From assembly GCA_013215465.1 (NCBI GenBank), contig JABSOW010000010.1, positions 1-64,000 on the forward strand: a DNA stretch of 64,000 nt. The letters are read 5' to 3'. Numbering within the stretch: position 1 is the first letter of the stretch; every line of letters starts with the position of its first letter. Positions 1 through 64,000 of the stretch are shown piece after piece. This DNA is from Colwellia sp. (GTDB lineage: Bacteria > Pseudomonadota > Gammaproteobacteria > Enterobacterales > Alteromonadaceae). Below the pieces are notes generated by a model. That model made no database searches and had not been told where the DNA came from. It was given only the letters and a program-made list of their open reading frames with translations. The translations under genes were made by a program, and so were the position numbers.

Positions 1-1
1 T

Positions 2-529
2 ATTAAATCGGGTGCATCGAACCAGCAGGCGGAAAGTGGCAAGGACCCTTGGCTGCTTGTCACATCGCTGGCGGTCAACAGTAAACTAGCGAAACGAGTG
101 GTAAAAATATATAAAAAAAGGATGGAAATTGAAGAAGGATATCGTGACATGAAAAGCGAGCATTATGGATTGGGCTTCAACGCCAGTATGAGCTACAAAG
201 TTACTAGGATAGCCATACTAATGTTGATTGCTGCATTAGCAGCAATACTGTTACTCATCATTGGAACTGCTGCGGAACAAGCAGGGTTAGCTCGTCACTA
301 CCAGGCAAATACAGTTAAAAATAGACGGGTACTTTCTCTTCACTTCCTGGGCAGAAGAGTGGTAAAGAACCCCCGCTTTAATTTAACCCTTGAACATATT
401 CAAAAAGCAATCCTACACATGCAAAAAATTATCTTAACGGCAGATAGGAGTATGTGGAAAAGTAGAGAAAATGGCATAGACCAAATAAAACCATCTCTTC
501 AAAAAATTGAAAATTGCATGTGCCTATAA
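2..529 (+). CDS. IS4-family transposase, C-terminal part (cut by window start)
   Basis: The reading frame is open from the first bases of the window to a TAA, so the N-terminal part lies outside. Around 107-147 the protein shows the IS4 signature Y-x2-R-x3-E-x6-K (Tyr-Lys-Lys-Arg, then Glu, then Lys), which carries the third acidic residue of the DDE catalytic triad. The sequence YGLGF that follows and the hydrophobic helix after it are also usual at this point in IS4 transposases. The enzyme would cut and join the ends of its own insertion sequence. I could not identify a terminal inverted repeat after the stop, so whether this copy is still a complete element depends on sequence to the left. 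Confidence 0.85.
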   Translation: MKSGASNQQAESGKDPWLLVTSLAVNSKLAKRVVKIYKKRMEIEEGYRDMKSEHYGLGFNASMSYKVTRIAILMLIAALAAILLLIIGTAAEQAGLARHYQANTVKNRRVLSLHFLGRRVVKNPRFNLTLEHIQKAILHMQKIILTADRSMWKSRENGIDQIKPSLQKIENCMCL

Positions 530-547
530 ATTCGTGGGGATCTCTCA

Positions 548-750
548 GGGTCAGAGTAAAATTAAAAGAACTTACATGGAAACTCATCATCAATTATATT
601 TATCATTAGGCACATCAAATTAAACGCGACAGCTCGCTTATAGAGAATTATTTAAAAATAATGTTCAAATAAAAATGCTTGATGACATTAGTCTGGCAGC
701 TAATAATGGATTAGCCTTAGGCTCATAACGTTTAATTCTGCTCTGACCCC
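548..750. repeat. Inverted repeat pair enclosing a transposase remnant
   Basis: The 19-20 bases at 548-567 (GGGTCAGAG followed by an A-rich tail) reappear inverted at 731-750, with about 17 of 19 positions matching. The pair encloses the remnant of a REP-associated tyrosine transposase. Similar GGGTCAGAG-type borders around such genes are familiar to me from marine gammaproteobacteria; that comparison is from memory, whereas the inverted repeat itself is visible. Confidence 0.6.
579..728 (+). pseudogene. Remnant of REP-associated tyrosine transposase (Y1_Tnp/IS200-like), C-terminal end
   Basis: One frame reads HHQLYLSLG, an in-frame stop (TAA), then RQLAYRELF and LDDISLAANNGLALG before a final stop. 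The pattern YLxLG, R-x-x-AYRELF and a closing GLALG is the usual C-terminal end of RAYT/Y1 transposases, which mobilise short palindromic repeats. The N-terminal catalytic half with the HUH motif and tyrosine is missing, and an internal stop interrupts the rest, so it cannot be functional. Confidence 0.65.
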
Positions 751-894
751 TTTTATTTTACTTTTATTTTTTTATTTTATTTATAGATGTAAACTCTATT
801 GAGTTTAATGGCATTGCCTGAAATAAAGTCGAGTGTTCGGTCAGTCGTTGCCAACAAAATATCGCTACCCACCTTATGAAAAATAAGCCGTTAT

Positions 895-963
895 GGTATT
901 ATTTGGCTAAAATAATACCTGACTCGCTATTTGCATTCCCCCCTGAGCTATTATTGGGGGAAT
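895..963. other. Two adjacent hairpins upstream of the SNF2 gene
   Basis: The first hairpin has a perfect 10-bp stem (GGTATTATTT at 895-904, complement at 910-919) with a 5-base loop. The second pairs ATTCCCCC (935-942) with GGGGGAAT (956-963) over a 13-base loop. Neither is followed by a clear T-tract on the plus strand, so they are not textbook terminators. They lie in the roughly 330-bp gap between the transposase debris and the helicase gene and could be part of its leader or a remnant palindromic element. Confidence 0.4.
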
Positions 964-1059
964 TGATATTTATCATGCTATTGAAATTAGATAACACGCT
1001 AAGCTATCTAAACGACTCAACTGCTGCAACCGACTTGAATGCTTAACAATTAAGAACTT

Positions 1060-4000
1060 ATGGCCAAAAATACTTTTACCCCTGAATTACTTGAACGACA
1101 CTTTACTAAAAATGAGTGGAAAAAAGGCGCTAGAATTTATCAGGCAGATGGTATTAAAACCTGTGCCCCTGATGGTGAAATAATTCGCGGAGTCGTTTTT
1201 AGTGAGCGCTCTAAGCAGTCGAGTTACTTAACGCGTTTAGTGTTAAATATTAAAAATGATGGTATTGCCAGTTATTGTGATTGTTATGTTGGCCGTGACT
1301 GTAAACATGGTGCCGCCTTGGCCCAATGTTTTATTCATGAACATTTTGATAGAAACAGTATTGCCACTCCTGAAAGAGTTATTGATAGATGGCTTAGCCA
1401 CTTTCAAGCTCAGCCCAGTAGATACCAAGCTAATCCTCAGAAAAAATCGTTATTGTACTTTTTAACAGCCAACAATTTTAACGAAGATGATTATTTTACT
1501 TTGGCGATAAAATCAACACGAGCCAAAAAAAGTGGCGGCTGGAGCAGCTCCCTTGGCAGTGAATATGCGGCGAATACGTTAATTAATAGTGCCTATGCGA
1601 CTAACGAGGATGTGGCGATAATTACCGAGCTTATGCGTACTAACCAATTTGGCGATGACATTAAGTATTTTGATTTATTTGCACAGATTATAAAAACAAA
1701 TCGCTGTTTTTGGCATACACACTTTAACTTAGACCAAGCCATTACCTTAAGTGAGCCCATAGAAGCCCAGTGGCAGTGGATAGCACTGGGTAACAGTTTA
1801 CATACCTTACAGCTGGTTTTTAATGAGCCCTCAAGCAGTATTCAAATTATTAAAGCTCAACCGCTTTGTTTTTATGATGAAGAAAAAAATTGCTTCGGAA
1901 AAATTAATACCAATACTCAATGTGATTTTGAAGCTGACTTACTCAACGCCCCCATTTTTGAAGAAGATAAATTACCCTGGGTATTGAATAAGCTGTCGAT
2001 GTCGTTAGGTGATGCGGTGCAACGCTTGCCTAAACCCAAAACACAGTTCTCACAAGACTTAAGCAAGCCCGAAGTGTATTTGCACTTTTCTACACCCCTA
2101 GAAAAAAGTCCACAAACGGGTAATGTAAAGGTTAATTTTTCCTATCAAGGCAATTTAGTTAATCCGCATAATGAGAGTGTTACGGTTATACCAGCAAGGT
2201 TAACTGATAGTGAAAATGAGAACTCAAGCGAGAGTTCAAGTGAGGCTTCAATTGAGGTAAAGATTTATCGCGATTTAGCCTTTGAACAAGCGGTTATTGA
2301 TAAATTGACCCGATTAAAATTTAGCCCTGTGCCTATCCCTAAGCGTTACACTTTTATTAATGCCGAGTATTTGAATAAAGACGCTTTACTTACCGATAAA
2401 ACCCCTAAATTTTTAATGATGTTGCAAGGCCGCTATGCTTGGCATCAGTTTTTAGATCAAGAAGTCCCCTTACTTAAAGATTTAGGCTGGCATATTAGCT
2501 TTGCCGATGCTTTTTATTATAAATCACTGGCCACCGACAGCATATTTGATGCAGAAGTGATTGAAACCGATGATCATGATTTTTTCTCGTTAGGGCTAAA
2601 CTTAACCATTGATGGTAAAAAAATGCCCGCGTTTCCTATTTTACTCGGTGCTATTGAACAATTACCTCGATCGGTACTGCTTGATCGCGACAAGGTTGAC
2701 CATGAACAAGTTGCTCACGAAAAAGAGGCTGATGACGGCTTAGTTAACGAAAAAGAACCGCTTATTGCCCCCGACACCCCTATTTATGTTGACTTAGACA
2801 ATGGTGAATTTGTTGCCTTGCGTTATCAAAGCGTACAGCCTATTTTAAAGCAGTTTATTGAACTCTTTATGCCTAACGCGTTAAATAAAGATGGCACTAT
2901 GGAGCTATCGCGTTATCAAGGACATCAAACGTTATCGATGTTAGATGACCAAGGAATGATAGCAACAGGCACAAGTAAGTTAAGAGCCTTGGCTGATAAA
3001 CTGAAAGATTTTCAACAAGTAACCACGGTTGCACTGCCGACAGGTTTAAACGCGACCTTAAGAGCCTATCAGCATCAAGGCCTCAACTGGTTACAGTTTT
3101 TGCGGGAGTATCAATTAAATGGTATTTTGGCTGATGACATGGGCTTGGGTAAAACCATTCAAACCTTGGCGCACTTATTAATTGAAAAACAGCAAGGCCG
3201 TTTGACTAAGCCGGTATTAATTGTTGCGCCCACCAGTGTTATTTTTAACTGGGCTAATGAAATTGAAAAATTTACCCCTGAACTTTCTTATCAAGTATTA
3301 CACGGTAGTAAACGTCATCAGCACTTCGGTTGCCTTGAAAAAGGTGAGAAAGATAACGGTAATGAAAGTAGCGAAAATCAGGTTGATTTAATTATTACCA
3401 GTTATGCCTTGATCACTAAAGATTTAACGCTTTATAGTCAGAAAAAGTTTTATTACCTTATTCTTGATGAAGCGCACTATATAAAAAATCCAAAAACTAA
3501 ATTATACCAAGCGTTTATGTCACTTAAAGCGCAGCATAAACTGTGCCTAACGGGTACGCCGATGGAGAATCATTTAGGCGAATTTTGGGCGCAATTTAAT
3601 TTTTTACTGCCCGGATTTTTAGGCGGACAAAGGCAATTTACCAAACTGTTTAGAACACCGATAGAAAAACATGGCGAGCAAGAGCGCAAGCAGTTATTAA
3701 ATCAGCGTATTAAGCCGTTTATATTACGTAGAACCAAAGATAAAATAGCCACTGAATTACCGCCTAAAACGATAATAATTCAAACCTTGCGTATTGAAGG
3801 TCAACAAGCTGAGCTGTATGAGTCAGTACGTTTAGCCATGGATAGTCGCTTAAAGGATATCATTGCTGAAAAAGGTTTAAAACGTAGTCAGATTGAAGTT
3901 TTAGATGCGTTATTAAAGTTGCGGCAGGTATGTAATCACCCTAAGTTATTATCACTTGAAGGCGCTAAAAAAATAAACAAATCCGCTAAGCTTGATTATT

Positions 4001-4497
4001 TAATGGAAACGCTGCCTGAGCAAATTGATGAAGGCCGTAGAATATTAATTTTTTCACAGTTTACCAGTATGCTTGCTTTAATAGAGATTGAGCTGGTGGC
4101 CGCGGGTATTGATTTTGTTAAGTTAACCGGCGCAACCACTAAACGACAAGAGGTAGTTGATAAATTTCAACGCGGTGACGTGCCTGTATTTTTAATTAGC
4201 TTGCGCGCAGGTGGTGTCGGTTTAAACCTAACAGCAGCCGACACGGTTATTCATTTTGACCCTTGGTGGAACCCTGCGGTAGAAAACCAAGCCACAGACA
4301 GAGCTTATCGAATTGGCCAAGACAAACCGGTTTTTGTTTACAAATATATTATTGAAAATTCAATCGAAGAGAAAATTCTGAAAATACAACAAAACAAAGC
4401 CGAGTTAGCCAAGGCGTTGTTATCAGAAGAAGTGAGTGATAAAAAACTGAGCTTAACCGATGATATTTTAGGATCGTTGTTGGCACCGCTAAGTTAG
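1060..4497 (+). CDS. SNF2-family DEAD/DEAH-box helicase with SWIM zinc finger
   Basis: This is a large (1145 aa) SNF2-family, double-stranded-DNA-translocating ATPase of the bacterial HepA-like group. Near residues 70-90 the pattern C-x-C-x(n)-C-x-H (CDCYVGRDCKH) is a SWIM zinc finger, typical at the N terminus of these proteins. A variable middle follows. The SNF2 ATPase begins near residue 680, with Walker A in DDMGLGKTIQT (about 690-700), DEAH near 803, LTGTPMEN (motif III), and the C-terminal helicase lobe ending in ATDRAYRIGQ (motif VI). The RIGQ ending is diagnostic of SNF2 rather than DEAD-box RNA helicases. The ATG start has only a weak ribosome-binding site. No methylase or other phage-defence partner lies next to it, so a role in chromosome or transcription maintenance is as likely as defence. 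Confidence 0.9.
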   Translation: MAKNTFTPELLERHFTKNEWKKGARIYQADGIKTCAPDGEIIRGVVFSERSKQSSYLTRLVLNIKNDGIASYCDCYVGRDCKHGAALAQCFIHEHFDRNSIATPERVIDRWLSHFQAQPSRYQANPQKKSLLYFLTANNFNEDDYFTLAIKSTRAKKSGGWSSSLGSEYAANTLINSAYATNEDVAIITELMRTNQFGDDIKYFDLFAQIIKTNRCFWHTHFNLDQAITLSEPIEAQWQWIALGNSLHTLQLVFNEPSSSIQIIKAQPLCFYDEEKNCFGKINTNTQCDFEADLLNAPIFEEDKLPWVLNKLSMSLGDAVQRLPKPKTQFSQDLSKPEVYLHFSTPLEKSPQTGNVKVNFSYQGNLVNPHNESVTVIPARLTDSENENSSESSSEASIEVKIYRDLAFEQAVIDKLTRLKFSPVPIPKRYTFINAEYLNKDALLTDKTPKFLMMLQGRYAWHQFLDQEVPLLKDLGWHISFADAFYYKSLATDSIFDAEVIETDDHDFFSLGLNLTIDGKKMPAFPILLGAIEQLPRSVLLDRDKVDHEQVAHEKEADDGLVNEKEPLIAPDTPIYVDLDNGEFVALRYQSVQPILKQFIELFMPNALNKDGTMELSRYQGHQTLSMLDDQGMIATGTSKLRALADKLKDFQQVTTVALPTGLNATLRAYQHQGLNWLQFLREYQLNGILADDMGLGKTIQTLAHLLIEKQQGRLTKPVLIVAPTSVIFNWANEIEKFTPELSYQVLHGSKRHQHFGCLEKGEKDNGNESSENQVDLIITSYALITKDLTLYSQKKFYYLILDEAHYIKNPKTKLYQAFMSLKAQHKLCLTGTPMENHLGEFWAQFNFLLPGFLGGQRQFTKLFRTPIEKHGEQERKQLLNQRIKPFILRRTKDKIATELPPKTIIIQTLRIEGQQAELYESVRLAMDSRLKDIIAEKGLKRSQIEVLDALLKLRQVCNHPKLLSLEGAKKINKSAKLDYLMETLPEQIDEGRRILIFSQFTSMLALIEIELVAAGIDFVKLTGATTKRQEVVDKFQRGDVPVFLISLRAGGVGLNLTAADTVIHFDPWWNPAVENQATDRAYRIGQDKPVFVYKYIIENSIEEKILKIQQNKAELAKALLSEEVSDKKLSLTDDILGSLLAPLS

Positions 4498-4562
4498 TAT
4501 AAAAAACAAGTATTTTAGACCTTGGATTCAGGACAATATGCTCCCGCTTACCTCGCAGCATT

Positions 4563-4794
4563 GATTTTAGTGTAAGTTACCAGTTCTAGACTTATTAATT
4601 AAACAATGCGTTCTCACTAATCAGTGAGTTCGCGTTGTTTAATGGGTGCTAAATTATTCCCAGTTACAATAATAAATCATATAAAAACACTCGATGAATT
4701 TATATTTTCTAACTGAGTACTTAAATAGTCGAGCTGCTTCTTAATTCTTAAATAATTCGCTTTAATAGTCTGTATTTCTTTAGTTATCTGATCT
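4563..4794. repeat. Degenerate direct repeat, copy A, with palindromic core
   Basis: Bases 4563-4640 match 5753-5831 closely, and 4738-4794 match 5830-5885. Copy A therefore carries about 97 extra bases (4641-4737) that copy B lacks. The first block contains an imperfect palindrome: a 17-base arm at 4602-4618 pairs with 4623-4639 (14 of 17 positions, loop AATC). The two copies bracket the lipoprotein gene at 5044-5697. Confidence 0.7.
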
Positions 4795-4886
4795 GCTGTT
4801 ACCTATCCTGCTTTACCCTTAAGTTTTTTCCAACCTTTCTCATTGTACTTTTTGTACAGGTGTAATTTCTTCGGTGGATATTGTCG
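4677..4886 (-). pseudogene. Unidentified decayed reading frame, minus strand
   Basis: Reading the minus strand from about 4886 gives a lysine-rich peptide (YPPKKLHLYKKYNEKGWKK), an in-frame TAG, and then a coiled-coil-like stretch (IQTIKANYLRIKKQLDYL) to a TGA at 4677. A matching fragment with a one-base deletion is present in copy B (minus strand of about 5830-5885). The in-frame stop and the second, frameshifted copy suggest a dead gene end duplicated along with the repeat. I do not recognise the family. Confidence 0.35.
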
Positions 4887-5043
4887 TTAAGAGCATTTGA
4901 GCAGTCCTTATTTTACAGATTCTTACAATTAACTCTCACTTTATGAACAGATCTTTAGCGTTGAAAAAGTAATAATTTTGTTCGTTAAAAACAATAAATT
5001 CAAAATTAAACGAACCGTTCTTACTACTCTATGGAGGGATAAC

Positions 5044-5697
5044 ATGAAATATCTAAAAAATATAATCGCGAGTATCATTCTTACCGCTACGGCACTATTT
5101 GCTATAACTGGTTGTAATGATGATGCTCTAACAAATAATAGTGCAACAATTAGCTATATTAATGCTTTGGATAAGCAGGCTACTTTCTATGTAAAGGAGA
5201 GTTCTGATTCAAGCAGTGTTTACCATAATAAACATAAAGTAACGACATTAATTCAAGGTGACTATAGTGATGAACTAAGACATAAATGGTTTAGTATACA
5301 AGAAAGTCGCTTTGCAGTGGAAGATACCAACTCACGCGATGAACAAATGAGTATCGAATATCGGCTTAAAGATGATCGCGATTATTGGTCAGTTGCTTGG
5401 TTAAATAACAACGAATATAACTTGTCATTATTCAAAAGGGTATCTTCTGATCGTGATGGTTTATATCGTGTTAGAATCTTTGCTAATGATAAATTAGATG
5501 TGTATTTAGGAGAAAACACGACAAAACTTCTAACCACTGAGACTGGTCAAGTAAGTGATTTTATTAGTCTTGATAAATGCACTGACTTGGTTATTGAAGG
5601 TAATGAAATTGATTTGTGCTCAGGCGATTTTGGCCATTCTTATTTACTTGTAGTTAATGCTAACGGCTTAATAGCTATGGCGGAGGAACACAAGTAA
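5044..5697 (+). CDS. Putative outer-membrane lipoprotein of unknown function
   Basis: The start is the ATG at 5044, preceded by a strong GGAGG (5033-5037 region). A longer frame from a TTG upstream would spoil the signal peptide. The 217-aa product begins with a positively charged, hydrophobic leader ending in the lipobox Ile-Thr-Gly-Cys (Cys24), so it should be lipidated; Asn after the cysteine predicts outer-membrane sorting. The mature part is polar, with two late cysteines (CTDLVIEGNEIDLC) and a beta-rich look. I recognise no domain. It sits alone between two copies of a direct repeat, which hints that gene and repeat may have moved or been duplicated as a unit. Confidence 0.75.
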   Translation: MKYLKNIIASIILTATALFAITGCNDDALTNNSATISYINALDKQATFYVKESSDSSSVYHNKHKVTTLIQGDYSDELRHKWFSIQESRFAVEDTNSRDEQMSIEYRLKDDRDYWSVAWLNNNEYNLSLFKRVSSDRDGLYRVRIFANDKLDVYLGENTTKLLTTETGQVSDFISLDKCTDLVIEGNEIDLCSGDFGHSYLLVVNANGLIAMAEEHK

Positions 5698-5752
5698 CAG
5701 AGCATAACGATTTGGTTTGACAATGGCCTGTTATATTCTAGGCCGTACAATA

Positions 5753-5885
5753 GATTTTAGCGTTAGTTACCAGTTCTAAATCTTATTAATTATACAATGC
5801 GTTCTCATTAAGCAGTGAGTTCGCGTTGTTTCTTGATTCTTAAAGCATTCGGTTTAATAGTCTGTATTTTTTAGTTATCTGGCTC
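5753..5885. repeat. Degenerate direct repeat, copy B
   Basis: This is the second copy of the repeat at 4563-4794, lacking its central 97 bases. Its palindrome pairs 5794-5809 with 5814-5829 around the loop AAGC. Just upstream a small hairpin (GGCCT 5725-5729 with AGGCC 5740-5744) could help end transcription of the lipoprotein gene. Confidence 0.7.
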
Positions 5886-6009
5886 AGAGGAACAAGGTGT
5901 CAGTGATATGCTTTTTGACGAGTACAATTTTCAAGGTAAAGCACCTTTTGTGTGGCCCAAAAAAGCCTCGTCAGATAAAAAGGAAAACAGTGGAAAACCA
6001 CTATTCCCC

Positions 6010-6075
6010 CTCGGTTTTTCTGCATCTGAAACTATAACTTCATCGGCTTTAAAGACTTCAAGCATGGTTGGGGTT
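6010..6075 (-). pseudogene. Fragment of a DEAD-box RNA helicase C-terminus
   Basis: On the minus strand this stretch reads LEVFKADEVIVSDAEKP, closely matching VEGFEADEVIISDADKP near the C-terminus of the complete DEAD-box helicase encoded at 15794-17131 in this window. The DNA is also similar (roughly 40 of 48 bases around ATAACTTCATCGGCTT). Nothing of the helicase core accompanies it, and the frame runs on into unrelated sequence. It is best read as a relic of a paralogous helicase 3' end, just downstream of the HipT gene. Confidence 0.5.
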
Positions 6076-6099
6076 ATGTGGATGACGAGGGGGCAATAT

Positions 6100-6123
6100 G
6101 GGGATTACAAGGTTGGGATCCCC
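6100..6123 (-). terminator. Possible weak terminator of the hip operon
   Basis: GGGGAT at 6100-6105 pairs with ATCCCC at 6118-6123 over a 12-base loop, immediately beyond the stop of the HipT gene at 6135. There is no good T-tract on the minus strand, so factor-independent termination is doubtful. Confidence 0.3.
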
Positions 6124-6134
6124 TGTTTTAAGCT

Positions 6135-7130
6135 CTACGCAATGATCTTTCTTTCAATTGCATCACACCTATTGGTAATACGGCTCATAATGGTACTCTG
6201 CATTTCTTCGCTTAAACTTGAAAGGTGCAATACTTGTAAGGATACTTTGCTAACATTTGCGACGAGCTCTAAAATGATTTTCTCGCCAATGCTAGGCTTT
6301 ACCCCAAGAGATTCGAGCAACAATATAAAGTCATGTTTTGTATAATAACCATAAGCCTCATAACTAGCGCTAAAGTCCCCTTCTGTTTCAGTTTGTAATA
6401 ACGATAATGACAGGTATTCTTGGTCGTAGTCTGGGTAAGGCGCTGTGCTCAATAGATCATACAAGGGAGCAAAGCCATCCATTAGATTAGATTTGCTCGT
6501 TGGCGCTCTTTTTAGTGCGAAATTTTTAAGGTGTAAATCATTATTGCCCACCAGATAGGAAAATAGTACATGCTTTACTGCGTAAACAGAGTGCGCAATT
6601 GCCCCACCACACGCGGTTACCATTTTCTTGATGGCGTTTTCATAAGAAAGTGCATCGTTACCTTTGTGCATAGGGTGAACATCACAAATGCTGGCACCAT
6701 CTTCGACAAAAATTTTTACCTTTTTATTATCGGTTAAGTCAAAACGCTTAGTAACATAGGCAAGTTCACCATCTTCAAAGGGAGCAACTGAGCATTTAGC
6801 GACATGAAAACCAACCCGTTCGGCAATTTTCATAATGGCATGTTCATTTTCAGACAATTGCGGCAATCCTTTGGGAGTAGGTTTTACAATATACTCACCT
6901 TGATTGCTCGGTACTAATATACCTTGCTCAAGTGTCATAAACATTTTTCGTTGCACACCCGATATAGAGGTGCCAACAGTATGGTCAATCACCATATCAG
7001 TAAAGCTTTCGGACGTACCTTTAATGCTTACCGGCTTAGTTGTACCGTACATAGATTTAAGGTGGGCTTTTGAATAGCTATTTTGAAGGTTTTTATCACT
7101 CGTCTCTTTTAAACTGCCCTTACATGCCAT
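6135..7130 (-). CDS. hipT: HipT-like serine/threonine kinase toxin
   Basis: This 331-aa protein has the HipA C-terminal kinase fold but lacks the N-terminal subdomain, which the preceding separate gene supplies. Seen directly: the glycine-rich loop segment TSISGVQRK with Ser55 and Ser57 forming the Ser-Ile-Ser pair characteristic of HipT; the catalytic loop GNNDLHLKNF (Asp198, Asn203); and the metal-binding aspartate in LYDLLS (about 226). In the described Escherichia coli O127:H6 HipBST system, HipT phosphorylates tryptophanyl-tRNA synthetase and is neutralised by HipS. I infer the same class here; the actual target is unknown. The start ATG has GAGGAAT in front, 34 bases after the hipS stop. 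The C-terminal end overlaps no other real gene. Confidence 0.85.
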   Translation of the reverse strand: MACKGSLKETSDKNLQNSYSKAHLKSMYGTTKPVSIKGTSESFTDMVIDHTVGTSISGVQRKMFMTLEQGILVPSNQGEYIVKPTPKGLPQLSENEHAIMKIAERVGFHVAKCSVAPFEDGELAYVTKRFDLTDNKKVKIFVEDGASICDVHPMHKGNDALSYENAIKKMVTACGGAIAHSVYAVKHVLFSYLVGNNDLHLKNFALKRAPTSKSNLMDGFAPLYDLLSTAPYPDYDQEYLSLSLLQTETEGDFSASYEAYGYYTKHDFILLLESLGVKPSIGEKIILELVANVSKVSLQVLHLSSLSEEMQSTIMSRITNRCDAIERKIIA

Positions 7131-7164
7131 GATTATTCCTCTGTTTTTCCTGCGACCAACCAGA

Positions 7165-7509
7165 TCACAAGCTTAATGGCTCGGGAGTAACTGAAATTGC
7201 ACCAATTAATTCTTTGCCGTTTGCTAAGAGCAAACCAAATGAATCTGCTTTATCAAGTCTGGCTCTTTTTGCTTGATGAGTGCGTAACCATCCTTCAGAT
7301 ATGAGGTTGGCAAAAAACGTTGGGAAGGAGTCAAACTCAAAGGGGTTTTCGGTCAGAGGGAAGCTATAACCTATTGGCGCACCATTAATAAGATAGCTAG
7401 TATCATAGATAAAACGGTAACGCTCCGCTTTAAGATCGGTAAATTCTTGCAACAATCCAGCAAGCGTTCCGTTACAGTAGATATGCCCTTGCCGATTTGG
7501 CTTAATCAT
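7165..7509 (-). CDS. hipS: HipS-like antitoxin (HipA N-terminal subdomain as separate protein)
   Basis: The 114-aa product matches the Couple_hipA / HipA N-terminal subdomain 1: GHIYCNGTLAGLL near the start, GAPIGYSFPLTE in the middle, and F-x-x-F-F-x-N-L-I-S-E-G-W-L after it. In two-gene HipBA systems this domain is the first hundred residues of the kinase toxin; here it is a free protein, as in HipBST, where HipS is the antitoxin. Its ATG overlaps the end of the hipB frame by 8 bases, implying translational coupling. Product class is clear from sequence and order; antitoxin activity is inferred. Confidence 0.85.
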   Translation of the reverse strand: MIKPNRQGHIYCNGTLAGLLQEFTDLKAERYRFIYDTSYLINGAPIGYSFPLTENPFEFDSFPTFFANLISEGWLRTHQAKRARLDKADSFGLLLANGKELIGAISVTPEPLSL

Positions 7510-7804
7510 TTTTACGACCTATAAGTAATTCAAATCCTACGATTTCACCAATGGATAACACCGTGGACATTGACGCTTTTTCAGGGTTTTTGAGTGTGTT
7601 GGTCAGCGTTGTTGATGAAATATCAGCAAGCAGGCAAAGATCTCTTTTTTGTAAGACGTTATCCGCACAAAAGCGCTCAACATAAGTCCCTAGTTCAGCA
7701 AGCTTAAATAAACTTTTCGATTTATTCATCTCTGTTGAAACATTTTTTAGCATGTTTTGAACTTTACTAAGCGTCTCAACAGCTACATCTATGTCGTTAC
7801 CCAT
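7502..7804 (-). CDS. hipB: HipB-like DNA-binding protein
   Basis: This small protein (about 100 aa) has a Cro/C1-type helix-turn-helix in its second half (KRDLCLLADISSTTLTNTL, then a recognition and scaffold helix). A GGAG at 7811-7814 is best spaced for the ATG at 7804; an ATG at 7807 is adjacent, and a frame from a TTG at 7816 would overlap the ribosome-binding site. It heads the three-gene hip operon and should repress it; in known HipBST modules HipB mainly augments repression rather than neutralising the toxin. The N-terminal half is helical and without a recognised domain. Confidence 0.8.
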   Translation of the reverse strand: MGNDIDVAVETLSKVQNMLKNVSTEMNKSKSLFKLAELGTYVERFCADNVLQKRDLCLLADISSTTLTNTLKNPEKASMSTVLSIGEIVGFELLIGRKND

Positions 7805-7833
7805 CATACACTCCAATAAAAATACCTTTGTAA

Positions 7834-7887
7834 CCCTATAAAATAGTATAATCTAAATATTCTTTGAAATACAAACTGTATTCATAA
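7834..7887 (-). promoter_or_regulatory. hip operon promoter with candidate HipB operator
   Basis: On the minus strand a -35-like TTGTAT and a -10-like TATACT are separated by 18 bases. The -35 lies inside the inverted repeat AATACA-AAC-TGTATT (7868-7882), so a protein bound there would block RNA polymerase. The palindrome and its position are visible; assignment to HipB is inference. Confidence 0.5.
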
Positions 7888-8105
7888 ATAAATGTGATTA
7901 ACCATCATCTTTAACAATAAATCTAATATAAATAACAAAAACAAATTAAAATCAAGTTAAACGTTGAATTAATATTAATAAACCATTTAAATCAAAGTAT
8001 TGTATCTTTTAGGTATTGGGTTCCCGATTAACCATCCATGGCTAGCTTTATTAAGTCTTAAATAACATGTGCTGTTATCGTTATCTATACCCGCGCCGGA
8101 TCGCA
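7888..8105. other. Very AT-rich non-coding stretch
   Basis: About 220 bases between the hip promoter and the convergent end of the next gene hold no gene I can support. Much of 7890-8010 is almost pure A and T. I see no repeats or RNA genes in it. Confidence 0.5.
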
Positions 8106-8510
8106 TTATTGTTGATGTATTAACCCGGTATCTTGATTTTCAAAACCATGGCATATGTAACCACTTACCGGCCGTTTTTTCTTGGCTAGTTGATGGAAAT
8201 GCTCATAACCAACTGAAAAGGCAAACGGATTGGCATTGTAGTCGGCATAAGACTGATCGCTGCCGTTATTAGCCTCTCTGGCGCCAGCAGCGAAAGAGCT
8301 TAAAAAATCATCTCTGTTATTAATGAGGATCGTTGTGGTGCCACTTCCGCCCTCAATCAGTTCTAGCGCGCCTAATTCAATATATTTATCCACTACTACG
8401 TTATTGAAACAGCCACAGTATTGCTCGGTTTCAACATCATAGGAAACTGGAGAATCATCTGATACTTCCATTAATGAAACAAATAACTCTCTTACTTTTT
8501 TTGAAATCAC
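8106..8510 (-). CDS. Hypothetical protein
   Basis: The 134-aa product starts at a GTG at 8510 that has AAGGA seven bases upstream. The protein is acidic, soluble in appearance, and contains the motif YCGCF near residue 31 and a later CHGFE. I do not recognise a family. It stands alone, next to the hip toxin-antitoxin genes, in a stretch with several decayed genes. Confidence 0.55.
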   Translation of the reverse strand: MISKKVRELFVSLMEVSDDSPVSYDVETEQYCGCFNNVVVDKYIELGALELIEGGSGTTTILINNRDDFLSSFAAGAREANNGSDQSYADYNANPFAFSVGYEHFHQLAKKKRPVSGYICHGFENQDTGLIHQQ

Positions 8511-8721
8511 ACACTGTTCCTTGCTTAGCCCACCTTCGGGGATTAATTAAATAGGTTTTCATGTTATGTAAACGCTGGGGGCAAATATTAGCATTTAACA
8601 AATGTTATTAACCAACAAATAATTTTATTTTCTAAGTTGGAAATAATGGTATCAGTACTGACTACTAGCAATGTTGCTACTAATATTGTAGCATCGTTAT
8701 GTTGATTTTTAAGGAGATCTT

Positions 8722-9053
8722 ATGTCTATACCTATGCCCGGCGAACAAGTGAGAGGCTCTAAAACTGGCAAGCCTATAATGGCGCTGCTCGACTTACTTG
8801 GTAGAACTTGGGCTTTGGGCATTGTTTGGCAACTAAGCCAAGGAAGGCAACCTTTAGAGAATTACAACAACGCTGTGAACAAATTTCGCCCAGCTTATTG
8901 AACACTCGTTTAAAAGAGTTAAAAGTGTTAAAACTGGTTGAATCAACACCAAGTGGTTATCAGTTAACGGTATCAGGGCAAGCATTATTTGCCATCGTTG
9001 CCCCCCTTGAAGAATGGTCACACCAATGGGCTAATACCAACCAGACTAACTAA
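8722..9053 (+). pseudogene. HxlR-family transcriptional regulator, frameshifted
   Basis: From the ATG at 8722 (AAGGAG ahead at 8711-8716) the frame encodes PIMALLDLLGRTWALGIVW, the usual HxlR N-terminus, then shifts in the run GCCAAGGAAGGCAA near 8836-8850 and hits a stop about 50 bases on. The expected continuation, ATFRELQQRC, the wing, and SGQALFAIVAPLEEW, is intact in another frame up to 9053. The total length, 332 bases, is one short of a multiple of three, consistent with a single-base deletion. HxlR proteins are winged-helix dimers that often answer redox or aldehyde stress. Either the gene is freshly inactivated or the base is a sequencing error. Confidence 0.75.
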
Positions 9054-9209
9054 GTGATCTTTTTAAATGGCCTAAATCTCCAATAACATCGTAGCTTTCA
9101 ATAGCTAGCTATTGCTCAATCAAGCGCCTTGTTCTTGAAAATTTATTCTTATTAAAATTTGAACCATTAATTAATCTGATTGGTATAACCAAATTAAAAA
9201 GGATAATGT

Positions 9210-10265
9210 ATGAGTTTGACCTACGCTAATATGCCGCTTGATCGGTGCAGTAATCAACGTAAAAATACTCGCTGGTTAACGTCTGAATTTAATCATCAAG
9301 CTACATTGTTTTGTATTATTAATGACGGCATGAGCCTGTTTGCTGATGATAATAGTTTTACACCTATTTACTTGCCTAAATCACAACTCGATGGCTTATC
9401 TATCAATAGTTGCATTTACTTAGGTAAAAAAATCTTAGGTAAAGGCCCGCAGTCAACAGAGTCTACCAATGTTAGGTCGTTATTTGCGGTAGATTTTGAA
9501 AAGTTACGCTTTTCAAGCCAAGAGCACTTACTTAACCTTGGTCAGTGGCTAAATCTGCGTGAAGCCACCCCCAACTTAACCGTGTTAGATGCTTCAGTTC
9601 AGGCATTAGCGAAGGCGTTAGTTTACTGGCATAACACCCATCAGTTTTGCGGTAAATGCGGGAGCCCAAGTAGATCTGTTGAGGCCGGACATGCTAGGCG
9701 CTGTACTGAGTGTCGTAATATGACATTTCCGCGCACCGATCCTGCGGTAATTATGCTAGTTGAACATCTATTCCCTGATGGTATCGCTCGTTGTTTATTA
9801 GGGCGTAATGCCAAATGGAGAGCGGGCATGTATTCAACCTTAGCCGGTTTTGTTGACCCCGGCGAAACGCTAGAAGAAGCAGTAATAAGAGAAGTTTTGG
9901 AAGAAACCGCAATTGTTGTTGAAAATCCGCAATATATAACGTCGCAGCCGTGGCCATTTCCGGCCTCTGTTATGTTGGGTTTTACTGCCGTTGCCACCTC
10001 AACCACCATTGATATTACTAAAGACGACTTAGAAGATTGCCAATGGTTTTCTCGCGAACAATTAGCGGGCTTTGCTACAGGTGCTAATGTCGGTATTAAT
10101 GCCGATAGTAATGCCAGTACCAATGTTGAGACTAATGTTGAGACTAATGTTGAGGCTAATGCTGAAACTATTGATGACACACATCAATTTAAGCTAAGTA
10201 GTGGTGATTCTATTTCATCTTATTTAATAACCGCGTGGAAAAATAAAGATATAGGTCAATATTAG
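9210..10265 (+). CDS. nudC: NADH pyrophosphatase (NudC), with repetitive insertion
   Basis: NudC hydrolyses NAD(H) to NMN(H) and AMP and removes NAD caps from RNA. The zinc ribbon CGKCG...CTEC lies near residues 147-168, the Nudix box GFVDPGETLEEAVIREVLEE near 212-234, and the NudC-specific SQPWPFP just after it. In the box the glycine usually found after the last EE-T is alanine (EETA); the four catalytic-metal glutamates remain. At 351 aa it is much longer than the roughly 260 aa usual for E. coli. Part of the excess is a low-complexity Asn/Val/Glu/Thr insertion (about residues 291-325) built from 12-base repeats. The ATG has AAGGA well placed. Confidence 0.9.
   Translation: MSLTYANMPLDRCSNQRKNTRWLTSEFNHQATLFCIINDGMSLFADDNSFTPIYLPKSQLDGLSINSCIYLGKKILGKGPQSTESTNVRSLFAVDFEKLRFSSQEHLLNLGQWLNLREATPNLTVLDASVQALAKALVYWHNTHQFCGKCGSPSRSVEAGHARRCTECRNMTFPRTDPAVIMLVEHLFPDGIARCLLGRNAKWRAGMYSTLAGFVDPGETLEEAVIREVLEETAIVVENPQYITSQPWPFPASVMLGFTAVATSTTIDITKDDLEDCQWFSREQLAGFATGANVGINADSNASTNVETNVETNVEANAETIDDTHQFKLSSGDSISSYLITAWKNKDIGQY
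10119..10166 (+). repeat. 12-base tandem repeat inside nudC
   Basis: Four units of ACTAATGTTGAG-type sequence in tandem (the middle two identical, the outer two with one to three changes) encode repeated Thr-Asn-Val-Glu. Because 12 is a multiple of three, gain or loss of a unit keeps the frame. It sits in a loop-like insertion after the SQPWPFP motif. Confidence 0.85.
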
Positions 10266-10516
10266 GGTCTGTTGATCTTCATATATATTGGCTATTCTCT
10301 GACGTTTTACTCCATGCAGAAAAGCATTGCTGGCTGCTTTGACAGCCAGATCTACAGTTTTGCTTTATGCTCCAAATGTCTTGAAAAAAATCATGTTAAC
10401 TGTACTAAAAACTATCTATATACCATTATAAAAATTAATTAAAGCACAAAATACATCGCGCTCTGACATAAAAATGTATTAAAATTATAAGTATACTTAA
10501 CCTACCAAAACAATAT
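10266..10516. other. Intergenic region with perfect 7-bp hairpin
   Basis: CTGGCTG (10330-10336) pairs with CAGCCAG (10343-10349). The surrounding sequence, from GGGTCTGTTGATCTT at 10265 on, resembles insertion-sequence ends I have seen in related bacteria, but there is no transposase frame and I cannot confirm it. The rest is AT-rich leader for the next gene. Confidence 0.35.
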
Positions 10517-11536
10517 ATGTCATTACTCATTAGTGTTACCGATCAATCTCCCATTCACGCCAATTCCACATCTGGCGAATCTCCTCTACTTTCCGTCAAG
10601 TTGGCACAGCAATGCGAACGCTGGGGCTACCATCGCTTCTGGATGGCTGAACACCATAACTCAGGTATATTCGCCTGTCCTTGCCCAGAAATTCTTATTG
10701 GACATATAGCCAGTAAAACTGAGCGTATAAAAGTCGGTACTGGCGGCGTTATGCTTTCTCATTACAGTCCCTATAAAGTTGCTGAACAGTTCCGCATGCT
10801 CGAAGTACTTTATCCGGGTAGAGTTGATTTAGGTGTAGGACGCGCTCCTGGTGGTGACCAACTGTCTAGTGACGCCTTAGCTTTTCCGGCACAAGCATCT
10901 AACGGCCAAGATTTTGCTCATCAAGCAAGTGATTTAGTTCATTTTCTTAAGGGCACTATGAATGCCAAAAACCCCTACTCCAAACTTAGGTTAACACCAG
11001 AGATAGATGTGTCTCCGTCTTTATGGGTGCTTGGCTCTGGCAGTAGCTCTTGCGAATTTGCGGGAACTCTAGGTACAGGGTTTGTACTAGCTCAGTTTAT
11101 CGACAGCCGCACACCCGCAGATAAAATATTCAACGCCTATCGAGCCTCATTTAAAGCAGCGGGGCACCAATATGCCGCTAAAACAATGCTTGCGTTAGCC
11201 GTTGTTTGCGCCGATAGCAACGAAGAAGCTCTAAAAATTGCATCAATCCGCGCTTACTCCAAGGTTTTGGCGCACATGCACGGTATACGTGAAGGTTTCC
11301 CGTCAATACAAGAGACCGAAGATGCTCTCAAGAAAATGTCTATAACAGAAAAGGATTACTTTGAAAGATGTCTGGGCGATATTATTTACGGCACCGGTGT
11401 TGAATGTCGTAACACAATTGAAGCGCTCGTAAATAATTGTCAGGCTGATGAAGTGACTGTCGTCAACGTCACCTATACTTTTGAGCAACGGTTACGTAGT
11501 TATGAATTATTAGCGCAGGCTTTTGAAATGTTTTAA
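10517..11536 (+). CDS. LLM-class (luciferase-like) flavin-dependent oxidoreductase
   Basis: The 339-aa protein belongs to the bacterial luciferase-like monooxygenase superfamily, FMN- or F420-dependent TIM-barrel enzymes. Visible hallmarks of the YwcH/YhbW-like subgroup are SVTDQSPI at the start, RFWMAEHHN (residues about 40-48), VGTGGVMLSHYSPYKVAEQF, and PGRVDLGVGRAPGGD. The substrate cannot be told from sequence. The ATG at 10517 has no clear ribosome-binding site. It stands alone, with no partner flavin reductase beside it. Confidence 0.85.
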   Translation: MSLLISVTDQSPIHANSTSGESPLLSVKLAQQCERWGYHRFWMAEHHNSGIFACPCPEILIGHIASKTERIKVGTGGVMLSHYSPYKVAEQFRMLEVLYPGRVDLGVGRAPGGDQLSSDALAFPAQASNGQDFAHQASDLVHFLKGTMNAKNPYSKLRLTPEIDVSPSLWVLGSGSSSCEFAGTLGTGFVLAQFIDSRTPADKIFNAYRASFKAAGHQYAAKTMLALAVVCADSNEEALKIASIRAYSKVLAHMHGIREGFPSIQETEDALKKMSITEKDYFERCLGDIIYGTGVECRNTIEALVNNCQADEVTVVNVTYTFEQRLRSYELLAQAFEMF

Positions 11537-11640
11537 TGCTTATCTTCTCATATAAAAACATGACAATGTGCTGAGGTAATACCAGTTTCATTAATTAAGT
11601 GAGCTACTTTATACGTAGGAAAAACGGCCAAATACAAGGT

Positions 11641-11683
11641 GTTTATTTTAATAACTAGTTGTTCTAATTATTAAATAAATAAC
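11641..11683. repeat. Long imperfect hairpin, probable part of a MITE-like dispersed repeat
   Basis: GTTTATTTTAATAACTAG (11641-11658) pairs imperfectly with 11664-11683. The wider region 11575-11725, beginning ATACCAGTTTCATTAAT and ending AACCAGTAGAAATGATCA, resembles intergenic repeats I recall from Colwellia-like genomes. Only the hairpin is demonstrable here. It fills most of the 300-bp gap before the sortase substrate gene. Confidence 0.4.
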
Positions 11684-11836
11684 GAAGTAGTTGGTTGTTT
11701 TAACCAGTAGAAATGATCAATACAATAGCTGCCATCTTTTCGCCACCTTTTGTCAGTACTTTGCCCTAATACTGACACAGCTAACACTCATTGCTTTGCT
11801 TAAATAGTCAATATCAACTGACGACAAGGGCAAGCA

Positions 11837-14029
11837 ATGTTTACTGCTAAAAAAAACATCCAACTTATTGATTATCAAGACTCCTATTATTATCGGCAAC
11901 AACGGAAAAAACGCCGGTATCAATGGTTAAAATTTTCACTGCTTATTGCAGTTATTCTAGTTGCTTTACTGCCGTTTTTTTTCGTACCTTTTGCTCAAAG
12001 TAATCCACTTTATATTAAGGAGCAAGTCAAGGCTGATAATACTTTTATTCATGGTCCGCAATTACTTTTTGACCATCCAAACCCGGCCATGCGGGCAACC
12101 TTCCCGGTTGATATTACGGCTAACATTGAAATTAATGGTTTAGTTGCCTACGCAGAAATAACGCAAACCTTCATTAACCCGCATGCTATAGCGTTACACG
12201 GTAGCTATCAGTTTCCGTTACCTGAAAGCGCGGCAGTAAAACAATTAATAATAAAAATAGGTGATAAAGAAATAATTGGCGAAATAATGGAAAAAAAAGC
12301 GGCGCAAGCACTTTACCAACAAGCCAAAAAACAAGGGCAAAAGGCCAGTTTAGTAGAGCAACATCGGCCTAATATATTTACCAACAACATAGCCAATATT
12401 CCCGCACAATCAACCGTTGTGGTTACCTTAAAATTTATTATGCCGGTGTCTTTTGCTCACGGTAACTTTACTTTACGACTGCCACTGGCAATAACGCCAC
12501 GATATCAGCCGAAATCAAGCACAAAACAAAGCACAACCTCCTTGTTCCCACATTCTCATGCAGTTGCCCCTAGTCAGTCAGCAATAAACATTGTTTTAAA
12601 TTCTGGTATTCCTATTACCGCTATTTTCAGTGACAGCCATAAAATAAAAACACGGGCACTAAATAGCGAGCAAAACGCTTATCTTATTAGCTTAAATAAA
12701 ACACATGTGGTGTCTGATAAAAGCTTCGCGTTAAGTTGGCAGTTATTAGCCAGTGAGCAACCACAAGTCAGTAGTTTTACTCAAGAAGTTGCTGGTGAAC
12801 ATTATACTTTACTGACCTTTTTTCCGCCAAAAACAGCCGCCGCACAAGTGATCGCTAGAGACATCATTTTTATTATTGATACCTCAGGCTCAATGCAAGG
12901 GGGCTCGATGGCACAAGCGAAAACGAGTTTACAACTTGCCCTATTACAGCTTAACGATAAAGACAGCTTTAATATTATCGCTTTCGATGATGATACCGAA
13001 TTACTGTTTCCGATAACGCAAATGGCATCAAATCAAAACATCACAAAAGCGCAACAATTTATTGATAACTTAAACGCTGACGGTGGTACGCAAATGTACC
13101 GACCACTAAGTAACGCGTTGATGATGAGAAAAAATAAAGTGCAGTCAGCAAAATCCATTCGGCAAATAGTGTTTATTACTGACGGCGCAGTCGCCAATGA
13201 ATTTGAGCTGATGCAGCTACTTAACAGTGCTCAAGGGAGTTTTCGTTTATATACCGTCGGAATAGGCGCAGCGCCCAATGGTTACTTTATGAAAAAAGCG
13301 GCTCAGTTCGGTCGCGGTAGTTATATATTTATTCAAAACCATAATGAAGTTCAACAAAAGATCACTCAGTTTATGACAAAAATAAGCCAACCGGCAATCA
13401 GTAATATTGCCTTAACGCTCGATAACCAAGTTCATCAGCAAGTTGAAGTGTACCCTAACAAGATCCCTGATTTATATTTCGGTGAGCCGTTGCAAATTGC
13501 CCTTAAATCCCAGTTCCCTCTCACCAATGTTCAATTAACTGGAGATACTGCGTCTACACCTTGGTATCAACAGTTAATCATTAATGATAACCGATCATCT
13601 AAAGGGGTTTCGTCACTGTGGGCACGCAGGAAAATAGAAAGTTTACTGGACAGCCTTGTTACTGGCGCTAATACAGAAAAAGTAAAAGCGCAGGTGATTA
13701 TCACCTCTGTCGATCATCAAATAATATCCCCTTACACTAGTTTTATTGCCCTAGAAAAACAGCCTGAGATCTCGCCCTTACTCGAAAAAAACGACTTATC
13801 AGCTGTGCACAAGTCTGCTAAACAAAAGTCAGCTAGTCAAAAACATAAAAGTAATTTTATTCAAACCCATCAGAGTTTACTAGTCGCTATGCCGCAAACT
13901 GCCATTGGTTGGCAATTGCAGTTTTTGATCGGCCTAGCGTTATTGGTATTGGCGCTAGTGTTCGCAAAAACTAGTGACTTTACTGGGTTGGTTAATAGAC
14001 GTTTGAAAAGACTGAGTGCTTGGCTATGA
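11837..14029 (+). CDS. Marine proteobacterial sortase target protein (VIT and VWA domains)
   Basis: This 730-aa envelope protein is the dedicated substrate of the sortase encoded next. After an N-terminal membrane segment (about 30-50) comes a VIT domain (NGLVAYAEITQTFINP and QFPLPESAAV, about 95-210). A von Willebrand A domain follows (about 335-500) with the MIDAS metal site DTSGSMQGGS. The C-terminus carries the sorting signal: MPQTA, a hydrophobic helix of some 20 residues, and a basic tail (RRLKRL). PQTA-type motifs fit class GN sortases. Its stop overlaps the sortase start in ATGA, so the two are translationally coupled. VIT/VWA proteins mediate protein-protein contacts; the partner is unknown. 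Confidence 0.9.
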   Translation: MFTAKKNIQLIDYQDSYYYRQQRKKRRYQWLKFSLLIAVILVALLPFFFVPFAQSNPLYIKEQVKADNTFIHGPQLLFDHPNPAMRATFPVDITANIEINGLVAYAEITQTFINPHAIALHGSYQFPLPESAAVKQLIIKIGDKEIIGEIMEKKAAQALYQQAKKQGQKASLVEQHRPNIFTNNIANIPAQSTVVVTLKFIMPVSFAHGNFTLRLPLAITPRYQPKSSTKQSTTSLFPHSHAVAPSQSAINIVLNSGIPITAIFSDSHKIKTRALNSEQNAYLISLNKTHVVSDKSFALSWQLLASEQPQVSSFTQEVAGEHYTLLTFFPPKTAAAQVIARDIIFIIDTSGSMQGGSMAQAKTSLQLALLQLNDKDSFNIIAFDDDTELLFPITQMASNQNITKAQQFIDNLNADGGTQMYRPLSNALMMRKNKVQSAKSIRQIVFITDGAVANEFELMQLLNSAQGSFRLYTVGIGAAPNGYFMKKAAQFGRGSYIFIQNHNEVQQKITQFMTKISQPAISNIALTLDNQVHQQVEVYPNKIPDLYFGEPLQIALKSQFPLTNVQLTGDTASTPWYQQLIINDNRSSKGVSSLWARRKIESLLDSLVTGANTEKVKAQVIITSVDHQIISPYTSFIALEKQPEISPLLEKNDLSAVHKSAKQKSASQKHKSNFIQTHQSLLVAMPQTAIGWQLQFLIGLALLVLALVFAKTSDFTGLVNRRLKRLSAWL

Positions 14030-14601
14030 AAATACACAGCAGCATTAAAACATCCTTGCTTATTACTGGCAGTTTACTTTGTCTTCATGCCAGTTGGCTG
14101 CCGGTAAAAGGCTGGCTCTCTGAACGATTAATTAGTTACAGCTGGCAAAAAACAATTGATTTAAAACAAAAGATTAAACCTTGGCCGTGGGCAGACACCT
14201 ACCCTATTGCCAAGCTGTCATTTTTACGGTTAAACAAGAGTGTGGTGGTGCTTAATGGTGGCGACCCTACTACATTAGCTTTTTCAGCCGGTGCTATTGC
14301 CCCATTTAATCAAACCCTAAGCGCTCAACCCTTTGTGGTTGCAGGGCATAGAGATAGTCACTTTTCATTTTTAGACGAGGTATTTATGAACGATATAATT
14401 TCATTAGCGGACAAACATGGTCGCAGCCAGCTTTACCAAGTGGAAGCGATTGATATTGTTGATGCCAAAACGGGTACGCTACCCGTGTTGGCAGATGACT
14501 CTCAATTAGTTTTGATCACTTGCTACCCTTTTAATACTCTCAGTAGTGGTACCGATATGGATAGCAATGAAAGATATGTGATCACCGCAAAGCTGCTTTA
14601 A
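14026..14601 (+). CDS. Class GN sortase (marine proteobacterial sortase)
   Basis: This 191-aa cysteine transpeptidase cleaves the sorting signal of the preceding protein and moves it to an acceptor in the envelope. A membrane-targeting N-terminus leads into a compact sortase domain with the catalytic His in VVAGHRDSHFSFL, Cys in LITCYPF, and Arg in NERYVI. The true start is the ATG at 14026 within ATGA, not the TTG two codons earlier. One sortase beside one target gene is the standard arrangement of this family in marine gammaproteobacteria. Confidence 0.9.
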   Translation: MKIHSSIKTSLLITGSLLCLHASWLPVKGWLSERLISYSWQKTIDLKQKIKPWPWADTYPIAKLSFLRLNKSVVVLNGGDPTTLAFSAGAIAPFNQTLSAQPFVVAGHRDSHFSFLDEVFMNDIISLADKHGRSQLYQVEAIDIVDAKTGTLPVLADDSQLVLITCYPFNTLSSGTDMDSNERYVITAKLL

Positions 14602-14613
14602 CTTGGTAAAACC

Positions 14614-15693
14614 TTAAGCGCCTAATATTTTAAGTGGCAGCGACAAAGCACCGTTGCCTGATTGGCCGACAAACCAAATAATGGCACTTAAACCGCCTAC
14701 GGTAGCTACATACCATAATGCTGAGACAATTTGAGCATAACGGTTAAGGGGTAGTAGCTCACTTAAGTGTCGACGTTTATATTCGAAGATTATTTCAATA
14801 CTACCAATGGCGAGTAAAAAACCTAACAACGCTAAACCAAAGTGATAACTGATGAACACCCCTAACGCTGCGCCTAACACACAGGCCACTAGCCCAACCC
14901 GTGAGTTAATTGAAAAAGCGATACTTTTAAGGACATGGCCACCATCTAACGGTAATACTGGCAACAGGTTAAATAAATTGAGCAGGGCATTAAATACCGC
15001 CAAACCGGCAAGTATTTCTATGTCGGTAAGCCAGTAGCCAATTAAGCAGGCAATAGAGAGGATCAAACCGAAGAACGGCCCCATTATTGAAATAACAATA
15101 TCTTGCCAGCGGGTATTAATTTTGTCATCACTTAGGGCTAAGCCGCCGACAAAGGGAATAAGATAAATACCTTTGGTTTTTAAACCAAAGTACTTCATCG
15201 CCCTAATATGGCCATACTCATGAAAAACTAAACAAAGAATAAGGGCGATGGCAAATTCAATGGAGAATAACCAGCTATAAGCAGCCAAACTACCAGCAGC
15301 AAACAATACTTTAATAACCTTAGCACTTTTTAATAATTTTAAGCCAAGGCCTGCCATACCAACGAAGCTAAACTTCATTGGCTGCTTTTTACCTTGGCTT
15401 ATTTGACGTTGCTCTATGTCTTTTTCAACAAGGGTATTTTCATCTTGCAGCTCGTTATTGATTAACAGCTGAAATTGCAGTGAAAATGGCTGCCATTGTA
15501 GCGCACCATTAAGTTCAACCTGTAACTCGCCCTGCTCATTTTTTAAGGAAAACTGATGTGAAAATTTATCACCCTCGGCGCTGGCATCTATTTGAGAAAC
15601 ACATTGTTCACCCCAAAAAAGTTGCTGCCATCCGGCCATTGAACCTTCTAACCGTAGTGTTTTGCCTAAACACGCTATCTCTAATAATTGCAC
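14614..15693 (-). CDS. M50-family site-2-protease-like membrane metalloprotease
   Basis: The 359-aa protein has about six membrane segments and the zinc-protease motif HEYGH inside a helix (LILCLVFHEYGHIRAMKYFG), with the second ligand motif LNLFNLLPVLPLDGGH further on. Both place it in M50, enzymes that cut substrates within the membrane. The first 100 residues form a soluble, probably cytoplasmic domain of unknown role. The start is a GTG with no clear ribosome-binding site. It converges on the sortase gene 12 bases away. No anti-sigma factor is adjacent to suggest a substrate. Confidence 0.85.
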   Translation of the reverse strand: MQLLEIACLGKTLRLEGSMAGWQQLFWGEQCVSQIDASAEGDKFSHQFSLKNEQGELQVELNGALQWQPFSLQFQLLINNELQDENTLVEKDIEQRQISQGKKQPMKFSFVGMAGLGLKLLKSAKVIKVLFAAGSLAAYSWLFSIEFAIALILCLVFHEYGHIRAMKYFGLKTKGIYLIPFVGGLALSDDKINTRWQDIVISIMGPFFGLILSIACLIGYWLTDIEILAGLAVFNALLNLFNLLPVLPLDGGHVLKSIAFSINSRVGLVACVLGAALGVFISYHFGLALLGFLLAIGSIEIIFEYKRRHLSELLPLNRYAQIVSALWYVATVGGLSAIIWFVGQSGNGALSLPLKILGA

Positions 15694-15793
15694 TTTATAA
15701 ACTCAGCAAATAAAACCTTGCCCGATTATCACTATATTTGGCGATGCAGCAAGGTTTATTGTAAAAAAAATTGGGTAAATTCAGACTCAAAAC

Positions 15794-17131
15794 TTATTCA
15801 GGTTTAGAATACCCTGACCAGATATCAGTATTGACTGACGCTTGGCTTTTGCGTTTTTTCTTAGCTTTTTTCTTTCCAGAGCCTTCAGGTTTTGCCTGCG
15901 GTTTATCGGCGTCTGAAATGATAACTTCATCGGCTTCAAAACCCTCTACTTGCTCACGTTCAAGGCGAAATTTATTCTTCTTTTCGATCACTTTAAAATG
16001 ATGATAATCTTCATGATCGATAAGGGATAATGCTAAGCCCACTTCACCAGCACGGCCACTTCGACCAATACGATGCATGTAGTCTGACGGACTTCTTGGT
16101 AAGTTGAAATTGATCACCACTGGCAGTTTTTCAATGTCTATGCCACGAGCAGCAATATCGGTGGCAATTAACACGTCAATTTCGCCAGCTTTAAAGCCAT
16201 CAAGCACCCGACTACGTTCCCTTTGGCCTTTATCGCCATGAAACACTGCCGCGGTAATACCCCGTTTAGCCAGTTTTTCTGCTAAGTGCTCACAATGATG
16301 TTTGGCATTAACAAAAATAAGCGCTTGTCGCCATTGATGTAACTTGATTAAATGCGCTAATACCGCGGTTTTTTCGCCTTTGTTAACAGTAAAAACCCGC
16401 TGTACTAAGGTGCTGCTATCAGCACTTTGTAGTTGTATTTCAACCGGATTATTAAGTAACTCTTGGGTTAACGTCTGTACTTGCTCGGGAAAAGTCGCAG
16501 AAAATAGTAAGGTTTGTTTTTTCTTCGGTAATAATGCTAATAGCGCCGATAGCTCTTCAGTAAAACCTAAACTTAACATTCTATCGGCTTCATCAAGCAC
16601 TAAGGTGTTAACCCTATCAAGCTTAATAGCATTACTTGATATTAAATCGAGTAATCGGCCAGGTGTGGCCACCAAAATGTCAGTGCCGCCGCGTAATGCC
16701 AGCATTTGAGTATTTGCAGATACGCCACCAAACACAGCAAACGTTTTAATCGCGCCGTTAAAATGCACCGCGTAAGATTTAATATTGTCAGCAACTTGCT
16801 TGGCTAGTTCACGAGTAGGCACCAAAATCAAACCGGCAACATAGTTACCTTTATTGCTTTTATTAGCCGATGATTTTACCGCGCTTTGTTGCTGAAAAAT
16901 GTGTTGCAGCATAGGCAGTGCAAAGGTGGCTGTTTTACCCGAGCCAGTATTTGCCCCGCCAATTAAGTCACGTCCCGCTAATACACTTGGGATAGCTTGT
17001 GCTTGAATAGGTGTTGGTTGCTGATATTCCAACTCTGTTAATCGCGCTAACAAAGGAGGAATAAGGCCCAGCTCGGCAAAAGTGACGGTTAAGTTGGCAG
17101 GCGTTGTGGCTGTGGTTTTGGCAGAGGTCAT
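15794..17131 (-). CDS. DEAD-box ATP-dependent RNA helicase, RhlE-like
   Basis: All DEAD-box motifs are present in 445 aa: Q motif PTPIQAQAI, Walker A ANTGSGKT, PTREL, VATPGR, DEAD, SAT, the ATDIAARGID segment, and HRIGRSGRAG. This enzyme unwinds short RNA duplexes in ribosome assembly or mRNA decay. The C-terminal tail is basic (GKKKAKKKRK), a common RNA-binding extension. The closest named group is RhlE, but TGSGKT rather than TGTGKT and the overall tail make a precise symbol unsafe. A C-terminal fragment of a close paralogue persists at 6010-6075. It is transcribed on its own. Confidence 0.9.
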   Translation of the reverse strand: MTSAKTTATTPANLTVTFAELGLIPPLLARLTELEYQQPTPIQAQAIPSVLAGRDLIGGANTGSGKTATFALPMLQHIFQQQSAVKSSANKSNKGNYVAGLILVPTRELAKQVADNIKSYAVHFNGAIKTFAVFGGVSANTQMLALRGGTDILVATPGRLLDLISSNAIKLDRVNTLVLDEADRMLSLGFTEELSALLALLPKKKQTLLFSATFPEQVQTLTQELLNNPVEIQLQSADSSTLVQRVFTVNKGEKTAVLAHLIKLHQWRQALIFVNAKHHCEHLAEKLAKRGITAAVFHGDKGQRERSRVLDGFKAGEIDVLIATDIAARGIDIEKLPVVINFNLPRSPSDYMHRIGRSGRAGEVGLALSLIDHEDYHHFKVIEKKNKFRLEREQVEGFEADEVIISDADKPQAKPEGSGKKKAKKKRKSQASVNTDIWSGYSKPE

Positions 17132-17538
17132 TAAGTTAAAGGGCTCAAAGCGTAGATAAGTGCCACTATTTTACCGTATTTATGCCCGATTAAGTTAGTG
17201 AAATCGATCAAAGCTAACGAAAATGTCTTTTTCACCAAGCCAAAAGCCATAACTTATTCGACTTGGTATTATATCAATAGCAGTTACTCCACCCTGTAAC
17301 TGTTACAACAAACCGTAACAGAAGTGCAACACATTATTCTAATATTAACTAAATAAAGACCTCCTTCCCTGCACTATTATCGACAATTCAAACACTTATA
17401 AAACAGGCCTGAATATTGCTTTTAAAGCTGTGCCTATAAGCGGTTTAACCAAAGTGCTTATAGCATTTTATTAATAATCAAGCCCGGTTTTAGACAATAA
17501 ACTGGACATTATTAACTGATGGTAATGGAGATTTTATT
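17132..17538. other. Divergent intergenic region
   Basis: About 400 bases between the divergent helicase and the secreted-protein gene. A repeated GTAAC motif (AGTTACTCC...GTAACTGTTAC near 17282-17310, with the inverted pair GTAACTGTTAC) could bind a regulator. No gene or RNA is seen. Confidence 0.35.
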
Positions 17539-19212
17539 ATGAAATTTCGAATGTTTAAGAAGTGGATACTTGCTTGCTTTGCTAGTATATCTACTGTGTT
17601 AATACTAACGACAGCATTTGCTGTGGATAACAATGGTTTGTTTCAATTGGAGGGCAATGCCGTCCAAGATGGTGTACCAGGTGAAGACTGGGCAACACTG
17701 TATAACAATGGAGCCAACACTGGGGGTAGTTCAATTAAATTCACTGATATTCTTCACGATGAGCCCGATGCCATGGGCAACGATCCGACTGTCTTTACTG
17801 GCGGCCGCAAAGACATTCAGGATATAAGCTCGTGGGGGCACAAAACAGGTAGTTCACCTGACAAGGATGAAATAACCCACGCCTATGCCGCAGCCTATGC
17901 TAAAGGCACTGACACAATCGTTTATTTTGGCGCCGATCGTATCTCCAATAAAGGTGATGCATTTATGGGCTTCTGGTTTTTTAAAAAACACATTGAAAGT
18001 CTAGGTGATGGAAGTTTTGATGGCATGCACTCTGAAGGCGATGTGCTGATACTGACAAACTTTCCTCAAGCGAACAATGCCTCCCCTCAGATTAGGGTGG
18101 CACTTTGGGATACCAGTTGTTCAAAAGCCGATAACAATGACCCTCAAGTTGGTGATTGTACTGCTAAAAATCTAAAGTTACTGCTTAAGAGCAACGCTAT
18201 TTGTGGAAGTGGTGGCGGGGATCTAGCCTGCGCGATCACCAATGATGAAGATGGATTATATGATCCCACACCTTCACCTTGGTCATTTCAATCTAAAAAT
18301 GACAATGAAGCCGACCGTTTTCCTTATGAATCATTTTTTGAAGGCGGAATTAATCTGACCCAACTTGTCGGTGGCGATAGCTGTTTCAGCAGCTTTATGG
18401 CTGAAACACGGTCATCGAAATCATTTACCGCCACACTTAAAGACTACGTGCTTGGAGACTTCGAGTTGTGTAGTGTCGCTATCGTAAAGGAATGTTTTAA
18501 GGGCTCTGTTAATCCTGCTGAAACAGGATTCGATTTTCCTTACAATGGTACTGTCGAAAATGATGGCGCCGGCGCGCTTTATAACGTTGTAGTAATTGAC
18601 GATTATGGCACCCCTGGTGATACCAGCGATGATATTACCCACACTATTGGCACTCTGCTCAAAGATAATACAGCAAATTTCTCAGGAACCATATTGAACT
18701 CACAACAAAATGGACCGCTAAATACCGCTACTGTATACGCCGCTGGATTTGAGGGAGGAGAACTAACCATAACCGCTACACACAGTGATGTGTGTGAGCC
18801 TGCGGATCTAAGTCCTGAGATTTCAGTGACTAAAACGTGCTCAACAGCAGTAATGGCGATGGATGGTAAGGTCGTGGTCGGGGTTGATTTTATGGGCCAA
18901 GTCTGCAATACCTCCTCAGGTTCAGGCGCAATTTCCCTAGTTGGGGTTACCGTTATCGATGATGGTGGCACTCCAGGCGCTGGAAATACCGGAGATGATC
19001 AAACGTTCACTATTGGTGAACTAGCTCCCGGAGTATGTGCGTCATACAGCAGTAGCTATTTGCCATCAACCGTTAACAGCTCGGATCCCGCAGCAGCGGT
19101 ATTCAGCGATACTGTCTCTGCAGTGGGTACTGGCAAACTGGGCTCTGGAACAGTAACGGCCATGACAACAGCTCACTGTCACTTGTGTCCAGCTGATGAA
19201 CATTCACATTAA
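17539..19212 (+). CDS. Secreted protein with DUF11-like repeats, function unknown
   Basis: The 557-aa protein has a clear Sec signal peptide (basic MKFRMFKKW, a hydrophobic core, cleavage after AFA near residue 29) and GGAG well placed before the ATG. The N-terminal 250 residues form a globular domain that I do not recognise, rich in Asp and Gly (YFGADRISNKGDAFMGFWFF). Two related beta-sandwich repeats follow, each with VIDDxGTPG near its start and TxTIGxL later (about 345-425 and 460-540). These look like DUF11/conserved-repeat modules. The C-terminus ends CHLCPADEHSH, with paired cysteines. Its gene converges with a secreted metalloprotease gene, sharing a terminator. Confidence 0.75.
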   Translation: MKFRMFKKWILACFASISTVLILTTAFAVDNNGLFQLEGNAVQDGVPGEDWATLYNNGANTGGSSIKFTDILHDEPDAMGNDPTVFTGGRKDIQDISSWGHKTGSSPDKDEITHAYAAAYAKGTDTIVYFGADRISNKGDAFMGFWFFKKHIESLGDGSFDGMHSEGDVLILTNFPQANNASPQIRVALWDTSCSKADNNDPQVGDCTAKNLKLLLKSNAICGSGGGDLACAITNDEDGLYDPTPSPWSFQSKNDNEADRFPYESFFEGGINLTQLVGGDSCFSSFMAETRSSKSFTATLKDYVLGDFELCSVAIVKECFKGSVNPAETGFDFPYNGTVENDGAGALYNVVVIDDYGTPGDTSDDITHTIGTLLKDNTANFSGTILNSQQNGPLNTATVYAAGFEGGELTITATHSDVCEPADLSPEISVTKTCSTAVMAMDGKVVVGVDFMGQVCNTSSGSGAISLVGVTVIDDGGTPGAGNTGDDQTFTIGELAPGVCASYSSSYLPSTVNSSDPAAAVFSDTVSAVGTGKLGSGTVTAMTTAHCHLCPADEHSH

Positions 19213-19245
19213 TGTTCAGTAAGTTTTACCAAGGCATATAAAAAA

Positions 19246-19264
19246 CGGGGGCTTAATGCCCCCG
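19246..19264. terminator. Bidirectional rho-independent terminator
   Basis: CGGGGGC (19246-19252) pairs perfectly with GCCCCCG (19258-19264) around TTAAT. A run of A on the left gives a T-tract for minus-strand transcripts, and CTTATTT follows on the plus strand. It sits in the 74-base gap between two convergent stop codons. Confidence 0.85.
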
Positions 19265-19286
19265 CTTATTTCATCGCTACTTCGAG

Positions 19287-21314
19287 TTATCTTTTGCGTC
19301 CCTTACCGCCGCCATCGCTCGACTGTAGCTTGATAAATACCGATGCCGTGCTAGTTAAAGAGCCATCGCTAACCGTATAGGTAAAAGTGTCGGACTTTTT
19401 AAAACTTTTTGCTGGTGTATAAGTAATACTACCGTCGCTGTTGATTTTTACACTGCCTTTGGCTCCCTTGGTGACCGCCGTTATAGTCAGCATATCGCCA
19501 TCCACGTCATAGTCGTTACTCAGCACTGTAATGGTGGTGCTGCTTTTACTGCTGATCAATACCTGATCGTTAACGGTAACTGGCGCCGTATTACTATTTG
19601 GCGCGTCGGCTGTTACTGTGTAAATAGCCGAAGCAGTTTGGGCATGCCCCTCTTCACGGGCGTCAGATACTGCAATTGACAAGTTATAGCTGTCGGTTAG
19701 TGCGCTTGCTGAAGAAGTCACCGTCATTGTAGTCACCGCGGTTTCACCCGGCATTAAATCTAATGTGGTCGCTGAAAAATTAACCGTCCAACCTGTAGCA
19801 ACACTGCTCTGCACTGAGAATATACTCGCTGCACAGTTCTCATTATCTTGATTGGTTATTGCCACGGTATAACTCAGTGTGGTTCCAGCACTGGCACTCT
19901 GACTCACCGGAGACATGCTTACCTGAGGAGATACAATAGCACAAGTTTGGTTTTGCTTGCCAAAACTGACACTGATACCCGCATCTGTTGCTGAGGCCCA
20001 TTCAGTTCGAATGGTTACACCAGAGTCGGCGTCAAAATAGCTTGCACCAACGGTCAATGCCGGATCGTACCAATCGGTACCGCCAAAGGTTTCACTATAA
20101 AGCGAATCTAAATTCAGATGCAGCAATTGACTGAAACCTGAGCCATTATCTTCGACTAAGCGAACAACGACACCATCTGTGACCTCGCCGCGGTAAAAAC
20201 TATAAGATCGGCTCGAAAGGAAACTGTCGAAACCAATAGCCTGACGATATTCAATGTAGAACCAGCTCTCCACCCCAGTAACGGGATTGATACCGCGAGA
20301 AATCTTTAAGGCCTTGGGCTTAGTGTTTAGAGTCTCATAAGCATCGATGGTGTATGTCCCGTCAGTCTGCACTACTGTGATGGGCGATGACATATTGGTG
20401 TCCAACCACCCTAATCGCTCCTTCTGGTAGGCATTAAAATGACCAAAATCGGGGTTGCCCATTACATCATAAGTGTCACCATATTCGATGGTGTTACAAC
20501 CGCTAGCCAACGTTTCGCCATGGCAATCGAGTGCCTTAGAGTGATATAGGCCAAAATTATGCCCCATTTCATGCGCGATAGTATCCGCGGTGAAATGACC
20601 ATGAATAGTTGCCCTTGATGGATTACCACCGACAGTCCCACTGCCCGAAGTCCCACAAGGTGTTGAGGTAAATAAGTAAACAATGCGGCTATAGGTCGAA
20701 AGGTCGACCCCTGCTTCAATAGCTGCCTGATCGGCGGCATCTCTATCTTCGTTACGGCTATGACATATTGAGTTTGACAACGGCAGTGTATACCAGCCAA
20801 AAACATCACCAGCTAACCAGGTCTGCTGAGATGAATTTTCATAGAAAAAATCACTGACTTCACCAAAAACAAGTTCTCTGGCCTGCATCTCAGTCAGCGG
20901 TTGTTCGCTCGGATTTTCCTGAAAATTTGCCATCAACACCAGTGTGCGCTGTTCACCCAAGCTGCTAGCTGTGAGTGCGGCTGTTCCGCCATTGCTGCCA
21001 CCATCATCACCACCACCACCAGCTAGTGTTAAGATATTAGCCTCTGACTCTACCGAGAATTTATTATTGATTTTACGACCGTTAACTCTAAGTTTTTGAT
21101 CTGTTTTCAACCCGCCATGCTGTTTCTCAAATAATACTTCCGTGCGTTTTCCTTGCTTGTCTTTTAGCCAATATCTTAATTGTGCGTGATTTGCATAATC
21201 GTCAATTTCTATGCTCAACGTACCTTCAATGGCGTTCGTTTCAGCAGCATTAGCCGAAAATAGAGTCAAAAGGATGCCTGCGGACATAGAAATGCCCAAA
21301 AATAGATTCTTCAT
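19287..21314 (-). CDS. Secreted gametolysin-like (M11) zinc metalloprotease with cadherin-like domain
   Basis: The 675-aa precursor starts with a signal peptide (cleavage near ANA-AE, residue 24). The catalytic domain has the metzincin zinc motif HEMGHNFGLYH (about residue 246) and the downstream MGNPDFGHFNAYQKERLGW, as in M11/gametolysin-like peptidases. Next comes an NEW3-like beta domain (about 455-560). A final cadherin-like Ig module follows, with NDYDVDGDMLTITAV and DTFTYTVSDG (about 580-665). The tail is glycine- and lysine-rich (GGGKGRKR). It probably degrades external protein. GAGG precedes the ATG. It is monocistronic. Confidence 0.85.
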   Translation of the reverse strand: MKNLFLGISMSAGILLTLFSANAAETNAIEGTLSIEIDDYANHAQLRYWLKDKQGKRTEVLFEKQHGGLKTDQKLRVNGRKINNKFSVESEANILTLAGGGGDDGGSNGGTAALTASSLGEQRTLVLMANFQENPSEQPLTEMQARELVFGEVSDFFYENSSQQTWLAGDVFGWYTLPLSNSICHSRNEDRDAADQAAIEAGVDLSTYSRIVYLFTSTPCGTSGSGTVGGNPSRATIHGHFTADTIAHEMGHNFGLYHSKALDCHGETLASGCNTIEYGDTYDVMGNPDFGHFNAYQKERLGWLDTNMSSPITVVQTDGTYTIDAYETLNTKPKALKISRGINPVTGVESWFYIEYRQAIGFDSFLSSRSYSFYRGEVTDGVVVRLVEDNGSGFSQLLHLNLDSLYSETFGGTDWYDPALTVGASYFDADSGVTIRTEWASATDAGISVSFGKQNQTCAIVSPQVSMSPVSQSASAGTTLSYTVAITNQDNENCAASIFSVQSSVATGWTVNFSATTLDLMPGETAVTTMTVTSSASALTDSYNLSIAVSDAREEGHAQTASAIYTVTADAPNSNTAPVTVNDQVLISSKSSTTITVLSNDYDVDGDMLTITAVTKGAKGSVKINSDGSITYTPAKSFKKSDTFTYTVSDGSLTSTASVFIKLQSSDGGGKGRKR

Positions 21315-22081
21315 TAAAACCTCATGGATAGAATTTATTGTTTAAATTTAAGAGCGTAAGCTCAGAAATTTAAAATTTTTTAATAACGCGTAGAGAAACA
21401 ACATAATGATGGGTCAGTGACTATGGACTAACACTTTATTATTTTTATTAAAGTCGGCCTGAAGGCACAATTTTCCACTTTAATGGTTAAAGCTACTACA
21501 AATGGTTTTTTGTTGGTGCTTATTTTTAACTATGCAAAAATAAGCGGGCGGCGTTACCTTAGGTAACACAAAAAAATCATTAAACCCCCAAAAACTGGAT
21601 TTACAATTTAATTTTCGACAGCATGTTAACAGCAGAGCCAAGACTTTGACAGGTTATTTTTTGATCAATTTAATAGTCTTTTTTAATCAACAACTTCGCA
21701 TCATGCCATTAGTCGGCACAAGTAAATATCGGCCATAACACAGTAAAAATACAGAATTCACGGGTAATTAACGATAACATCGCCCTTAACATGCTCAAAA
21801 CAACGAAGGTTTTGCCACTAATATTCGTCGTGTGTTTTTTAACCAGTAAAATAAGGGAAAATCCGTGCTAAAGAGCAAAATTGTAATAAACAGTAGATAA
21901 TTAGCAAGAAGCTCAGGTATAGTCAGTATTTTTTAATTACCAATTTTGGCGTGCGAACGACCTTAAATAACCCCCAGTGCTTTTCGGCTCAAGTTGATCA
22001 GGAGAGCCCTTTCACGGCTCTATGCTTCGCCCATTGGAAGCGGTTGCCCAGCCAGTCAGCCTAGGCTATGACCAACAAACC
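21315..22081. other. Long intergenic region with a structured GC-richer island
   Basis: No protein gene is supported in these 767 bases. Around 21553-21567 is the palindrome GTTACC-TTA-GGTAAC. The part 21980-22080 is much richer in G and C than its surroundings and can fold in two exclusive ways. GGCTC (about 21986) can pair with GAGCC (about 22004), or AGAGCC (about 22003) can pair with GGCTCT (about 22016). A GCTTC/GAAGC stem comes after. This could be a small RNA or leader; I matched no known riboswitch. Confidence 0.4.
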
Positions 22082-23608
22082 CTAGTCTAAACCAAAAAAA
22101 GTACTGATTTTAGTTAGTATGTGCACAGATGTTTGTTCTATTTTCTGATTTTTTGCTTGTTCATTTAATCTATCTTTAATCGAGTTGGTTTCAACTTCCC
22201 TTACCGCTAATATTTTTGATATTTTTTTGATGATGCTTGGTCGTTGCAAGATAACCTTTTGAAATTCATCTTTGTGCAGTCGATAACTATAAATATCACT
22301 AGTCGCGACAATCGTTGCGTTTCGTGGTGCTCCTGCCATCAATCCCATTTCACCAACAAATGTTGGTGACACTATGTCAGCAACTTTACTATTTTTGCCA
22401 GCAGACTCAACCCATACTTCGGCGGTTCCTGCTGTTAAAATATATAGCCAGTTTGCGCTATCATTCTGTTTCATGATATTTTCGCCTTTAGAGTACAGTA
22501 CTAACTGAAGGCCATGAGCTAAAAGACTTCGTTCGTCTTGGTTTAATCCGCTTAAAAAATCTATCTGCTTCAACGCATCGATTCTTGCTAGTATATTTTT
22601 TTGCTGTTTTTGTGCCCGTCGTTGGCTATCATCATTGTCAATAAATAACTGAGCAGCAGGAATAGCTAAGGGAATATTTGCCCGTTGTAATGCAGCATAT
22701 AAACGTTTTCTAATCAGAGAATTAGTTGGATCATCATCTTTTATTTCAGTTAACCAGTAGCGTATTGCATAGTGGGCATAACTTTCTCGGTTGTCACTAG
22801 AAAAATCAAGACAAACACAATTGGGTTTAGGGTGACTAGCAACATTCAATATCGCTGGCTCTGCTTGCATTGCTGTCTCAACAACGTCAATAACATGTGA
22901 TGGATTAGTGCGAAAATCGACATTGAAATAAACCCACATTCTATGTTGAAGTGGTTCGCCAGCACGTTTACCTAGAATAATAATATTTCCCGCTAATAGT
23001 GTTGCATTGGGCACTATAAGGGTATCCCAATTTCTTGTTTCTATTACCGTGTGTCGCCATCTAATTTCTTGCACTCGGCCTTGCGTGCCATTTTCTAATT
23101 GGATCCAATCTCCTAACCTAATTGAACGATCAAGTTGTAAGGCAATTCCCCCAATAATATTACCTAAAGTCGCTTGTAATCCAATGGCCAATATTCCGGT
23201 TACTATGGCTGAAGTGGCGGCAATACTGGTGGCGTCAACGCCAAAATTACTGAGGGTGAGAACAAGGAGTACAATAATAGAAATAGCTAAGAATAAATCG
23301 CTAATAATAGAGGGTAACTGGTATCCTAGACGAGGAATGATCAATTTGAATAAGAGCAGTGAAAATAATTCAATCAGGGTTAACCAAGCCGTTAAAAAAA
23401 TAATATTACTGGCGGTCAGCTCCATTTGTGGCCACTGAAAAATAGTGGCCAGTTGAAACACCGTCACTGTAAATAAGTAGGTAAAACAAAAAAAGGCGAC
23501 TCGTTTAATATGACTGTTATCACCCGGTGAAAATGTTCTTAATAAAACCGCTATAATTAGAAAACTAACGAGAATGATGCTTGCGGTTGCCCAAGTAGTT
23601 AGCGTCAT
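22082..23608 (-). CDS. MscS-family mechanosensitive channel with cyclic-nucleotide-binding domain
   Basis: This 508-aa membrane protein has about four N-terminal helices, the pore helix rich in Gly and Ala (TSAIVTGILAIGLQATLGNIIGGIAL, about 135-160), and the MscS beta domain (GDWIQLENGTQGRVQEI, about 166-185). A C-terminal cyclic-nucleotide-binding domain follows (about 350-470). Its phosphate-binding cassette, VGEMGLMAGAPRNAT near residue 421, keeps the Glu and Arg that hold the cyclic phosphate. It should therefore be a channel gated by, or tuned by, cAMP or cGMP. AGAGGAAA precedes the ATG. It is the last gene of the long minus-strand run and follows an adenylate cyclase gene by 81 bases, so ligand and receptor are neighbours. 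Confidence 0.85.
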   Translation of the reverse strand: MTLTTWATASIILVSFLIIAVLLRTFSPGDNSHIKRVAFFCFTYLFTVTVFQLATIFQWPQMELTASNIIFLTAWLTLIELFSLLLFKLIIPRLGYQLPSIISDLFLAISIIVLLVLTLSNFGVDATSIAATSAIVTGILAIGLQATLGNIIGGIALQLDRSIRLGDWIQLENGTQGRVQEIRWRHTVIETRNWDTLIVPNATLLAGNIIILGKRAGEPLQHRMWVYFNVDFRTNPSHVIDVVETAMQAEPAILNVASHPKPNCVCLDFSSDNRESYAHYAIRYWLTEIKDDDPTNSLIRKRLYAALQRANIPLAIPAAQLFIDNDDSQRRAQKQQKNILARIDALKQIDFLSGLNQDERSLLAHGLQLVLYSKGENIMKQNDSANWLYILTAGTAEVWVESAGKNSKVADIVSPTFVGEMGLMAGAPRNATIVATSDIYSYRLHKDEFQKVILQRPSIIKKISKILAVREVETNSIKDRLNEQAKNQKIEQTSVHILTKISTFFGLD

Positions 23609-23689
23609 TAAATTTCCTCTTTTAATTGATTACCGTTAATTACCTATGGTTATTAAAAACACTTCTAAAGCTAACATCAACAAGAGCGG

Positions 23690-25909
23690 TTATTTTTCCA
23701 TATGCGTATAAACGCCATCCCATTTACCAGCAAACGTTTGTTGTTCTAAGGTACTTATACGTAATAAATATATTTGATATATTTTTCGTTCATCATAGTT
23801 GTTCAACAGTGCGGTAAAATCTTTTTTTGCTTGCTGCCAATTTTGCGACAAATAATGTTGATAAGCCGCTTTATAGGCGCTAATTTCGTCTTTAAAGCTT
23901 GGTGCCGATAATTGCTGCTCCGTTAAGGGTTCAAAAATAGTTATCGATTCATTTTTTCCTTTAACTTTAACGCAATCGATAAACCTAAAATGATGTTTAG
24001 GGCAATGGGTTTTGGTACTTGCACTAACCAGACATTCCACACCATAAAATTTAGTTAAGCTTTCTAACCTTGAACCTAAATTTACCGCATCACCAAGTAC
24101 AGTGTAAGCACGACGGTACTCAGAGCCCATATCACCAACACTCATCTCGCCAGTATTTAAGCCAATACCAACATAAATTTGTGGCAAGCCAATTTGTTTA
24201 AATTCATCTCGCAATTTGGCGGTGATCTCTTGCATAGCTAACGCGGCATTTAATGCGTTTTGAGCATGTTCAGCATCATTAAGGGGAGCGCCCCAAAATG
24301 CCATAACCATATCGCCAACATACTTATCAATAGTGCCTTTGTGATCAAAAATACTCTTGGTGATGGGGTTGAAGTATTTGTTAAGTAAATTTTTAAGTTC
24401 AGAAGCTGATAATGATTCAGAAATACTGGTGAAACTTCGAATATCAGCAAACAGTACGGTCATTTCCTTCCGCTCACCATCAAGATTTACCGAATTAGGA
24501 TCAGATAACATTTTATCTATGTGTGCCGGCGGAACATATTGATCAAAAATACCTTTGATCATTTTACGTTGACTGTTTTCTTTGAAAAACCCTAACCCTA
24601 AATTGTAGATGCCTACTAAGAAAATTAGCAATAAACTCGTGGTGATCATCAAACTTATATGGTGAATTTGCCATAACCAAAAATTAAACCACGTGGTTAA
24701 AATCATCAGTAAAATAACGGTTATAGTGAGCGACATTGGGCCAATAGCAGGAAATACCAGCACACAAAAAATGGTAAGTACCACAAGGATAATGGCCAAT
24801 GCTGCTTCCCACCAATCAGGTTGGCGCGGTAATATTTGTGGATATAATAAACCTTCAAACACGTTGGCATGTACTTCGACCCCAGGATAACTTAATTCAA
24901 CTGGGGTAGCTCGCAAGTCAGCTAACCCCACAGCGCTGGTACCAACAAACACCACAGCACCTTCTAATATCCCTGCAGCGATATTATTATGTAGCACATC
25001 AGTCGCCGATATATACGGATAGCTTTTACGTTTTCCTCTAAAAGGAATTAACACCCTACCCGCTGCGTCGGTTGGAATAAGCTCATTGCCCCATTTTATG
25101 CCCGCTATTTGTTTGACATTATTACCAATATCAACAAGTTCAAGTGTTATGGTATCGGTAAATGTGAGTAGCCTAACGGCTTCGAGTGCTAAGGAAGGAT
25201 AAAATTTTCCTTGATGTTCTGCTATTAAAGCCGCCTTTCTGATAAAGCCATCTTGATCAGGAGTTGAATTAATAAAACCACTGCCTGCAGCTTGTGTTTG
25301 TAGAATATTTATATTGCTTTCATAATTAGTGAATGAAACTCGAATTAACTTACTGAAATCGACATTTTCACTGCCAGTGATAACACTTGCGGGTAAGTCA
25401 CCTTTAGATATTTTGTTATCATCTTGAAACAACAGAGCCAATACTACATCAGTAGCCGTAATGCTTTTTGAAAGTATCAAATCAGCATCCAAAGCGCCCT
25501 TTATTTCAGCTAAATAGGGTGGCATTGCTATATTATTAGCGTGGAAATGGGCGGATATTTCATCAACAGGATTTCTTTCTGGCTCAGAAAATAAAATATC
25601 GAATGCGACAACAGCAACGCCGGCATTAGCTAAATTATTGACTAAGTCTGCAATTTTTTTACGTGACCAAGGCCAACGTCCTTCCGCGGCCAAGCTCTTT
25701 TCATCTATATCTATGATAATAATTGGCTGATCTGTGGTACGACGGTATTCTAAAGTCGCGCGCAATCGAATATCATAAAAAATACCATCAAAACGCGATA
25801 GTAATTGCTTAACATCGGGATGGGATGAAAATTGTAAAAAAATAACTAAGCAACTTAACAGCACACCTGACAAAATGGCATATCTATGATGCTTAATATA
25901 ATCAAACAC
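23690..25909 (-). CDS. CHASE2-domain adenylate/guanylate cyclase
   Basis: This 739-aa class III nucleotide cyclase makes a cyclic nucleotide from ATP (or GTP). An N-terminal membrane helix is followed by a large periplasmic CHASE2 sensor domain (about 35-350, with PIIIIDIDEKSL and GRWPWSR), three membrane helices (about 365-440), and the cyclase domain (about 475-660). The latter has metal-binding Asp in VLFADIRSFT (about 485) and in YVGDMVMAFWGAP (about 530), plus VLGDAVNLGSRLE. The Lys in DKYVGD and Asp in LGDAVN favour ATP over GTP. The start is a GTG with weak ribosome-binding signal. Three ATAGTC repeats lie just upstream (25975-25992), between it and the hydrolase gene. A periplasmic signal would set the cyclic nucleotide level. 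Confidence 0.85.
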   Translation of the reverse strand: MFDYIKHHRYAILSGVLLSCLVIFLQFSSHPDVKQLLSRFDGIFYDIRLRATLEYRRTTDQPIIIIDIDEKSLAAEGRWPWSRKKIADLVNNLANAGVAVVAFDILFSEPERNPVDEISAHFHANNIAMPPYLAEIKGALDADLILSKSITATDVVLALLFQDDNKISKGDLPASVITGSENVDFSKLIRVSFTNYESNINILQTQAAGSGFINSTPDQDGFIRKAALIAEHQGKFYPSLALEAVRLLTFTDTITLELVDIGNNVKQIAGIKWGNELIPTDAAGRVLIPFRGKRKSYPYISATDVLHNNIAAGILEGAVVFVGTSAVGLADLRATPVELSYPGVEVHANVFEGLLYPQILPRQPDWWEAALAIILVVLTIFCVLVFPAIGPMSLTITVILLMILTTWFNFWLWQIHHISLMITTSLLLIFLVGIYNLGLGFFKENSQRKMIKGIFDQYVPPAHIDKMLSDPNSVNLDGERKEMTVLFADIRSFTSISESLSASELKNLLNKYFNPITKSIFDHKGTIDKYVGDMVMAFWGAPLNDAEHAQNALNAALAMQEITAKLRDEFKQIGLPQIYVGIGLNTGEMSVGDMGSEYRRAYTVLGDAVNLGSRLESLTKFYGVECLVSASTKTHCPKHHFRFIDCVKVKGKNESITIFEPLTEQQLSAPSFKDEISAYKAAYQHYLSQNWQQAKKDFTALLNNYDERKIYQIYLLRISTLEQQTFAGKWDGVYTHMEK

Positions 25910-26003
25910 AGACGTTGATATGCTCTATAGTGGCAGACTCTTTAGTTGTTGTTTTAGTCTCGGTCATAATTATAATAGTCATAGTCATAGTCATGAAAAA
26001 TAT

Positions 26004-26828
26004 TCACAGTTGTATTGATTGGCCTTCTTTACTTAGAAAAGCGTTTACGGTGCAGTTAACTTTATCTATTTCACCTTGTAATTGCTCAAGTTCAACATCA
26101 GTTCTTTCTGGATCATGGCTATATATTGCCAGATTCTTAACCTTCGAATCTATTGCCAAGTTAAGGCACTCAGATATCCGTGAATGCCCCCAACCAAGCT
26201 TTAATGGTAGATCAGCGTCAAGGTATTGCCCGTCGTGTATCAATAAATCAACATTTTCTACAAAGGATTGCCACTGTGCTTTACTCACCTTGGCATTAGG
26301 TGCATTAAGTTCGTTGTCGCTCACATAAGCTATGGTTTTGTGGTCACACGAAATCAAAAATGACCTGCCACCATTAGGATGGTTAATGGGTTTGCTTAAC
26401 ACACTAAAGCCATTAATGTTGATCGGCTGTTGTGACCAGTTAGGGAATTTAAATTGAATATTGGCGGTCAGCATTTTGGCGAAAATAGGTGAATAACTGC
26501 CGCGCATTTGTTCGACAATAGCCCTTGGCTCATCTGGCTCGGTAACCGATGAGTAAATATTAATGTTTCTTGCTTGTTGATAAATGGGTTTGAAAAAAGG
26601 AAAACCTTGAATATGATCGTAATGGTTATGAGTGATGAGCAAAAATATATCGTCATTATTGTTGATAAACTCATCACCTAATGCACGAATGCCAGTGCCA
26701 GCATCTAATATTAGTTTTCTGCCATCATCAGACTCAACTAAGACACACGCAGTATTACCTCCATATTTAACGGTGTTTTTACCGGGTGCAGGACATGATC
26801 CTCTGGTGCCATAAAAGCTCACTCTCAT
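26004..26828 (-). CDS. Metallo-beta-lactamase-fold hydrolase, possible cyclic-nucleotide phosphodiesterase
   Basis: The 274-aa protein has the MBL zinc motif THNHYDH (about 64-70), the strand motif DAGTGIRALG before it, and later metal ligands in NHPNGG, VSDNE and SHD. Its opening, FYGTRGSCPAPG and KYGGNTACV, marks the subfamily often found near nucleotide cyclases and related in fold to PhnP and class II phosphodiesterases. Lying 94 bases upstream of the adenylate cyclase gene on the same strand, it might hydrolyse the cyclic nucleotide; that is inference from context. Its own substrate is not determined by the motifs. Confidence 0.75.
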   Translation of the reverse strand: MRVSFYGTRGSCPAPGKNTVKYGGNTACVLVESDDGRKLILDAGTGIRALGDEFINNNDDIFLLITHNHYDHIQGFPFFKPIYQQARNINIYSSVTEPDEPRAIVEQMRGSYSPIFAKMLTANIQFKFPNWSQQPININGFSVLSKPINHPNGGRSFLISCDHKTIAYVSDNELNAPNAKVSKAQWQSFVENVDLLIHDGQYLDADLPLKLGWGHSRISECLNLAIDSKVKNLAIYSHDPERTDVELEQLQGEIDKVNCTVNAFLSKEGQSIQL

Positions 26829-26993
26829 AATAACTCTCAGCTTTATAAATTATGATGGAATTTCAACATGGACACTTTCTGTTGAAGTGCTTTAAACACT
26901 GTCTTCGCAACTTGTCAAATTAATAACCGTTAGTAAATAGAGACTAAAATCAACCAGCGATTTTATCCTAGCCTTCATTTAACTGGTCGTTAT

Positions 26994-28202
26994 TTATGGT
27001 TTAACCTGAAACGAGCCATCGACACTCAATCTATCACTAGCTCTATCGTTTTCCTCATACAACTCGAACGTTCCAGACACAGCATCTAAGCCAAGAAAAT
27101 CGACAAAGCCTGCAGTTATATTACCTTCAACTAGATTATTACCATGGCTCGCGAACGTTATATCAACGTCCAAAAATACATTTTCATCGGTAATATTCAT
27201 ATTGCCACTAAAGGCTGCATTCCACAGATCAGCATCCCTATCATCATTAAACGACAATTGGCCGTTAAAAATACGTCCACTTTCAAAATCGATGGTCATA
27301 CCCGCGGAGAAGTTAGAAAGGCTATAAGTTGATGTTACTGCCGCATTGGCATACTCGATAACACCTTGTTTAGCTGCTACAAGTTCATAAATATTTTCAG
27401 GTTCAAGCGAATTAAGTTCATCGTACCTGACAAACTCAGTAGAATTTTGCTCTAACGCGGTAATAATTAACGCGGTATTTATTTCTAAACGCGTTAACGG
27501 GATATTTCCAATAGCTGGTGTTATGGCATTATCGGTATTTAAAAATTTTGAAATTTCTGTTATCTTTGTACTCATACCCTTGTTGAAAATTTCTGGTGGC
27601 TCAACATAAGAAGTAATAACCCCACTGTTATCGATACTTGCATAGGAAAAACTTTCCCCTTTACCAAGTGATAGCGTTTCACCTGTTTGCCCACCAATAT
27701 TTATCAATACGTCAATAGCGCCATCCCAAACAGCAAACCACACCATGGCATTAATCACTTCAACTTGATAATGCGTACCTCGAATACCAATACTGCCAAC
27801 CGGTGTTTTTAGTTGATACTGACCACTGTCTGCTTTTATTGCCCCCGTGATAGAGCGTAAACCACCTTTAACTAAATCAAGTACCGCCGAATTTTTTTCA
27901 TCACCGCTATTAAATTTATATTGTGAAATAATCAGCTCTGTATTCTCTTTCAAGGCGATAATACTGCCATCAATCATGCGCAATTGCGTTTTACTTGCTG
28001 CGCCTGTCGTTACAATATCGTTGGTAAACACCGTCGAACGTCGTTTTAGTGGGCGCTTTTCTTGATTATCTGTAGATAGTGCCTCGACCTTTCCCGTCGC
28101 GATCATTGTTTTACCTGCCTTTAATTCAGCTAACGAATGTGGCGTATAAAATAAAAATAATAAAGTGCTCAGCACAATTTTAACGTTAGGTGATATATTC
28201 AT
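26994..28202 (-). CDS. Secreted FecR-domain protein
   Basis: The 402-aa product has a signal peptide (to about residue 26) and a FecR-like domain (about 30-150: GKVEAL, DIVTTGAASKTQLRMIDGSIIAL, GGLRSITG and TPVGSIGIRGTHYQVEV). Its C-terminal 230 residues have no recognised domain and look beta-rich. Unlike classical FecR it has no anti-sigma region or sigma factor partner. FecR-domain proteins of this kind are often encoded with TPR/beta-barrel proteins and CHASE2 cyclases, as here. Its ATG overlaps the preceding stop by one base (TGATG), so the pair is coupled. Confidence 0.8.
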   Translation of the reverse strand: MNISPNVKIVLSTLLFLFYTPHSLAELKAGKTMIATGKVEALSTDNQEKRPLKRRSTVFTNDIVTTGAASKTQLRMIDGSIIALKENTELIISQYKFNSGDEKNSAVLDLVKGGLRSITGAIKADSGQYQLKTPVGSIGIRGTHYQVEVINAMVWFAVWDGAIDVLINIGGQTGETLSLGKGESFSYASIDNSGVITSYVEPPEIFNKGMSTKITEISKFLNTDNAITPAIGNIPLTRLEINTALIITALEQNSTEFVRYDELNSLEPENIYELVAAKQGVIEYANAAVTSTYSLSNFSAGMTIDFESGRIFNGQLSFNDDRDADLWNAAFSGNMNITDENVFLDVDITFASHGNNLVEGNITAGFVDFLGLDAVSGTFELYEENDRASDRLSVDGSFQVKP

Positions 28203-29542
28203 CAGAATGCATATTTCCAGGTGAGGTTCATATCAAGTCGATTATATTCAAATATTTTCATTGCTAATAATTGGCTATCGAGATCTTTGTCTTGAAAATT
28301 TAGTTGCAGCTGTATAATTTGGTCGTCAAAACCGCTATACAGTAGTTCGGTTGAGAGTGTGGCTAAAGATGAGTCGTTGTAAACATTAAACAAAGGATTT
28401 GGTTGCGCATATTTTTGTTGTTCATACCTAGCGATGGTACTACCACTAAGATTTCCCGAAATGACATAGCCGATGATGTAGGTAGCGCCAATAGATGTTT
28501 TATTATTATGCTTTAGCCTTTTTTTATTATGGTCTTTATATCCTGTGAGCATAAAGGTATGTTGAAATGTGTGGTAAAAACGATAAAAAGCATTCATTTG
28601 ATAGCGGTTAAAATTCAAATCTTCATAGACAAAATGATCAACCTTGCTGATAAATCCATTCAAGCCAAATTGACTAGTCTTATCAATAGGCTTCTGCCAG
28701 CCAAAAGTGAACGAGTTTTCGGTGCGATATTTTTTCTTTGAAAACCACAGTGGCACTGTACTTAAACCTAGATACCAGGTCGAATAGTCAAGCATTTCAT
28801 GTTGATATGTGACCGAAAAATTTAACATTCGACGGTTATATTCACTGTGTTTAGAATAACGTTTGTCGCGTGCATAAAAGTCAAATAATAATCGTTGATA
28901 TTGACTTAACGGATACTGATAATTGGTATGATATTGCAATGAATAACTACTATCAGCAATCTCTTTCGAGGAATCAAATAATGGGATCAGCGTACCATCA
29001 GGTAAGGTAATGTCGTCTTGGCTGCTACCACTATTAATATTGCTATCAGAACCAATACTAAACGCGATGTCATTAGACCAAGTACGCCTGCTATCAACCA
29101 GTTGTTGGTTTACCCATTTTAACTGGTACTGAACCTTAGTTATTTGCGCTGGTGTTATCGACTTATTGATTGTTGCGCTTACTAACAGTGTTTCCAACTC
29201 AAAAACTGCTGCGGGTAAGTTACCCACTTTTTGATAACTTAATGCTAAGTAATAGCGACCATCAAATGATGAAGGCTCATTGATCAACACCCGTTCAAAT
29301 GCAAAAACGGCTGCTTGATAACGTTCCGCGCCAAACGCGGCTAAGCCAGACAAAAAATCGTAAGTTAACTCACCCGCTAATTCAAATTCTAAAGATTTTG
29401 AATAATCATAGGCCTGAGTAAAGTTTTTTGCTAATAAGTATTCTTTTAGTTGCGTTAAATCCGACTCGTCACTCGCCAATACCGGCGAGTTAAATAAAAG
29501 AGCAATGGCCACAATAGTTATTTTTGTGATTCTTTTAGTCAT
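28202..29542 (-). CDS. Outer-membrane TPR/beta-barrel protein (SLAM/DUF560-like)
   Basis: The 446-aa precursor has a signal peptide ending near VLAS (residue 24), then a TPR-like helical region (about 30-155, with FERVLINEPSSFDGRYYLALSYQKVG). A C-terminal beta-barrel of about 280 residues ends in the aromatic motif WKYAF typical of outer-membrane insertion. The layout matches surface lipoprotein assembly modifiers, though that assignment is by architecture only. It starts a two-gene unit with the FecR-domain protein and lies 111 bases after the cytochrome gene upstream. Confidence 0.7.
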   Translation of the reverse strand: MTKRITKITIVAIALLFNSPVLASDESDLTQLKEYLLAKNFTQAYDYSKSLEFELAGELTYDFLSGLAAFGAERYQAAVFAFERVLINEPSSFDGRYYLALSYQKVGNLPAAVFELETLLVSATINKSITPAQITKVQYQLKWVNQQLVDSRRTWSNDIAFSIGSDSNINSGSSQDDITLPDGTLIPLFDSSKEIADSSYSLQYHTNYQYPLSQYQRLLFDFYARDKRYSKHSEYNRRMLNFSVTYQHEMLDYSTWYLGLSTVPLWFSKKKYRTENSFTFGWQKPIDKTSQFGLNGFISKVDHFVYEDLNFNRYQMNAFYRFYHTFQHTFMLTGYKDHNKKRLKHNNKTSIGATYIIGYVISGNLSGSTIARYEQQKYAQPNPLFNVYNDSSLATLSTELLYSGFDDQIIQLQLNFQDKDLDSQLLAMKIFEYNRLDMNLTWKYAF

Positions 29543-29652
29543 TTATTATAGTCATCCTAAACAATAGTCATACTAAAATTTTTTTTATACTAAAATCAAA
29601 CCTTACGCTGCATTTTAATTATAGTCACTAATCAAATTTTCACCTAAAGATA

Positions 29653-30945
29653 TCATTTTTGTAGCGCCATCTTATTATTTATCTCGCGTAATTTTTCAGC
29701 AAATAATAGCGAGTTATATTTTTCATCATGGTTCACTATATCAAACAAGTCAGCTATATCTTGCTGATACCGTTTGCTAATACCAATATAATCAATGAGT
29801 AGGTCTATCGCCATAACGGCTTGTTCTGCCGCAATATAATCAGAAAATTCATCTTTACTGCCAATTGTTAATATTTTAGACAAGATTAACGAAGCAGATA
29901 ACTTTCTTTGCGCGAGTGTTAGCTTGGTTATTGCTTCTTCAATGGTTTTAATATCAGCTAACAGCTTGGTGATCACTGTAGATAATTGTGCTTTATCATG
30001 TAAACTATTACGCATAACGCTTAGATGTTGATGCAATGGTGTCAATGCCTGAGTACTAGCAGCGATAGCAATCAACATTTTAAAATGGCCATCATTTAAG
30101 CGTACCGTCCCGGGTTTGGCGCCCTTGCCTTTAACCTCAGTCCATTTTAAATCAGACATAAGATGATGACAGGCATAACAATCAAATAATGATAATTCAG
30201 GAAACAAGGTATTGGTATTAACAAGTTTATCTTCAAGCGTATTGAGCGTTTGCCTATTGGCGGCAAGTTGTCCATAAATCCACGTGATATAGCTATCGCC
30301 AACCCATTTTTTACGCTTATAATCGGCATCAATCACATAATGTAACGGTTGTAATATGCCAAAGGTATCTAATTCAAATGATAATCTTGGATGCCCTGCT
30401 CCCATAATATCGTGCGTTGCTTGCTTGTCCTTATTACCCAAATGACACGACAAACAAAGTTTAGCGCGCTGCTGTGGTTGGTCGGTTGGATACAAACCAT
30501 GCGCAATATTCGCTTGATGACTTTGCTTGGCATCAGTATGACTACTAATATAATGCTCTGCGCCACCATGACAAGATTCACAGCCAACGCCGTCACTGAT
30601 TTGAAATTTTTTACTTTGATATTCAACAGCAACATTGTCACTATGACAATCCAAACAAACACCCGCGGTAGCCGCGTGATCTAGGCCAAGTTTATCGGCA
30701 ATTTTTTTTGATTGAGCCGACAACAAGGTTTGGTAAGCTTGAGCATGGGCATCTTCACGACTCCAAATAATGTATTCATTTTGCAGTACATTACTGCCTG
30801 TTCGGCTAATTATTGAACCGTGACACATACTGGCCGCACAACTGGCGACGCCCATATGCATTTGTTGGTCATGTTGTGGTAACTCAGCAGCATGAAGGAC
30901 AAACAGAGCAAGCACATTGGTAATGAACAATAAAAATAATCTCAC
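29653..30945 (-). CDS. Periplasmic multihaem cytochrome c, cytochrome c-554-like (five haem motifs)
   Basis: The start is best placed at the GTG at 30945: AGGAG (30953-30957) overlaps the upstream stop and is spaced seven bases from it, and a clean signal peptide follows (cleavage after HAA). A TTG further up would overlap the previous gene. The 430-aa product has four CxxCH motifs (CLDCH, CESCH, CLSCH, CYACH) and one unusual CxxxxCH (CAASMCH, near residue 32). The C-terminal 170 residues are helical and haem-free. It is the last gene of the electron-transfer operon, four bases after the decahaem gene. Role: carrying electrons in the periplasm. Confidence 0.85.
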   Translation of the reverse strand: MRLFLLFITNVLALFVLHAAELPQHDQQMHMGVASCAASMCHGSIISRTGSNVLQNEYIIWSREDAHAQAYQTLLSAQSKKIADKLGLDHAATAGVCLDCHSDNVAVEYQSKKFQISDGVGCESCHGGAEHYISSHTDAKQSHQANIAHGLYPTDQPQQRAKLCLSCHLGNKDKQATHDIMGAGHPRLSFELDTFGILQPLHYVIDADYKRKKWVGDSYITWIYGQLAANRQTLNTLEDKLVNTNTLFPELSLFDCYACHHLMSDLKWTEVKGKGAKPGTVRLNDGHFKMLIAIAASTQALTPLHQHLSVMRNSLHDKAQLSTVITKLLADIKTIEEAITKLTLAQRKLSASLILSKILTIGSKDEFSDYIAAEQAVMAIDLLIDYIGISKRYQQDIADLFDIVNHDEKYNSLLFAEKLREINNKMALQK

Positions 30946-30949
30946 ACTT

Positions 30950-33900
30950 TTACTCCTTATGTTCAACTAAAGGTGCACTGACTTTGTTGATTGATTGTTT
31001 AACCGGGCCAAGTGCTGAACCTGATGCTGATTTAAAGGGGACAACTAAGACTGGTGTGGCAATGCCAAAATGTATGCCCCGGCCAACTGCGTCAATATTA
31101 TCTTCGACAAACCATGGTTGTTGATTTTCATCAAGATATAACCCTTTCATATCCTGTTCGGTTAATGGCCCTGAGCCTAACCGACTAAAGACAGCAATTT
31201 GACCACCGGTTTCATCAACCGCTCTGTCTCTTTCTAACCCTCTCGATAATGATAACGCTTTTGAACTAGTTGGGTACCAAGCAATCATTTCTGGTTTGGG
31301 ATCCGGACTAAAGCCATAGAAACGCGGTTGTGTTGCCGGTGAGGTTAATTGAATAACTTTAAGTCCAGCGTCACCATCCGCAATATATGCATATAATGAG
31401 GCATTGGTTGAAGCAACTATCACATCTTGTGCATCCTTTAATGCACCTTCGGCATTAAACATTTGATAGATTTTCATCGCTTGTGGATTAGTCACATCCA
31501 CTATGGCCAAGCCGTCTTGTCCTGCTGCAACATAAGCAAAGGTTCTAGCAACAAATACCCTATTTGCCTGTTTAAGCGTGATAACGTTATTAGCAACAAC
31601 AAAGGCTTTTTCAGGTGCAGTTATATCAACGGTTTTTAAGCCATCATCGTCAGTAACAAATAAATACCTAAATTGCTGAGCAACTGAATGTCCATTATTT
31701 AACGCTACGGTTGTTAAGTGCTTAGGTTGTAGTGGCTTATCTAAATCAAGCACAACTAAGCCAGCATCGGCAATAATATAAACGTATCGACCACCAACCG
31801 TTAAATGGCGAGCGCCTTGAAGAATATTATCCTTATTCCAGGTCAGTGCTCTGGTTAGAAAATTATTACGCGGCTCACCATCTGCCAAGGTATCAATATT
31901 GGTTAAAATCAGCCCTTCTTGTGCATCCGTGATCAACGCGTAATTATAAATGGGATGGGTCGGTTTTTCTTGGTTAGTGACTCGCATCAAATCACCTTGG
32001 TTACGCTCAGGAGCTACCGGTTGTGTGGTGACTAATGAAACACAGGTTGCATTGGCACTTTTAATGGTGGTGTCTTGGCCTAAGACAGACGCGGGCGCGG
32101 TTATAATACGTTGACTAACACCTTTGTTAGCAATTGAAGCAACATCATAAACAACCATACCGTCGGTACCTGCCGCGGCATATAAATATTCACCGCGTAA
32201 TTGCATACAATTAATTTGACCGGCACTGTGGTTATAGCCAACATCAAGTTCTTTATCGTTGTTAAGGTGTTGTTGATAAAAATCTGGGTAGACATATTTC
32301 TGCAAATAACTACCCTTCACCGCCTGTGGCTCTTCCCATTCAGTCACTTGCACCGCTTCTACCGTTTCACTGCCGCCAACATAAGCATGATAGCCAATAA
32401 AATCGATAAAATCGGTTCCTAGACCTAAGGTTTGAGTGAAGATCGCATTGTTATCACCGTCTTTCGATAAATGACAATCGCTACACACCCTAGTTTCCTC
32501 TTTTCTAACAGTATGAGCAAAATGTGGATTCATCGCTTGAGAACTATAGCCACTGGCTGAAATAGGCGGCTGTTGCACATAGATTTTTTCACGATTTGAG
32601 TTAGTCGATGATAATACTAGCGCAGAGCTTGAGCGGATGGGGGCAATTTTACCGCCATTAATTTTACCTCTTCGCCCTAACATAAAAATTTGGTCTCGAA
32701 CCACTTGTGGATTATAACTGGCGTAATTTCTAGATTCACCACCTTCATAGTGTTTATTTTCGGTTTTCCAATTCGCTTCTATTGGCAAATGACAGCCGCC
32801 ACAACTGGTTGTCCACGATTGATGACATGAATAACATTCCATTTTCTCATTACTGTGTGCTAATTTTTCCGGTGTTACCTCAATACCCCAATGCTGGTTA
32901 GTTGGGTCTTTAGCCATCATTTTCGAGCGCGCTGCTTTGGCGTTATATTCTTTATTGGCCGGGTTAACTACATCTTTTAATAAACTGAGTTTCCACTCCA
33001 AATCAGGCCATAGCAGACTGCGCTGATATAAACCGTCATTTTTCCACTGAAATCTTTTTTGTCCATCAGGATTACGAATTAACGATAAATCAGTTCCTCC
33101 CAGCGGCGCAGCAGGTCCCGATGTTTTTAATGATGGGTACTTGGTTACTGTGCCATGGCAGTCAACACAATCGATTTCTACCGCACCCGCAACTTCACCA
33201 TAAACATGACCATTACCGTGATTGTCTTGTGAATAATGACAATCGACACAATGCATACCAACGTCTAAATGCACTGATGACATATGCACGCTTTTATCAA
33301 ATTTTTTCGGGTCCTTTGGATCTATAATTTCATTTTCTTTATCAAGTAAATTACCCTTTCGATCTTTTTTGAATACGGCTCTAAAATTCCAACCGTGACC
33401 ATGATAATCAGCAAATTGGGTATCGTTCATCTCATCATTTTTACTCCACACAGCACGTAAAAAATCTTGCTCAGACCACAACCCTCGCACGGCTGCACCT
33501 TCAGGATTATTCTTCATGATGTTAAATTTTTCATCATCACTTGGATAGCGCTGTTTTTTAGGAAACATTGCCGGTGCGTCAGCTTCATAATCCCACATGG
33601 TATAACCCAAAAAGGTATTAACAAACATATTCGGCTGATGCATATGACATGACATACATTGTGAGGTGGGGATCGAGCGCGTAAACACATGTTTTAACGG
33701 GTGGCCATCTTCTTTTTTAGTAATGGTTGGATCAACGGTTTGTGTCTGACCACTATTGCCAAACTGGGCATAGGGTCCCGAGTGCCGTGGCTCTCTGTCA
33801 TTCGCATAAACCACATGACATGAACCACAACCAGAGGTTCGAAAATCGCCGGGATTATCATTAGTACCTAAAAACCACATCAAGGGATCATTTAAGCGGG

Positions 33901-34843
33901 TTTTATGGACATTAAGTAATGGCACAGATATACGTGCACCCGTACCTGGTCCGCGGTTAGATTGTTTGATATCGGGCCTACCCGGCTCTTCTATCCGTTG
34001 TAACATACCCAAAGAATTCGGTAATGCTGTTTCTGGGAACTGATTTGAGATATTGCGACCACCACGTTCAAACACTCTAAAAATATCGCCTGGTGCCACA
34101 GTTTCCCATGCAGGCAAAGGATATAAAATAGGTAAAACGCCATGTTGTTTGGTTGCTAATGAAAAATTTTCCAGTGGTGGGCCCGCAATGGCTGTCGGTT
34201 TACCTTCGCGAGTATAAGCCTCTCCTAAGATATAATTTTTAAAGGGCAAAATATTATTAGCATAAGAAGCGGCACCAAATAACATAGCACCTGTCGCCAT
34301 AAGACTACGTTTCGCCGCCTGTACCGTTGATAAATGACAGGCACCGCAAGATTCTTCAGCAACACGTAAATCAGATGGATTGACAAAACGCACATATTCC
34401 GGCGACTCACGATTAAGCAAGGTATAACTAATTTGAGGATTTGCGCTAGCGGGAAAATTCCAATCAGCTGGATAGCTAGGTAAAACATGTGCTTTAGTTA
34501 ACCTGGCTAAATATATCGCATCTGCTTTGTTAGCTTTTAAAGGTTTAACAATGGTGGCATTACCACCATGACAATCGGTGCACCCTAATATAACACCGGG
34601 ACTTTCATGCATAGTAAGCGTATCAGTTTCGGTATGACAACTTAAACAGCCGGTACTTTTCACCAAGGCTTGCTCAGGTGTTTGATACTTTGGTGCCGGA
34701 GGGGTGAAACTATACTTTAGGGTGACTTTATCAGCTATATCCGAGGTAAAAGCGCTGACCGAGATAAAATTTAACAGCACCCACAGACCGATGGCAAAGA
34801 GACAAACTAGCGGTGATTTTTTAATTTTTATCTTACTATTCAT
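30950..34843 (-). CDS. Decahaem cytochrome c with C-terminal LVIVD repeats
   Basis: This 1297-aa exported protein has a signal peptide (cleavage near VSA, residue 31) and ten CxxCH haem motifs between about residues 66 and 790 (CLSCH, CTDCH, CGACH, CGSCH, CMSCH, two CVDCH, CYSCH, CGGCH, CSDCH). From about 875 to 1230 come at least four repeats with the pattern Y-x-Y-x-A-x-G-x-D-G-L-x-V-x-D (for example YVAAGQDGLAIVDV), which form an LVIVD beta-propeller. Propellers of this sort are often extracellular binding surfaces. No lipobox is seen, so surface attachment is not certain. The gene lies seven bases after the porin gene, suggesting a porin-cytochrome pair. Confidence 0.85.
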   Translation of the reverse strand: MNSKIKIKKSPLVCLFAIGLWVLLNFISVSAFTSDIADKVTLKYSFTPPAPKYQTPEQALVKSTGCLSCHTETDTLTMHESPGVILGCTDCHGGNATIVKPLKANKADAIYLARLTKAHVLPSYPADWNFPASANPQISYTLLNRESPEYVRFVNPSDLRVAEESCGACHLSTVQAAKRSLMATGAMLFGAASYANNILPFKNYILGEAYTREGKPTAIAGPPLENFSLATKQHGVLPILYPLPAWETVAPGDIFRVFERGGRNISNQFPETALPNSLGMLQRIEEPGRPDIKQSNRGPGTGARISVPLLNVHKTRLNDPLMWFLGTNDNPGDFRTSGCGSCHVVYANDREPRHSGPYAQFGNSGQTQTVDPTITKKEDGHPLKHVFTRSIPTSQCMSCHMHQPNMFVNTFLGYTMWDYEADAPAMFPKKQRYPSDDEKFNIMKNNPEGAAVRGLWSEQDFLRAVWSKNDEMNDTQFADYHGHGWNFRAVFKKDRKGNLLDKENEIIDPKDPKKFDKSVHMSSVHLDVGMHCVDCHYSQDNHGNGHVYGEVAGAVEIDCVDCHGTVTKYPSLKTSGPAAPLGGTDLSLIRNPDGQKRFQWKNDGLYQRSLLWPDLEWKLSLLKDVVNPANKEYNAKAARSKMMAKDPTNQHWGIEVTPEKLAHSNEKMECYSCHQSWTTSCGGCHLPIEANWKTENKHYEGGESRNYASYNPQVVRDQIFMLGRRGKINGGKIAPIRSSSALVLSSTNSNREKIYVQQPPISASGYSSQAMNPHFAHTVRKEETRVCSDCHLSKDGDNNAIFTQTLGLGTDFIDFIGYHAYVGGSETVEAVQVTEWEEPQAVKGSYLQKYVYPDFYQQHLNNDKELDVGYNHSAGQINCMQLRGEYLYAAAGTDGMVVYDVASIANKGVSQRIITAPASVLGQDTTIKSANATCVSLVTTQPVAPERNQGDLMRVTNQEKPTHPIYNYALITDAQEGLILTNIDTLADGEPRNNFLTRALTWNKDNILQGARHLTVGGRYVYIIADAGLVVLDLDKPLQPKHLTTVALNNGHSVAQQFRYLFVTDDDGLKTVDITAPEKAFVVANNVITLKQANRVFVARTFAYVAAGQDGLAIVDVTNPQAMKIYQMFNAEGALKDAQDVIVASTNASLYAYIADGDAGLKVIQLTSPATQPRFYGFSPDPKPEMIAWYPTSSKALSLSRGLERDRAVDETGGQIAVFSRLGSGPLTEQDMKGLYLDENQQPWFVEDNIDAVGRGIHFGIATPVLVVPFKSASGSALGPVKQSINKVSAPLVEHKE

Positions 34844-34850
34844 AATATTC

Positions 34851-36665
34851 TTAATATGTCAGGATAATGTTAGCCAGAATAGAATATGGCTGCGAATAAT
34901 CGCTACCATATAGCTGATCAAATGCTGAACCAGAAAGGAGAGTTGCCGCCGATAATCTAACCACAATATTTTGTGACTGATATGGTCGCCAAATAAGTGC
35001 AGCAGACAGATCCTGTCCTAAATTTTTAGCTATTGCACCTTGTTGTCTTAAGCTTTCTAAGACACTGGTATCGTCAAACCATAACAGATTTAAATTCATC
35101 GACACGCGCAGCTCTGGCAAAATATCAGCGTCAAAACCAAAGCCAATTAAGCGTAAACCTGGGTTAATAAAGTTTGATTGACCTTGCTCTTTACTTGACC
35201 GTAAAGATGGTAAAATACCATTCCGTCCCGATAAGGCAACACCGCCACCACCAATCAAAGGAATGTTTTGTCGAATAAAAAAACTGGTATCTGCGCCAGC
35301 AAATTGTGGATTTTCAAAAATGGCATCAAAGCCCTTGGCAACGCTATCAAATGGGTCATCATCACCTGAAGCCAACAAAAATGATAATTTAGGACGGAGC
35401 CAGTCGATATCAAACGAAAGTTCTACCGCGAAAAAGTAGGCACTGACTTGGTCTTTAGTATGACGAAATCGAGTATTAGTCTGTTCCCCTATCGCATAAT
35501 AAGCTGAGCCCGTTACATTCAATCGACTGAAATGGCCATCACCACTATAGCCTAAATAAGTGACATCATAATCACGAGAGAAGCGCTCTTCAAACAGTGA
35601 TGCTGGCCGCGCAATAAAGCCATTTTCATCAAATTTAATTTGTCCTTTTTCACGATTGCGATTGTAAGTAACACTCGCCTGCGAGACAAAGCCTAATACT
35701 GGAAAATCTTGCCAATATAAATTGGCGATAAATACATCGTCATTTCTGGGACGTTGAGAAATATCATTTAAACCACTATTAGTATCTTTTTCTAAGCGTT
35801 TAAACCAGGCAATATTATATTGAAAAACATTGTTACTTCGATTGCCAAACAAGCGGATACCTAATTGAGAGTCTTGAAAGAGAAAACCTCTAAAATCTGA
35901 TGAAAAGGGCTGAATACCAACACGTAGACTATCAAAATCAAACCGATTAGAGACATTACGTAAATGCTTATCGACAAAAGCTGCTTGAATACCGAAAAAT
36001 CGACCGGTTCGCTTAGTACCGTCATCGCTACCAATACTGGGATCAATATTCACTAAGCCACGCTCTTCAAAACTCAGCTGATTGAAATTAAAAACTGTGG
36101 TCAGTCTAAATTCATAATCTGGCGGACGAAATACCGTATCACCCTGATAAATGACCTGTTCTACAATAAAACTTTGGCTGAATAGCTTGCCATTCCCTGA
36201 GCCGATGGACTCTAAAGAACCCGCATGAGTGGTGGTGGCGTTACCAACGGGTACCGGGAAATTACGTTGTTCAATAATAGTGTCCGAAATGGCAATTAAG
36301 TTATAAAACCAATCATTGCCCCAAACAGGTAGATCACCTTTTAGCGGGTTGTGTCCGTTATAGGGATCCCATAGCTTAGTTTCAATGCCTATTGCTTCAA
36401 TAATACGCCAGCGATCAGGCACCACAGGTCCTAATAAAATAGTATCATGCCATGGCGTTAAGCTTTTTTCATCGTTACATGGGCTTAATTTATATTCATC
36501 AATGGGGTGACCCGGGCGTTGCCGATTCGCTTTTACCACACCTTCACCACAAATTAAATGTGCTGGCACTATCGCAGTCGGCGCTTCTTTAACATTTTCT
36601 GCCGCTATCGTCATCGAAAGCGACATCATTGCTGCTAGCACGACCACAAAACATTTATATACCAT
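34851..36665 (-). CDS. Outer-membrane beta-barrel porin of the cytochrome operon
   Basis: Translation should begin at the ATG at 36665, which gives a signal peptide (MVYKCF...MTIAAEN) and has GGAAG eight bases ahead; a TTG further up lacks these. The 604-aa product ends in a long series of alternating strands closing with NIILTY, as expected of outer-membrane barrels. It contains no haem motif. Sandwiched between multihaem cytochrome genes, it may be the sheath that lets a cytochrome cross the outer membrane, as MtrB or other porin-cytochrome barrels do. No sequence kinship with MtrB is claimed. Confidence 0.75.
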   Translation of the reverse strand: MVYKCFVVVLAAMMSLSMTIAAENVKEAPTAIVPAHLICGEGVVKANRQRPGHPIDEYKLSPCNDEKSLTPWHDTILLGPVVPDRWRIIEAIGIETKLWDPYNGHNPLKGDLPVWGNDWFYNLIAISDTIIEQRNFPVPVGNATTTHAGSLESIGSGNGKLFSQSFIVEQVIYQGDTVFRPPDYEFRLTTVFNFNQLSFEERGLVNIDPSIGSDDGTKRTGRFFGIQAAFVDKHLRNVSNRFDFDSLRVGIQPFSSDFRGFLFQDSQLGIRLFGNRSNNVFQYNIAWFKRLEKDTNSGLNDISQRPRNDDVFIANLYWQDFPVLGFVSQASVTYNRNREKGQIKFDENGFIARPASLFEERFSRDYDVTYLGYSGDGHFSRLNVTGSAYYAIGEQTNTRFRHTKDQVSAYFFAVELSFDIDWLRPKLSFLLASGDDDPFDSVAKGFDAIFENPQFAGADTSFFIRQNIPLIGGGGVALSGRNGILPSLRSSKEQGQSNFINPGLRLIGFGFDADILPELRVSMNLNLLWFDDTSVLESLRQQGAIAKNLGQDLSAALIWRPYQSQNIVVRLSAATLLSGSAFDQLYGSDYSQPYSILANIILTY

Positions 36666-38802
36666 TACAAACTTCCGTTTCGGTAGTATTGATAAAAGGG
36701 GCTTGTGGACAGTTGACAAAACGTAACCTTATCGATTGATTAGGTATATCAATCTTATCAGCACGTATTAATACCGGGGCATTATTCAAACCACTTGCCA
36801 AGGCTGATCCCGCTTGATGAAGGGCAAGAAATGAAATCATATCATCTTGATCAATACCATCACCCGAGACCCCAATACCACCGATTAGAATATTCCCTCG
36901 ATAAATAGGCACACTGCCTGGAAATATTTGCAGACCATTTGCTAGCCCAGCTATTTTAGCATTATTAGTAAAGGCATCATTTGTTGAAAAACCGGTATTA
37001 CCGGTACAATTAGTATCCACATCCGGCGCGGCGCCAAGTACAAAGGCAACATGCTGGATCAGCGCGTTGTAAATCAAATCAGATTGCAAGCCAACATTGA
37101 ACACGCTCCACTGCCCTTGCGGCTTACTTAATGGCCCAGGTGGACCGGTAATAGGCCCATCGGGGAAAGTGGGTCTGGATAAATTACCACCGGCTCGATC
37201 AGAAAATGCGCTAAACGGTCCATCAGTTTCTAAGGCTTTAGCTACCCCTAAAAACCATTGTAGACTAGCAACATAATCGGCAAATTCAGGCACTGGCGAG
37301 TTTAATAAAGCAATGCCTGCGCTTATGTCAACTGGCTCTGCTAGTGCAGCTAGATATAAGGGTGCTGGTAATGCTCGCAATAAATCGGCCGGTGCATTGG
37401 TTAGTTTACCCGTACCAGAGAAAAAAGCGGCGGTTCTAGCTTTTTGCAGCGAGACATCTGCGCCAAACACTGGCGCATCACGGGTTCTAGCCATCCCGAC
37501 AATAGCGCCATTACTGTCAACTACCGCCACTGAAACTCGGGCTTGAGTGCCATTGGGCTGGCGAATTTGTGCCCGACTTTTATTTGCAATCGCAAGCGCT
37601 TGATTAAGTAGCTCTTGTACTTCTATTTTGGTTAATTGATTACTTACGTCACCATTGGGTTGATCGCTCGCATCACTAGCAGGAAAACGGTTGCTGTTCT
37701 GTGCATCAGCAAAAATGAACGCATCCAAATCTATGCCCTCAGCGTCTTTAAATATGCTTGGATCCGCCGGAATAATACCTGAACCCTGTTGACCAAAGGC
37801 AATGCCGGTTAACACCACACGATTAGGATCACCTGAGCTATTAATATCGCTTTCACCGCCGTCATAATAACCTGGTACAGCAACTAAACTGCCAATAACA
37901 TTATTAATACTGTTAAATTCAACTAACGATTGGCTCAGTAAATCAGTAATAAATGCATCACTAAAGCGCGCCGTTTTACCGGCAATAGTGATCACGTCGG
38001 CTCGTCGAGTGATGGGCGCAGCGAAACCAACCGAACCGGCTAAGGCGATTAACTCATCGTTATCCCGATCAAAACCGCTAATATTTTTATCTAAGCCATA
38101 AATTTTGTCAGCAATCACCCCAATAGCGCCAACAGGTGTACCGAATTTGTATAAAGGAAAACCGCCCGGATCGGCAGACAAACCTAAGGGTGAACGCAGT
38201 GGACCAACACCTGGAGAAGCTAAGGGACTAAAACGTAAGTTAAAATCACTACAAGCAAGCTGACTAAATTGCACGCCAAACAATGGCCCTGAAGGAGCAT
38301 TATTTTCACCGGGATTAAAGTTTTTTTGAATAATTTGGCTGGCGGTGCGGGTGCTAAAGGCATTCCCTTCTGATGAAAGGTAACTGGCGGTGATTGCCTT
38401 TGAAATAGCTACCATAGTATCAGGAATAATATTTACGTTTTCTAAACCGCCGACAACCTTGGCTAACAAGGTACCAGCGGTAGAACTAATAGTGATTAGT
38501 TTTTCAGCATTGTTCATTCTAAACACCGCTAACACATTACCCACTCTATCAGTAACGGCTATAGTGGCGTTAAGTTGCCTTGCTTGTGCTTCCTCAACAG
38601 CTTGACTAATTACTTGTTCAACATCAGCTTTAGTTAAAAATGAAGCTGATGACGCACAAAAGCCAATACAGCCATTAGCGCTGCTATTTTCGCTTTGGCT
38701 TCCATGTACAGCGGTAATTTCTTTCGAATTATCGGTGTCACCGCCACAACCACTTAAGCACAGCAGGTTAAGCCAAAGTAATGAATAAAATTTACTCTTC
38801 AT
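36655..38802 (-). CDS. Lipoprotein with two GlcG/HbpS (DUF336) domains
   Basis: The 715-aa precursor has a lipobox Leu-Ser-Gly-Cys (Cys19). Two related regions begin LTKADVEQVISQAVEEA (about 57) and LTKIEVQELLNQALAIA (about 392) and continue with the GlcG/HbpS pattern VAVxDxxGxxxAxxR. This fold binds haem or cobalamin in some family members (HbpS) and is unassigned in others. Both domains are enlarged by insertions. The start overlaps the previous gene by 11 bases, and its end overlaps the porin start by 11, so it is embedded in the operon. It might store or deliver haem, or act as a redox partner; both are guesses. Confidence 0.75.
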   Translation of the reverse strand: MKSKFYSLLWLNLLCLSGCGGDTDNSKEITAVHGSQSENSSANGCIGFCASSASFLTKADVEQVISQAVEEAQARQLNATIAVTDRVGNVLAVFRMNNAEKLITISSTAGTLLAKVVGGLENVNIIPDTMVAISKAITASYLSSEGNAFSTRTASQIIQKNFNPGENNAPSGPLFGVQFSQLACSDFNLRFSPLASPGVGPLRSPLGLSADPGGFPLYKFGTPVGAIGVIADKIYGLDKNISGFDRDNDELIALAGSVGFAAPITRRADVITIAGKTARFSDAFITDLLSQSLVEFNSINNVIGSLVAVPGYYDGGESDINSSGDPNRVVLTGIAFGQQGSGIIPADPSIFKDAEGIDLDAFIFADAQNSNRFPASDASDQPNGDVSNQLTKIEVQELLNQALAIANKSRAQIRQPNGTQARVSVAVVDSNGAIVGMARTRDAPVFGADVSLQKARTAAFFSGTGKLTNAPADLLRALPAPLYLAALAEPVDISAGIALLNSPVPEFADYVASLQWFLGVAKALETDGPFSAFSDRAGGNLSRPTFPDGPITGPPGPLSKPQGQWSVFNVGLQSDLIYNALIQHVAFVLGAAPDVDTNCTGNTGFSTNDAFTNNAKIAGLANGLQIFPGSVPIYRGNILIGGIGVSGDGIDQDDMISFLALHQAGSALASGLNNAPVLIRADKIDIPNQSIRLRFVNCPQAPFINTTETEVCNGI

Positions 38803-40633
38803 AGTTTTTTGCCTTTATTATCACCTTGCTAAAAGGGGTTACTTTTTTATAACTTGAATTATGACTCAAGTTATAACCAACTAAAGCATGGGTGTTAGTA
38901 TTATGAAAGTCATGGCAATCGATACACGTATTAGGGATTAAATTATGACTTTTTTCACCCCCGTGGCATTGCTGGCAATTATCAATATTCGGCATTAATA
39001 TATCTGAACTGACTTTAGATGACGCGGCTTTATGGCAACTCTTACACTCCCTACTTTGGTGAGCATTGTGAGTGAAATTAGCGAATGGCAACCACTGTTT
39101 GGTTAACCTAACTGGCTGAACTTGCCAGGGTAATTCAGTATCGTCATTTTTAGTGACCACATGACACACTTCACACGATTGCCGTTCAAAGATATCACTA
39201 GCAGCAACGTAAGCTCTACTTTCCGCCCAGACTAACGCATCAGTTCTAATTGTTTGTTTAGTTAAGTTTTTAATTGACGCTATGGTTTGTTCATTTAGTG
39301 AATATTGGAAGTCTTTACGCAATTTCTGCTCTCGCCCTGGCCTTCTTGCTGGTCGAATGGTAAATAAATCACCCGCTTTGACCCTAACATTATCATCTGG
39401 ATCTTGGTTTAAATTTTGATATATATACCTGAAAGCGTAGTATTCTCGCATCATCATCAGCACATCAGCGGGTGAGCCATGGGGCACTACCCTAGTAGGA
39501 TCATCTACATCAAAGGTTAATTGGTGGCAACTTTGACAATTTTTTTCCATCGTGATCGGCTGCATTGCACCGCCATTAACTTCGGATACATGACAGTCAC
39601 TACAAACAAGTTTTATCTCGCCGGTAGTAGATTTTATTCCTTGGGGATCCAGATGAAGCTGATGAGAAAACTTCAAATTTGACTGCTCTGTCAGTTGGCT
39701 ATCTTTTAACGCTAGACGCTTAGCTTGCCAGTCAATTATTTTTTTATCTTTGCTTAGCGCGGTTAATACGCTCACCTTGAATGCCGGATGGGCATGCTCA
39801 AAATCAGTGGCGCTAGCAAATACACTATTATTAGACCGATTTTTTATCGGTTCTCTATGACAATCAACACAGAGCTGTTGCGAATAGCGACTCAGTGTTT
39901 GTTGTGGATTGTGTTCTTTATGGCAACTGGTGCATTGCCTGACTTCGTTAACCGATGTTGATAACTCAATATCATTGATATGAGGTTTAATCGTATTATG
40001 ACAAGACTGACAAGCTTGATTGGTTGTTGGTATAAACGCAGTAGTGTGGCACATAGCACAATCGTTACCGATAAATTTGTGCGCTTTAATTAAATCACCG
40101 GCTAACCACTGGCTATCATCGGGTAATGGACTTTGTCGCAATGCCTCCATCCATAATGGGTTAATAACGCCATAGATAGGTAATAATAAACCCAGTAGTA
40201 ATATCGACAAAAACAATGTCCAACTCCAACTGCGCTTACTCAAGGTTAAATCGCTAAAGCTTAATTCGTATCGTTGTTGCAGTGGCGTTTGTTCAATTAA
40301 GTTAACACTAACGAGTACAACAAAATCATAATTTGACTGTGCCGGTAATAACGAGATTTTATGGCCAGAAATTTCAATCTCTTCGCCTAGTTTTAATGAG
40401 CACTTTTTAACCGCCTGGCTGTCTTTAATAACATATTTACCCGCAGCGGCCACAACTTTACCACCACTTTCTTGTATAAAGATTTTGGCATGGGCTAATG
40501 CGACTTTAGGATCGGCTAACAATATATCTTGATTGGTACCTCGTCCAATGCTTAATACGCTACTATCGAGTACAACTTGCTCAGTAACTTCACCTTGTCC
40601 CTGCTCTTTTACATATCGAATAAGCAACTTCAT
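38792..40633 (-). CDS. FHA domain-transmembrane-decahaem cytochrome c fusion
   Basis: The ATG at 40633 has AAGGA ahead and follows the previous stop by 13 bases. The first 100 residues are an FHA-like domain (SIGRGTNQDILL, then LAHAKI; the usual Ser before the His is Ala). One helix (about 131-151) then anchors the protein, placing ten CxxCH motifs (CAMCH about 190 to CIDCH about 571) in the periplasm. FHA domains bind phosphothreonine, so a cytoplasmic phosphorylation signal may act on an inner-membrane haem wire. I know of no characterised protein with this composition. 613 aa. Confidence 0.8.
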   Translation of the reverse strand: MKLLIRYVKEQGQGEVTEQVVLDSSVLSIGRGTNQDILLADPKVALAHAKIFIQESGGKVVAAAGKYVIKDSQAVKKCSLKLGEEIEISGHKISLLPAQSNYDFVVLVSVNLIEQTPLQQRYELSFSDLTLSKRSWSWTLFLSILLLGLLLPIYGVINPLWMEALRQSPLPDDSQWLAGDLIKAHKFIGNDCAMCHTTAFIPTTNQACQSCHNTIKPHINDIELSTSVNEVRQCTSCHKEHNPQQTLSRYSQQLCVDCHREPIKNRSNNSVFASATDFEHAHPAFKVSVLTALSKDKKIIDWQAKRLALKDSQLTEQSNLKFSHQLHLDPQGIKSTTGEIKLVCSDCHVSEVNGGAMQPITMEKNCQSCHQLTFDVDDPTRVVPHGSPADVLMMMREYYAFRYIYQNLNQDPDDNVRVKAGDLFTIRPARRPGREQKLRKDFQYSLNEQTIASIKNLTKQTIRTDALVWAESRAYVAASDIFERQSCEVCHVVTKNDDTELPWQVQPVRLTKQWLPFANFTHNAHQSRECKSCHKAASSKVSSDILMPNIDNCQQCHGGEKSHNLIPNTCIDCHDFHNTNTHALVGYNLSHNSSYKKVTPFSKVIIKAKNYEE

Positions 40634-40646
40634 TGTAATTTCCTTA

Positions 40647-41510
40647 TTACCTATAGATAAATATTGAGACAATATGGCTAATTAACGCGGCTAGCAAAGC
40701 AAATGAAATAGGAATATGAAGGTATAACCATAACTGTAAGTACGAATTATGTTTAATGTCTTGTCGTAATACTTTTAACGCTCTTTGCCTGCTGCCAAAT
40801 AAATCAATAATTTTCTTTAGTCGAGTTGCTTGTAGTTGTTCTGTCACTCTAGCTAATTCAACCACTAATAAATTTATACAAGTCGCTTGATTTTCATTTG
40901 CTAACACTCTATCGTCAACCACCAAATTAGAGTTATCTTTAACGCTTAATAAGTTGACAAAACCACCTCCAAGCTCGGTCCTTTCAAGTGCACTATTAAT
41001 CATTAAATTGAGCTTTTTGGATAAGTCTTTTGCCAACTTTAAAATTTGACGATCAAAATCTTCAATTGACTGAAAATACTCTTCGCTTGATATAGCCTTA
41101 AGGTTTTTTCTTTTTTTAACCGGTAAATAAACATAAACCCATGCCCCGTAAAAGCCACTAAAAATAGCAAAACACATTAACACATAAGCTAAAGTGTGAA
41201 TGTTGACGCCAAATTGAAAACCAGTATGCAAGGTAGCTAAAACTAACAGTGCACTCCCTAAATAAATATGGGCGGATAACCAACCTTTAACGGTACCAAA
41301 GGTTGAAAAATAATCTCTTTTTCTGCGACCAAAGTACATTAAAAAAACAATCAATAAAGCGGAGACCGTGCCAATAGTATAGCCAAACCACGTACCGCCA
41401 TTTTTAGGCTGACCGGGCTCGTGCCAAAAATAAGCAACTGAAAAAATAACACTTACCCAAAGCGCTATCTTCAAATAGTAATAATTTTGATAAGATAAAA
41501 AATTATCCAT
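40647..41510 (-). CDS. Inner-membrane cytochrome b-like protein
   Basis: This 287-aa protein has about five membrane helices: two near the N-terminus, two more with LSAHIYLGSALLVLATLHTGF (about 80-100) and the following helix, and one at the C-terminus (LYLHIPISFALLAALISHIVSIF). The histidine pairs in the third and last helices, about 13 residues apart, fit bis-His b-type haem ligands. The soluble part between them (about 135-255) is helical. Between an FAD/Fe-S protein and a haem wire, it is well placed to pass electrons across the inner membrane or to the quinone pool. Starts with ATG one base after the preceding stop. Confidence 0.7.
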   Translation of the reverse strand: MDNFLSYQNYYYLKIALWVSVIFSVAYFWHEPGQPKNGGTWFGYTIGTVSALLIVFLMYFGRRKRDYFSTFGTVKGWLSAHIYLGSALLVLATLHTGFQFGVNIHTLAYVLMCFAIFSGFYGAWVYVYLPVKKRKNLKAISSEEYFQSIEDFDRQILKLAKDLSKKLNLMINSALERTELGGGFVNLLSVKDNSNLVVDDRVLANENQATCINLLVVELARVTEQLQATRLKKIIDLFGSRQRALKVLRQDIKHNSYLQLWLYLHIPISFALLAALISHIVSIFIYR

Positions 41511-41511
41511 G

Positions 41512-43896
41512 TTATATGTTCACCACTTTAATGAAGTTTTCAGGGCTTACTCGTTTGGCGGCACCCGTAGGACATGCACGTACACAAGCAGCACCGCCAT
41601 CAATGTCTTTACACATGTCGCACTTAACCGCTTTTTTGATATTGTCCCCTTGGCTAACTTTATTGTTTCCTGATTTTTTACCGGCATTAAAAAACATCCA
41701 CTGCCAAAAGTTACTATTTTTTTCTTTAGGATAAGCCATTTGAATAACGCCATAAGGACAATTTCGTTCGCAATTGCCACAGCCAATACAACTATCATTA
41801 ATATAGACTTCACCACCTAAACCACCACGATGGATAGCATCTGGAGGGCAGTCTTTCATGCAACTTGGATCTTCACAATGTCGACACGAAGTGGGCACAT
41901 GAACATGGGCAAAGGTAGGTCCCGCTTTACGATTTAATCGGGAAGTGCCGCCATGTGTTGCTGCACATGCGGTTTCACAATTATCACAACCAACGCAAGT
42001 ATCTTCATTAATCAATAAAACGTCGGTTGCCTCACCTAGGCCTTGTTGCATCAAGAATGATAAAATATCACCGGTATCGGTGTCATATTCAAGTTGGGTA
42101 TTTTCTAAATGACGCTGTTGAACTTCAAGCTCCATTGTGGCGCGTAAAGTAGGTGACTTTGCCAGTAACTCATTAAACGATTCACTATCAATTGAAATAG
42201 TTTCTGTTTTAACTGTCGCTGTTATGGTGGCCGAGCGAACGGTGTTACCCAACAAGGCCATTTCTCCAATAACATTATTGGCGGCAACATAGGTCATCGG
42301 GATATTCTTATCACCAACCCTTTTGGAAACAGTAACTGAACCACTTCTGATCACATGTAAACAGTTCGCTTCATCGCCTTCGTTAAACAACACTTCATTA
42401 GCTGAGTATTGATGCAACTTTGCTTTTTTTACAATAGGCTGTAGTTGTTCAATCGCGACATTAGGTGCAAATTTCCCTTGGATGGTACGAAGAATAAAGG
42501 TTTCATCTAAGACCCGTTTTACGGCTTCAACAGAATTGATTAATTTAATCATAGTACGGCGTGGTGTTTCGATAACAATACAATCATCACCAGCAAGCAC
42601 TGTGGCCGAGCGGCGGCGTCCCGATATCAAGCTCATTTCACCAAAAAAATTGCCTTGACCACTTGTTATCGAGCGAGCACCAATGTCAATAGCAACGTTA
42701 CCTTGCAATATGGTGTAAAAAGTATTGCTGTAATCATTTTTTTTGAATATTTGTGTCTTAGCTGAAAAAATATGTACGGTACTATCTAGCATTAACTCTC
42801 TAAATACCAGCATTGACAATGGGGTAAAGACCGGTATTTTCGCTTGCATCATCGCTAAAATTTCATCAACCTCCTGGTCAAAAGGTAATTTTTCAAGCTT
42901 TGCTGCTAATAACGGATGGTCTGCCGGTTTTATATCATTACCAAGGATGTATTCGACCACTTCATAACCTTGGTTCATCGCTTGTTTTATCAGCGGGTAA
43001 CCACCTAACGCACCAATAACATACATGCCCGGCACATTAGATTCATATTGACTAGATAACACCGGAATAGCGTTAGCGTCACTATTAGGAAATTCAATAC
43101 CAAAAGACTCTACCAAGGCTCGTGGTGGTATTGCTCCTAGGCGAGCAATAATTCGATCAACGGCAACGGTAACTTCACCAGATGCTGTTTTGAATATAAA
43201 AGCGCCCGGTTTATCTTGCTGCGGCGTTAGAACAATACGATATGGATTAGTATTATAAAAACACTCGACCTCACCTTTATCGATCGCTGCGGTAATCAAA
43301 TTTAAATTACCTTGTTTCGCTCTGGCGAACTCATCACGCCGGTTAATAAGGTAAACTTTATTGTTTTTGGCTAATACCACCGAATTTTCAATTGCCGCAT
43401 CACCCGCGCCAACCACCACGATCGATTCATTTTTGTGATCATCAGGATTGTCGAGGCTGTACTGAACAAAATCTACATTGTCACCATCTACAGCAAGTTT
43501 TCTTGGATTACCTTGTACACCGATGCCTAAAATAACAAATTCAGTTTTTATCACATCACCATTAACCAGTGTAATGCTAAAATCTCCCTGTTGCCCTTTA
43601 ATGCTAACAACCGCGGCATTATATTGAATATTAGTGCCATTCTCGCTAATACTGCGTTGCCACTGTTCTAGAATGATTTCTCTTTTTCCTGCTTCAAATG
43701 CAACGGGGCTACGTAAAGGTAAAATGGCTGGCTCAGCCATAACATGCTTACCTTTTTGGTATTTTTGAATGGTGTTCGCTATTTTGGGACTGGACTCTAA
43801 TAAAAGATGAGAAATATCAAGTTCTGCGGCATGCGCAGCCGCACTAATTCCGCCAGGCCCGGCACCAATTACGACAATTTTATATTGTTGAGTCAA
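41512..43896 (-). CDS. FAD oxidoreductase with two cyclic-nucleotide-binding domains and a polyferredoxin domain
   Basis: In order over 794 aa: a thioredoxin-reductase-like FAD/NAD(P) module (GAGPGGISAA at about 10, VVVGAGDAAIENS near 160), two cyclic-nucleotide-binding domains (about 345-460 and 480-595), and an iron-sulfur module (from about 632) with four cysteine clusters like DmsB/HybA subunits (CVGCDNCETAC, CRHCEDPSCMKDC, CIGCGNCERNC, CDMC...CVRAC). Both phosphate-binding cassettes (GEMSLISGRRRSAT, GEMALLGNTVRSAT) keep the key Glu and Arg. It lacks a signal, so it is cytoplasmic. Start is a TTG with AAGG nine bases ahead; no other start precedes the FAD motif. It heads the operon and would feed electrons under cyclic-nucleotide control. 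Confidence 0.85.
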   Translation of the reverse strand: MTQQYKIVVIGAGPGGISAAAHAAELDISHLLLESSPKIANTIQKYQKGKHVMAEPAILPLRSPVAFEAGKREIILEQWQRSISENGTNIQYNAAVVSIKGQQGDFSITLVNGDVIKTEFVILGIGVQGNPRKLAVDGDNVDFVQYSLDNPDDHKNESIVVVGAGDAAIENSVVLAKNNKVYLINRRDEFARAKQGNLNLITAAIDKGEVECFYNTNPYRIVLTPQQDKPGAFIFKTASGEVTVAVDRIIARLGAIPPRALVESFGIEFPNSDANAIPVLSSQYESNVPGMYVIGALGGYPLIKQAMNQGYEVVEYILGNDIKPADHPLLAAKLEKLPFDQEVDEILAMMQAKIPVFTPLSMLVFRELMLDSTVHIFSAKTQIFKKNDYSNTFYTILQGNVAIDIGARSITSGQGNFFGEMSLISGRRRSATVLAGDDCIVIETPRRTMIKLINSVEAVKRVLDETFILRTIQGKFAPNVAIEQLQPIVKKAKLHQYSANEVLFNEGDEANCLHVIRSGSVTVSKRVGDKNIPMTYVAANNVIGEMALLGNTVRSATITATVKTETISIDSESFNELLAKSPTLRATMELEVQQRHLENTQLEYDTDTGDILSFLMQQGLGEATDVLLINEDTCVGCDNCETACAATHGGTSRLNRKAGPTFAHVHVPTSCRHCEDPSCMKDCPPDAIHRGGLGGEVYINDSCIGCGNCERNCPYGVIQMAYPKEKNSNFWQWMFFNAGKKSGNNKVSQGDNIKKAVKCDMCKDIDGGAACVRACPTGAAKRVSPENFIKVVNI

Positions 43897-44320
43897 TATG
43901 AAGCACCTTACGTTATTTGGGAAAATAAAAATCTTTAACCTTTAACAAAGTAATTTGTCCATAAATGCTACTAATATAGAATACTAATATGCATTTAATA
44001 AAATAATTTTCAAGTGAATAGCGCTAATAGTGACCGCCTAAGATTATGTGAGGGCATAATGCTATTCTTCATCGGTTACTTACCTATCGACTTAGTTTAG
44101 TCAACGTCAGGATTGATATTTGTCGCTTTAAGATAGCTCATTAAAAATAGATCACGGCCATGTTGCATCAGCGATAGTAACTAGCATAAGTAATAGCCGC
44201 TAATCGCGAGGTGTAGCACCTGATAGCATTACCTATACCACGACTCTGAATTCATTCTATACTAATAATTTAGCAGTTTACTCAATAAGCGCAACTCTGG
44301 CTAAGTTAAAGGAGAGAACA
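43897..44320. other. Divergent intergenic region, promoter of the electron-transfer operon
   Basis: The 424 bases between the divergent operon start and the small membrane-protein gene should hold both promoters. No gene or RNA was found in it. I could not assign a CRP site with confidence. Confidence 0.4.
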
Positions 44321-44749
44321 ATGAGACACATTGTTATTAATGGCTCGCGATTATTTCGTTATACTTTGTTGTTTATCGTTTTTTCTTTATTACAGAGCAT
44401 CTTTATGCTTATTTGGTTATCACCAACCGTAGCAAAAGCTTGGGATAAAGGCTTGGCGCTGTCAATGGCGGAGCTGCAAATATCAATGGAGCTGTCATTA
44501 ACATTGCTGATATTTATTAGTTTTCCTGTGTTATTATTTCGCTTTCTGTATTTCTTTTCTAAGATGATCTATCGTGGTCGCAAAACTAATATTGCCATTC
44601 TTAATTTCCAAACGCTTTTTAACCCGCTCAACTTTTTATTTTTTCCTAGCTTGCTTAATTCCTTAGGCATTGATTACCGTAGGCGCTGTTTGATCTCATT
44701 AATTTTATTAGCGGCTCTTTACCTGGTCATGATTTTAATCATCAACTAG
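44321..44749 (+). CDS. Small membrane protein of unknown function
   Basis: AAAGGAGAG lies just before the ATG. The 142-aa product has about three membrane helices (residues 14-33, 55-78 and 122-140) and a basic loop (YRGRKTN) between them. I do not recognise the family. It is divergent from the electron-transfer operon and stands alone before glucokinase. Confidence 0.6.
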   Translation: MRHIVINGSRLFRYTLLFIVFSLLQSIFMLIWLSPTVAKAWDKGLALSMAELQISMELSLTLLIFISFPVLLFRFLYFFSKMIYRGRKTNIAILNFQTLFNPLNFLFFPSLLNSLGIDYRRRCLISLILLAALYLVMILIIN

Positions 44750-45021
44750 TAAAATGACAAAAATCGCGTAAGTAAATGTATGAAAATGACGGTGAAATGT
44801 TTCAAGCTAACAAGCAAAAATTTTTTGAGTTATTATCTCTTATTGCGATACAGTAAAAAATGACTCAAGGGTTAAGTTAACACCGCAATAGCAATGATAT
44901 TATGGTGCAAAAAAACTGAGAGGTAACTTAGTTATCCATAATTGAAAAATGACATTCGCTTGCAACATCAAAAAATAACGTTCGACGCACAGTAAAACAT
45001 ATTAATTAGGTAAATTTCATA

Positions 45022-46011
45022 ATGAACACACTAGCAAAAAATACCATTAATCTAATTGCCGATATTGGTGGTACTAACATTCGACTAGCACTTGCCGATA
45101 AGTCTTGTAAAACAAACTACAAAGAAATTGAAACTTATCGATGTGCTGACTTTGCCAACTTAATCGATATTATTGCGCTCTATATTGATAAAAAACAGCT
45201 AAATGGTCTAGTTATTAATGCCTGTTTAGCTATAGCCTGCCCTGTTGATAATGATTTGATTTCAATGACCAATTTACCGTGGCAGTTTTCACAAGCTGAT
45301 TTAAAATCACAACTAAAGTTAAACAGTTTAACGCTAATTAATGATTACACCGCTATTGCTATGGCAATTCCATTATTAGACGATGAGCAAAAAGTTAAGA
45401 TTGGTGGCGGAGAAATGGTTGCTAATAAACCTATCTCGGTATGTGGCCCTGGCACTGGACTAGGTGTTGCTAATTTAATACCTGTGTCTAAATCTGGAGT
45501 TAGTCAATGGCACTGTGTTAGTGGTGAAGGTGGTCATGTTGATTTCGCCCCCGTTGGCGAACAAGAAATCGCGGTATTACGTTACCTAAATACTATTAAA
45601 AAAAGGGTATCATACGAGCAATTGCTTTCTGGTTATGGTATTGAACAAATCTATCAAGCATTAGTTAATAAAGGTGATGGTGAACAACAGCCACACTTAT
45701 CGGCGCAAGAAATTAGTAAACAGGGTATTGAGAATACTTGTCCTTTTTGTCATCAAACACTGTTGATTTTCTGCCAAACACTAGGTAGTTTTGCTGGCAA
45801 TTTAGCCTTAATAATGAATAGCCAAGGTGGCGTTTATATTGCGGGTGGTATCGTGCCCCGTTTTATTGATTTCTTAAAAGAAAGTAAATTTAGAGAGCGC
45901 TTTGAAACTAAAGGCCGCTTATCAAATATTACCTTGCAGACTCCTACTTATGTTATTACTGAACAGCAACCTGGGCTATTAGGCGCAGCAGCTTATCTAT
46001 TTCAGCAATAA
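45022..46011 (+). CDS. glk: Glucokinase
   Basis: This 329-aa enzyme phosphorylates glucose to glucose 6-phosphate with ATP. It belongs to the Glk (not ROK) family by the phosphate-binding DIGGTNIRLAL at the start, CGPGTGLGVANL (about 141-152) and SGEGGHVDFAP (about 170), where the His/Asp region binds sugar. Length is close to the family's usual 320 aa. It has a weak AGG before the ATG and a strong terminator after it, so it is a single-gene unit. Confidence 0.9.
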   Translation: MNTLAKNTINLIADIGGTNIRLALADKSCKTNYKEIETYRCADFANLIDIIALYIDKKQLNGLVINACLAIACPVDNDLISMTNLPWQFSQADLKSQLKLNSLTLINDYTAIAMAIPLLDDEQKVKIGGGEMVANKPISVCGPGTGLGVANLIPVSKSGVSQWHCVSGEGGHVDFAPVGEQEIAVLRYLNTIKKRVSYEQLLSGYGIEQIYQALVNKGDGEQQPHLSAQEISKQGIENTCPFCHQTLLIFCQTLGSFAGNLALIMNSQGGVYIAGGIVPRFIDFLKESKFRERFETKGRLSNITLQTPTYVITEQQPGLLGAAAYLFQQ

Positions 46012-46111
46012 GTCATTCGTAAAACTAGTGATAGCCAGTAAAAAGGCCATTTTTATTGTGGAATATACCATTATTTTAGCTGTTATTCCTTTAACATAAA
46101 GTTAAATTCAG

Positions 46112-46153
46112 GTTAAGGTTAATGTTAATGTTAATGTTAATGTTAATGTTAAT
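46112..46153. repeat. Hexanucleotide tandem repeat (GTTAAT)
   Basis: Six perfect copies of GTTAAT run from 46118 to 46153, preceded by one imperfect copy, GTTAAG. They lie between the glucokinase stop and its terminator and 130 bases beyond the end of the eight-haem cytochrome gene. Confidence 0.9.
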
Positions 46154-46197
46154 CAAATATTTTTAAACATCAAAACCTAAAACCACTACCAGTAAAT

Positions 46198-46227
46198 GCT
46201 AACGTGACACCTTCACGTTAGCTTTTT
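46198..46227 (+). terminator. Rho-independent terminator after glucokinase
   Basis: GCTAACGTGA (46198-46207) pairs perfectly with TCACGTTAGC (46213-46222) around CACCT, followed by TTTTT. Confidence 0.85.
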
Positions 46228-46282
46228 ATTCTACCAATAATGCCAAAAACACAGATAACCAGATTTCCATGCCCGATTACAC

Positions 46283-48466
46283 TCATAGCTTGATAAAGTA
46301 ATCATAATACTCTTTATTATTTAACTTTTGCGCTAGATGCAAACCAAGTTCTCGCAATTGCGCTTTGTCTGAATAATTTAAAATCAGCACTTTAAGTTTA
46401 TTTAACGCTTGTGCACTCTGTCCTGTTCCGTCCATTGCTAATACAAAGGTATAAGCATATTGACCATTGTCAGGAGATAACAACATTGCTTTTTCAAAAA
46501 AAACAACTGATTTGGAAAGGTTTTTCTGACGAACCAAATGTAAACCATAAGCATATTTAATGGCTGATGATTTAGGTAAGTTCTTCATCCCCTTAACTAA
46601 AACTGCTTCAGCTTGTTGCGGCTGTTGTTGAATTCGATAGACATCGGCTAAGTTGATAAAGCCTATTTCAAAGTATGGTTCAACTTTTATTGCTCCTTGA
46701 AAAGCTTTTTCTGCCGCTAACATGTTATTAGTTTCTATCGCTAAACTACCTTGGTTAGCTCTACCCTCACCGCGCCAGCTGCTGATATCATTGCCGTTAA
46801 ATAACTCAGAAAATGCATCATTAAAAGCTTGTTGATCGTTAGCATTAACCTTACTTGTTACTAAGCTTCTTGCTGCAGCTACACGAACGGCCTTGTATTT
46901 ATCCGTTAATAACGGGCTAAGATGCAAAACTCTTGTTGCTGGCGTAAGTAATAGCGCAGCATTTGCAGCACTGAGCCTAAGTAAACTTTCTTGATGTTCT
47001 AAATAGGGTTTTAAGAGCTCAATAGTAATTATTTGTGTGGTGAAACTAAGCATTTGTAGTGCGCTAGCTCGGCTAATAACATCAAGTTTAGTATCTGCAA
47101 TAATACTTAAGTGATCTTCGAGCTTAATTGCTTGGCCATTATTTAATGCCATTAGATACTGTTTGCTCTTTAATAATTTTTTTGGCTTACCATGCCATTT
47201 TTCTAAGTTTTCACTCGCCCACTGGTTGCTTTTATCTTGATGACACTGGGTACAAGCATTGGGTGTGGAAAATTTTAATGATAAGTCTGGTCTTGGAATT
47301 TTAAAGCTGTGGTCGCGTCTGTCGTCTACACCCATGTATCTTTTAGTTGGCATATGACAGTTAACACATTGGGCTCCAGTAGAAGTTTCTTGATGTTGGT
47401 GGTGAGATTTTACGTTGTATACTTCACTGCCATGACACTGCAAGCATAATCCATTGCCTTCAATTTTCAATTTCATCGTGTGCTTATCATGACAATCTAA
47501 ACAATTCACTCCTTTACCATACATTTTGCTTTGTAAAAAAGAGCCATAAACATACACTTCTTCTTTTATTTGCCCATCGACAAAATATGTTGGCGCTGAA
47601 GGTAACTGAGGCATAAACTGATCTAAAAATGGCATATTAGCGGTAATACCATCCGTTAAAGGCGAACGTAACGCATGACAGGAAAAGCAGTTATCCATAA
47701 AGCTATTATCACGTTTTTCACCTTGCCAATGGGCAGTTTTATCCTTAACACCACGTAACCATTGCCCGGTTGGATGTTGAGCTGAGGTTATATCATTAGC
47801 GATATTTCGAGGTGTACTTGGCTGTCCATGTTCAGACATATCGCCATGACAAGACAAACAACCTACGTTGATATTATCAAAATTTGTCTTAAAGCTATTA
47901 TTATCAGCATTGTAGTTTCTTTTTAGGCCATCAGAATGACAGTCGGCGCACATGCCATTCCAATTTTGTAACGGTTGTCGCCAATGTAGCCTGTCTTCGG
48001 GTCTTATTTCTTCATGACTGTAGTTATGATACCAACGTTGGCCGCCATCCGTTTTTGCTCTCGCATCCCAAGCAAAGGGTAATACTTGTAGCTTACCGTT
48101 TTCAGTTTCAACTAAATATTGCTGTAAGGGGAAATGACCAAAGGTATACTTTATTGGATAGTTATCCATATTGTCGTCATAAGATATTGTCACCTGATAC
48201 TGATTATCTTTGATAAAAAAATAAGCTTTTTGGCCATAATGTTCAACATTAACATTATTGAAATTAGCTAATACTGAGTTTTTATTTGGTAAAGCCATCG
48301 CTTTGGCATGATCCGAGTTTTGCCACGCTTGCACTGCACTACTATGGCAATTGATACATGTCTGTTCAGTTTTAGCTACCACGAGCGTATTGTTAGCAAA
48401 ACTGTTACCCGCGAAATAAAGTATCAAGCTAGTAAGTAAGGCTAATATCACATATTTATTTTTCAT
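46283..48466 (-). CDS. Eight-haem cytochrome c with C-terminal TPR region
   Basis: The ATG at 48466 starts a normal signal peptide (MKNKYVILALLTSLIL...NSFA). A longer frame from 48586 would bury the signal peptide behind 40 polar residues and begin inside a heptamer repeat. The 727-aa product has eight CxxCH motifs (CINCH about 35 to CTQCH about 405: CINCH, CADCH, CLSCH, CFSCH, CLDCH, CLQCH, CVNCH, CTQCH) and then HEAT- and TPR-like helices (TPR about 560-720). Proteins of this layout occur widely in environmental bacteria with unknown role. It may belong with the electron-transfer operon 2.4 kb away. Microsatellites flank it on both sides. Confidence 0.8.
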   Translation of the reverse strand: MKNKYVILALLTSLILYFAGNSFANNTLVVAKTEQTCINCHSSAVQAWQNSDHAKAMALPNKNSVLANFNNVNVEHYGQKAYFFIKDNQYQVTISYDDNMDNYPIKYTFGHFPLQQYLVETENGKLQVLPFAWDARAKTDGGQRWYHNYSHEEIRPEDRLHWRQPLQNWNGMCADCHSDGLKRNYNADNNSFKTNFDNINVGCLSCHGDMSEHGQPSTPRNIANDITSAQHPTGQWLRGVKDKTAHWQGEKRDNSFMDNCFSCHALRSPLTDGITANMPFLDQFMPQLPSAPTYFVDGQIKEEVYVYGSFLQSKMYGKGVNCLDCHDKHTMKLKIEGNGLCLQCHGSEVYNVKSHHQHQETSTGAQCVNCHMPTKRYMGVDDRRDHSFKIPRPDLSLKFSTPNACTQCHQDKSNQWASENLEKWHGKPKKLLKSKQYLMALNNGQAIKLEDHLSIIADTKLDVISRASALQMLSFTTQIITIELLKPYLEHQESLLRLSAANAALLLTPATRVLHLSPLLTDKYKAVRVAAARSLVTSKVNANDQQAFNDAFSELFNGNDISSWRGEGRANQGSLAIETNNMLAAEKAFQGAIKVEPYFEIGFINLADVYRIQQQPQQAEAVLVKGMKNLPKSSAIKYAYGLHLVRQKNLSKSVVFFEKAMLLSPDNGQYAYTFVLAMDGTGQSAQALNKLKVLILNYSDKAQLRELGLHLAQKLNNKEYYDYFIKL

Positions 48467-48585
48467 CACAATTGAGTTCTCTGCTACTTTGCTCAGTATA
48501 ACGTTCTTCAACATTTTCTTATACTTAGGTTTATCTAATAATACAGCCAACTCATCCCATACTCCATCATTCGAAGGGATAACCA

Positions 48586-48640
48586 TTAGTTATTAGTTAT
48601 TAGTTATTAGTTATTAGTTATTAGTTATTAGTTATTAGTT
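48586..48640. repeat. Heptanucleotide tandem repeat upstream of the eight-haem cytochrome gene
   Basis: Seven perfect copies of TTAGTTA and a partial eighth lie 120 bases upstream of the cytochrome start, where its promoter or leader should be. A tract like this can change length by slippage and so alter promoter spacing. Confidence 0.9.
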
Positions 48641-48733
48641 TCAGTATATATACCCGTGCCACTTAAAGATGCATGATTCAACTGGAATTAGAAACGCCTT
48701 TAGGCAAGGCATTGATTGAAGAGGATGGTTATT

Positions 48734-48750
48734 CAGGAGAATATCTCCTG
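48734..48750. other. Perfect palindrome
   Basis: CAGGAGA-ATA-TCTCCTG, a perfect 7-bp inverted repeat, in the non-coding stretch 48641-48980. It may be an operator or a small hairpin; no gene in this stretch is supported. Confidence 0.4.
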
Positions 48751-48980
48751 CATTCCCTAATAAGATACATCCATGTAGCGCCCTTGGGAGCTTGTCAGGA
48801 AAGTGATAACGTCACAAATTTTGCTTGTTCTAACATCGCTGACATAGCTCTGAATTGACTCATTCATTATTTTATTTGGTATAACTACTTAATAAATTCA
48901 TTTTTACTTCAAAAAATGTCTAATAAAAACAGTAAACCGACAGGATATTTATCTACCTGCCGGCTAAGTACATTAAACTA

Positions 48981-49418
48981 TTAGAATGAAGCAGCAATCG
49001 ACAATTGATAACGACGACCAGTTTGTGCGTAATCTCTTAATAATTCTGGAGAAATCGCATACTTCTCTGAAACTTCACCGGTTAAATTAACGCCTTCGAA
49101 TCTTAGCACTATATTATCCGTTAAATTATAACTGGTGGTAAAATCAAACTGGCCATATTCCTTAGTAAAAATAGGGTTAGAGCCTACACCCGAAACTTTA
49201 GATAAGAACTCACTACGGTAGTTGTATGAAACACGGGCACTCCATAAATTCGTTTCATTTTCTCCAGTTAATAACATTATCTCTTATCTGGGGTAGTTGG
49301 ATCCATTAAACCATGTCATTTTTTGATGGTAACTTTTATCAATAAGTCGATCAGTATGACTGGCAACAACACCAAAGCGGTCATTGGCTTTTTTAAAAAA
49401 TCCAGATGAAATAAAGCA
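48981..49418 (-). pseudogene. Remnant of a TonB-dependent receptor (C-terminal end)
   Basis: The last 98 codons encode the closing strands of a TonB-dependent receptor barrel: LWSARVSYNYRSEF, FDFTTSYNLTDNIVLRFEGVNLT and RRYQLSIAASF with the terminal Phe. Upstream in the same frame is an in-frame TAA (near 49285), and before that 44 codons I cannot place (with ANDRFGVVASHTDR). The plug and most of the barrel are missing. This is a dead fragment, not a small gene. Confidence 0.7.
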
Positions 49419-49525
49419 TTACTTCTACCATACATTCGCCCCAAACCGACTTAGAGACTATAAGTTTGTAATCAAACTCATTATGCGACTAAAGATACAG
49501 CATAATTTAAGCAAAAACTCAGCAC

Positions 49526-49554
49526 TTCTTAAGCTTCATCTGATACCTTAAGAA
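49526..49554 (+). promoter_or_regulatory. Inverted CTTAAG repeat upstream of the response-regulator gene
   Basis: TTCTTAAG (49526-49533) and CTTAAGAA (49547-49554) form a perfect inverted pair 13 bases apart. A further TTTAAG (49506-49511) lies 22 bases before the first CTTAAG. The half-sites resemble PmrA half-sites, though this spacing is not the usual one; autoregulation is possible. Confidence 0.35.
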
Positions 49555-49581
49555 ATACTTTATTAATTATCGAGATTAGTA

Positions 49582-50259
49582 TTGAAAATATTAATTATTG
49601 AAGATTCAACTTCGCTAAGAAGAAGCCTGAAAATAGGGCTGTCAAATCTAGGTTTTACTGTAGATGATACAGGTGATGGCTCAGAAGGATTAAGTATGGC
49701 ATTAGCTGGTGATTATTCACTTCTCATACTTGATTTGATGCTCCCTTCAGTTGATGGTACTGCAATATTAAAAGCTATCAGAAAAGCGAATAAAGATATT
49801 AGAGTATTAATACTCTCAGCACGCGACCTCACTGAAGATAAAATAGAAGGCTTATTAAATGGCGCTGATGACTATTTAACAAAACCATTTTCATTCGATG
49901 AGCTTCATGTACGCTTACTTTGTTTAATGCGAAGAGGCACCTTAAATGTCAATGACAGTAAAATTAATATTGGACAATTTTCGTTAGACCTTCATTTAAA
50001 ACAATTACTATGCAATGGTATTGATGCAAATTTAACACCTAATGAATATAAATTGGTTGAATGCCTATTTACTAATCAAGGTAAAGTCATTTCACCGGAG
50101 AAGTTGAGTGAATACTTAGCAGGTCAATATGATGCTATAGCGAAAAATTCAATTGAGGCTCATCTATCAACAGCTCGAAAAAAAGTTAGGGATATAGGGC
50201 ATGATTTACCAATAAAAACCAAACGTGGCTTCGGCTACTTTGTTAATAGCTGCAAATGA
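49582..50259 (+). CDS. OmpR-family response regulator, PmrA/QseB-like
   Basis: This 225-aa protein has a receiver domain (acidic pocket IIEDS, phospho-acceptor Asp51 in LILDLMLPS, Lys in LTKPFSFDEL) and an OmpR-type winged-helix domain (about 125-220, with NEYKLVECLF and KTKRGFGYFV). The start is a TTG, as no ATG precedes the receiver motif. The sensor kinase gene overlaps its stop by ATGA. Lipid A-modifying enzymes lie downstream, so a PmrA-like role in envelope stress is likely. Confidence 0.85.
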   Translation: MKILIIEDSTSLRRSLKIGLSNLGFTVDDTGDGSEGLSMALAGDYSLLILDLMLPSVDGTAILKAIRKANKDIRVLILSARDLTEDKIEGLLNGADDYLTKPFSFDELHVRLLCLMRRGTLNVNDSKINIGQFSLDLHLKQLLCNGIDANLTPNEYKLVECLFTNQGKVISPEKLSEYLAGQYDAIAKNSIEAHLSTARKKVRDIGHDLPIKTKRGFGYFVNSCK

Positions 50260-51680
50260 GTTCTATTAAAAAAAAATTAAGTCGATATATATCAATATCT
50301 ATCTCTATCTTATTAGTATCCATATTTTTAATAACTGATATCAGTGTTGATACTTGGATCAGTAATGAATTTGATCGAGCAATGATTAATAAAGCTGGTT
50401 TGCTAGAGACGTTAATCAGTGAAAGCCCTGATGAAGTAGACTTTGATTTTGCGGATGAGTTTATGCCAGAATTTTCAGGTATAAACTCACCCGAATACTT
50501 TCAATTATGGCGTGATAACAAAGTCTTTGAGCGCTCAAAAACACTCAATCTTTTTACGAACAATAAACTACCTAAATTAGATATAGCACTTAACGAATCA
50601 TCGATAACTAACATTACTTTACCTGACGGACGTTCTGGTAGGATGTATTTCACAAAATTCAAACCACAAGTCGATAGCGCGGTTAGGGAAGAGTACGATA
50701 TAACAAAAGAAGAGTTTGCAAAAACTCAAAAGCTGATGGAGTTAGCCTATGCGACTAGCAACGAAGGCTTAAATCAGATCCTTTGGTTTGTAGACATAAT
50801 TTTTATATTTACTTCAATTATTGCTGTTGTCGCAGTAAGAATAATTGTTTTTAATGTCGTTGAACGTGGTTTAAAGCCACTTGATAAACTAAATACAGAA
50901 CTAAAACAGATCAATTTTAATTCTGAAGTCAGTGAAATATCAACAAGTAACCTACCCGAAGAACTCATCGCTATAGCAGAGGGTATTAATCATTTTATCA
51001 ATGAAAATAAAACGCTTTATTCAAGAGAAAAAAGAATCACATCTGATATTGCTCATGAGTTAAAAACGCCTATAACAGAATTACTAAATTTAACTGAAGT
51101 ATCTATAAAATTTCCCAATGAAAAACAATTAACAGAAAACTTTAAGAGTGATGTGCTTGCTATTACAGAACGTTTAAGAAATATAGTAAATGGCATACTT
51201 TTACTGCAAAAAAGTACATGCCAGTCTGAGTTAGAAAAAAAGGAAGTGAATTTTTATACGTTACTAAACTCGATAATTAAATCAGAAAATAAAACCAACA
51301 GAGATGTGATTATTAACTTTAATAACCAATGTAAGAATATTAAAACCAATGAATTTGCTTTCACTACGGTGCTTACGAATCTTGTCAATAATGCCCTCTA
51401 CTATAGTTCAGATATAACCCCCGTAGTTATTGTTGTTGAACCTTACTCAAATACTAAGAAAATAATATTTAAAATATCCAATATCAGCAGGTTTGAGTAT
51501 TCTGAGGACGATCTAGATCTTTTTTTTGAGCCTTTATGGCAAAAAGATTCATCAAGAACATCGGAAGAAAGGTATGGGCTAGGTTTAGCCATCGTTCAAT
51601 CTTACAGTGAAAAAATTGGCGCATCTTTAACAGTAGCCATAGAACCTGATCAAAAAATCACGTTTACTATCATTTTATGA
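50256..51680 (+). CDS. Sensor histidine kinase, PmrB/QseC-like
   Basis: The 474-aa kinase has two membrane helices (about 10-30 and 170-195) around a periplasmic sensor region and a HAMP-like linker. Next come the phosphorylated His in SDIAHELKTPITEL (about 266), the N box TNLVNNALYY and the G box ERYGLGLAIVQSY. Its periplasmic part is rich in Asp and Glu (SPDEVDFDFADEFMPE), which might sense cations or cationic peptides, as in PmrB; this is a guess. It phosphorylates the adjacent response regulator. Confidence 0.85.
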   Translation: MSSIKKKLSRYISISISILLVSIFLITDISVDTWISNEFDRAMINKAGLLETLISESPDEVDFDFADEFMPEFSGINSPEYFQLWRDNKVFERSKTLNLFTNNKLPKLDIALNESSITNITLPDGRSGRMYFTKFKPQVDSAVREEYDITKEEFAKTQKLMELAYATSNEGLNQILWFVDIIFIFTSIIAVVAVRIIVFNVVERGLKPLDKLNTELKQINFNSEVSEISTSNLPEELIAIAEGINHFINENKTLYSREKRITSDIAHELKTPITELLNLTEVSIKFPNEKQLTENFKSDVLAITERLRNIVNGILLLQKSTCQSELEKKEVNFYTLLNSIIKSENKTNRDVIINFNNQCKNIKTNEFAFTTVLTNLVNNALYYSSDITPVVIVVEPYSNTKKIIFKISNISRFEYSEDDLDLFFEPLWQKDSSRTSEERYGLGLAIVQSYSEKIGASLTVAIEPDQKITFTIIL

Positions 51681-51839
51681 GCAAGCATCATTAAAAATGT
51701 AGGTAGAGCTAATATTGGTGGCCTTTGTATTATACCAAATCCAATAAGTTTATTCCCTACTCAGGGTTTTATTTAGGGGACAAGAACAAATAAAAAATCA
51801 TTAATTTCTCAGTTTAATCTAGGGTAATTATCAGGTTAC

Positions 51840-51856
51840 GCTAAGCCTATCTTAAG
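51840..51856 (+). promoter_or_regulatory. PmrA-box-like direct repeat upstream of eptA
   Basis: GCTAAG-CCTAT-CTTAAG: two six-base half-sites with five bases between, which is the spacing of the PmrA box (HTTAAD-N5-HTTAAD; the first half-site deviates). A -10-like TAATAT follows about 12 bases downstream, and the eptA start is 43 bases away. Confidence 0.5.
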
Positions 51857-51898
51857 TTTATTTTTTTAATATAGAAGCACTTATCTACAGGTGTTTTT

Positions 51899-53686
51899 AT
51901 GAAATTAATTCTTAACTATTTTTCGAGTATTCTTTCTGTTTTTTTTTCTCCAATACTTAAAGGAGCAATTAAAAAGGAAAACTCAAAGCAAACCAACAAT
52001 ACAAAATTCATCCTGTATTGTAAAAATATATCCCTAACAACAAACCAATTATTGTTTTTCACATGTAGCTATATCGCGCTGATATTGAATATCCCTTTTT
52101 TAATAAAAATGACAAGTGCAATTACAATATTGCCTAATTACAGTGTGTTTTTTTTAATTTCAGTACCAATGTTTTTATTAGCGCTTACCATTTTAATACA
52201 AGGAATCATTTCATTTAAATGGATAACTAAGCCTCTTTTAATAATCACTGTGCTTTGCTCATCCTTAATATTTTACGGCACGATTACTTATGGGATAGTA
52301 TTCGATTACGGGATGGTACAAAACACCATTGAAACCGATACTGCCGAAGCATTGTCTTACGTTAATCTGCATGCTACTTTGTTTTTTATTGTTTTTGGTG
52401 TCATTCCATCATTTTTAATCTACGCCGTTCGATTAACTTTCAAGCCATTTTTTAAAGAACTGTTAAGTCGTTTAAAACTGCTTGGGTTAAGTATTAGCGC
52501 AGTACTTTTAATAGGGATATTTTTTTATTCTAATTACGCTGCAGTAGGTAGGAATAATAAGGAGCTTATTGACTACATTACCCCTTATAAAATGATAGAT
52601 GCATCAGCTAAATTTGTCAGAAATCATTATTTTTATTCACCGCTAGAATTTAAGGTGCTAGACACATCACCAACAATCGAACGTACTGGTGAGAGAAAAC
52701 ATGTCACCGTTATGGTGTTAGGAGAAACAGCTCGCGCCCAAAGCTTCTCACTTAATGGCTATGAAAAACCAACCAACCAATTTACTGAAAAACAAGGTGT
52801 AGTCTCTTTCTCAAATATGAGTTCATGTGGAACGGCAACGGCTGTTTCAGTGCCCTGTATGTTTTCCAGATTAAATAAAGAAAACTATAACAAGCGTGAA
52901 GCTACTGCTCAGCAAAATGCAGTTGATCTTATTCATTTAGCCGGAGCTGATGTTTTGTGGATAAGTAATAATAACGGCAGCTGTAAAGGCGTTTGTACCC
53001 GCGTAAAAACACAAAAGATTGATACAAATAAAGTAAATCCTTTATGTGATGGTGAATATTGCTATGACGAGGCACTTTTAAAGCCTTTAAGCGCTAAACT
53101 TAGCAAGCTGACACATGAAAATACATTGATAGTGCTACATATGATCGGATCTCATGGCCCGACCTATTTCAAACGATACCCTAAAGATAAGCGAATTTTC
53201 ACCCCCGATTGCCAGCGGAGTGATATTCAAAACTGCTCTGAGGAACAGCTGGTAAATACCTATGATAATACCATCGCTTATACGGATTTCGTTCTCTCTA
53301 AAATCATCAGTAAATTAAGTCAATTAGCGGATAAAGAAAACATTGAAACGTCTTTGCTTTATATTTCAGATCATGGGGAATCTTTAGGTGAAAGTGGTGT
53401 ATACCTGCATGGTCTGCCCTACGCGTTTGCACCAAAAGAACAAACACACATCCCTATGATTTATTGGACTGATCCAATGCAGGCAGACTTTGACCTAGGC
53501 TGCCTAAATTCTCTAGCTAAATCGCCTATCACTCACGATAATGTTTTTGACACATTACTTAGCATCATGTCCGTTAGGACAAAAGTATATGATATTGAAA
53601 AGGATCCTTTCATTCAATGTAAGTCACAAAGTGCTATAGCACGGATTAATATACCAACCCCGTTAGAAACCGAGAGAGAATACTAG
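51899..53686 (+). CDS. eptA: Phosphoethanolamine-lipid A transferase (EptA/MCR-type)
   Basis: This 595-aa inner-membrane enzyme moves phosphoethanolamine from phosphatidylethanolamine to lipid A, which lowers binding of cationic peptides such as polymyxin. Five N-terminal helices (about 50-225) are followed by a periplasmic sulfatase-fold domain. Metal ligands appear in VLGETARAQ and SDHGESLG, and the Thr nucleophile in SCGTATAVSVPCMFS (about 312). Cysteine pairs typical of the family (CKGVC, CDGEYC, CQRSDIQNC) are present. It is preceded by a PmrA-box-like site and followed directly by dgkA. Confidence 0.9.
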   Translation: MKLILNYFSSILSVFFSPILKGAIKKENSKQTNNTKFILYCKNISLTTNQLLFFTCSYIALILNIPFLIKMTSAITILPNYSVFFLISVPMFLLALTILIQGIISFKWITKPLLIITVLCSSLIFYGTITYGIVFDYGMVQNTIETDTAEALSYVNLHATLFFIVFGVIPSFLIYAVRLTFKPFFKELLSRLKLLGLSISAVLLIGIFFYSNYAAVGRNNKELIDYITPYKMIDASAKFVRNHYFYSPLEFKVLDTSPTIERTGERKHVTVMVLGETARAQSFSLNGYEKPTNQFTEKQGVVSFSNMSSCGTATAVSVPCMFSRLNKENYNKREATAQQNAVDLIHLAGADVLWISNNNGSCKGVCTRVKTQKIDTNKVNPLCDGEYCYDEALLKPLSAKLSKLTHENTLIVLHMIGSHGPTYFKRYPKDKRIFTPDCQRSDIQNCSEEQLVNTYDNTIAYTDFVLSKIISKLSQLADKENIETSLLYISDHGESLGESGVYLHGLPYAFAPKEQTHIPMIYWTDPMQADFDLGCLNSLAKSPITHDNVFDTLLSIMSVRTKVYDIEKDPFIQCKSQSAIARINIPTPLETEREY

Positions 53687-54051
53687 TGTTTGACAATCAA
53701 AAGAAGCCTAAGGGCATAAAAAGAATATATTTAGCAACAATAAACTCATTGCGAGCATTTCAATGGTTATACCAACATGAGTCTGCTTTTAGACAAGAGA
53801 TATTACTTTTAGTGTTAGCGATTCCAACTTCATTTTTATTTGATATAAGTTTTAAAGAACAAATTATATTAATACTTGCAGTCGTATTTATTATTTATAC
53901 TGAAATTATAAATACCGCTATTGAAGCGGTAGTAGACCGAATTGGCCTAGAGATACATCCTTTATCTGGTCTTGCCAAAGACTTAGGATCAGCAGCAGTA
54001 TTTATCAGCCTAGTTGTTGCAAGTAGCATTTGGTTCATTATATTAATTTAA
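53686..54051 (+). CDS. dgkA: Diacylglycerol kinase
   Basis: This 121-aa protein of three membrane helices has the family motif EIINTAIEAVVDRIG with the catalytic Glu. It recycles the diacylglycerol left when EptA removes phosphoethanolamine from the phospholipid. The GTG start overlaps the eptA stop in TAGTG, so the two are translated together; that pairing matches the chemistry. Confidence 0.9.
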   Translation: MFDNQKKPKGIKRIYLATINSLRAFQWLYQHESAFRQEILLLVLAIPTSFLFDISFKEQIILILAVVFIIYTEIINTAIEAVVDRIGLEIHPLSGLAKDLGSAAVFISLVVASSIWFIILI

Positions 54052-54064
54052 AGTAGTGTATTGG

Positions 54065-54097
54065 CTTAAATTCAGTTTAATTTAAAGAGAACTTAAG
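54065..54097 (+). promoter_or_regulatory. Two overlapping PmrA-box-like repeats
   Basis: CTTAAA-TTCAG-TTTAAT at 54065-54081 is followed, sharing a base, by TTTAAA-GAGAA-CTTAAG at 54081-54097. Each pair has the five-base spacing of a PmrA box. They lie 50 bases before the LtaS-like gene. Confidence 0.55.
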
Positions 54098-54146
54098 TTT
54101 GATTTTTTAAGGTAAGTATCGTGTTTTATTAGAGATATTAATAACG

Positions 54147-56123
54147 ATGTTTACCTCTACAATCGCTTTGCTTCGTCCATTTATACTATTTTCATTACTT
54201 TTCACTTTTATTCTTTTTGTTTCTAGGCTTGGCTTAGCACTTTGGAAAATCGATCGGTTTATCGACTTTGAAAGCGTTATTACTCTACTCTTTAATGGCA
54301 TGAGAATTGACTTAAGTGCGTTAGGTTACTTATTAATTTTACCTGGAATACTTCATCCTTGGTTAATGCTTTCGAAGTTTCAAGCCATATGGCTGAAGTT
54401 ATTACCCGTCGTATTTTTCTTGATTTTTATGAGCGTACTATTTTTTGAACTAGCAACGCCTGCTTTTATTATTGAATACGGTTTTAGACCAAACCGATTA
54501 TTTATCGAGTATTTGCCTTACCCTAATGAAGTAATAAAAATGCTGATAAATGGTCACCTAGCAACACTAGTTATCGTTTTTTCTCTTCTAATAACTACTG
54601 CCCTGTTTTCTTGGAAATTTATTCACGCGCTAGTTAACACTAAAAATAAAAAGCCAAATAAGCCTGTCTTTGTTGGTTCATCCGCTATCTCGTTTCTGGT
54701 TTTATTTTTAATGTTTTTCTTATGTGCTAGAGGAACACTGGGACATCGCCCCATTAATCCTGCATTCGTTTATTTTTCTACGGATCCATTAATCAACTCA
54801 TTAACGTTAAACTCTATTTATAGTGTTGCCCATGCTTTAAAACAGTTCGGTAATGAAAAGAATGCATCCAAGTTATATGGAAAAATGGCTACAGATAAAA
54901 TCATTAAAGTTGTTCGACAGGAAACAGGCTTAGCAACTGATTCATTTCAAAATAAAGAAAAGCCATCGATGGCATTACGACTTCCAACTTATCAAGGAAA
55001 ACCTAAAAACCTAGTTATTATATTAGAAGAGAGTTTAGGCGCTCAATTTGTTTCCTCTTTAGGGGGACTCCCTCTCACGCCTCAAATTGACAAACTCAAT
55101 AACGAAGGCTGGGCATTTAAAAAATTATACGCGACGGGGACACGCTCTGTGAGAGGCATTGAGGCAGTAATTACAGGTTTTACCCCCACTCCTGCGAGAT
55201 CTGTCGTGAAACTAGATAAATCTCAACGAGGTTTCTTCACAATAGCAAGCCTTCTAAAAGACAATAACTACACCACGCAATTCATTTATGGTGGTGAAAG
55301 CCACTTCGATAATATGAAAAGCTTTTTTTTAGGTAATGGCTTTACTGACATTATTGACTTCAATGATATAAAGAATCCTAACTTTGTTGCTTCATGGGGA
55401 GCGAGTGATGGTGACTTATTTAATCAAGCAAACAGTGAAATAACTAAATTACATGAAGCTGACAAACCCTTTTTTACCTTGATTTTTTCATCAAGCAATC
55501 ATGATCCCTTTGAAATTCCAGAAGGTATTGTAACGCCAATGGAATATACTCCAGAGCAATTAACGCAATATGATTCCAAAGAATTAATGCGTCATAAAGC
55601 CATTCAATATGCTGACTACGCTTTAGGAGAGTTTATCGACAAAGCAAAAAAACAACCATACTGGAAAGATACAGTGTTTCTTGTAGTTGCCGATCATGAT
55701 GCTAGAACAGGTGGCAAGAGTTTAGTGCCAATTCAAAGCTTTCATATTCCTGCTGTAATACTTAATTCAGGACACCCATCTATTTCTGACGAAAGAGTTG
55801 TCAGCCAAATCGATTTGGCACCTACATTATTATCTTTAATGGGAGTTACCAATCATTCACCAATGCTTGGTCGCGACCTTAACAACACTAATATTTCAGG
55901 ACGAGCCATGATGCAATACGCAGACAACTTTGCCTATATGAAAGATAACGAAGTCACGATACTCCAACCACAAAAAAAACCTCTTAATTTTTTTTATGAT
56001 TTCAAAGAAAAGAAGCTTACACCTAAAATAATTAACCCTAAATTATCTGAAATAGCTTTAGCACATGTTTTATGGGGAAGTTTGGCTTACGAGAAAGAAT
56101 GGTATTCTAGTAAAAGCAATTAA
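54147..56123 (+). CDS. LTA synthase-family (LtaS-like) phosphoglycerol/phosphoethanolamine transferase
   Basis: The 658-aa membrane protein has five N-terminal helices (to about 200) and a C-terminal sulfatase-fold domain. Metal and nucleophile motifs are VIILEESLGAQF, ATGTRSVRGIEAVITG (the Thr as nucleophile), and VVADHDARTGG. It resembles LtaS and OpgB-type enzymes, which transfer phosphoglycerol-type groups from phospholipids to polymers or glycans at the outer face of the inner membrane. In a Gram-negative cell the acceptor may be periplasmic glucan or LPS. It has PmrA-box-like sites upstream and sits in the same regulon as eptA and dgkA, which would recycle its diacylglycerol by-product too. 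Confidence 0.8.
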   Translation: MFTSTIALLRPFILFSLLFTFILFVSRLGLALWKIDRFIDFESVITLLFNGMRIDLSALGYLLILPGILHPWLMLSKFQAIWLKLLPVVFFLIFMSVLFFELATPAFIIEYGFRPNRLFIEYLPYPNEVIKMLINGHLATLVIVFSLLITTALFSWKFIHALVNTKNKKPNKPVFVGSSAISFLVLFLMFFLCARGTLGHRPINPAFVYFSTDPLINSLTLNSIYSVAHALKQFGNEKNASKLYGKMATDKIIKVVRQETGLATDSFQNKEKPSMALRLPTYQGKPKNLVIILEESLGAQFVSSLGGLPLTPQIDKLNNEGWAFKKLYATGTRSVRGIEAVITGFTPTPARSVVKLDKSQRGFFTIASLLKDNNYTTQFIYGGESHFDNMKSFFLGNGFTDIIDFNDIKNPNFVASWGASDGDLFNQANSEITKLHEADKPFFTLIFSSSNHDPFEIPEGIVTPMEYTPEQLTQYDSKELMRHKAIQYADYALGEFIDKAKKQPYWKDTVFLVVADHDARTGGKSLVPIQSFHIPAVILNSGHPSISDERVVSQIDLAPTLLSLMGVTNHSPMLGRDLNNTNISGRAMMQYADNFAYMKDNEVTILQPQKKPLNFFYDFKEKKLTPKIINPKLSEIALAHVLWGSLAYEKEWYSSKSN

Positions 56124-57248
56124 GTACTACGAGGCAGTATTTAGCTTTTAAAACAAAGTCTGAAATGTTTGTTCATTGCGAATAAAATGATCATGTTCTA
56201 TAAGGTGTGCCCCAATAGCGAGACAGAGCAAGAGATGGTTTTATGATGCCTATAGGCCATGGTTCATCGAGCGACAAGTGATCCGCCACTGCTGCCATAA
56301 ATTAGATAATAAGTTTTTTATAAATTCAATCTTCAAACTTGAAAAAGCAATACTCAAATTTGATTGAAAACTCCGAAAGCGGACATTCGCTTTAAATGAT
56401 TTTTGTGTACTAAAAATGTAATGGTTCTATCTCACCGTCACAAAGGAGCACAAAGCGAAATAGAATTTATCTAGTATATTTTTCCCAACATAAGTCTAAA
56501 TTGCATATTTTAGCTTAACTGTGTACCTAGGTTAGTCTCAATACTAAAAATAGTCACAATTAGGCAGGAAATATGGCTATTTAGCCCATAATTTAAATAG
56601 ACAGATAGAATTATCAATGAACATCCTTTGAATAAAGTATCATTGATAAGCTATCAGCAGCCTCTTTATTATGTAAATCAATTGAGGTGACAACTATCCT
56701 GACATCTAACTCTTATACACAAATAAATTAGGCTAAGATTGAACTTTACGTTGTGCGGTTGATCGTAACTAATTAAGATATCTCTCTTCGCGTAGCGAAT
56801 TTCGCCTCAACGAAACCCTTGAGGCGCGGTTATTTATTAGAAGCTATAAAAATACGCATATTCTAAAGTATTAACTAACTAACGAAAATATTCTGGCTAT
56901 TGTTATTAATAATATATGATTTTAAAGAATGATTCAGGACGTATAAACATAATGTCTTAGTTTGATAATTACTGTTTCTCACATCTGTTAATATAAATAT
57001 TATTGGTAATAACACAAGTGTATCAATATCTTATATTTATTATTTAGATGTTATTAGTATTGTAAATGTCTATTATTGAATATAATCATCGAAAGTTGTT
57101 GAAAGAAATTTTAAGGTAATATTCTTATTTCTCATACTACAAGTGAGTTTTTGTCGTTTGTGATTTTTACGATTCAGACGTACTGTTTTTGCACACATAA
57201 AAACTATAAAGCTATAAAACATGTTACAACAAGATAAGAGAGAATGTG
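56124..57248. other. 1.1-kb intergenic region with two hairpins
   Basis: No gene is supported here. Near 56787-56799 is TTCGC-GTA-GCGAA, directly followed by CGCCTCAA (56803-56810) pairing with TTGAGGCG (56819-56826). The tandem hairpins stand out in very AT-rich sequence and could be a small RNA or a terminator for something lost. The rest of the region (promoter of the TonB receptor gene at its right end) shows nothing distinctive. Confidence 0.4.
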
Positions 57249-59762
57249 ATGCATAAAAACAACCGTTATATAACTAGTATAAGTAAAACTTCACTTGCAG
57301 TGGCTTCTGCATTGGGATTATTTATAAGTCCATTAGCAAGTGCTCAGGAAGAAGCAAGTAGTAACGAAGTAAAAAAAGAAAGAGAAGTTGAAGTGATTAT
57401 GGTCACTTCACGTAAACGTGGTAATGAATCAATTCAAGATATTGGTGGTAGTATTCAAGCCGTTACTGGTGAGGCATTAGCCTCTAAAGCTGCGTTAGGT
57501 TTTGATGATTATATGCGTTCTGTCCCAGGGCTAAGTGCAAATAACTCTGGCAGTGGCCAAACACAAATTACTATACGTGGCGCAGCATCAACCCGTTTAA
57601 ATCATGCAAACCCTAATGTTCCTGCTACAGCCAGTATTTATTTTGATGAAACCAATGTAACCACTTCAGGTTTTAACCCTGATGGCAGTTTAATCGATGT
57701 TTCTCGCGTTGAAGTTTTGCGAGGTCCACAAGGTACACTGTTTGGTGCGAGCTCAATGACGGGAGCAATTCGCATTATTTTTAATGAACCCAATTTAGAT
57801 GAAACTGTTGTAAAAGGACGTTTTTCAACTTATTCCACCAAAGGTGGTAGTTTGAGTACTAATGGCGATTTAACGTTAAATCTGCCAATTACTGACAACT
57901 TTGCTGTTAGAGCAAGTGGCTACAGCGCTTATAAAGGCGGGTATATTGATAATGTTTATCCAGCCACAGGTATTGATGAAGATATTAATGACGATAGTAT
58001 ACAAGGTGGCAGATTTAAAGCGTTATGGGAAGTCAATGATAGCTTAACTTTACGTGGCTCAGTGTCATATCAAGAAACGCATTCTAATGGTAGACCAGAT
58101 GAACAGCAAATTGATGATCCAAATGCAGGTATAGGTTTGCAATCTGTTGATAGGGGTCTGAGTAATAGTAGTCTTTTATTGCCTGGTGAATCAATAGAGC
58201 AATTTAACGTAACAGAAGAGTTACAAGTATCAAAAATTGTTGCTGAAACGTTTGACGACAAATATATGTTAACCACATTTCAGTTTGAACAAGAATTTGA
58301 TAATTTAAATTTGACGGGTATCACCTCATATTTTGATCGAGAGTTTGAAAATACATTAGATGATACCTACCGAACACGTGATTGGATTAATGTTGGTAAT
58401 GAAAGTTGGTTTGGTCAAGGAGTTGGATTAATTAATGTTGGTAGTGATCCAACAGATACTGACCAAGCTGTACCAGTAAATTCTTCTCCATTTAATAACG
58501 ATACTAAACAAGAGCGTTTTTCACAAGAATTACGTCTATCGTCAGACTTTGACGGTAGCTTTAACTTTATTGTCGGTATTTACTATGAAGATGATAGTAG
58601 GTCTTTTGAACAAAACATTATCGTTCCTGGATTAGATGCATGGGTAAGCGAAATTGCAGGTCCTGCATTCTTTGGCTCAGACGATCCGTTTATCTATGGG
58701 CAATCGCTGGCGAATAACTGGTTTGAAGGTAGATATAAATTCGACACAAAACAGTTATCTTTATTTGGCGAAGCATCGTTCGAATTTGGTGATTTAGAAT
58801 TAATATTAGGTGGTCGTTATTACGATTACACACAAGATGCTGATATTTTGTTTGCAGGCTATATTGAATTTGCCGTAGGTGGTGATAGATTAGTTGATAC
58901 TATAGAGGAATCGGGGTTTAGTCCAAAGATTGAGTTGGTCTATAAAGCAACAGAGGATTTAACGTTATACTCCAGTGTTTCCGAAGGGTTTCGTTTAGGC
59001 AGTGTTCAGCAATTTATCAGTCCTAGTTGTGAAGGTGATTTACGAGGTATAGGAGCTTTAGGTGCTGATCAGGGAGTTGAAGATATTCCAACCACTATCG
59101 ACAGCGATACGTTGATAAATTATGAAGTGGGCTTTAAATCGACTTTTAATGAGGGTAGTACACGTGTAAATGTTGCTGCTTATCAAATAGACTGGAGTGA
59201 TGCTCGTTCTCAAGTATTTCTTGGTTGCGGCTGGATCTTAGAAGGAAACTTCTTTGATATTGAGAGCAAAGGACTAGAGTTAAATGCTGATACCGTTGTG
59301 ACTGATGATTTAGAGGTTTCACTAAATGTTGGTTGGAATAATGCCGAAATTGCCTCTGTTAAATCAGGTGCAGAGGCGTTAGGTTCAGTTGGAGATCCAA
59401 CACCAATGGCACCTGAGTGGAATGTCAGTGTAGGCTTTGATTATTACATTGAGAATGTATTTAAAGACTATTCAGGGTTTATTCGTGGTGATGCCTCTTA
59501 TACCAGTGAACAATATTCAAGTTTAGGTTCGGGTCTTGAAGCCGCAACTTTAGGTAAAGTTTCGCGGATTGAAATCCCAAGTAGTACTGTTGTTAACTTA
59601 TTTACAGGTATTAGCCAAGAAAATTGGGAACTTAGCTTCTTTATACGTAACCTAACGGATGAGCGTGTTATTACGGGTGTTGATGTTGATAAACGAAGCC
59701 CTGCGGTATTTTCTCGCGCAAGACCTCGTAATATAGGTGTGTCGTTGAAATTTGAATTTTAA
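57249..59762 (+). CDS. TonB-dependent outer-membrane receptor
   Basis: The 837-aa receptor starts at the ATG at 57249 (AGAGAG ahead). It has a signal peptide to SAQ (about residue 34), a TonB-box-like segment (EVIMVTSRKR), a plug domain (IQDIGGSIQAVTGEAL, VEVLRGPQGTLFGASSMTGAIR) and a barrel ending in SLKFEF. TonB and proton motive force drive uptake of its substrate, which sequence alone does not give. Its position before a dehydrogenase operon suggests an organic substrate rather than iron. A good terminator follows. Confidence 0.9.
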   Translation: MHKNNRYITSISKTSLAVASALGLFISPLASAQEEASSNEVKKEREVEVIMVTSRKRGNESIQDIGGSIQAVTGEALASKAALGFDDYMRSVPGLSANNSGSGQTQITIRGAASTRLNHANPNVPATASIYFDETNVTTSGFNPDGSLIDVSRVEVLRGPQGTLFGASSMTGAIRIIFNEPNLDETVVKGRFSTYSTKGGSLSTNGDLTLNLPITDNFAVRASGYSAYKGGYIDNVYPATGIDEDINDDSIQGGRFKALWEVNDSLTLRGSVSYQETHSNGRPDEQQIDDPNAGIGLQSVDRGLSNSSLLLPGESIEQFNVTEELQVSKIVAETFDDKYMLTTFQFEQEFDNLNLTGITSYFDREFENTLDDTYRTRDWINVGNESWFGQGVGLINVGSDPTDTDQAVPVNSSPFNNDTKQERFSQELRLSSDFDGSFNFIVGIYYEDDSRSFEQNIIVPGLDAWVSEIAGPAFFGSDDPFIYGQSLANNWFEGRYKFDTKQLSLFGEASFEFGDLELILGGRYYDYTQDADILFAGYIEFAVGGDRLVDTIEESGFSPKIELVYKATEDLTLYSSVSEGFRLGSVQQFISPSCEGDLRGIGALGADQGVEDIPTTIDSDTLINYEVGFKSTFNEGSTRVNVAAYQIDWSDARSQVFLGCGWILEGNFFDIESKGLELNADTVVTDDLEVSLNVGWNNAEIASVKSGAEALGSVGDPTPMAPEWNVSVGFDYYIENVFKDYSGFIRGDASYTSEQYSSLGSGLEAATLGKVSRIEIPSSTVVNLFTGISQENWELSFFIRNLTDERVITGVDVDKRSPAVFSRARPRNIGVSLKFEF

Positions 59763-59845
59763 TGAGCTGTCTTATTTCGTAAATAAAAGCGATAGTAATG
59801 ACAATAGCGAGACAGAATAGTTAACCTTATTCGAAACAGCTTAAG

Positions 59846-59880
59846 ATCCGATATCAATAATATTGATATCGGATTTTTAA
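59846..59880 (+). terminator. Rho-independent terminator after the TonB receptor gene
   Basis: ATCCGATATCAAT (59846-59858) pairs perfectly over 13 bases with 59862-59874 around the loop AAT, then TTTTAA. Confidence 0.85.
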
Positions 59881-59895
59881 TTATGAAGTTAATTA

Positions 59896-60807
59896 TTATA
59901 TGGTGGGTTCTGGATTAGAAAGGATTATTTCTTGTTTCAGCCATTGCCTTAAAATGGCGATATTAGCATGCTCAGATTGACCGGTACGATTGACCAACCA
60001 ATAAGATTGTGTGCCCACCAATTCTGTTTCCATTAACTGTACTAGGTAACCAGATGCTAATTCATGGGTGATCATGTTTTTATCTGCCATAGTAACCCCC
60101 AGATTAAACATAGCAGATCTCACGGCAAGGTTAAGCGTATCAAACTCGATACTATGACTATTAGATATATTATCTATATTGGCTGCCATTAACCAATGCT
60201 TCCAAGTTTGAAAACGTTTTTTATCTTTTAATACATATAAAATAGTCGTGTCATTTAAGCTATGTTTTAAGCTAGGGTTTGATGAAAGTAATGTCGGTGA
60301 ACATACTGGGATATGGCATTCCTGTAATAACATTTCAGATTCTAAATCATCCCATTGCCCATCTCCAAAGCGAATAGCACAATGCAGTTCACTGCTGCTT
60401 GATAACGTATCATGGCTTTTAGTGGTAATGGTTAAGTCTAAGTCAGGATATTGTTGTTTTAATTTACTTAAACGTGGGATAAGCCATCTATGAGCAAAAG
60501 TTGGTGGAACATTAATGGTAAGTTTATTCAAAGTCTGCTGCTCTCTAATGCCACGTAATACAAAATCAATTTGATCGAATGATTGACGTAACACGGGTAA
60601 TAATATTCGACCCGCTTCAGTTAATATTAACTGGTGATGTTTTCGTTCTAATAGTTGCTTGCCTAATAAATCTTCTAATAACTTTACTTGTCTACTAACG
60701 GCACTTTGAGTCACATTTAATTGTTCACCTGCTTGAGTAAAACTACCAGTTTGACCTGCTGATTCGAATGCTTTTAAAGAATTAAGTGGCGGTAATTTAC
60801 GTTTCAT
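59896..60807 (-). CDS. LysR-family transcriptional regulator, GcvA-like
   Basis: The 303-aa protein has the LysR winged-helix N-terminus (LNSLKAFESAGQTGSFTQAGEQLNVTQSAVSRQVKLLE, residues 8-45) and a C-terminal effector-binding domain. The opening PPLNSLKAFE is typical of the GcvA subgroup. It is divergent from the aldehyde dehydrogenase gene across 224 bases and so probably controls that operon, and perhaps the receptor gene. Confidence 0.85.
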   Translation of the reverse strand: MKRKLPPLNSLKAFESAGQTGSFTQAGEQLNVTQSAVSRQVKLLEDLLGKQLLERKHHQLILTEAGRILLPVLRQSFDQIDFVLRGIREQQTLNKLTINVPPTFAHRWLIPRLSKLKQQYPDLDLTITTKSHDTLSSSSELHCAIRFGDGQWDDLESEMLLQECHIPVCSPTLLSSNPSLKHSLNDTTILYVLKDKKRFQTWKHWLMAANIDNISNSHSIEFDTLNLAVRSAMFNLGVTMADKNMITHELASGYLVQLMETELVGTQSYWLVNRTGQSEHANIAILRQWLKQEIILSNPEPTI

Positions 60808-61031
60808 AGCTCATGTTTTTTCATGTTGAATAATACCTACACCATGCCTTTTTTGACTGCTTAGTGCAACTTGGGGAGGTTATTTTACTAAAAATACTGA
60901 GCTACGTTTGATAATACTGCTCAACGATGCGTTTTTCTCACGCTTTGTGTGCTTTAAAATCATTTGTCCCAGTTAAATCCATCCACTAATCTAACAACAT
61001 TACAATTTTACAACAAGATGGCTTTAATATT
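60808..61031. promoter_or_regulatory. Divergent promoter region of LysR regulator and dehydrogenase operon
   Basis: This 224-base gap must hold both promoters and the LysR site. I see T-N11-A candidates but none strong enough to single out. Confidence 0.4.
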
Positions 61032-62528
61032 ATGAGTGGTTTAAATTTTAAACAGTGGCAGCAACGTGCATCCGAACTAGTACTACCTAACCAAGCCTTT
61101 ATTAACGGAAAACATTGTCCGGCAATAAGTGGTGAAACATTTACCCGAATTAACCCTGCTACGGGTCAATATCTTGTTGATATTGCAAGTTGTGATGTTG
61201 ATGACGTTAATATTGCTGTTGCAGCAGCAAGAGCCAGTTTTGAAAGTGGTATTTGGTCGAGTAAGACACCACAAGAACGTAAAGCCATCATGTTAAAATG
61301 GTCTGTATTAATTAAAGATAATCTACAAGAAATCGCCTTGTTAGAAACGCTGGATACTGGCAAGCCTATTGCTGAGACTATGCGCGTAGATGTGTCTGCC
61401 TGTGCTGATTCCATTGCATGGTATGCAGAAGCTGTTGATAAAATTTATGACCAAGTAGCCCCTAACGGTGAAAATGCGCTGGTAACCATTAGTCGTGAGC
61501 CTATTGGCGTGGTTGGTGTGGTGGTTCCATGGAATTATCCCCTTATTATTGCGTCATGGAAATTAGGCCCAGCCATTGCCGCAGGAAACTCTGTTGTGAT
61601 AAAACCGGCTGAGCAATCTACTATGGGCATGTTAAAAATTGCTGAATTAGCCTTTCAAGCAGGTTTACCTGCAGGTGTTTTAAATGTTATTACCGGGTTA
61701 GGACAAACAGCTGGAAAAGCAATAGGTTTACACAATGATATTGATGCCGTTGCGTTTACTGGGTCAACAGAAGTAGGTAAGCTGTTTTTAAAATATTCAG
61801 CTGAGTCAAATATGAAGCTTATTGGCTTAGAATGTGGTGGTAAAAGCCCACATATTGTCACCAAAAACTGTAAAGATTTAGATCAAGCCGCAATGTATGT
61901 TGCCTATGGTATATGGTACAACCAAGGTGAAACATGTAATGCTGGCTCTCGCTTGATTGTCGATCGAGAAATTAAAGCTGAACTATTGAAGAAGGTCATC
62001 GAATGGTCGCATAAATTGCAGCCGGGCGATCCTCTAGACCCAAATACCACTATGGGGGCCTTAATTGGTCAGCAACACATGGAAATGGTATTAGGTTATG
62101 TCAATAAAGGCGTTAGTGAAGGTGCCAGTATTTTAATTGGTGGTCATGCTGCTCGTCAAGAAAGTGGTGGTTATTATGTACCACCAACTATTTTAGATAA
62201 TGTAACCAATGATATGGTTGTGGCTCAAGAAGAAATATTTGGACCGGTATTAGTGGTTATTAATTGTGATGGATTAGATGATGCCATTACCATCGCTAAT
62301 GATAGCCAATATGGTTTAGCCGCCGCAGTATGGACAGACAAACTCAATGAAGGTCACAAAGCCGCTAAAAGATTACGGGCGGGTACTGTTTGGGTGAACT
62401 GTTTTGACTTAACGTCTATCAATGCACCTTTTGGCGGTTACAAACAATCAGGTATGGGACGTGATAAATCACTTCATGCATTTGATAAATATACTGAACT
62501 TAAAACCACATGGATTGACTTGAGTTAA
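61032..62528 (+). CDS. NAD(P)-dependent aldehyde dehydrogenase, PuuC-like
   Basis: The 498-aa enzyme oxidises an aldehyde to its acid. It has the cofactor motif VVPWNYPLIIASWKLGPAIAAGNSV and FTGSTEVGK, the catalytic Glu in LECGGKSPH (about 266) and Cys in NQGETCNAGSRL (about 301). The ending SGMGRDKSLHAFDKYTELKTTWI is very close to PuuC, which oxidises gamma-glutamyl-gamma-aminobutyraldehyde; other puu genes are not present, so the substrate may differ. First gene of an operon with an alcohol dehydrogenase gene four bases on. Confidence 0.85.
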   Translation: MSGLNFKQWQQRASELVLPNQAFINGKHCPAISGETFTRINPATGQYLVDIASCDVDDVNIAVAAARASFESGIWSSKTPQERKAIMLKWSVLIKDNLQEIALLETLDTGKPIAETMRVDVSACADSIAWYAEAVDKIYDQVAPNGENALVTISREPIGVVGVVVPWNYPLIIASWKLGPAIAAGNSVVIKPAEQSTMGMLKIAELAFQAGLPAGVLNVITGLGQTAGKAIGLHNDIDAVAFTGSTEVGKLFLKYSAESNMKLIGLECGGKSPHIVTKNCKDLDQAAMYVAYGIWYNQGETCNAGSRLIVDREIKAELLKKVIEWSHKLQPGDPLDPNTTMGALIGQQHMEMVLGYVNKGVSEGASILIGGHAARQESGGYYVPPTILDNVTNDMVVAQEEIFGPVLVVINCDGLDDAITIANDSQYGLAAAVWTDKLNEGHKAAKRLRAGTVWVNCFDLTSINAPFGGYKQSGMGRDKSLHAFDKYTELKTTWIDLS

Positions 62529-62532
62529 TATT

Positions 62533-63684
62533 ATGACAATGATAAACATAGCAAAAGTACCCCCAGTAATCTTGGGTGATGGCGTATTATCACAATTGCC
62601 GACACAAATAGCACAATGGTCAGCAAAAAGTGTATTACTTGTTTCAGATGAAGGATTAGTGTCAACAGGTTTAGTTGAAAAAGTTCGGCTACTAATCGTA
62701 GAACATCTGCCTGTAGAAGTCTTTATAGCACCGGCAGGTGAGCCTCATGTCAATACGGTCGATGAAGGTGCAGTCAAAATAAGGCAGATGAATACACCTT
62801 TGGTTGTTGGGTTAGGTGGTGGAACAGCGTTAGATATTGCTAAATTAATAGCAGGACTGGCTGTTTCAGATAAACCCATCAAACACTATTTATTGTGTGC
62901 AAACCCTTGGCAAGGAAGTGTGCCTAAAATTATGATCCCAACCACTTCAGGGACAGGTGCAGAAGTTACACGAACGTGTGTTTTATCTGACATAAATAAT
63001 AATAAATCTTGGGCTTGGGGTGATGAGTTATCACCTGAGTTAGTCATGTTAGACCCACAAGCCAGTAAGTCATTACCCGTGATGATAACGGCTGCAACAG
63101 GTTTAGATGCTTTAGTTCATGCTATGGAAGCTGCTACTAGCCAATCCAATAATGTCATCAGCTCAGCTAATGCATTACAGGCAATTAAACTTGTTAATCA
63201 AAATTTGAAAGCGTGTGTCGTTACGCCTCTAGACTTAGAGGCAAGACTAAATATGCAACAAGCCGCTTATTTAGCCGGTATTGCTATAGATAATTGCGGT
63301 ACAGGTATGGCACATAACATTGGTCATGCGCTGGGCTCTTTATATCACATTCCACACGGTATTGCGGTAACCGTAGGTTTAGTGGCAAGCTTGCCTTGGA
63401 GTTTAGCCACCCAAATGGATGCATATAATGATGTTGCAGAGTCTTTACATTGTAAAGCGAACGAATTACCTGAAGTGTTAAAGAAGCTGCTGATTGACGT
63501 AAATTTTAGTCAATGTTTAGAGCGTTACCAAAGCATTGATATCGACTTTGAAAAGTTAAGTATTTGTATGCAAAGCACTGAAAATATTCCTATGGCGAAT
63601 AACAATAGTCGCGTGCCGAAAGAAAGTGATTGGTTAATGCTAGCTCAAGAAACTAAAGCGGCTTTCAACGCGTTATCATCATAA
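62533..63684 (+). CDS. Iron-type (group III) alcohol dehydrogenase
   Basis: The 383-aa enzyme has the NAD-binding GGGTALDIAK and PTTSGTGAEVT motifs. Its metal-binding region, HAMEAATSQ and HNIGHALGSLYHIPHG, supplies the His ligands. It interconverts an alcohol and an aldehyde, presumably making the substrate of the preceding aldehyde dehydrogenase. The gene starts four bases after that stop. Confidence 0.85.
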   Translation: MTMINIAKVPPVILGDGVLSQLPTQIAQWSAKSVLLVSDEGLVSTGLVEKVRLLIVEHLPVEVFIAPAGEPHVNTVDEGAVKIRQMNTPLVVGLGGGTALDIAKLIAGLAVSDKPIKHYLLCANPWQGSVPKIMIPTTSGTGAEVTRTCVLSDINNNKSWAWGDELSPELVMLDPQASKSLPVMITAATGLDALVHAMEAATSQSNNVISSANALQAIKLVNQNLKACVVTPLDLEARLNMQQAAYLAGIAIDNCGTGMAHNIGHALGSLYHIPHGIAVTVGLVASLPWSLATQMDAYNDVAESLHCKANELPEVLKKLLIDVNFSQCLERYQSIDIDFEKLSICMQSTENIPMANNNSRVPKESDWLMLAQETKAAFNALSS

Positions 63685-63781
63685 TTAGTGTGTGATAACA
63701 AAATCCCCATTCACATGTAGATCCCGATAAATCGTTAGCAAACGGTTATTAATAAAGGGCCCTCTGACAGAGTTATAACAT

Positions 63782-64000
63782 ATGAAAATTACCAACATAG
63801 AAATTAGTCATCATCAATTAGATTTAGAACCGCCGTTTCCCGCATCGTGGGACACTCAACCGCGCCGAAAATTCCCTGCCACTATTGTTCGTGTTTATGA
63901 TAACGAAGGTAATGTCGGTATTGGCTCAGGCGATGTCATGTACGGTTTTGAAGATTATGTAAATCTTTTTATAGGTGAAGATCCCCTTGATTTGGTTAGG
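63782..64000 (+). CDS. Enolase-superfamily protein (mandelate racemase/muconate lactonizing-like), N-terminal part (cut by window end)
   Basis: The first 73 codons read [19 protein letters not shown], then [24 protein letters not shown], matching the N-terminal capping domain of sugar-acid dehydratases and racemases of this superfamily. The catalytic barrel lies outside the window. It follows the alcohol dehydrogenase by 97 bases and probably belongs to the same pathway. Confidence 0.7.

Follow-up and report, generated by a model that had tools for sequence, protein, structure and literature searches.

The window, a 64,000-nucleotide stretch of Colwellia sp. DNA, holds seven minus-strand open reading frames (ORFs), the outermost of which end at 29653 and 43896. 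Adjacent ORFs are 1 to 7 bp apart or overlap by 11 to 65 bp; starts were set at the first possible codon, making the overlap lengths upper bounds. This confirms the tight packing described in an earlier reading made from the sequence alone. From the upstream end, the genes code for FADCNB, a protein with an FAD/NAD(P) domain, two cyclic-nucleotide-binding (CNB) domains and a polyferredoxin (41512 to 43896; Pfam, NCBIfam and conserved columns); MemB, an inner-membrane di-haem b-type protein (40647 to 41510; conserved His residues and a published motif); FHAcyt, with an FHA-like domain, one transmembrane helix and ten CXXCH motifs (38792 to 40672; Pfam and motif counts); HbpS2, a lipoprotein with GlcG/HbpS-like domains (36655 to 38802; Pfam and an N-terminal LSGC); an AlgE/OprD-like outer-membrane porin of about 18 strands (34851 to 36719; structure model); the LVIVD protein, in which an exported, ExtM-like decahaem domain is fused to a C-terminal beta-propeller (30950 to 34843; Pfam, NCBIfam and hhalign); and an exported five-haem cytochrome of the c554 family with one CX4CH and four CXXCH motifs (29653 to 30966; Pfam and motif counts). 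The three cytochromes bring together 25 haem motifs, ten in the LVIVD protein, ten in FHAcyt and five in the c554 protein, as had been counted before.

The proposed seven-gene system proved real and conserved, but its limit was drawn too narrowly, as the block extends to 22083. The part of the window that aligns to G612, a genome of one other species of the genus, is a co-inherited block of 21.8 kb on the minus strand (22083 to 43927) that matches in pieces of 69.7 to 78.8% nucleotide identity with short gaps. It comprises twelve adjoining genes, the seven-gene core included, and occurs in G612 in the same order with one extra gene and with unlike flanks. Outside 22083 to 43927, no alignment to the 60 kb of G612 examined was found (dc-megablast, E 1e-10), and no sharp GC-content island was seen. 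Beyond the core, all on the minus strand, lie genes for a TPR-containing protein, the syntenic partner of FecR (28202 to 29542; TPR matches below cut-offs), a FecR-domain protein (26994 to 28202; Pfam and synteny), an MBL-fold hydrolase resembling RNase Z and phosphodiesterases (26004 to 26828; below NCBIfam cut-offs), a CHASE2 protein with a class III nucleotidyl cyclase domain (23690 to 25909; CHASE2 E 2.4e-59, Guanylate_cyc E 4.1e-21) and an MscS-type channel with a C-terminal CNB domain (22082 to 23608; domain matches and alignment to G612).

Distribution of the system

A search for co-occurrence in other genomes found all seven genes in 39 of the 53 loci with enough flank; they make up a conserved operon. 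Since the gene order is kept in dozens of genomes, the arrangement is not due to chance. Carriers, many of them little studied, span the alpha-, beta- and gammaproteobacteria, with at least 593 matching stretches (not deduplicated genomes) in a one-genome-per-species collection. Our locus set is the best 80 of these and is skewed to close relatives; three near-identical loci (L057, L058 and L088) were each counted in the operon-order counts, and L058 and L088 were left out of the neighbour-gene comparison. Within the stretches fetched, the c554 gene is absent from 12/53 loci, and HbpS2 and the inner half from 2/60 each, while L126, L127, L135 and L136 have the inner half without an LVIVD gene. 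Among near relatives, the system was found in 2 of the 61 genomes searched, the window's own counted in. Identity to the window proteins is 58 to 63% for LVIVD (12 rows), 31 to 37% for FHAcyt, 37 to 45% for MemB and 38 to 45% for c554. The near-full-length LVIVD gene is labelled hypothetical protein in 12 of 13 plasmid records. One carrier, L051, is a biocathode MAG according to its record title.

Cofactor-binding proteins and the porin

The domains first read in FADCNB were recovered by Pfam as Pyr_redox, two cNMP_binding and Fer4. Its FAD/NAD(P) domain is TrxR/YpdA-like, and no CXXC occurs within the first 600 residues of the protein; TrxR-type ferredoxin-NADP reductases likewise lack this motif. 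Virtually all of the 57 homologues keep the two dinucleotide-binding glycine motifs, and the 16 cluster Cys residues of the polyferredoxin, corresponding to four [4Fe-4S] sites, are invariant in them. This region also matches Fer4_11 (PF13247; E 4.5e-10). Both CNB domains retain the phosphate-binding Arg (57/57), and in the second a Gln replaces Glu in 14/57. MemB had been taken for a bis-His membrane protein; Pfam returned only a weak b561 match (E 0.0036), but the ligand His residues are invariant. H81, H95, H105, H265 and H279 are present in 56/56 homologues, including the four haem-b ligands, and the motif series W-x3-H-x13-H / SGxxG / W-x3-H-x13-H is found in the window and in 54/56. In two genomes of one genus (G341 and G455), FADCNB and MemB form a single ORF of 1118 to 1123 aa, with the complete membrane motif in one of the two; the fusion may represent one event. 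Because the [4Fe-4S] sites and haem-b His residues are invariant and the two proteins can be fused, the predicted transfer of electrons from cytoplasm to periplasm is well supported.

FHAcyt has the ten CXXCH motifs first reported; its FHA match lies just under the cut-off (20.4 versus 20.7 bits). The transmembrane helix spans approximately residues 148 to 175, and the FHA-like domain is assigned to the cytoplasm. Conservation of the FHA columns is uneven (Gly 56/56, Arg 35/56, His 37/56, Ser three positions before the His 5/56), one of the nine relatives aligned (L024) lacks the region altogether, and relatives carry ten haem motifs, or nine in a few (L080, L091, L093 and L101). For HbpS2, described as a double lipoprotein, Pfam supports HbpS-like sequence in three stretches and the LSGC is present at the N terminus. 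A crude lipobox pattern, run on the N-terminal 50 residues of ORFs left unedited, fits 39/63 HbpS2 homologues. The five-haem protein is a cytochrome c554 by Pfam, as proposed, and its haem pattern is identical in 58/58 homologues. Its description as surface-type was not upheld: the lipobox pattern fits only 6/58, and the N terminus is hydrophobic and signal-peptide-like.

The decahaem-LVIVD assignment was borne out by Pfam matches to LVIVD and multihaem families and by ten CXXCH motifs, which are invariant in 12/12 aligned rows together with many residues besides. The LVIVD protein averages 130 residues for each haem, where the other two cytochromes have 63 and 87. Its high conservation and invariant non-haem residues suit an enzyme. 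By hhalign, the haem domain and ExtM-like cytochromes are homologues (99.9%, E 3.3e-34). Membership of the NCBIfam ExtM family itself was rejected, the match (E 5.5e-21) reaching 74.5 bits against a cut-off of 800. The same crude lipobox pattern occurs in 1/80 LVIVD proteins. In the structure model, the haem domain has low confidence, most blocks scoring below 70, and a structure search with it returned mainly beta-propellers, matched to the C-terminal part. The LVIVD protein may be an envelope reductase, although the literature consulted establishes no reaction for ExtM itself.

As for the porin, the barrel stands in the structure model, which has about 18 strands and resembles AlgE in structure searches, but no Pfam match was obtained at E 0.01. 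MtrB was absent from the best 50 structure matches, which by itself excludes nothing. Neither the LVIVD nor the porin profile matched a PDB sequence at the E thresholds applied (0.01 and 0.1). The porin gene is present in 60/60 loci with 8 kb upstream and immediately precedes the LVIVD gene in 53/53 listed gene orders.

Relation to described electron conduits

The system shares with MtrCAB, MtoAB and PioAB a porin gene beside a decahaem gene, and differs from them in barrel type and cytochrome families. That it is separate from MtrCAB was supported: the window's genome has no TIGR03509 (MtrB/PioB) match, and the window porin none to MtrB in NCBIfam at E 0.01. MtrB was above cut-off in 11 of 47 carrier genomes, a hand-chosen sample made up of the window's genome, those of 41 of the 80 loci and five from a class search. 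Against the MtrA/DmsE model (TIGR03508, cut-off 192.2 bits), FHAcyt and c554 scored 19.6 and 18.7 bits, and the LVIVD protein was absent from the matches. An outer-membrane wire of the MtrCAB kind that ends at a surface cytochrome was not borne out, given the AlgE-like barrel of about 18 strands and the 130 residues per haem of the LVIVD protein.

The system had also been called undescribed. We found no published description of this architecture in the open-access PMC literature, but the motif set of its inner-membrane protein has been published for PCC3 and PCC4. In that work (He et al. 2017, PMC5566968), the PCC3 and PCC4 inner-membrane proteins carry two W-x3-H-x13-H motifs and SGxxG and are suggested to face quinone, the cytochromes of PCC4 contain 4, 5 and 10 haem sites, PCC3 surface cytochromes have a median of 34 haems at 22 to 39 residues per haem, and both systems are modelled as inward electron flow in iron-oxidizing bacteria. 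PCC4 shares with the present system the inner-membrane motif protein, an Fe-S gene (PF13247, subgroup II) that lies upstream of the one for this protein (FADCNB here), and a porin with three exported multihaem cytochromes; it differs in its haem numbers, which are 5, 10 and 10 here. PCC3 shares the motif and the porin and multihaem genes, and differs in having tens of haems, as against 5 to 10 at 63 to 130 residues per haem. Five PCC4-like loci (L128, L129, L133, L134 and L143) encode CNB-Fe-S proteins without the FAD part and gave no HbpS2 or LVIVD match at E 1e-3; their assignment to PCC4 is our own reading. By sequence, the inner half resembles the PCC3/PCC4 system proposed once before, and the comparison places the PCC3/PCC4 inner-membrane protein in a wider, modular family. 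Some of the published clusters may be the present system.

The Geobacter ext cluster (ExtM/ExtI) has the homologous multihaem domain and also includes a porin, a cytochrome with five haems and a lipoprotein that is not a cytochrome. It differs in that the seven genes here include no Rieske/cytochrome b pair or rhodanese, a beta-propeller is added, and the window porin has no match to the ExtI model. ExtM belongs to a selenite/tellurite operon, and the LVIVD protein falls short of the 800 bits of its family. In Geobacter, the extHIJKL genes beside extM are also described as supporting metal-oxide reduction, which leaves room for a conduit that uses a small porin.

Signalling genes and the direction of electron flow

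CHASE2, PP2C, double-FHA and FecR genes surround the system. In the same hand-chosen set of 47 genomes, a distance of 15 kb or less from the LVIVD gene was seen for CHASE2 in 9/47 (expectation 0.59), for a class III cyclase in at least 11/47 (1.73) and for PP2C in 13/47 (0.80); the expectations assume that genomes are independent and even, and distances are same-contig values taken by eye from match tables. In 36/47 genomes, no cyclase lay within 15 kb among the matches listed. The signalling genes differ among lineages more than the redox genes do. Of the regulatory domains said to be built into the electron-carrying proteins, the CNB domains stand (Arg 57/57 in both) and the FHA domain is weaker (Arg 35/56). 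The block is perhaps under cyclic-nucleotide control.

These observations support one co-conserved trans-envelope redox system. Gene conservation, cofactor ligands, the FADCNB-MemB fusion and the co-located cyclase can be read in the sequences themselves; electron direction, substrate, porin role and gating are what we infer. Our preferred reading, tentative and a little short of probable, is a cNMP-regulated oxidoreductase chain from NAD(P)H to an envelope reductase. NAD(P)H would reduce the FAD domain of FADCNB, and electrons would pass from the flavin through four [4Fe-4S] clusters to the two b haems of MemB, then cross the inner membrane to reach FHAcyt, the FHA-anchored decahaem protein, and go on to the ExtM-like decahaem/beta-propeller protein, with the five-haem c554 as a likely carrier. 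The LVIVD protein would reduce a small acceptor that enters, or whose product leaves, through the porin, and the HbpS lipoprotein would bind substrate, product or haem. A cNMP made by the block's CHASE2 cyclase would bind the two CNB domains and set the flow. Counting against this chain are the metal-oxide reduction that extHIJKL also support, the possibility that MemB faces quinone rather than FADCNB, the PCC4-like relatives without an FAD domain, the low-confidence model of the LVIVD haem domain, and the lack of a listed nearby cyclase in 36/47 genomes together with the Glu-to-Gln change in CNB2 (14/57).

Electrons might instead run outward to extracellular solids, as in MtrCAB or ext, with the LVIVD protein at or in the porin passing them to minerals or cells. 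The constant porin (60/60 loci, 53/53 orders next to the LVIVD gene) and the biocathode origin given in the L051 record title speak for such a conduit. Against it are the barrel, AlgE-like with about 18 strands and not of the MtrB sheath type, the crude lipobox pattern in only 1/80 LVIVD proteins and their 130 residues per haem. Haliea, Duganella, Steroidobacter and Sphingobium, all named carriers, are aerobes, which also argues against it; we regard this outward route as unlikely. Most of the named carriers are not known to oxidise metals, which weighs against a chain running inward, where oxidation of Fe(II), Mn(II) or another external donor would deliver electrons under CNB control to the quinone pool or NAD(P)+. 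That direction is the one modelled for PCC3/PCC4 with the same inner-membrane motif (He et al. 2017, PMC5566968), and PCC4-like loci with an Fe-S protein and no FAD domain do exist. Here, however, the Fe-S protein bears an NAD(P)H-type FAD domain and, in G341 and G455, is joined to MemB in a single ORF, and we judge inward flow quite unlikely. It is more improbable still that the system is a redox sensor or repair module whose electrons maintain the reduced state of a protein, haem or metal centre of the envelope while FecR, CHASE2, FHA and PP2C signal its state. The nearby CHASE2, PP2C, double-FHA and FecR genes and the HbpS-like family within the operon would fit such a role; yet 25 haems and a dedicated porin would be costly for a sensor, and the signalling genes are less constant between lineages than the redox genes.

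The NAD(P)H-fed chain can be taken a step further, on doubtful ground. The block might be a transferable, self-contained module in which cNMP made by the CHASE2 cyclase directly gates electron export, switching on NAD(P)H oxidation to supply a new ExtM/beta-propeller reductase that lies behind a solute porin. It is likewise conceivable, though rather doubtful, that the cyclase would sense the envelope, with the CNB domains placed between the flavin and the iron-sulphur clusters. The system is widespread yet hardly annotated, and many of its carriers are not known to respire metals. It connects genes for cyclic-nucleotide and phosphoprotein signalling with redox chemistry in the envelope in a way that can be tested on one purified protein, FADCNB. 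If the gating module is real, a second messenger would here control a trans-envelope electron-transfer chain at the post-translational level.

Seven genes and their cofactor sites

Seven ORFs are present on the minus strand at 29653-43896, and their domains proved to be those named in the sequence-only reading. With the later results added, they encode an FAD/NAD(P) protein with two CNB domains and a polyferredoxin part (FADCNB), an inner-membrane di-haem b protein (MemB), an FHA-TM-decahaem protein (FHAcyt), a GlcG/HbpS-like lipoprotein (HbpS2), an AlgE-like porin, an ExtM-related decahaem protein with a beta-propeller (the LVIVD protein) and a five-haem cytochrome (c554). The haem motif total of 25 also held (10 + 10 + 5). 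The fifth motif of c554 is CX4CH, kept in 58 of 58 homologues.

The FAD/NAD(P) domain of FADCNB has no CXXC, and the 16 cluster Cys of the protein are all invariant. The four ligand His of MemB, likewise invariant, belong to a pair of W-x3-H-x13-H motifs separated by SGxxG, a motif set that He et al. 2017 (PMC5566968) describe for the corresponding membrane proteins of two porin-cytochrome cluster types, PCC3 and PCC4. A single ORF of 1118-1123 aa encodes FADCNB together with MemB in two genomes that belong to the same genus (locus L126, 3052-6423; L127, 6850-10206). With the invariant Cys and His, the common motif set and the fusion, the passage of electrons between Fe-S clusters on the cytoplasmic side and haem b in the membrane is the firmest step of the predicted chain.

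The phosphate-binding Arg of both CNB domains is found in 57/57 FADCNB homologues, and the Glu is retained in 56/57 for CNB1 and 40/57 for CNB2. The FHA domain of FHAcyt is less well conserved than the CNB domains.

Occurrence, gene order and known relatives

In an even draw of the class, the LVIVD protein is encoded in 11 of 274 genomes (window's own counted), from ten families, with E = 0 and at least about 60% identity. Scanning 84,980 species genomes with this protein gave at least 594 stretches, including at least 593 relatives, of which the 80 best were used for locus analyses. Among these 80, 60 extend 8 kb or more upstream of the LVIVD gene: the porin is present in all 60, FADCNB, MemB and FHAcyt in 58, and HbpS2 in 58. 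With 3 kb downstream required as well (53 loci), c554 is present in 41 and the full set of seven in 39, and the gene order of the window is matched in 30. FADCNB is last rather than first in 7/53, all seven betaproteobacteria by record title, and in Sphingobium herbicidovorans the two halves of the system converge from opposite strands. Since the seven genes recur together across loci, a lack of co-occurrence elsewhere, which the earlier reading had named as counting against it, can be set aside.

Other genes were seen at some loci. On a Sphingobium plasmid (L121, 4512-12665), the outer half has two neighbours, a secretion gene of the ShlB/FhaC type and a protein of 2092 aa with no Pfam hit; in genome G155 (L030, 485-5522), a second CNB-Fe-S/inner-membrane/decahaem cluster adjoins the system on the other strand. 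L105 is titled as a Bordetella parapertussis MAG, a name that, from the title alone, looks doubtful for an environmental bin. In several lineages, cytochrome c maturation genes lie near the system as a CcmI-like cluster (L078, L080, L097, L101, L103, L108) and a CcmA-like cluster (L106, L108, L116, L118), one member of each BLAST cluster being identified; at L135, CcmF adjoins FADCNB.

Full-text searches of open-access papers brought up no description of this architecture. The nearest described system is PCC4, compared by its text description in excerpts of PMC5566968; the comparison also took in excerpts on ExtI/ExtM (PMC5877670, PMC11976967), the Geobacter ext clusters (PMC6148476), MHCscan (PMC11475568) and Gallionellaceae (PMC10734462). 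MemB had matches in 18 of 299 genomes of the phylum (window's own counted), and all 17 others were fetched with flanks. Some of them have the seven-gene system or its inner half. Others are PCC4-like loci, with an Fe-S protein that is without the FAD part (L128, L129, L133, L134, L143), or, at L130 and L131, PCC3-like loci with 21-27-haem genes. We class the seven-gene system as a new form within the PCC3/PCC4 kind, as that kind is described in the excerpted text.

Gammaproteobacteria also hold a family of ExtM-related 11-12-haem cytochromes (L034-L038, L040). The L034 member scores 202 bits against the ExtM cut-off of 800, and a TPR gene follows its gene.

Signalling neighbours and a larger shared block

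In a chosen set of 47 carrier genomes, signalling genes lie no more than 15 kb from the LVIVD gene more often than expected if genomes are treated as independent and even: PP2C in 13 (0.80 expected), class III cyclase in at least 11 (1.73) and CHASE2 in 9 (0.59). One PP2C cluster and one FHA-protein cluster are each represented at 19 of the 80 loci (best 80 of at least 593, two near-duplicates dropped). Domains were scanned in three PP2C members (L072, L021, L048) and four FHA members (L021, L022, L048, L051); three of the latter have two FHA stretches, and the remaining one is cut by a contig end. The system in S. herbicidovorans has as neighbours a CHASE2 cyclase and a phosphodiesterase that resembles SpdA/CpdA but scores below the cut-offs.

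Among 37 genus members searched (window's own genome counted), G612 is the only other carrier. It aligns with window positions 22083-43927 at 70-79% nucleotide identity; the rest of the window has no alignment in the 60 kb examined from G612. The stretch adds to the seven genes a CNB-MscS channel, a CHASE2 cyclase, an MBL hydrolase, FecR and TPR, and in G612 the MBL and FecR genes are separated by an extra gene, whose product is a cadherin/DUF5122 protein of 1352 aa. Thalassotalea ND16A (L045) has c554-TPR-FecR-MBL-CHASE2 in the same order as the window. Beyond the block, outside the aligning stretch, the window encodes a multihaem cytochrome of 767 aa that has c554/NrfH-like and TPR parts (46283-48586, minus strand).

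The co-inherited unit is larger than the seven genes. Its rarity in the genus and its differing flanks suggest that the block may have moved by transfer as a whole, or may have been lost repeatedly.
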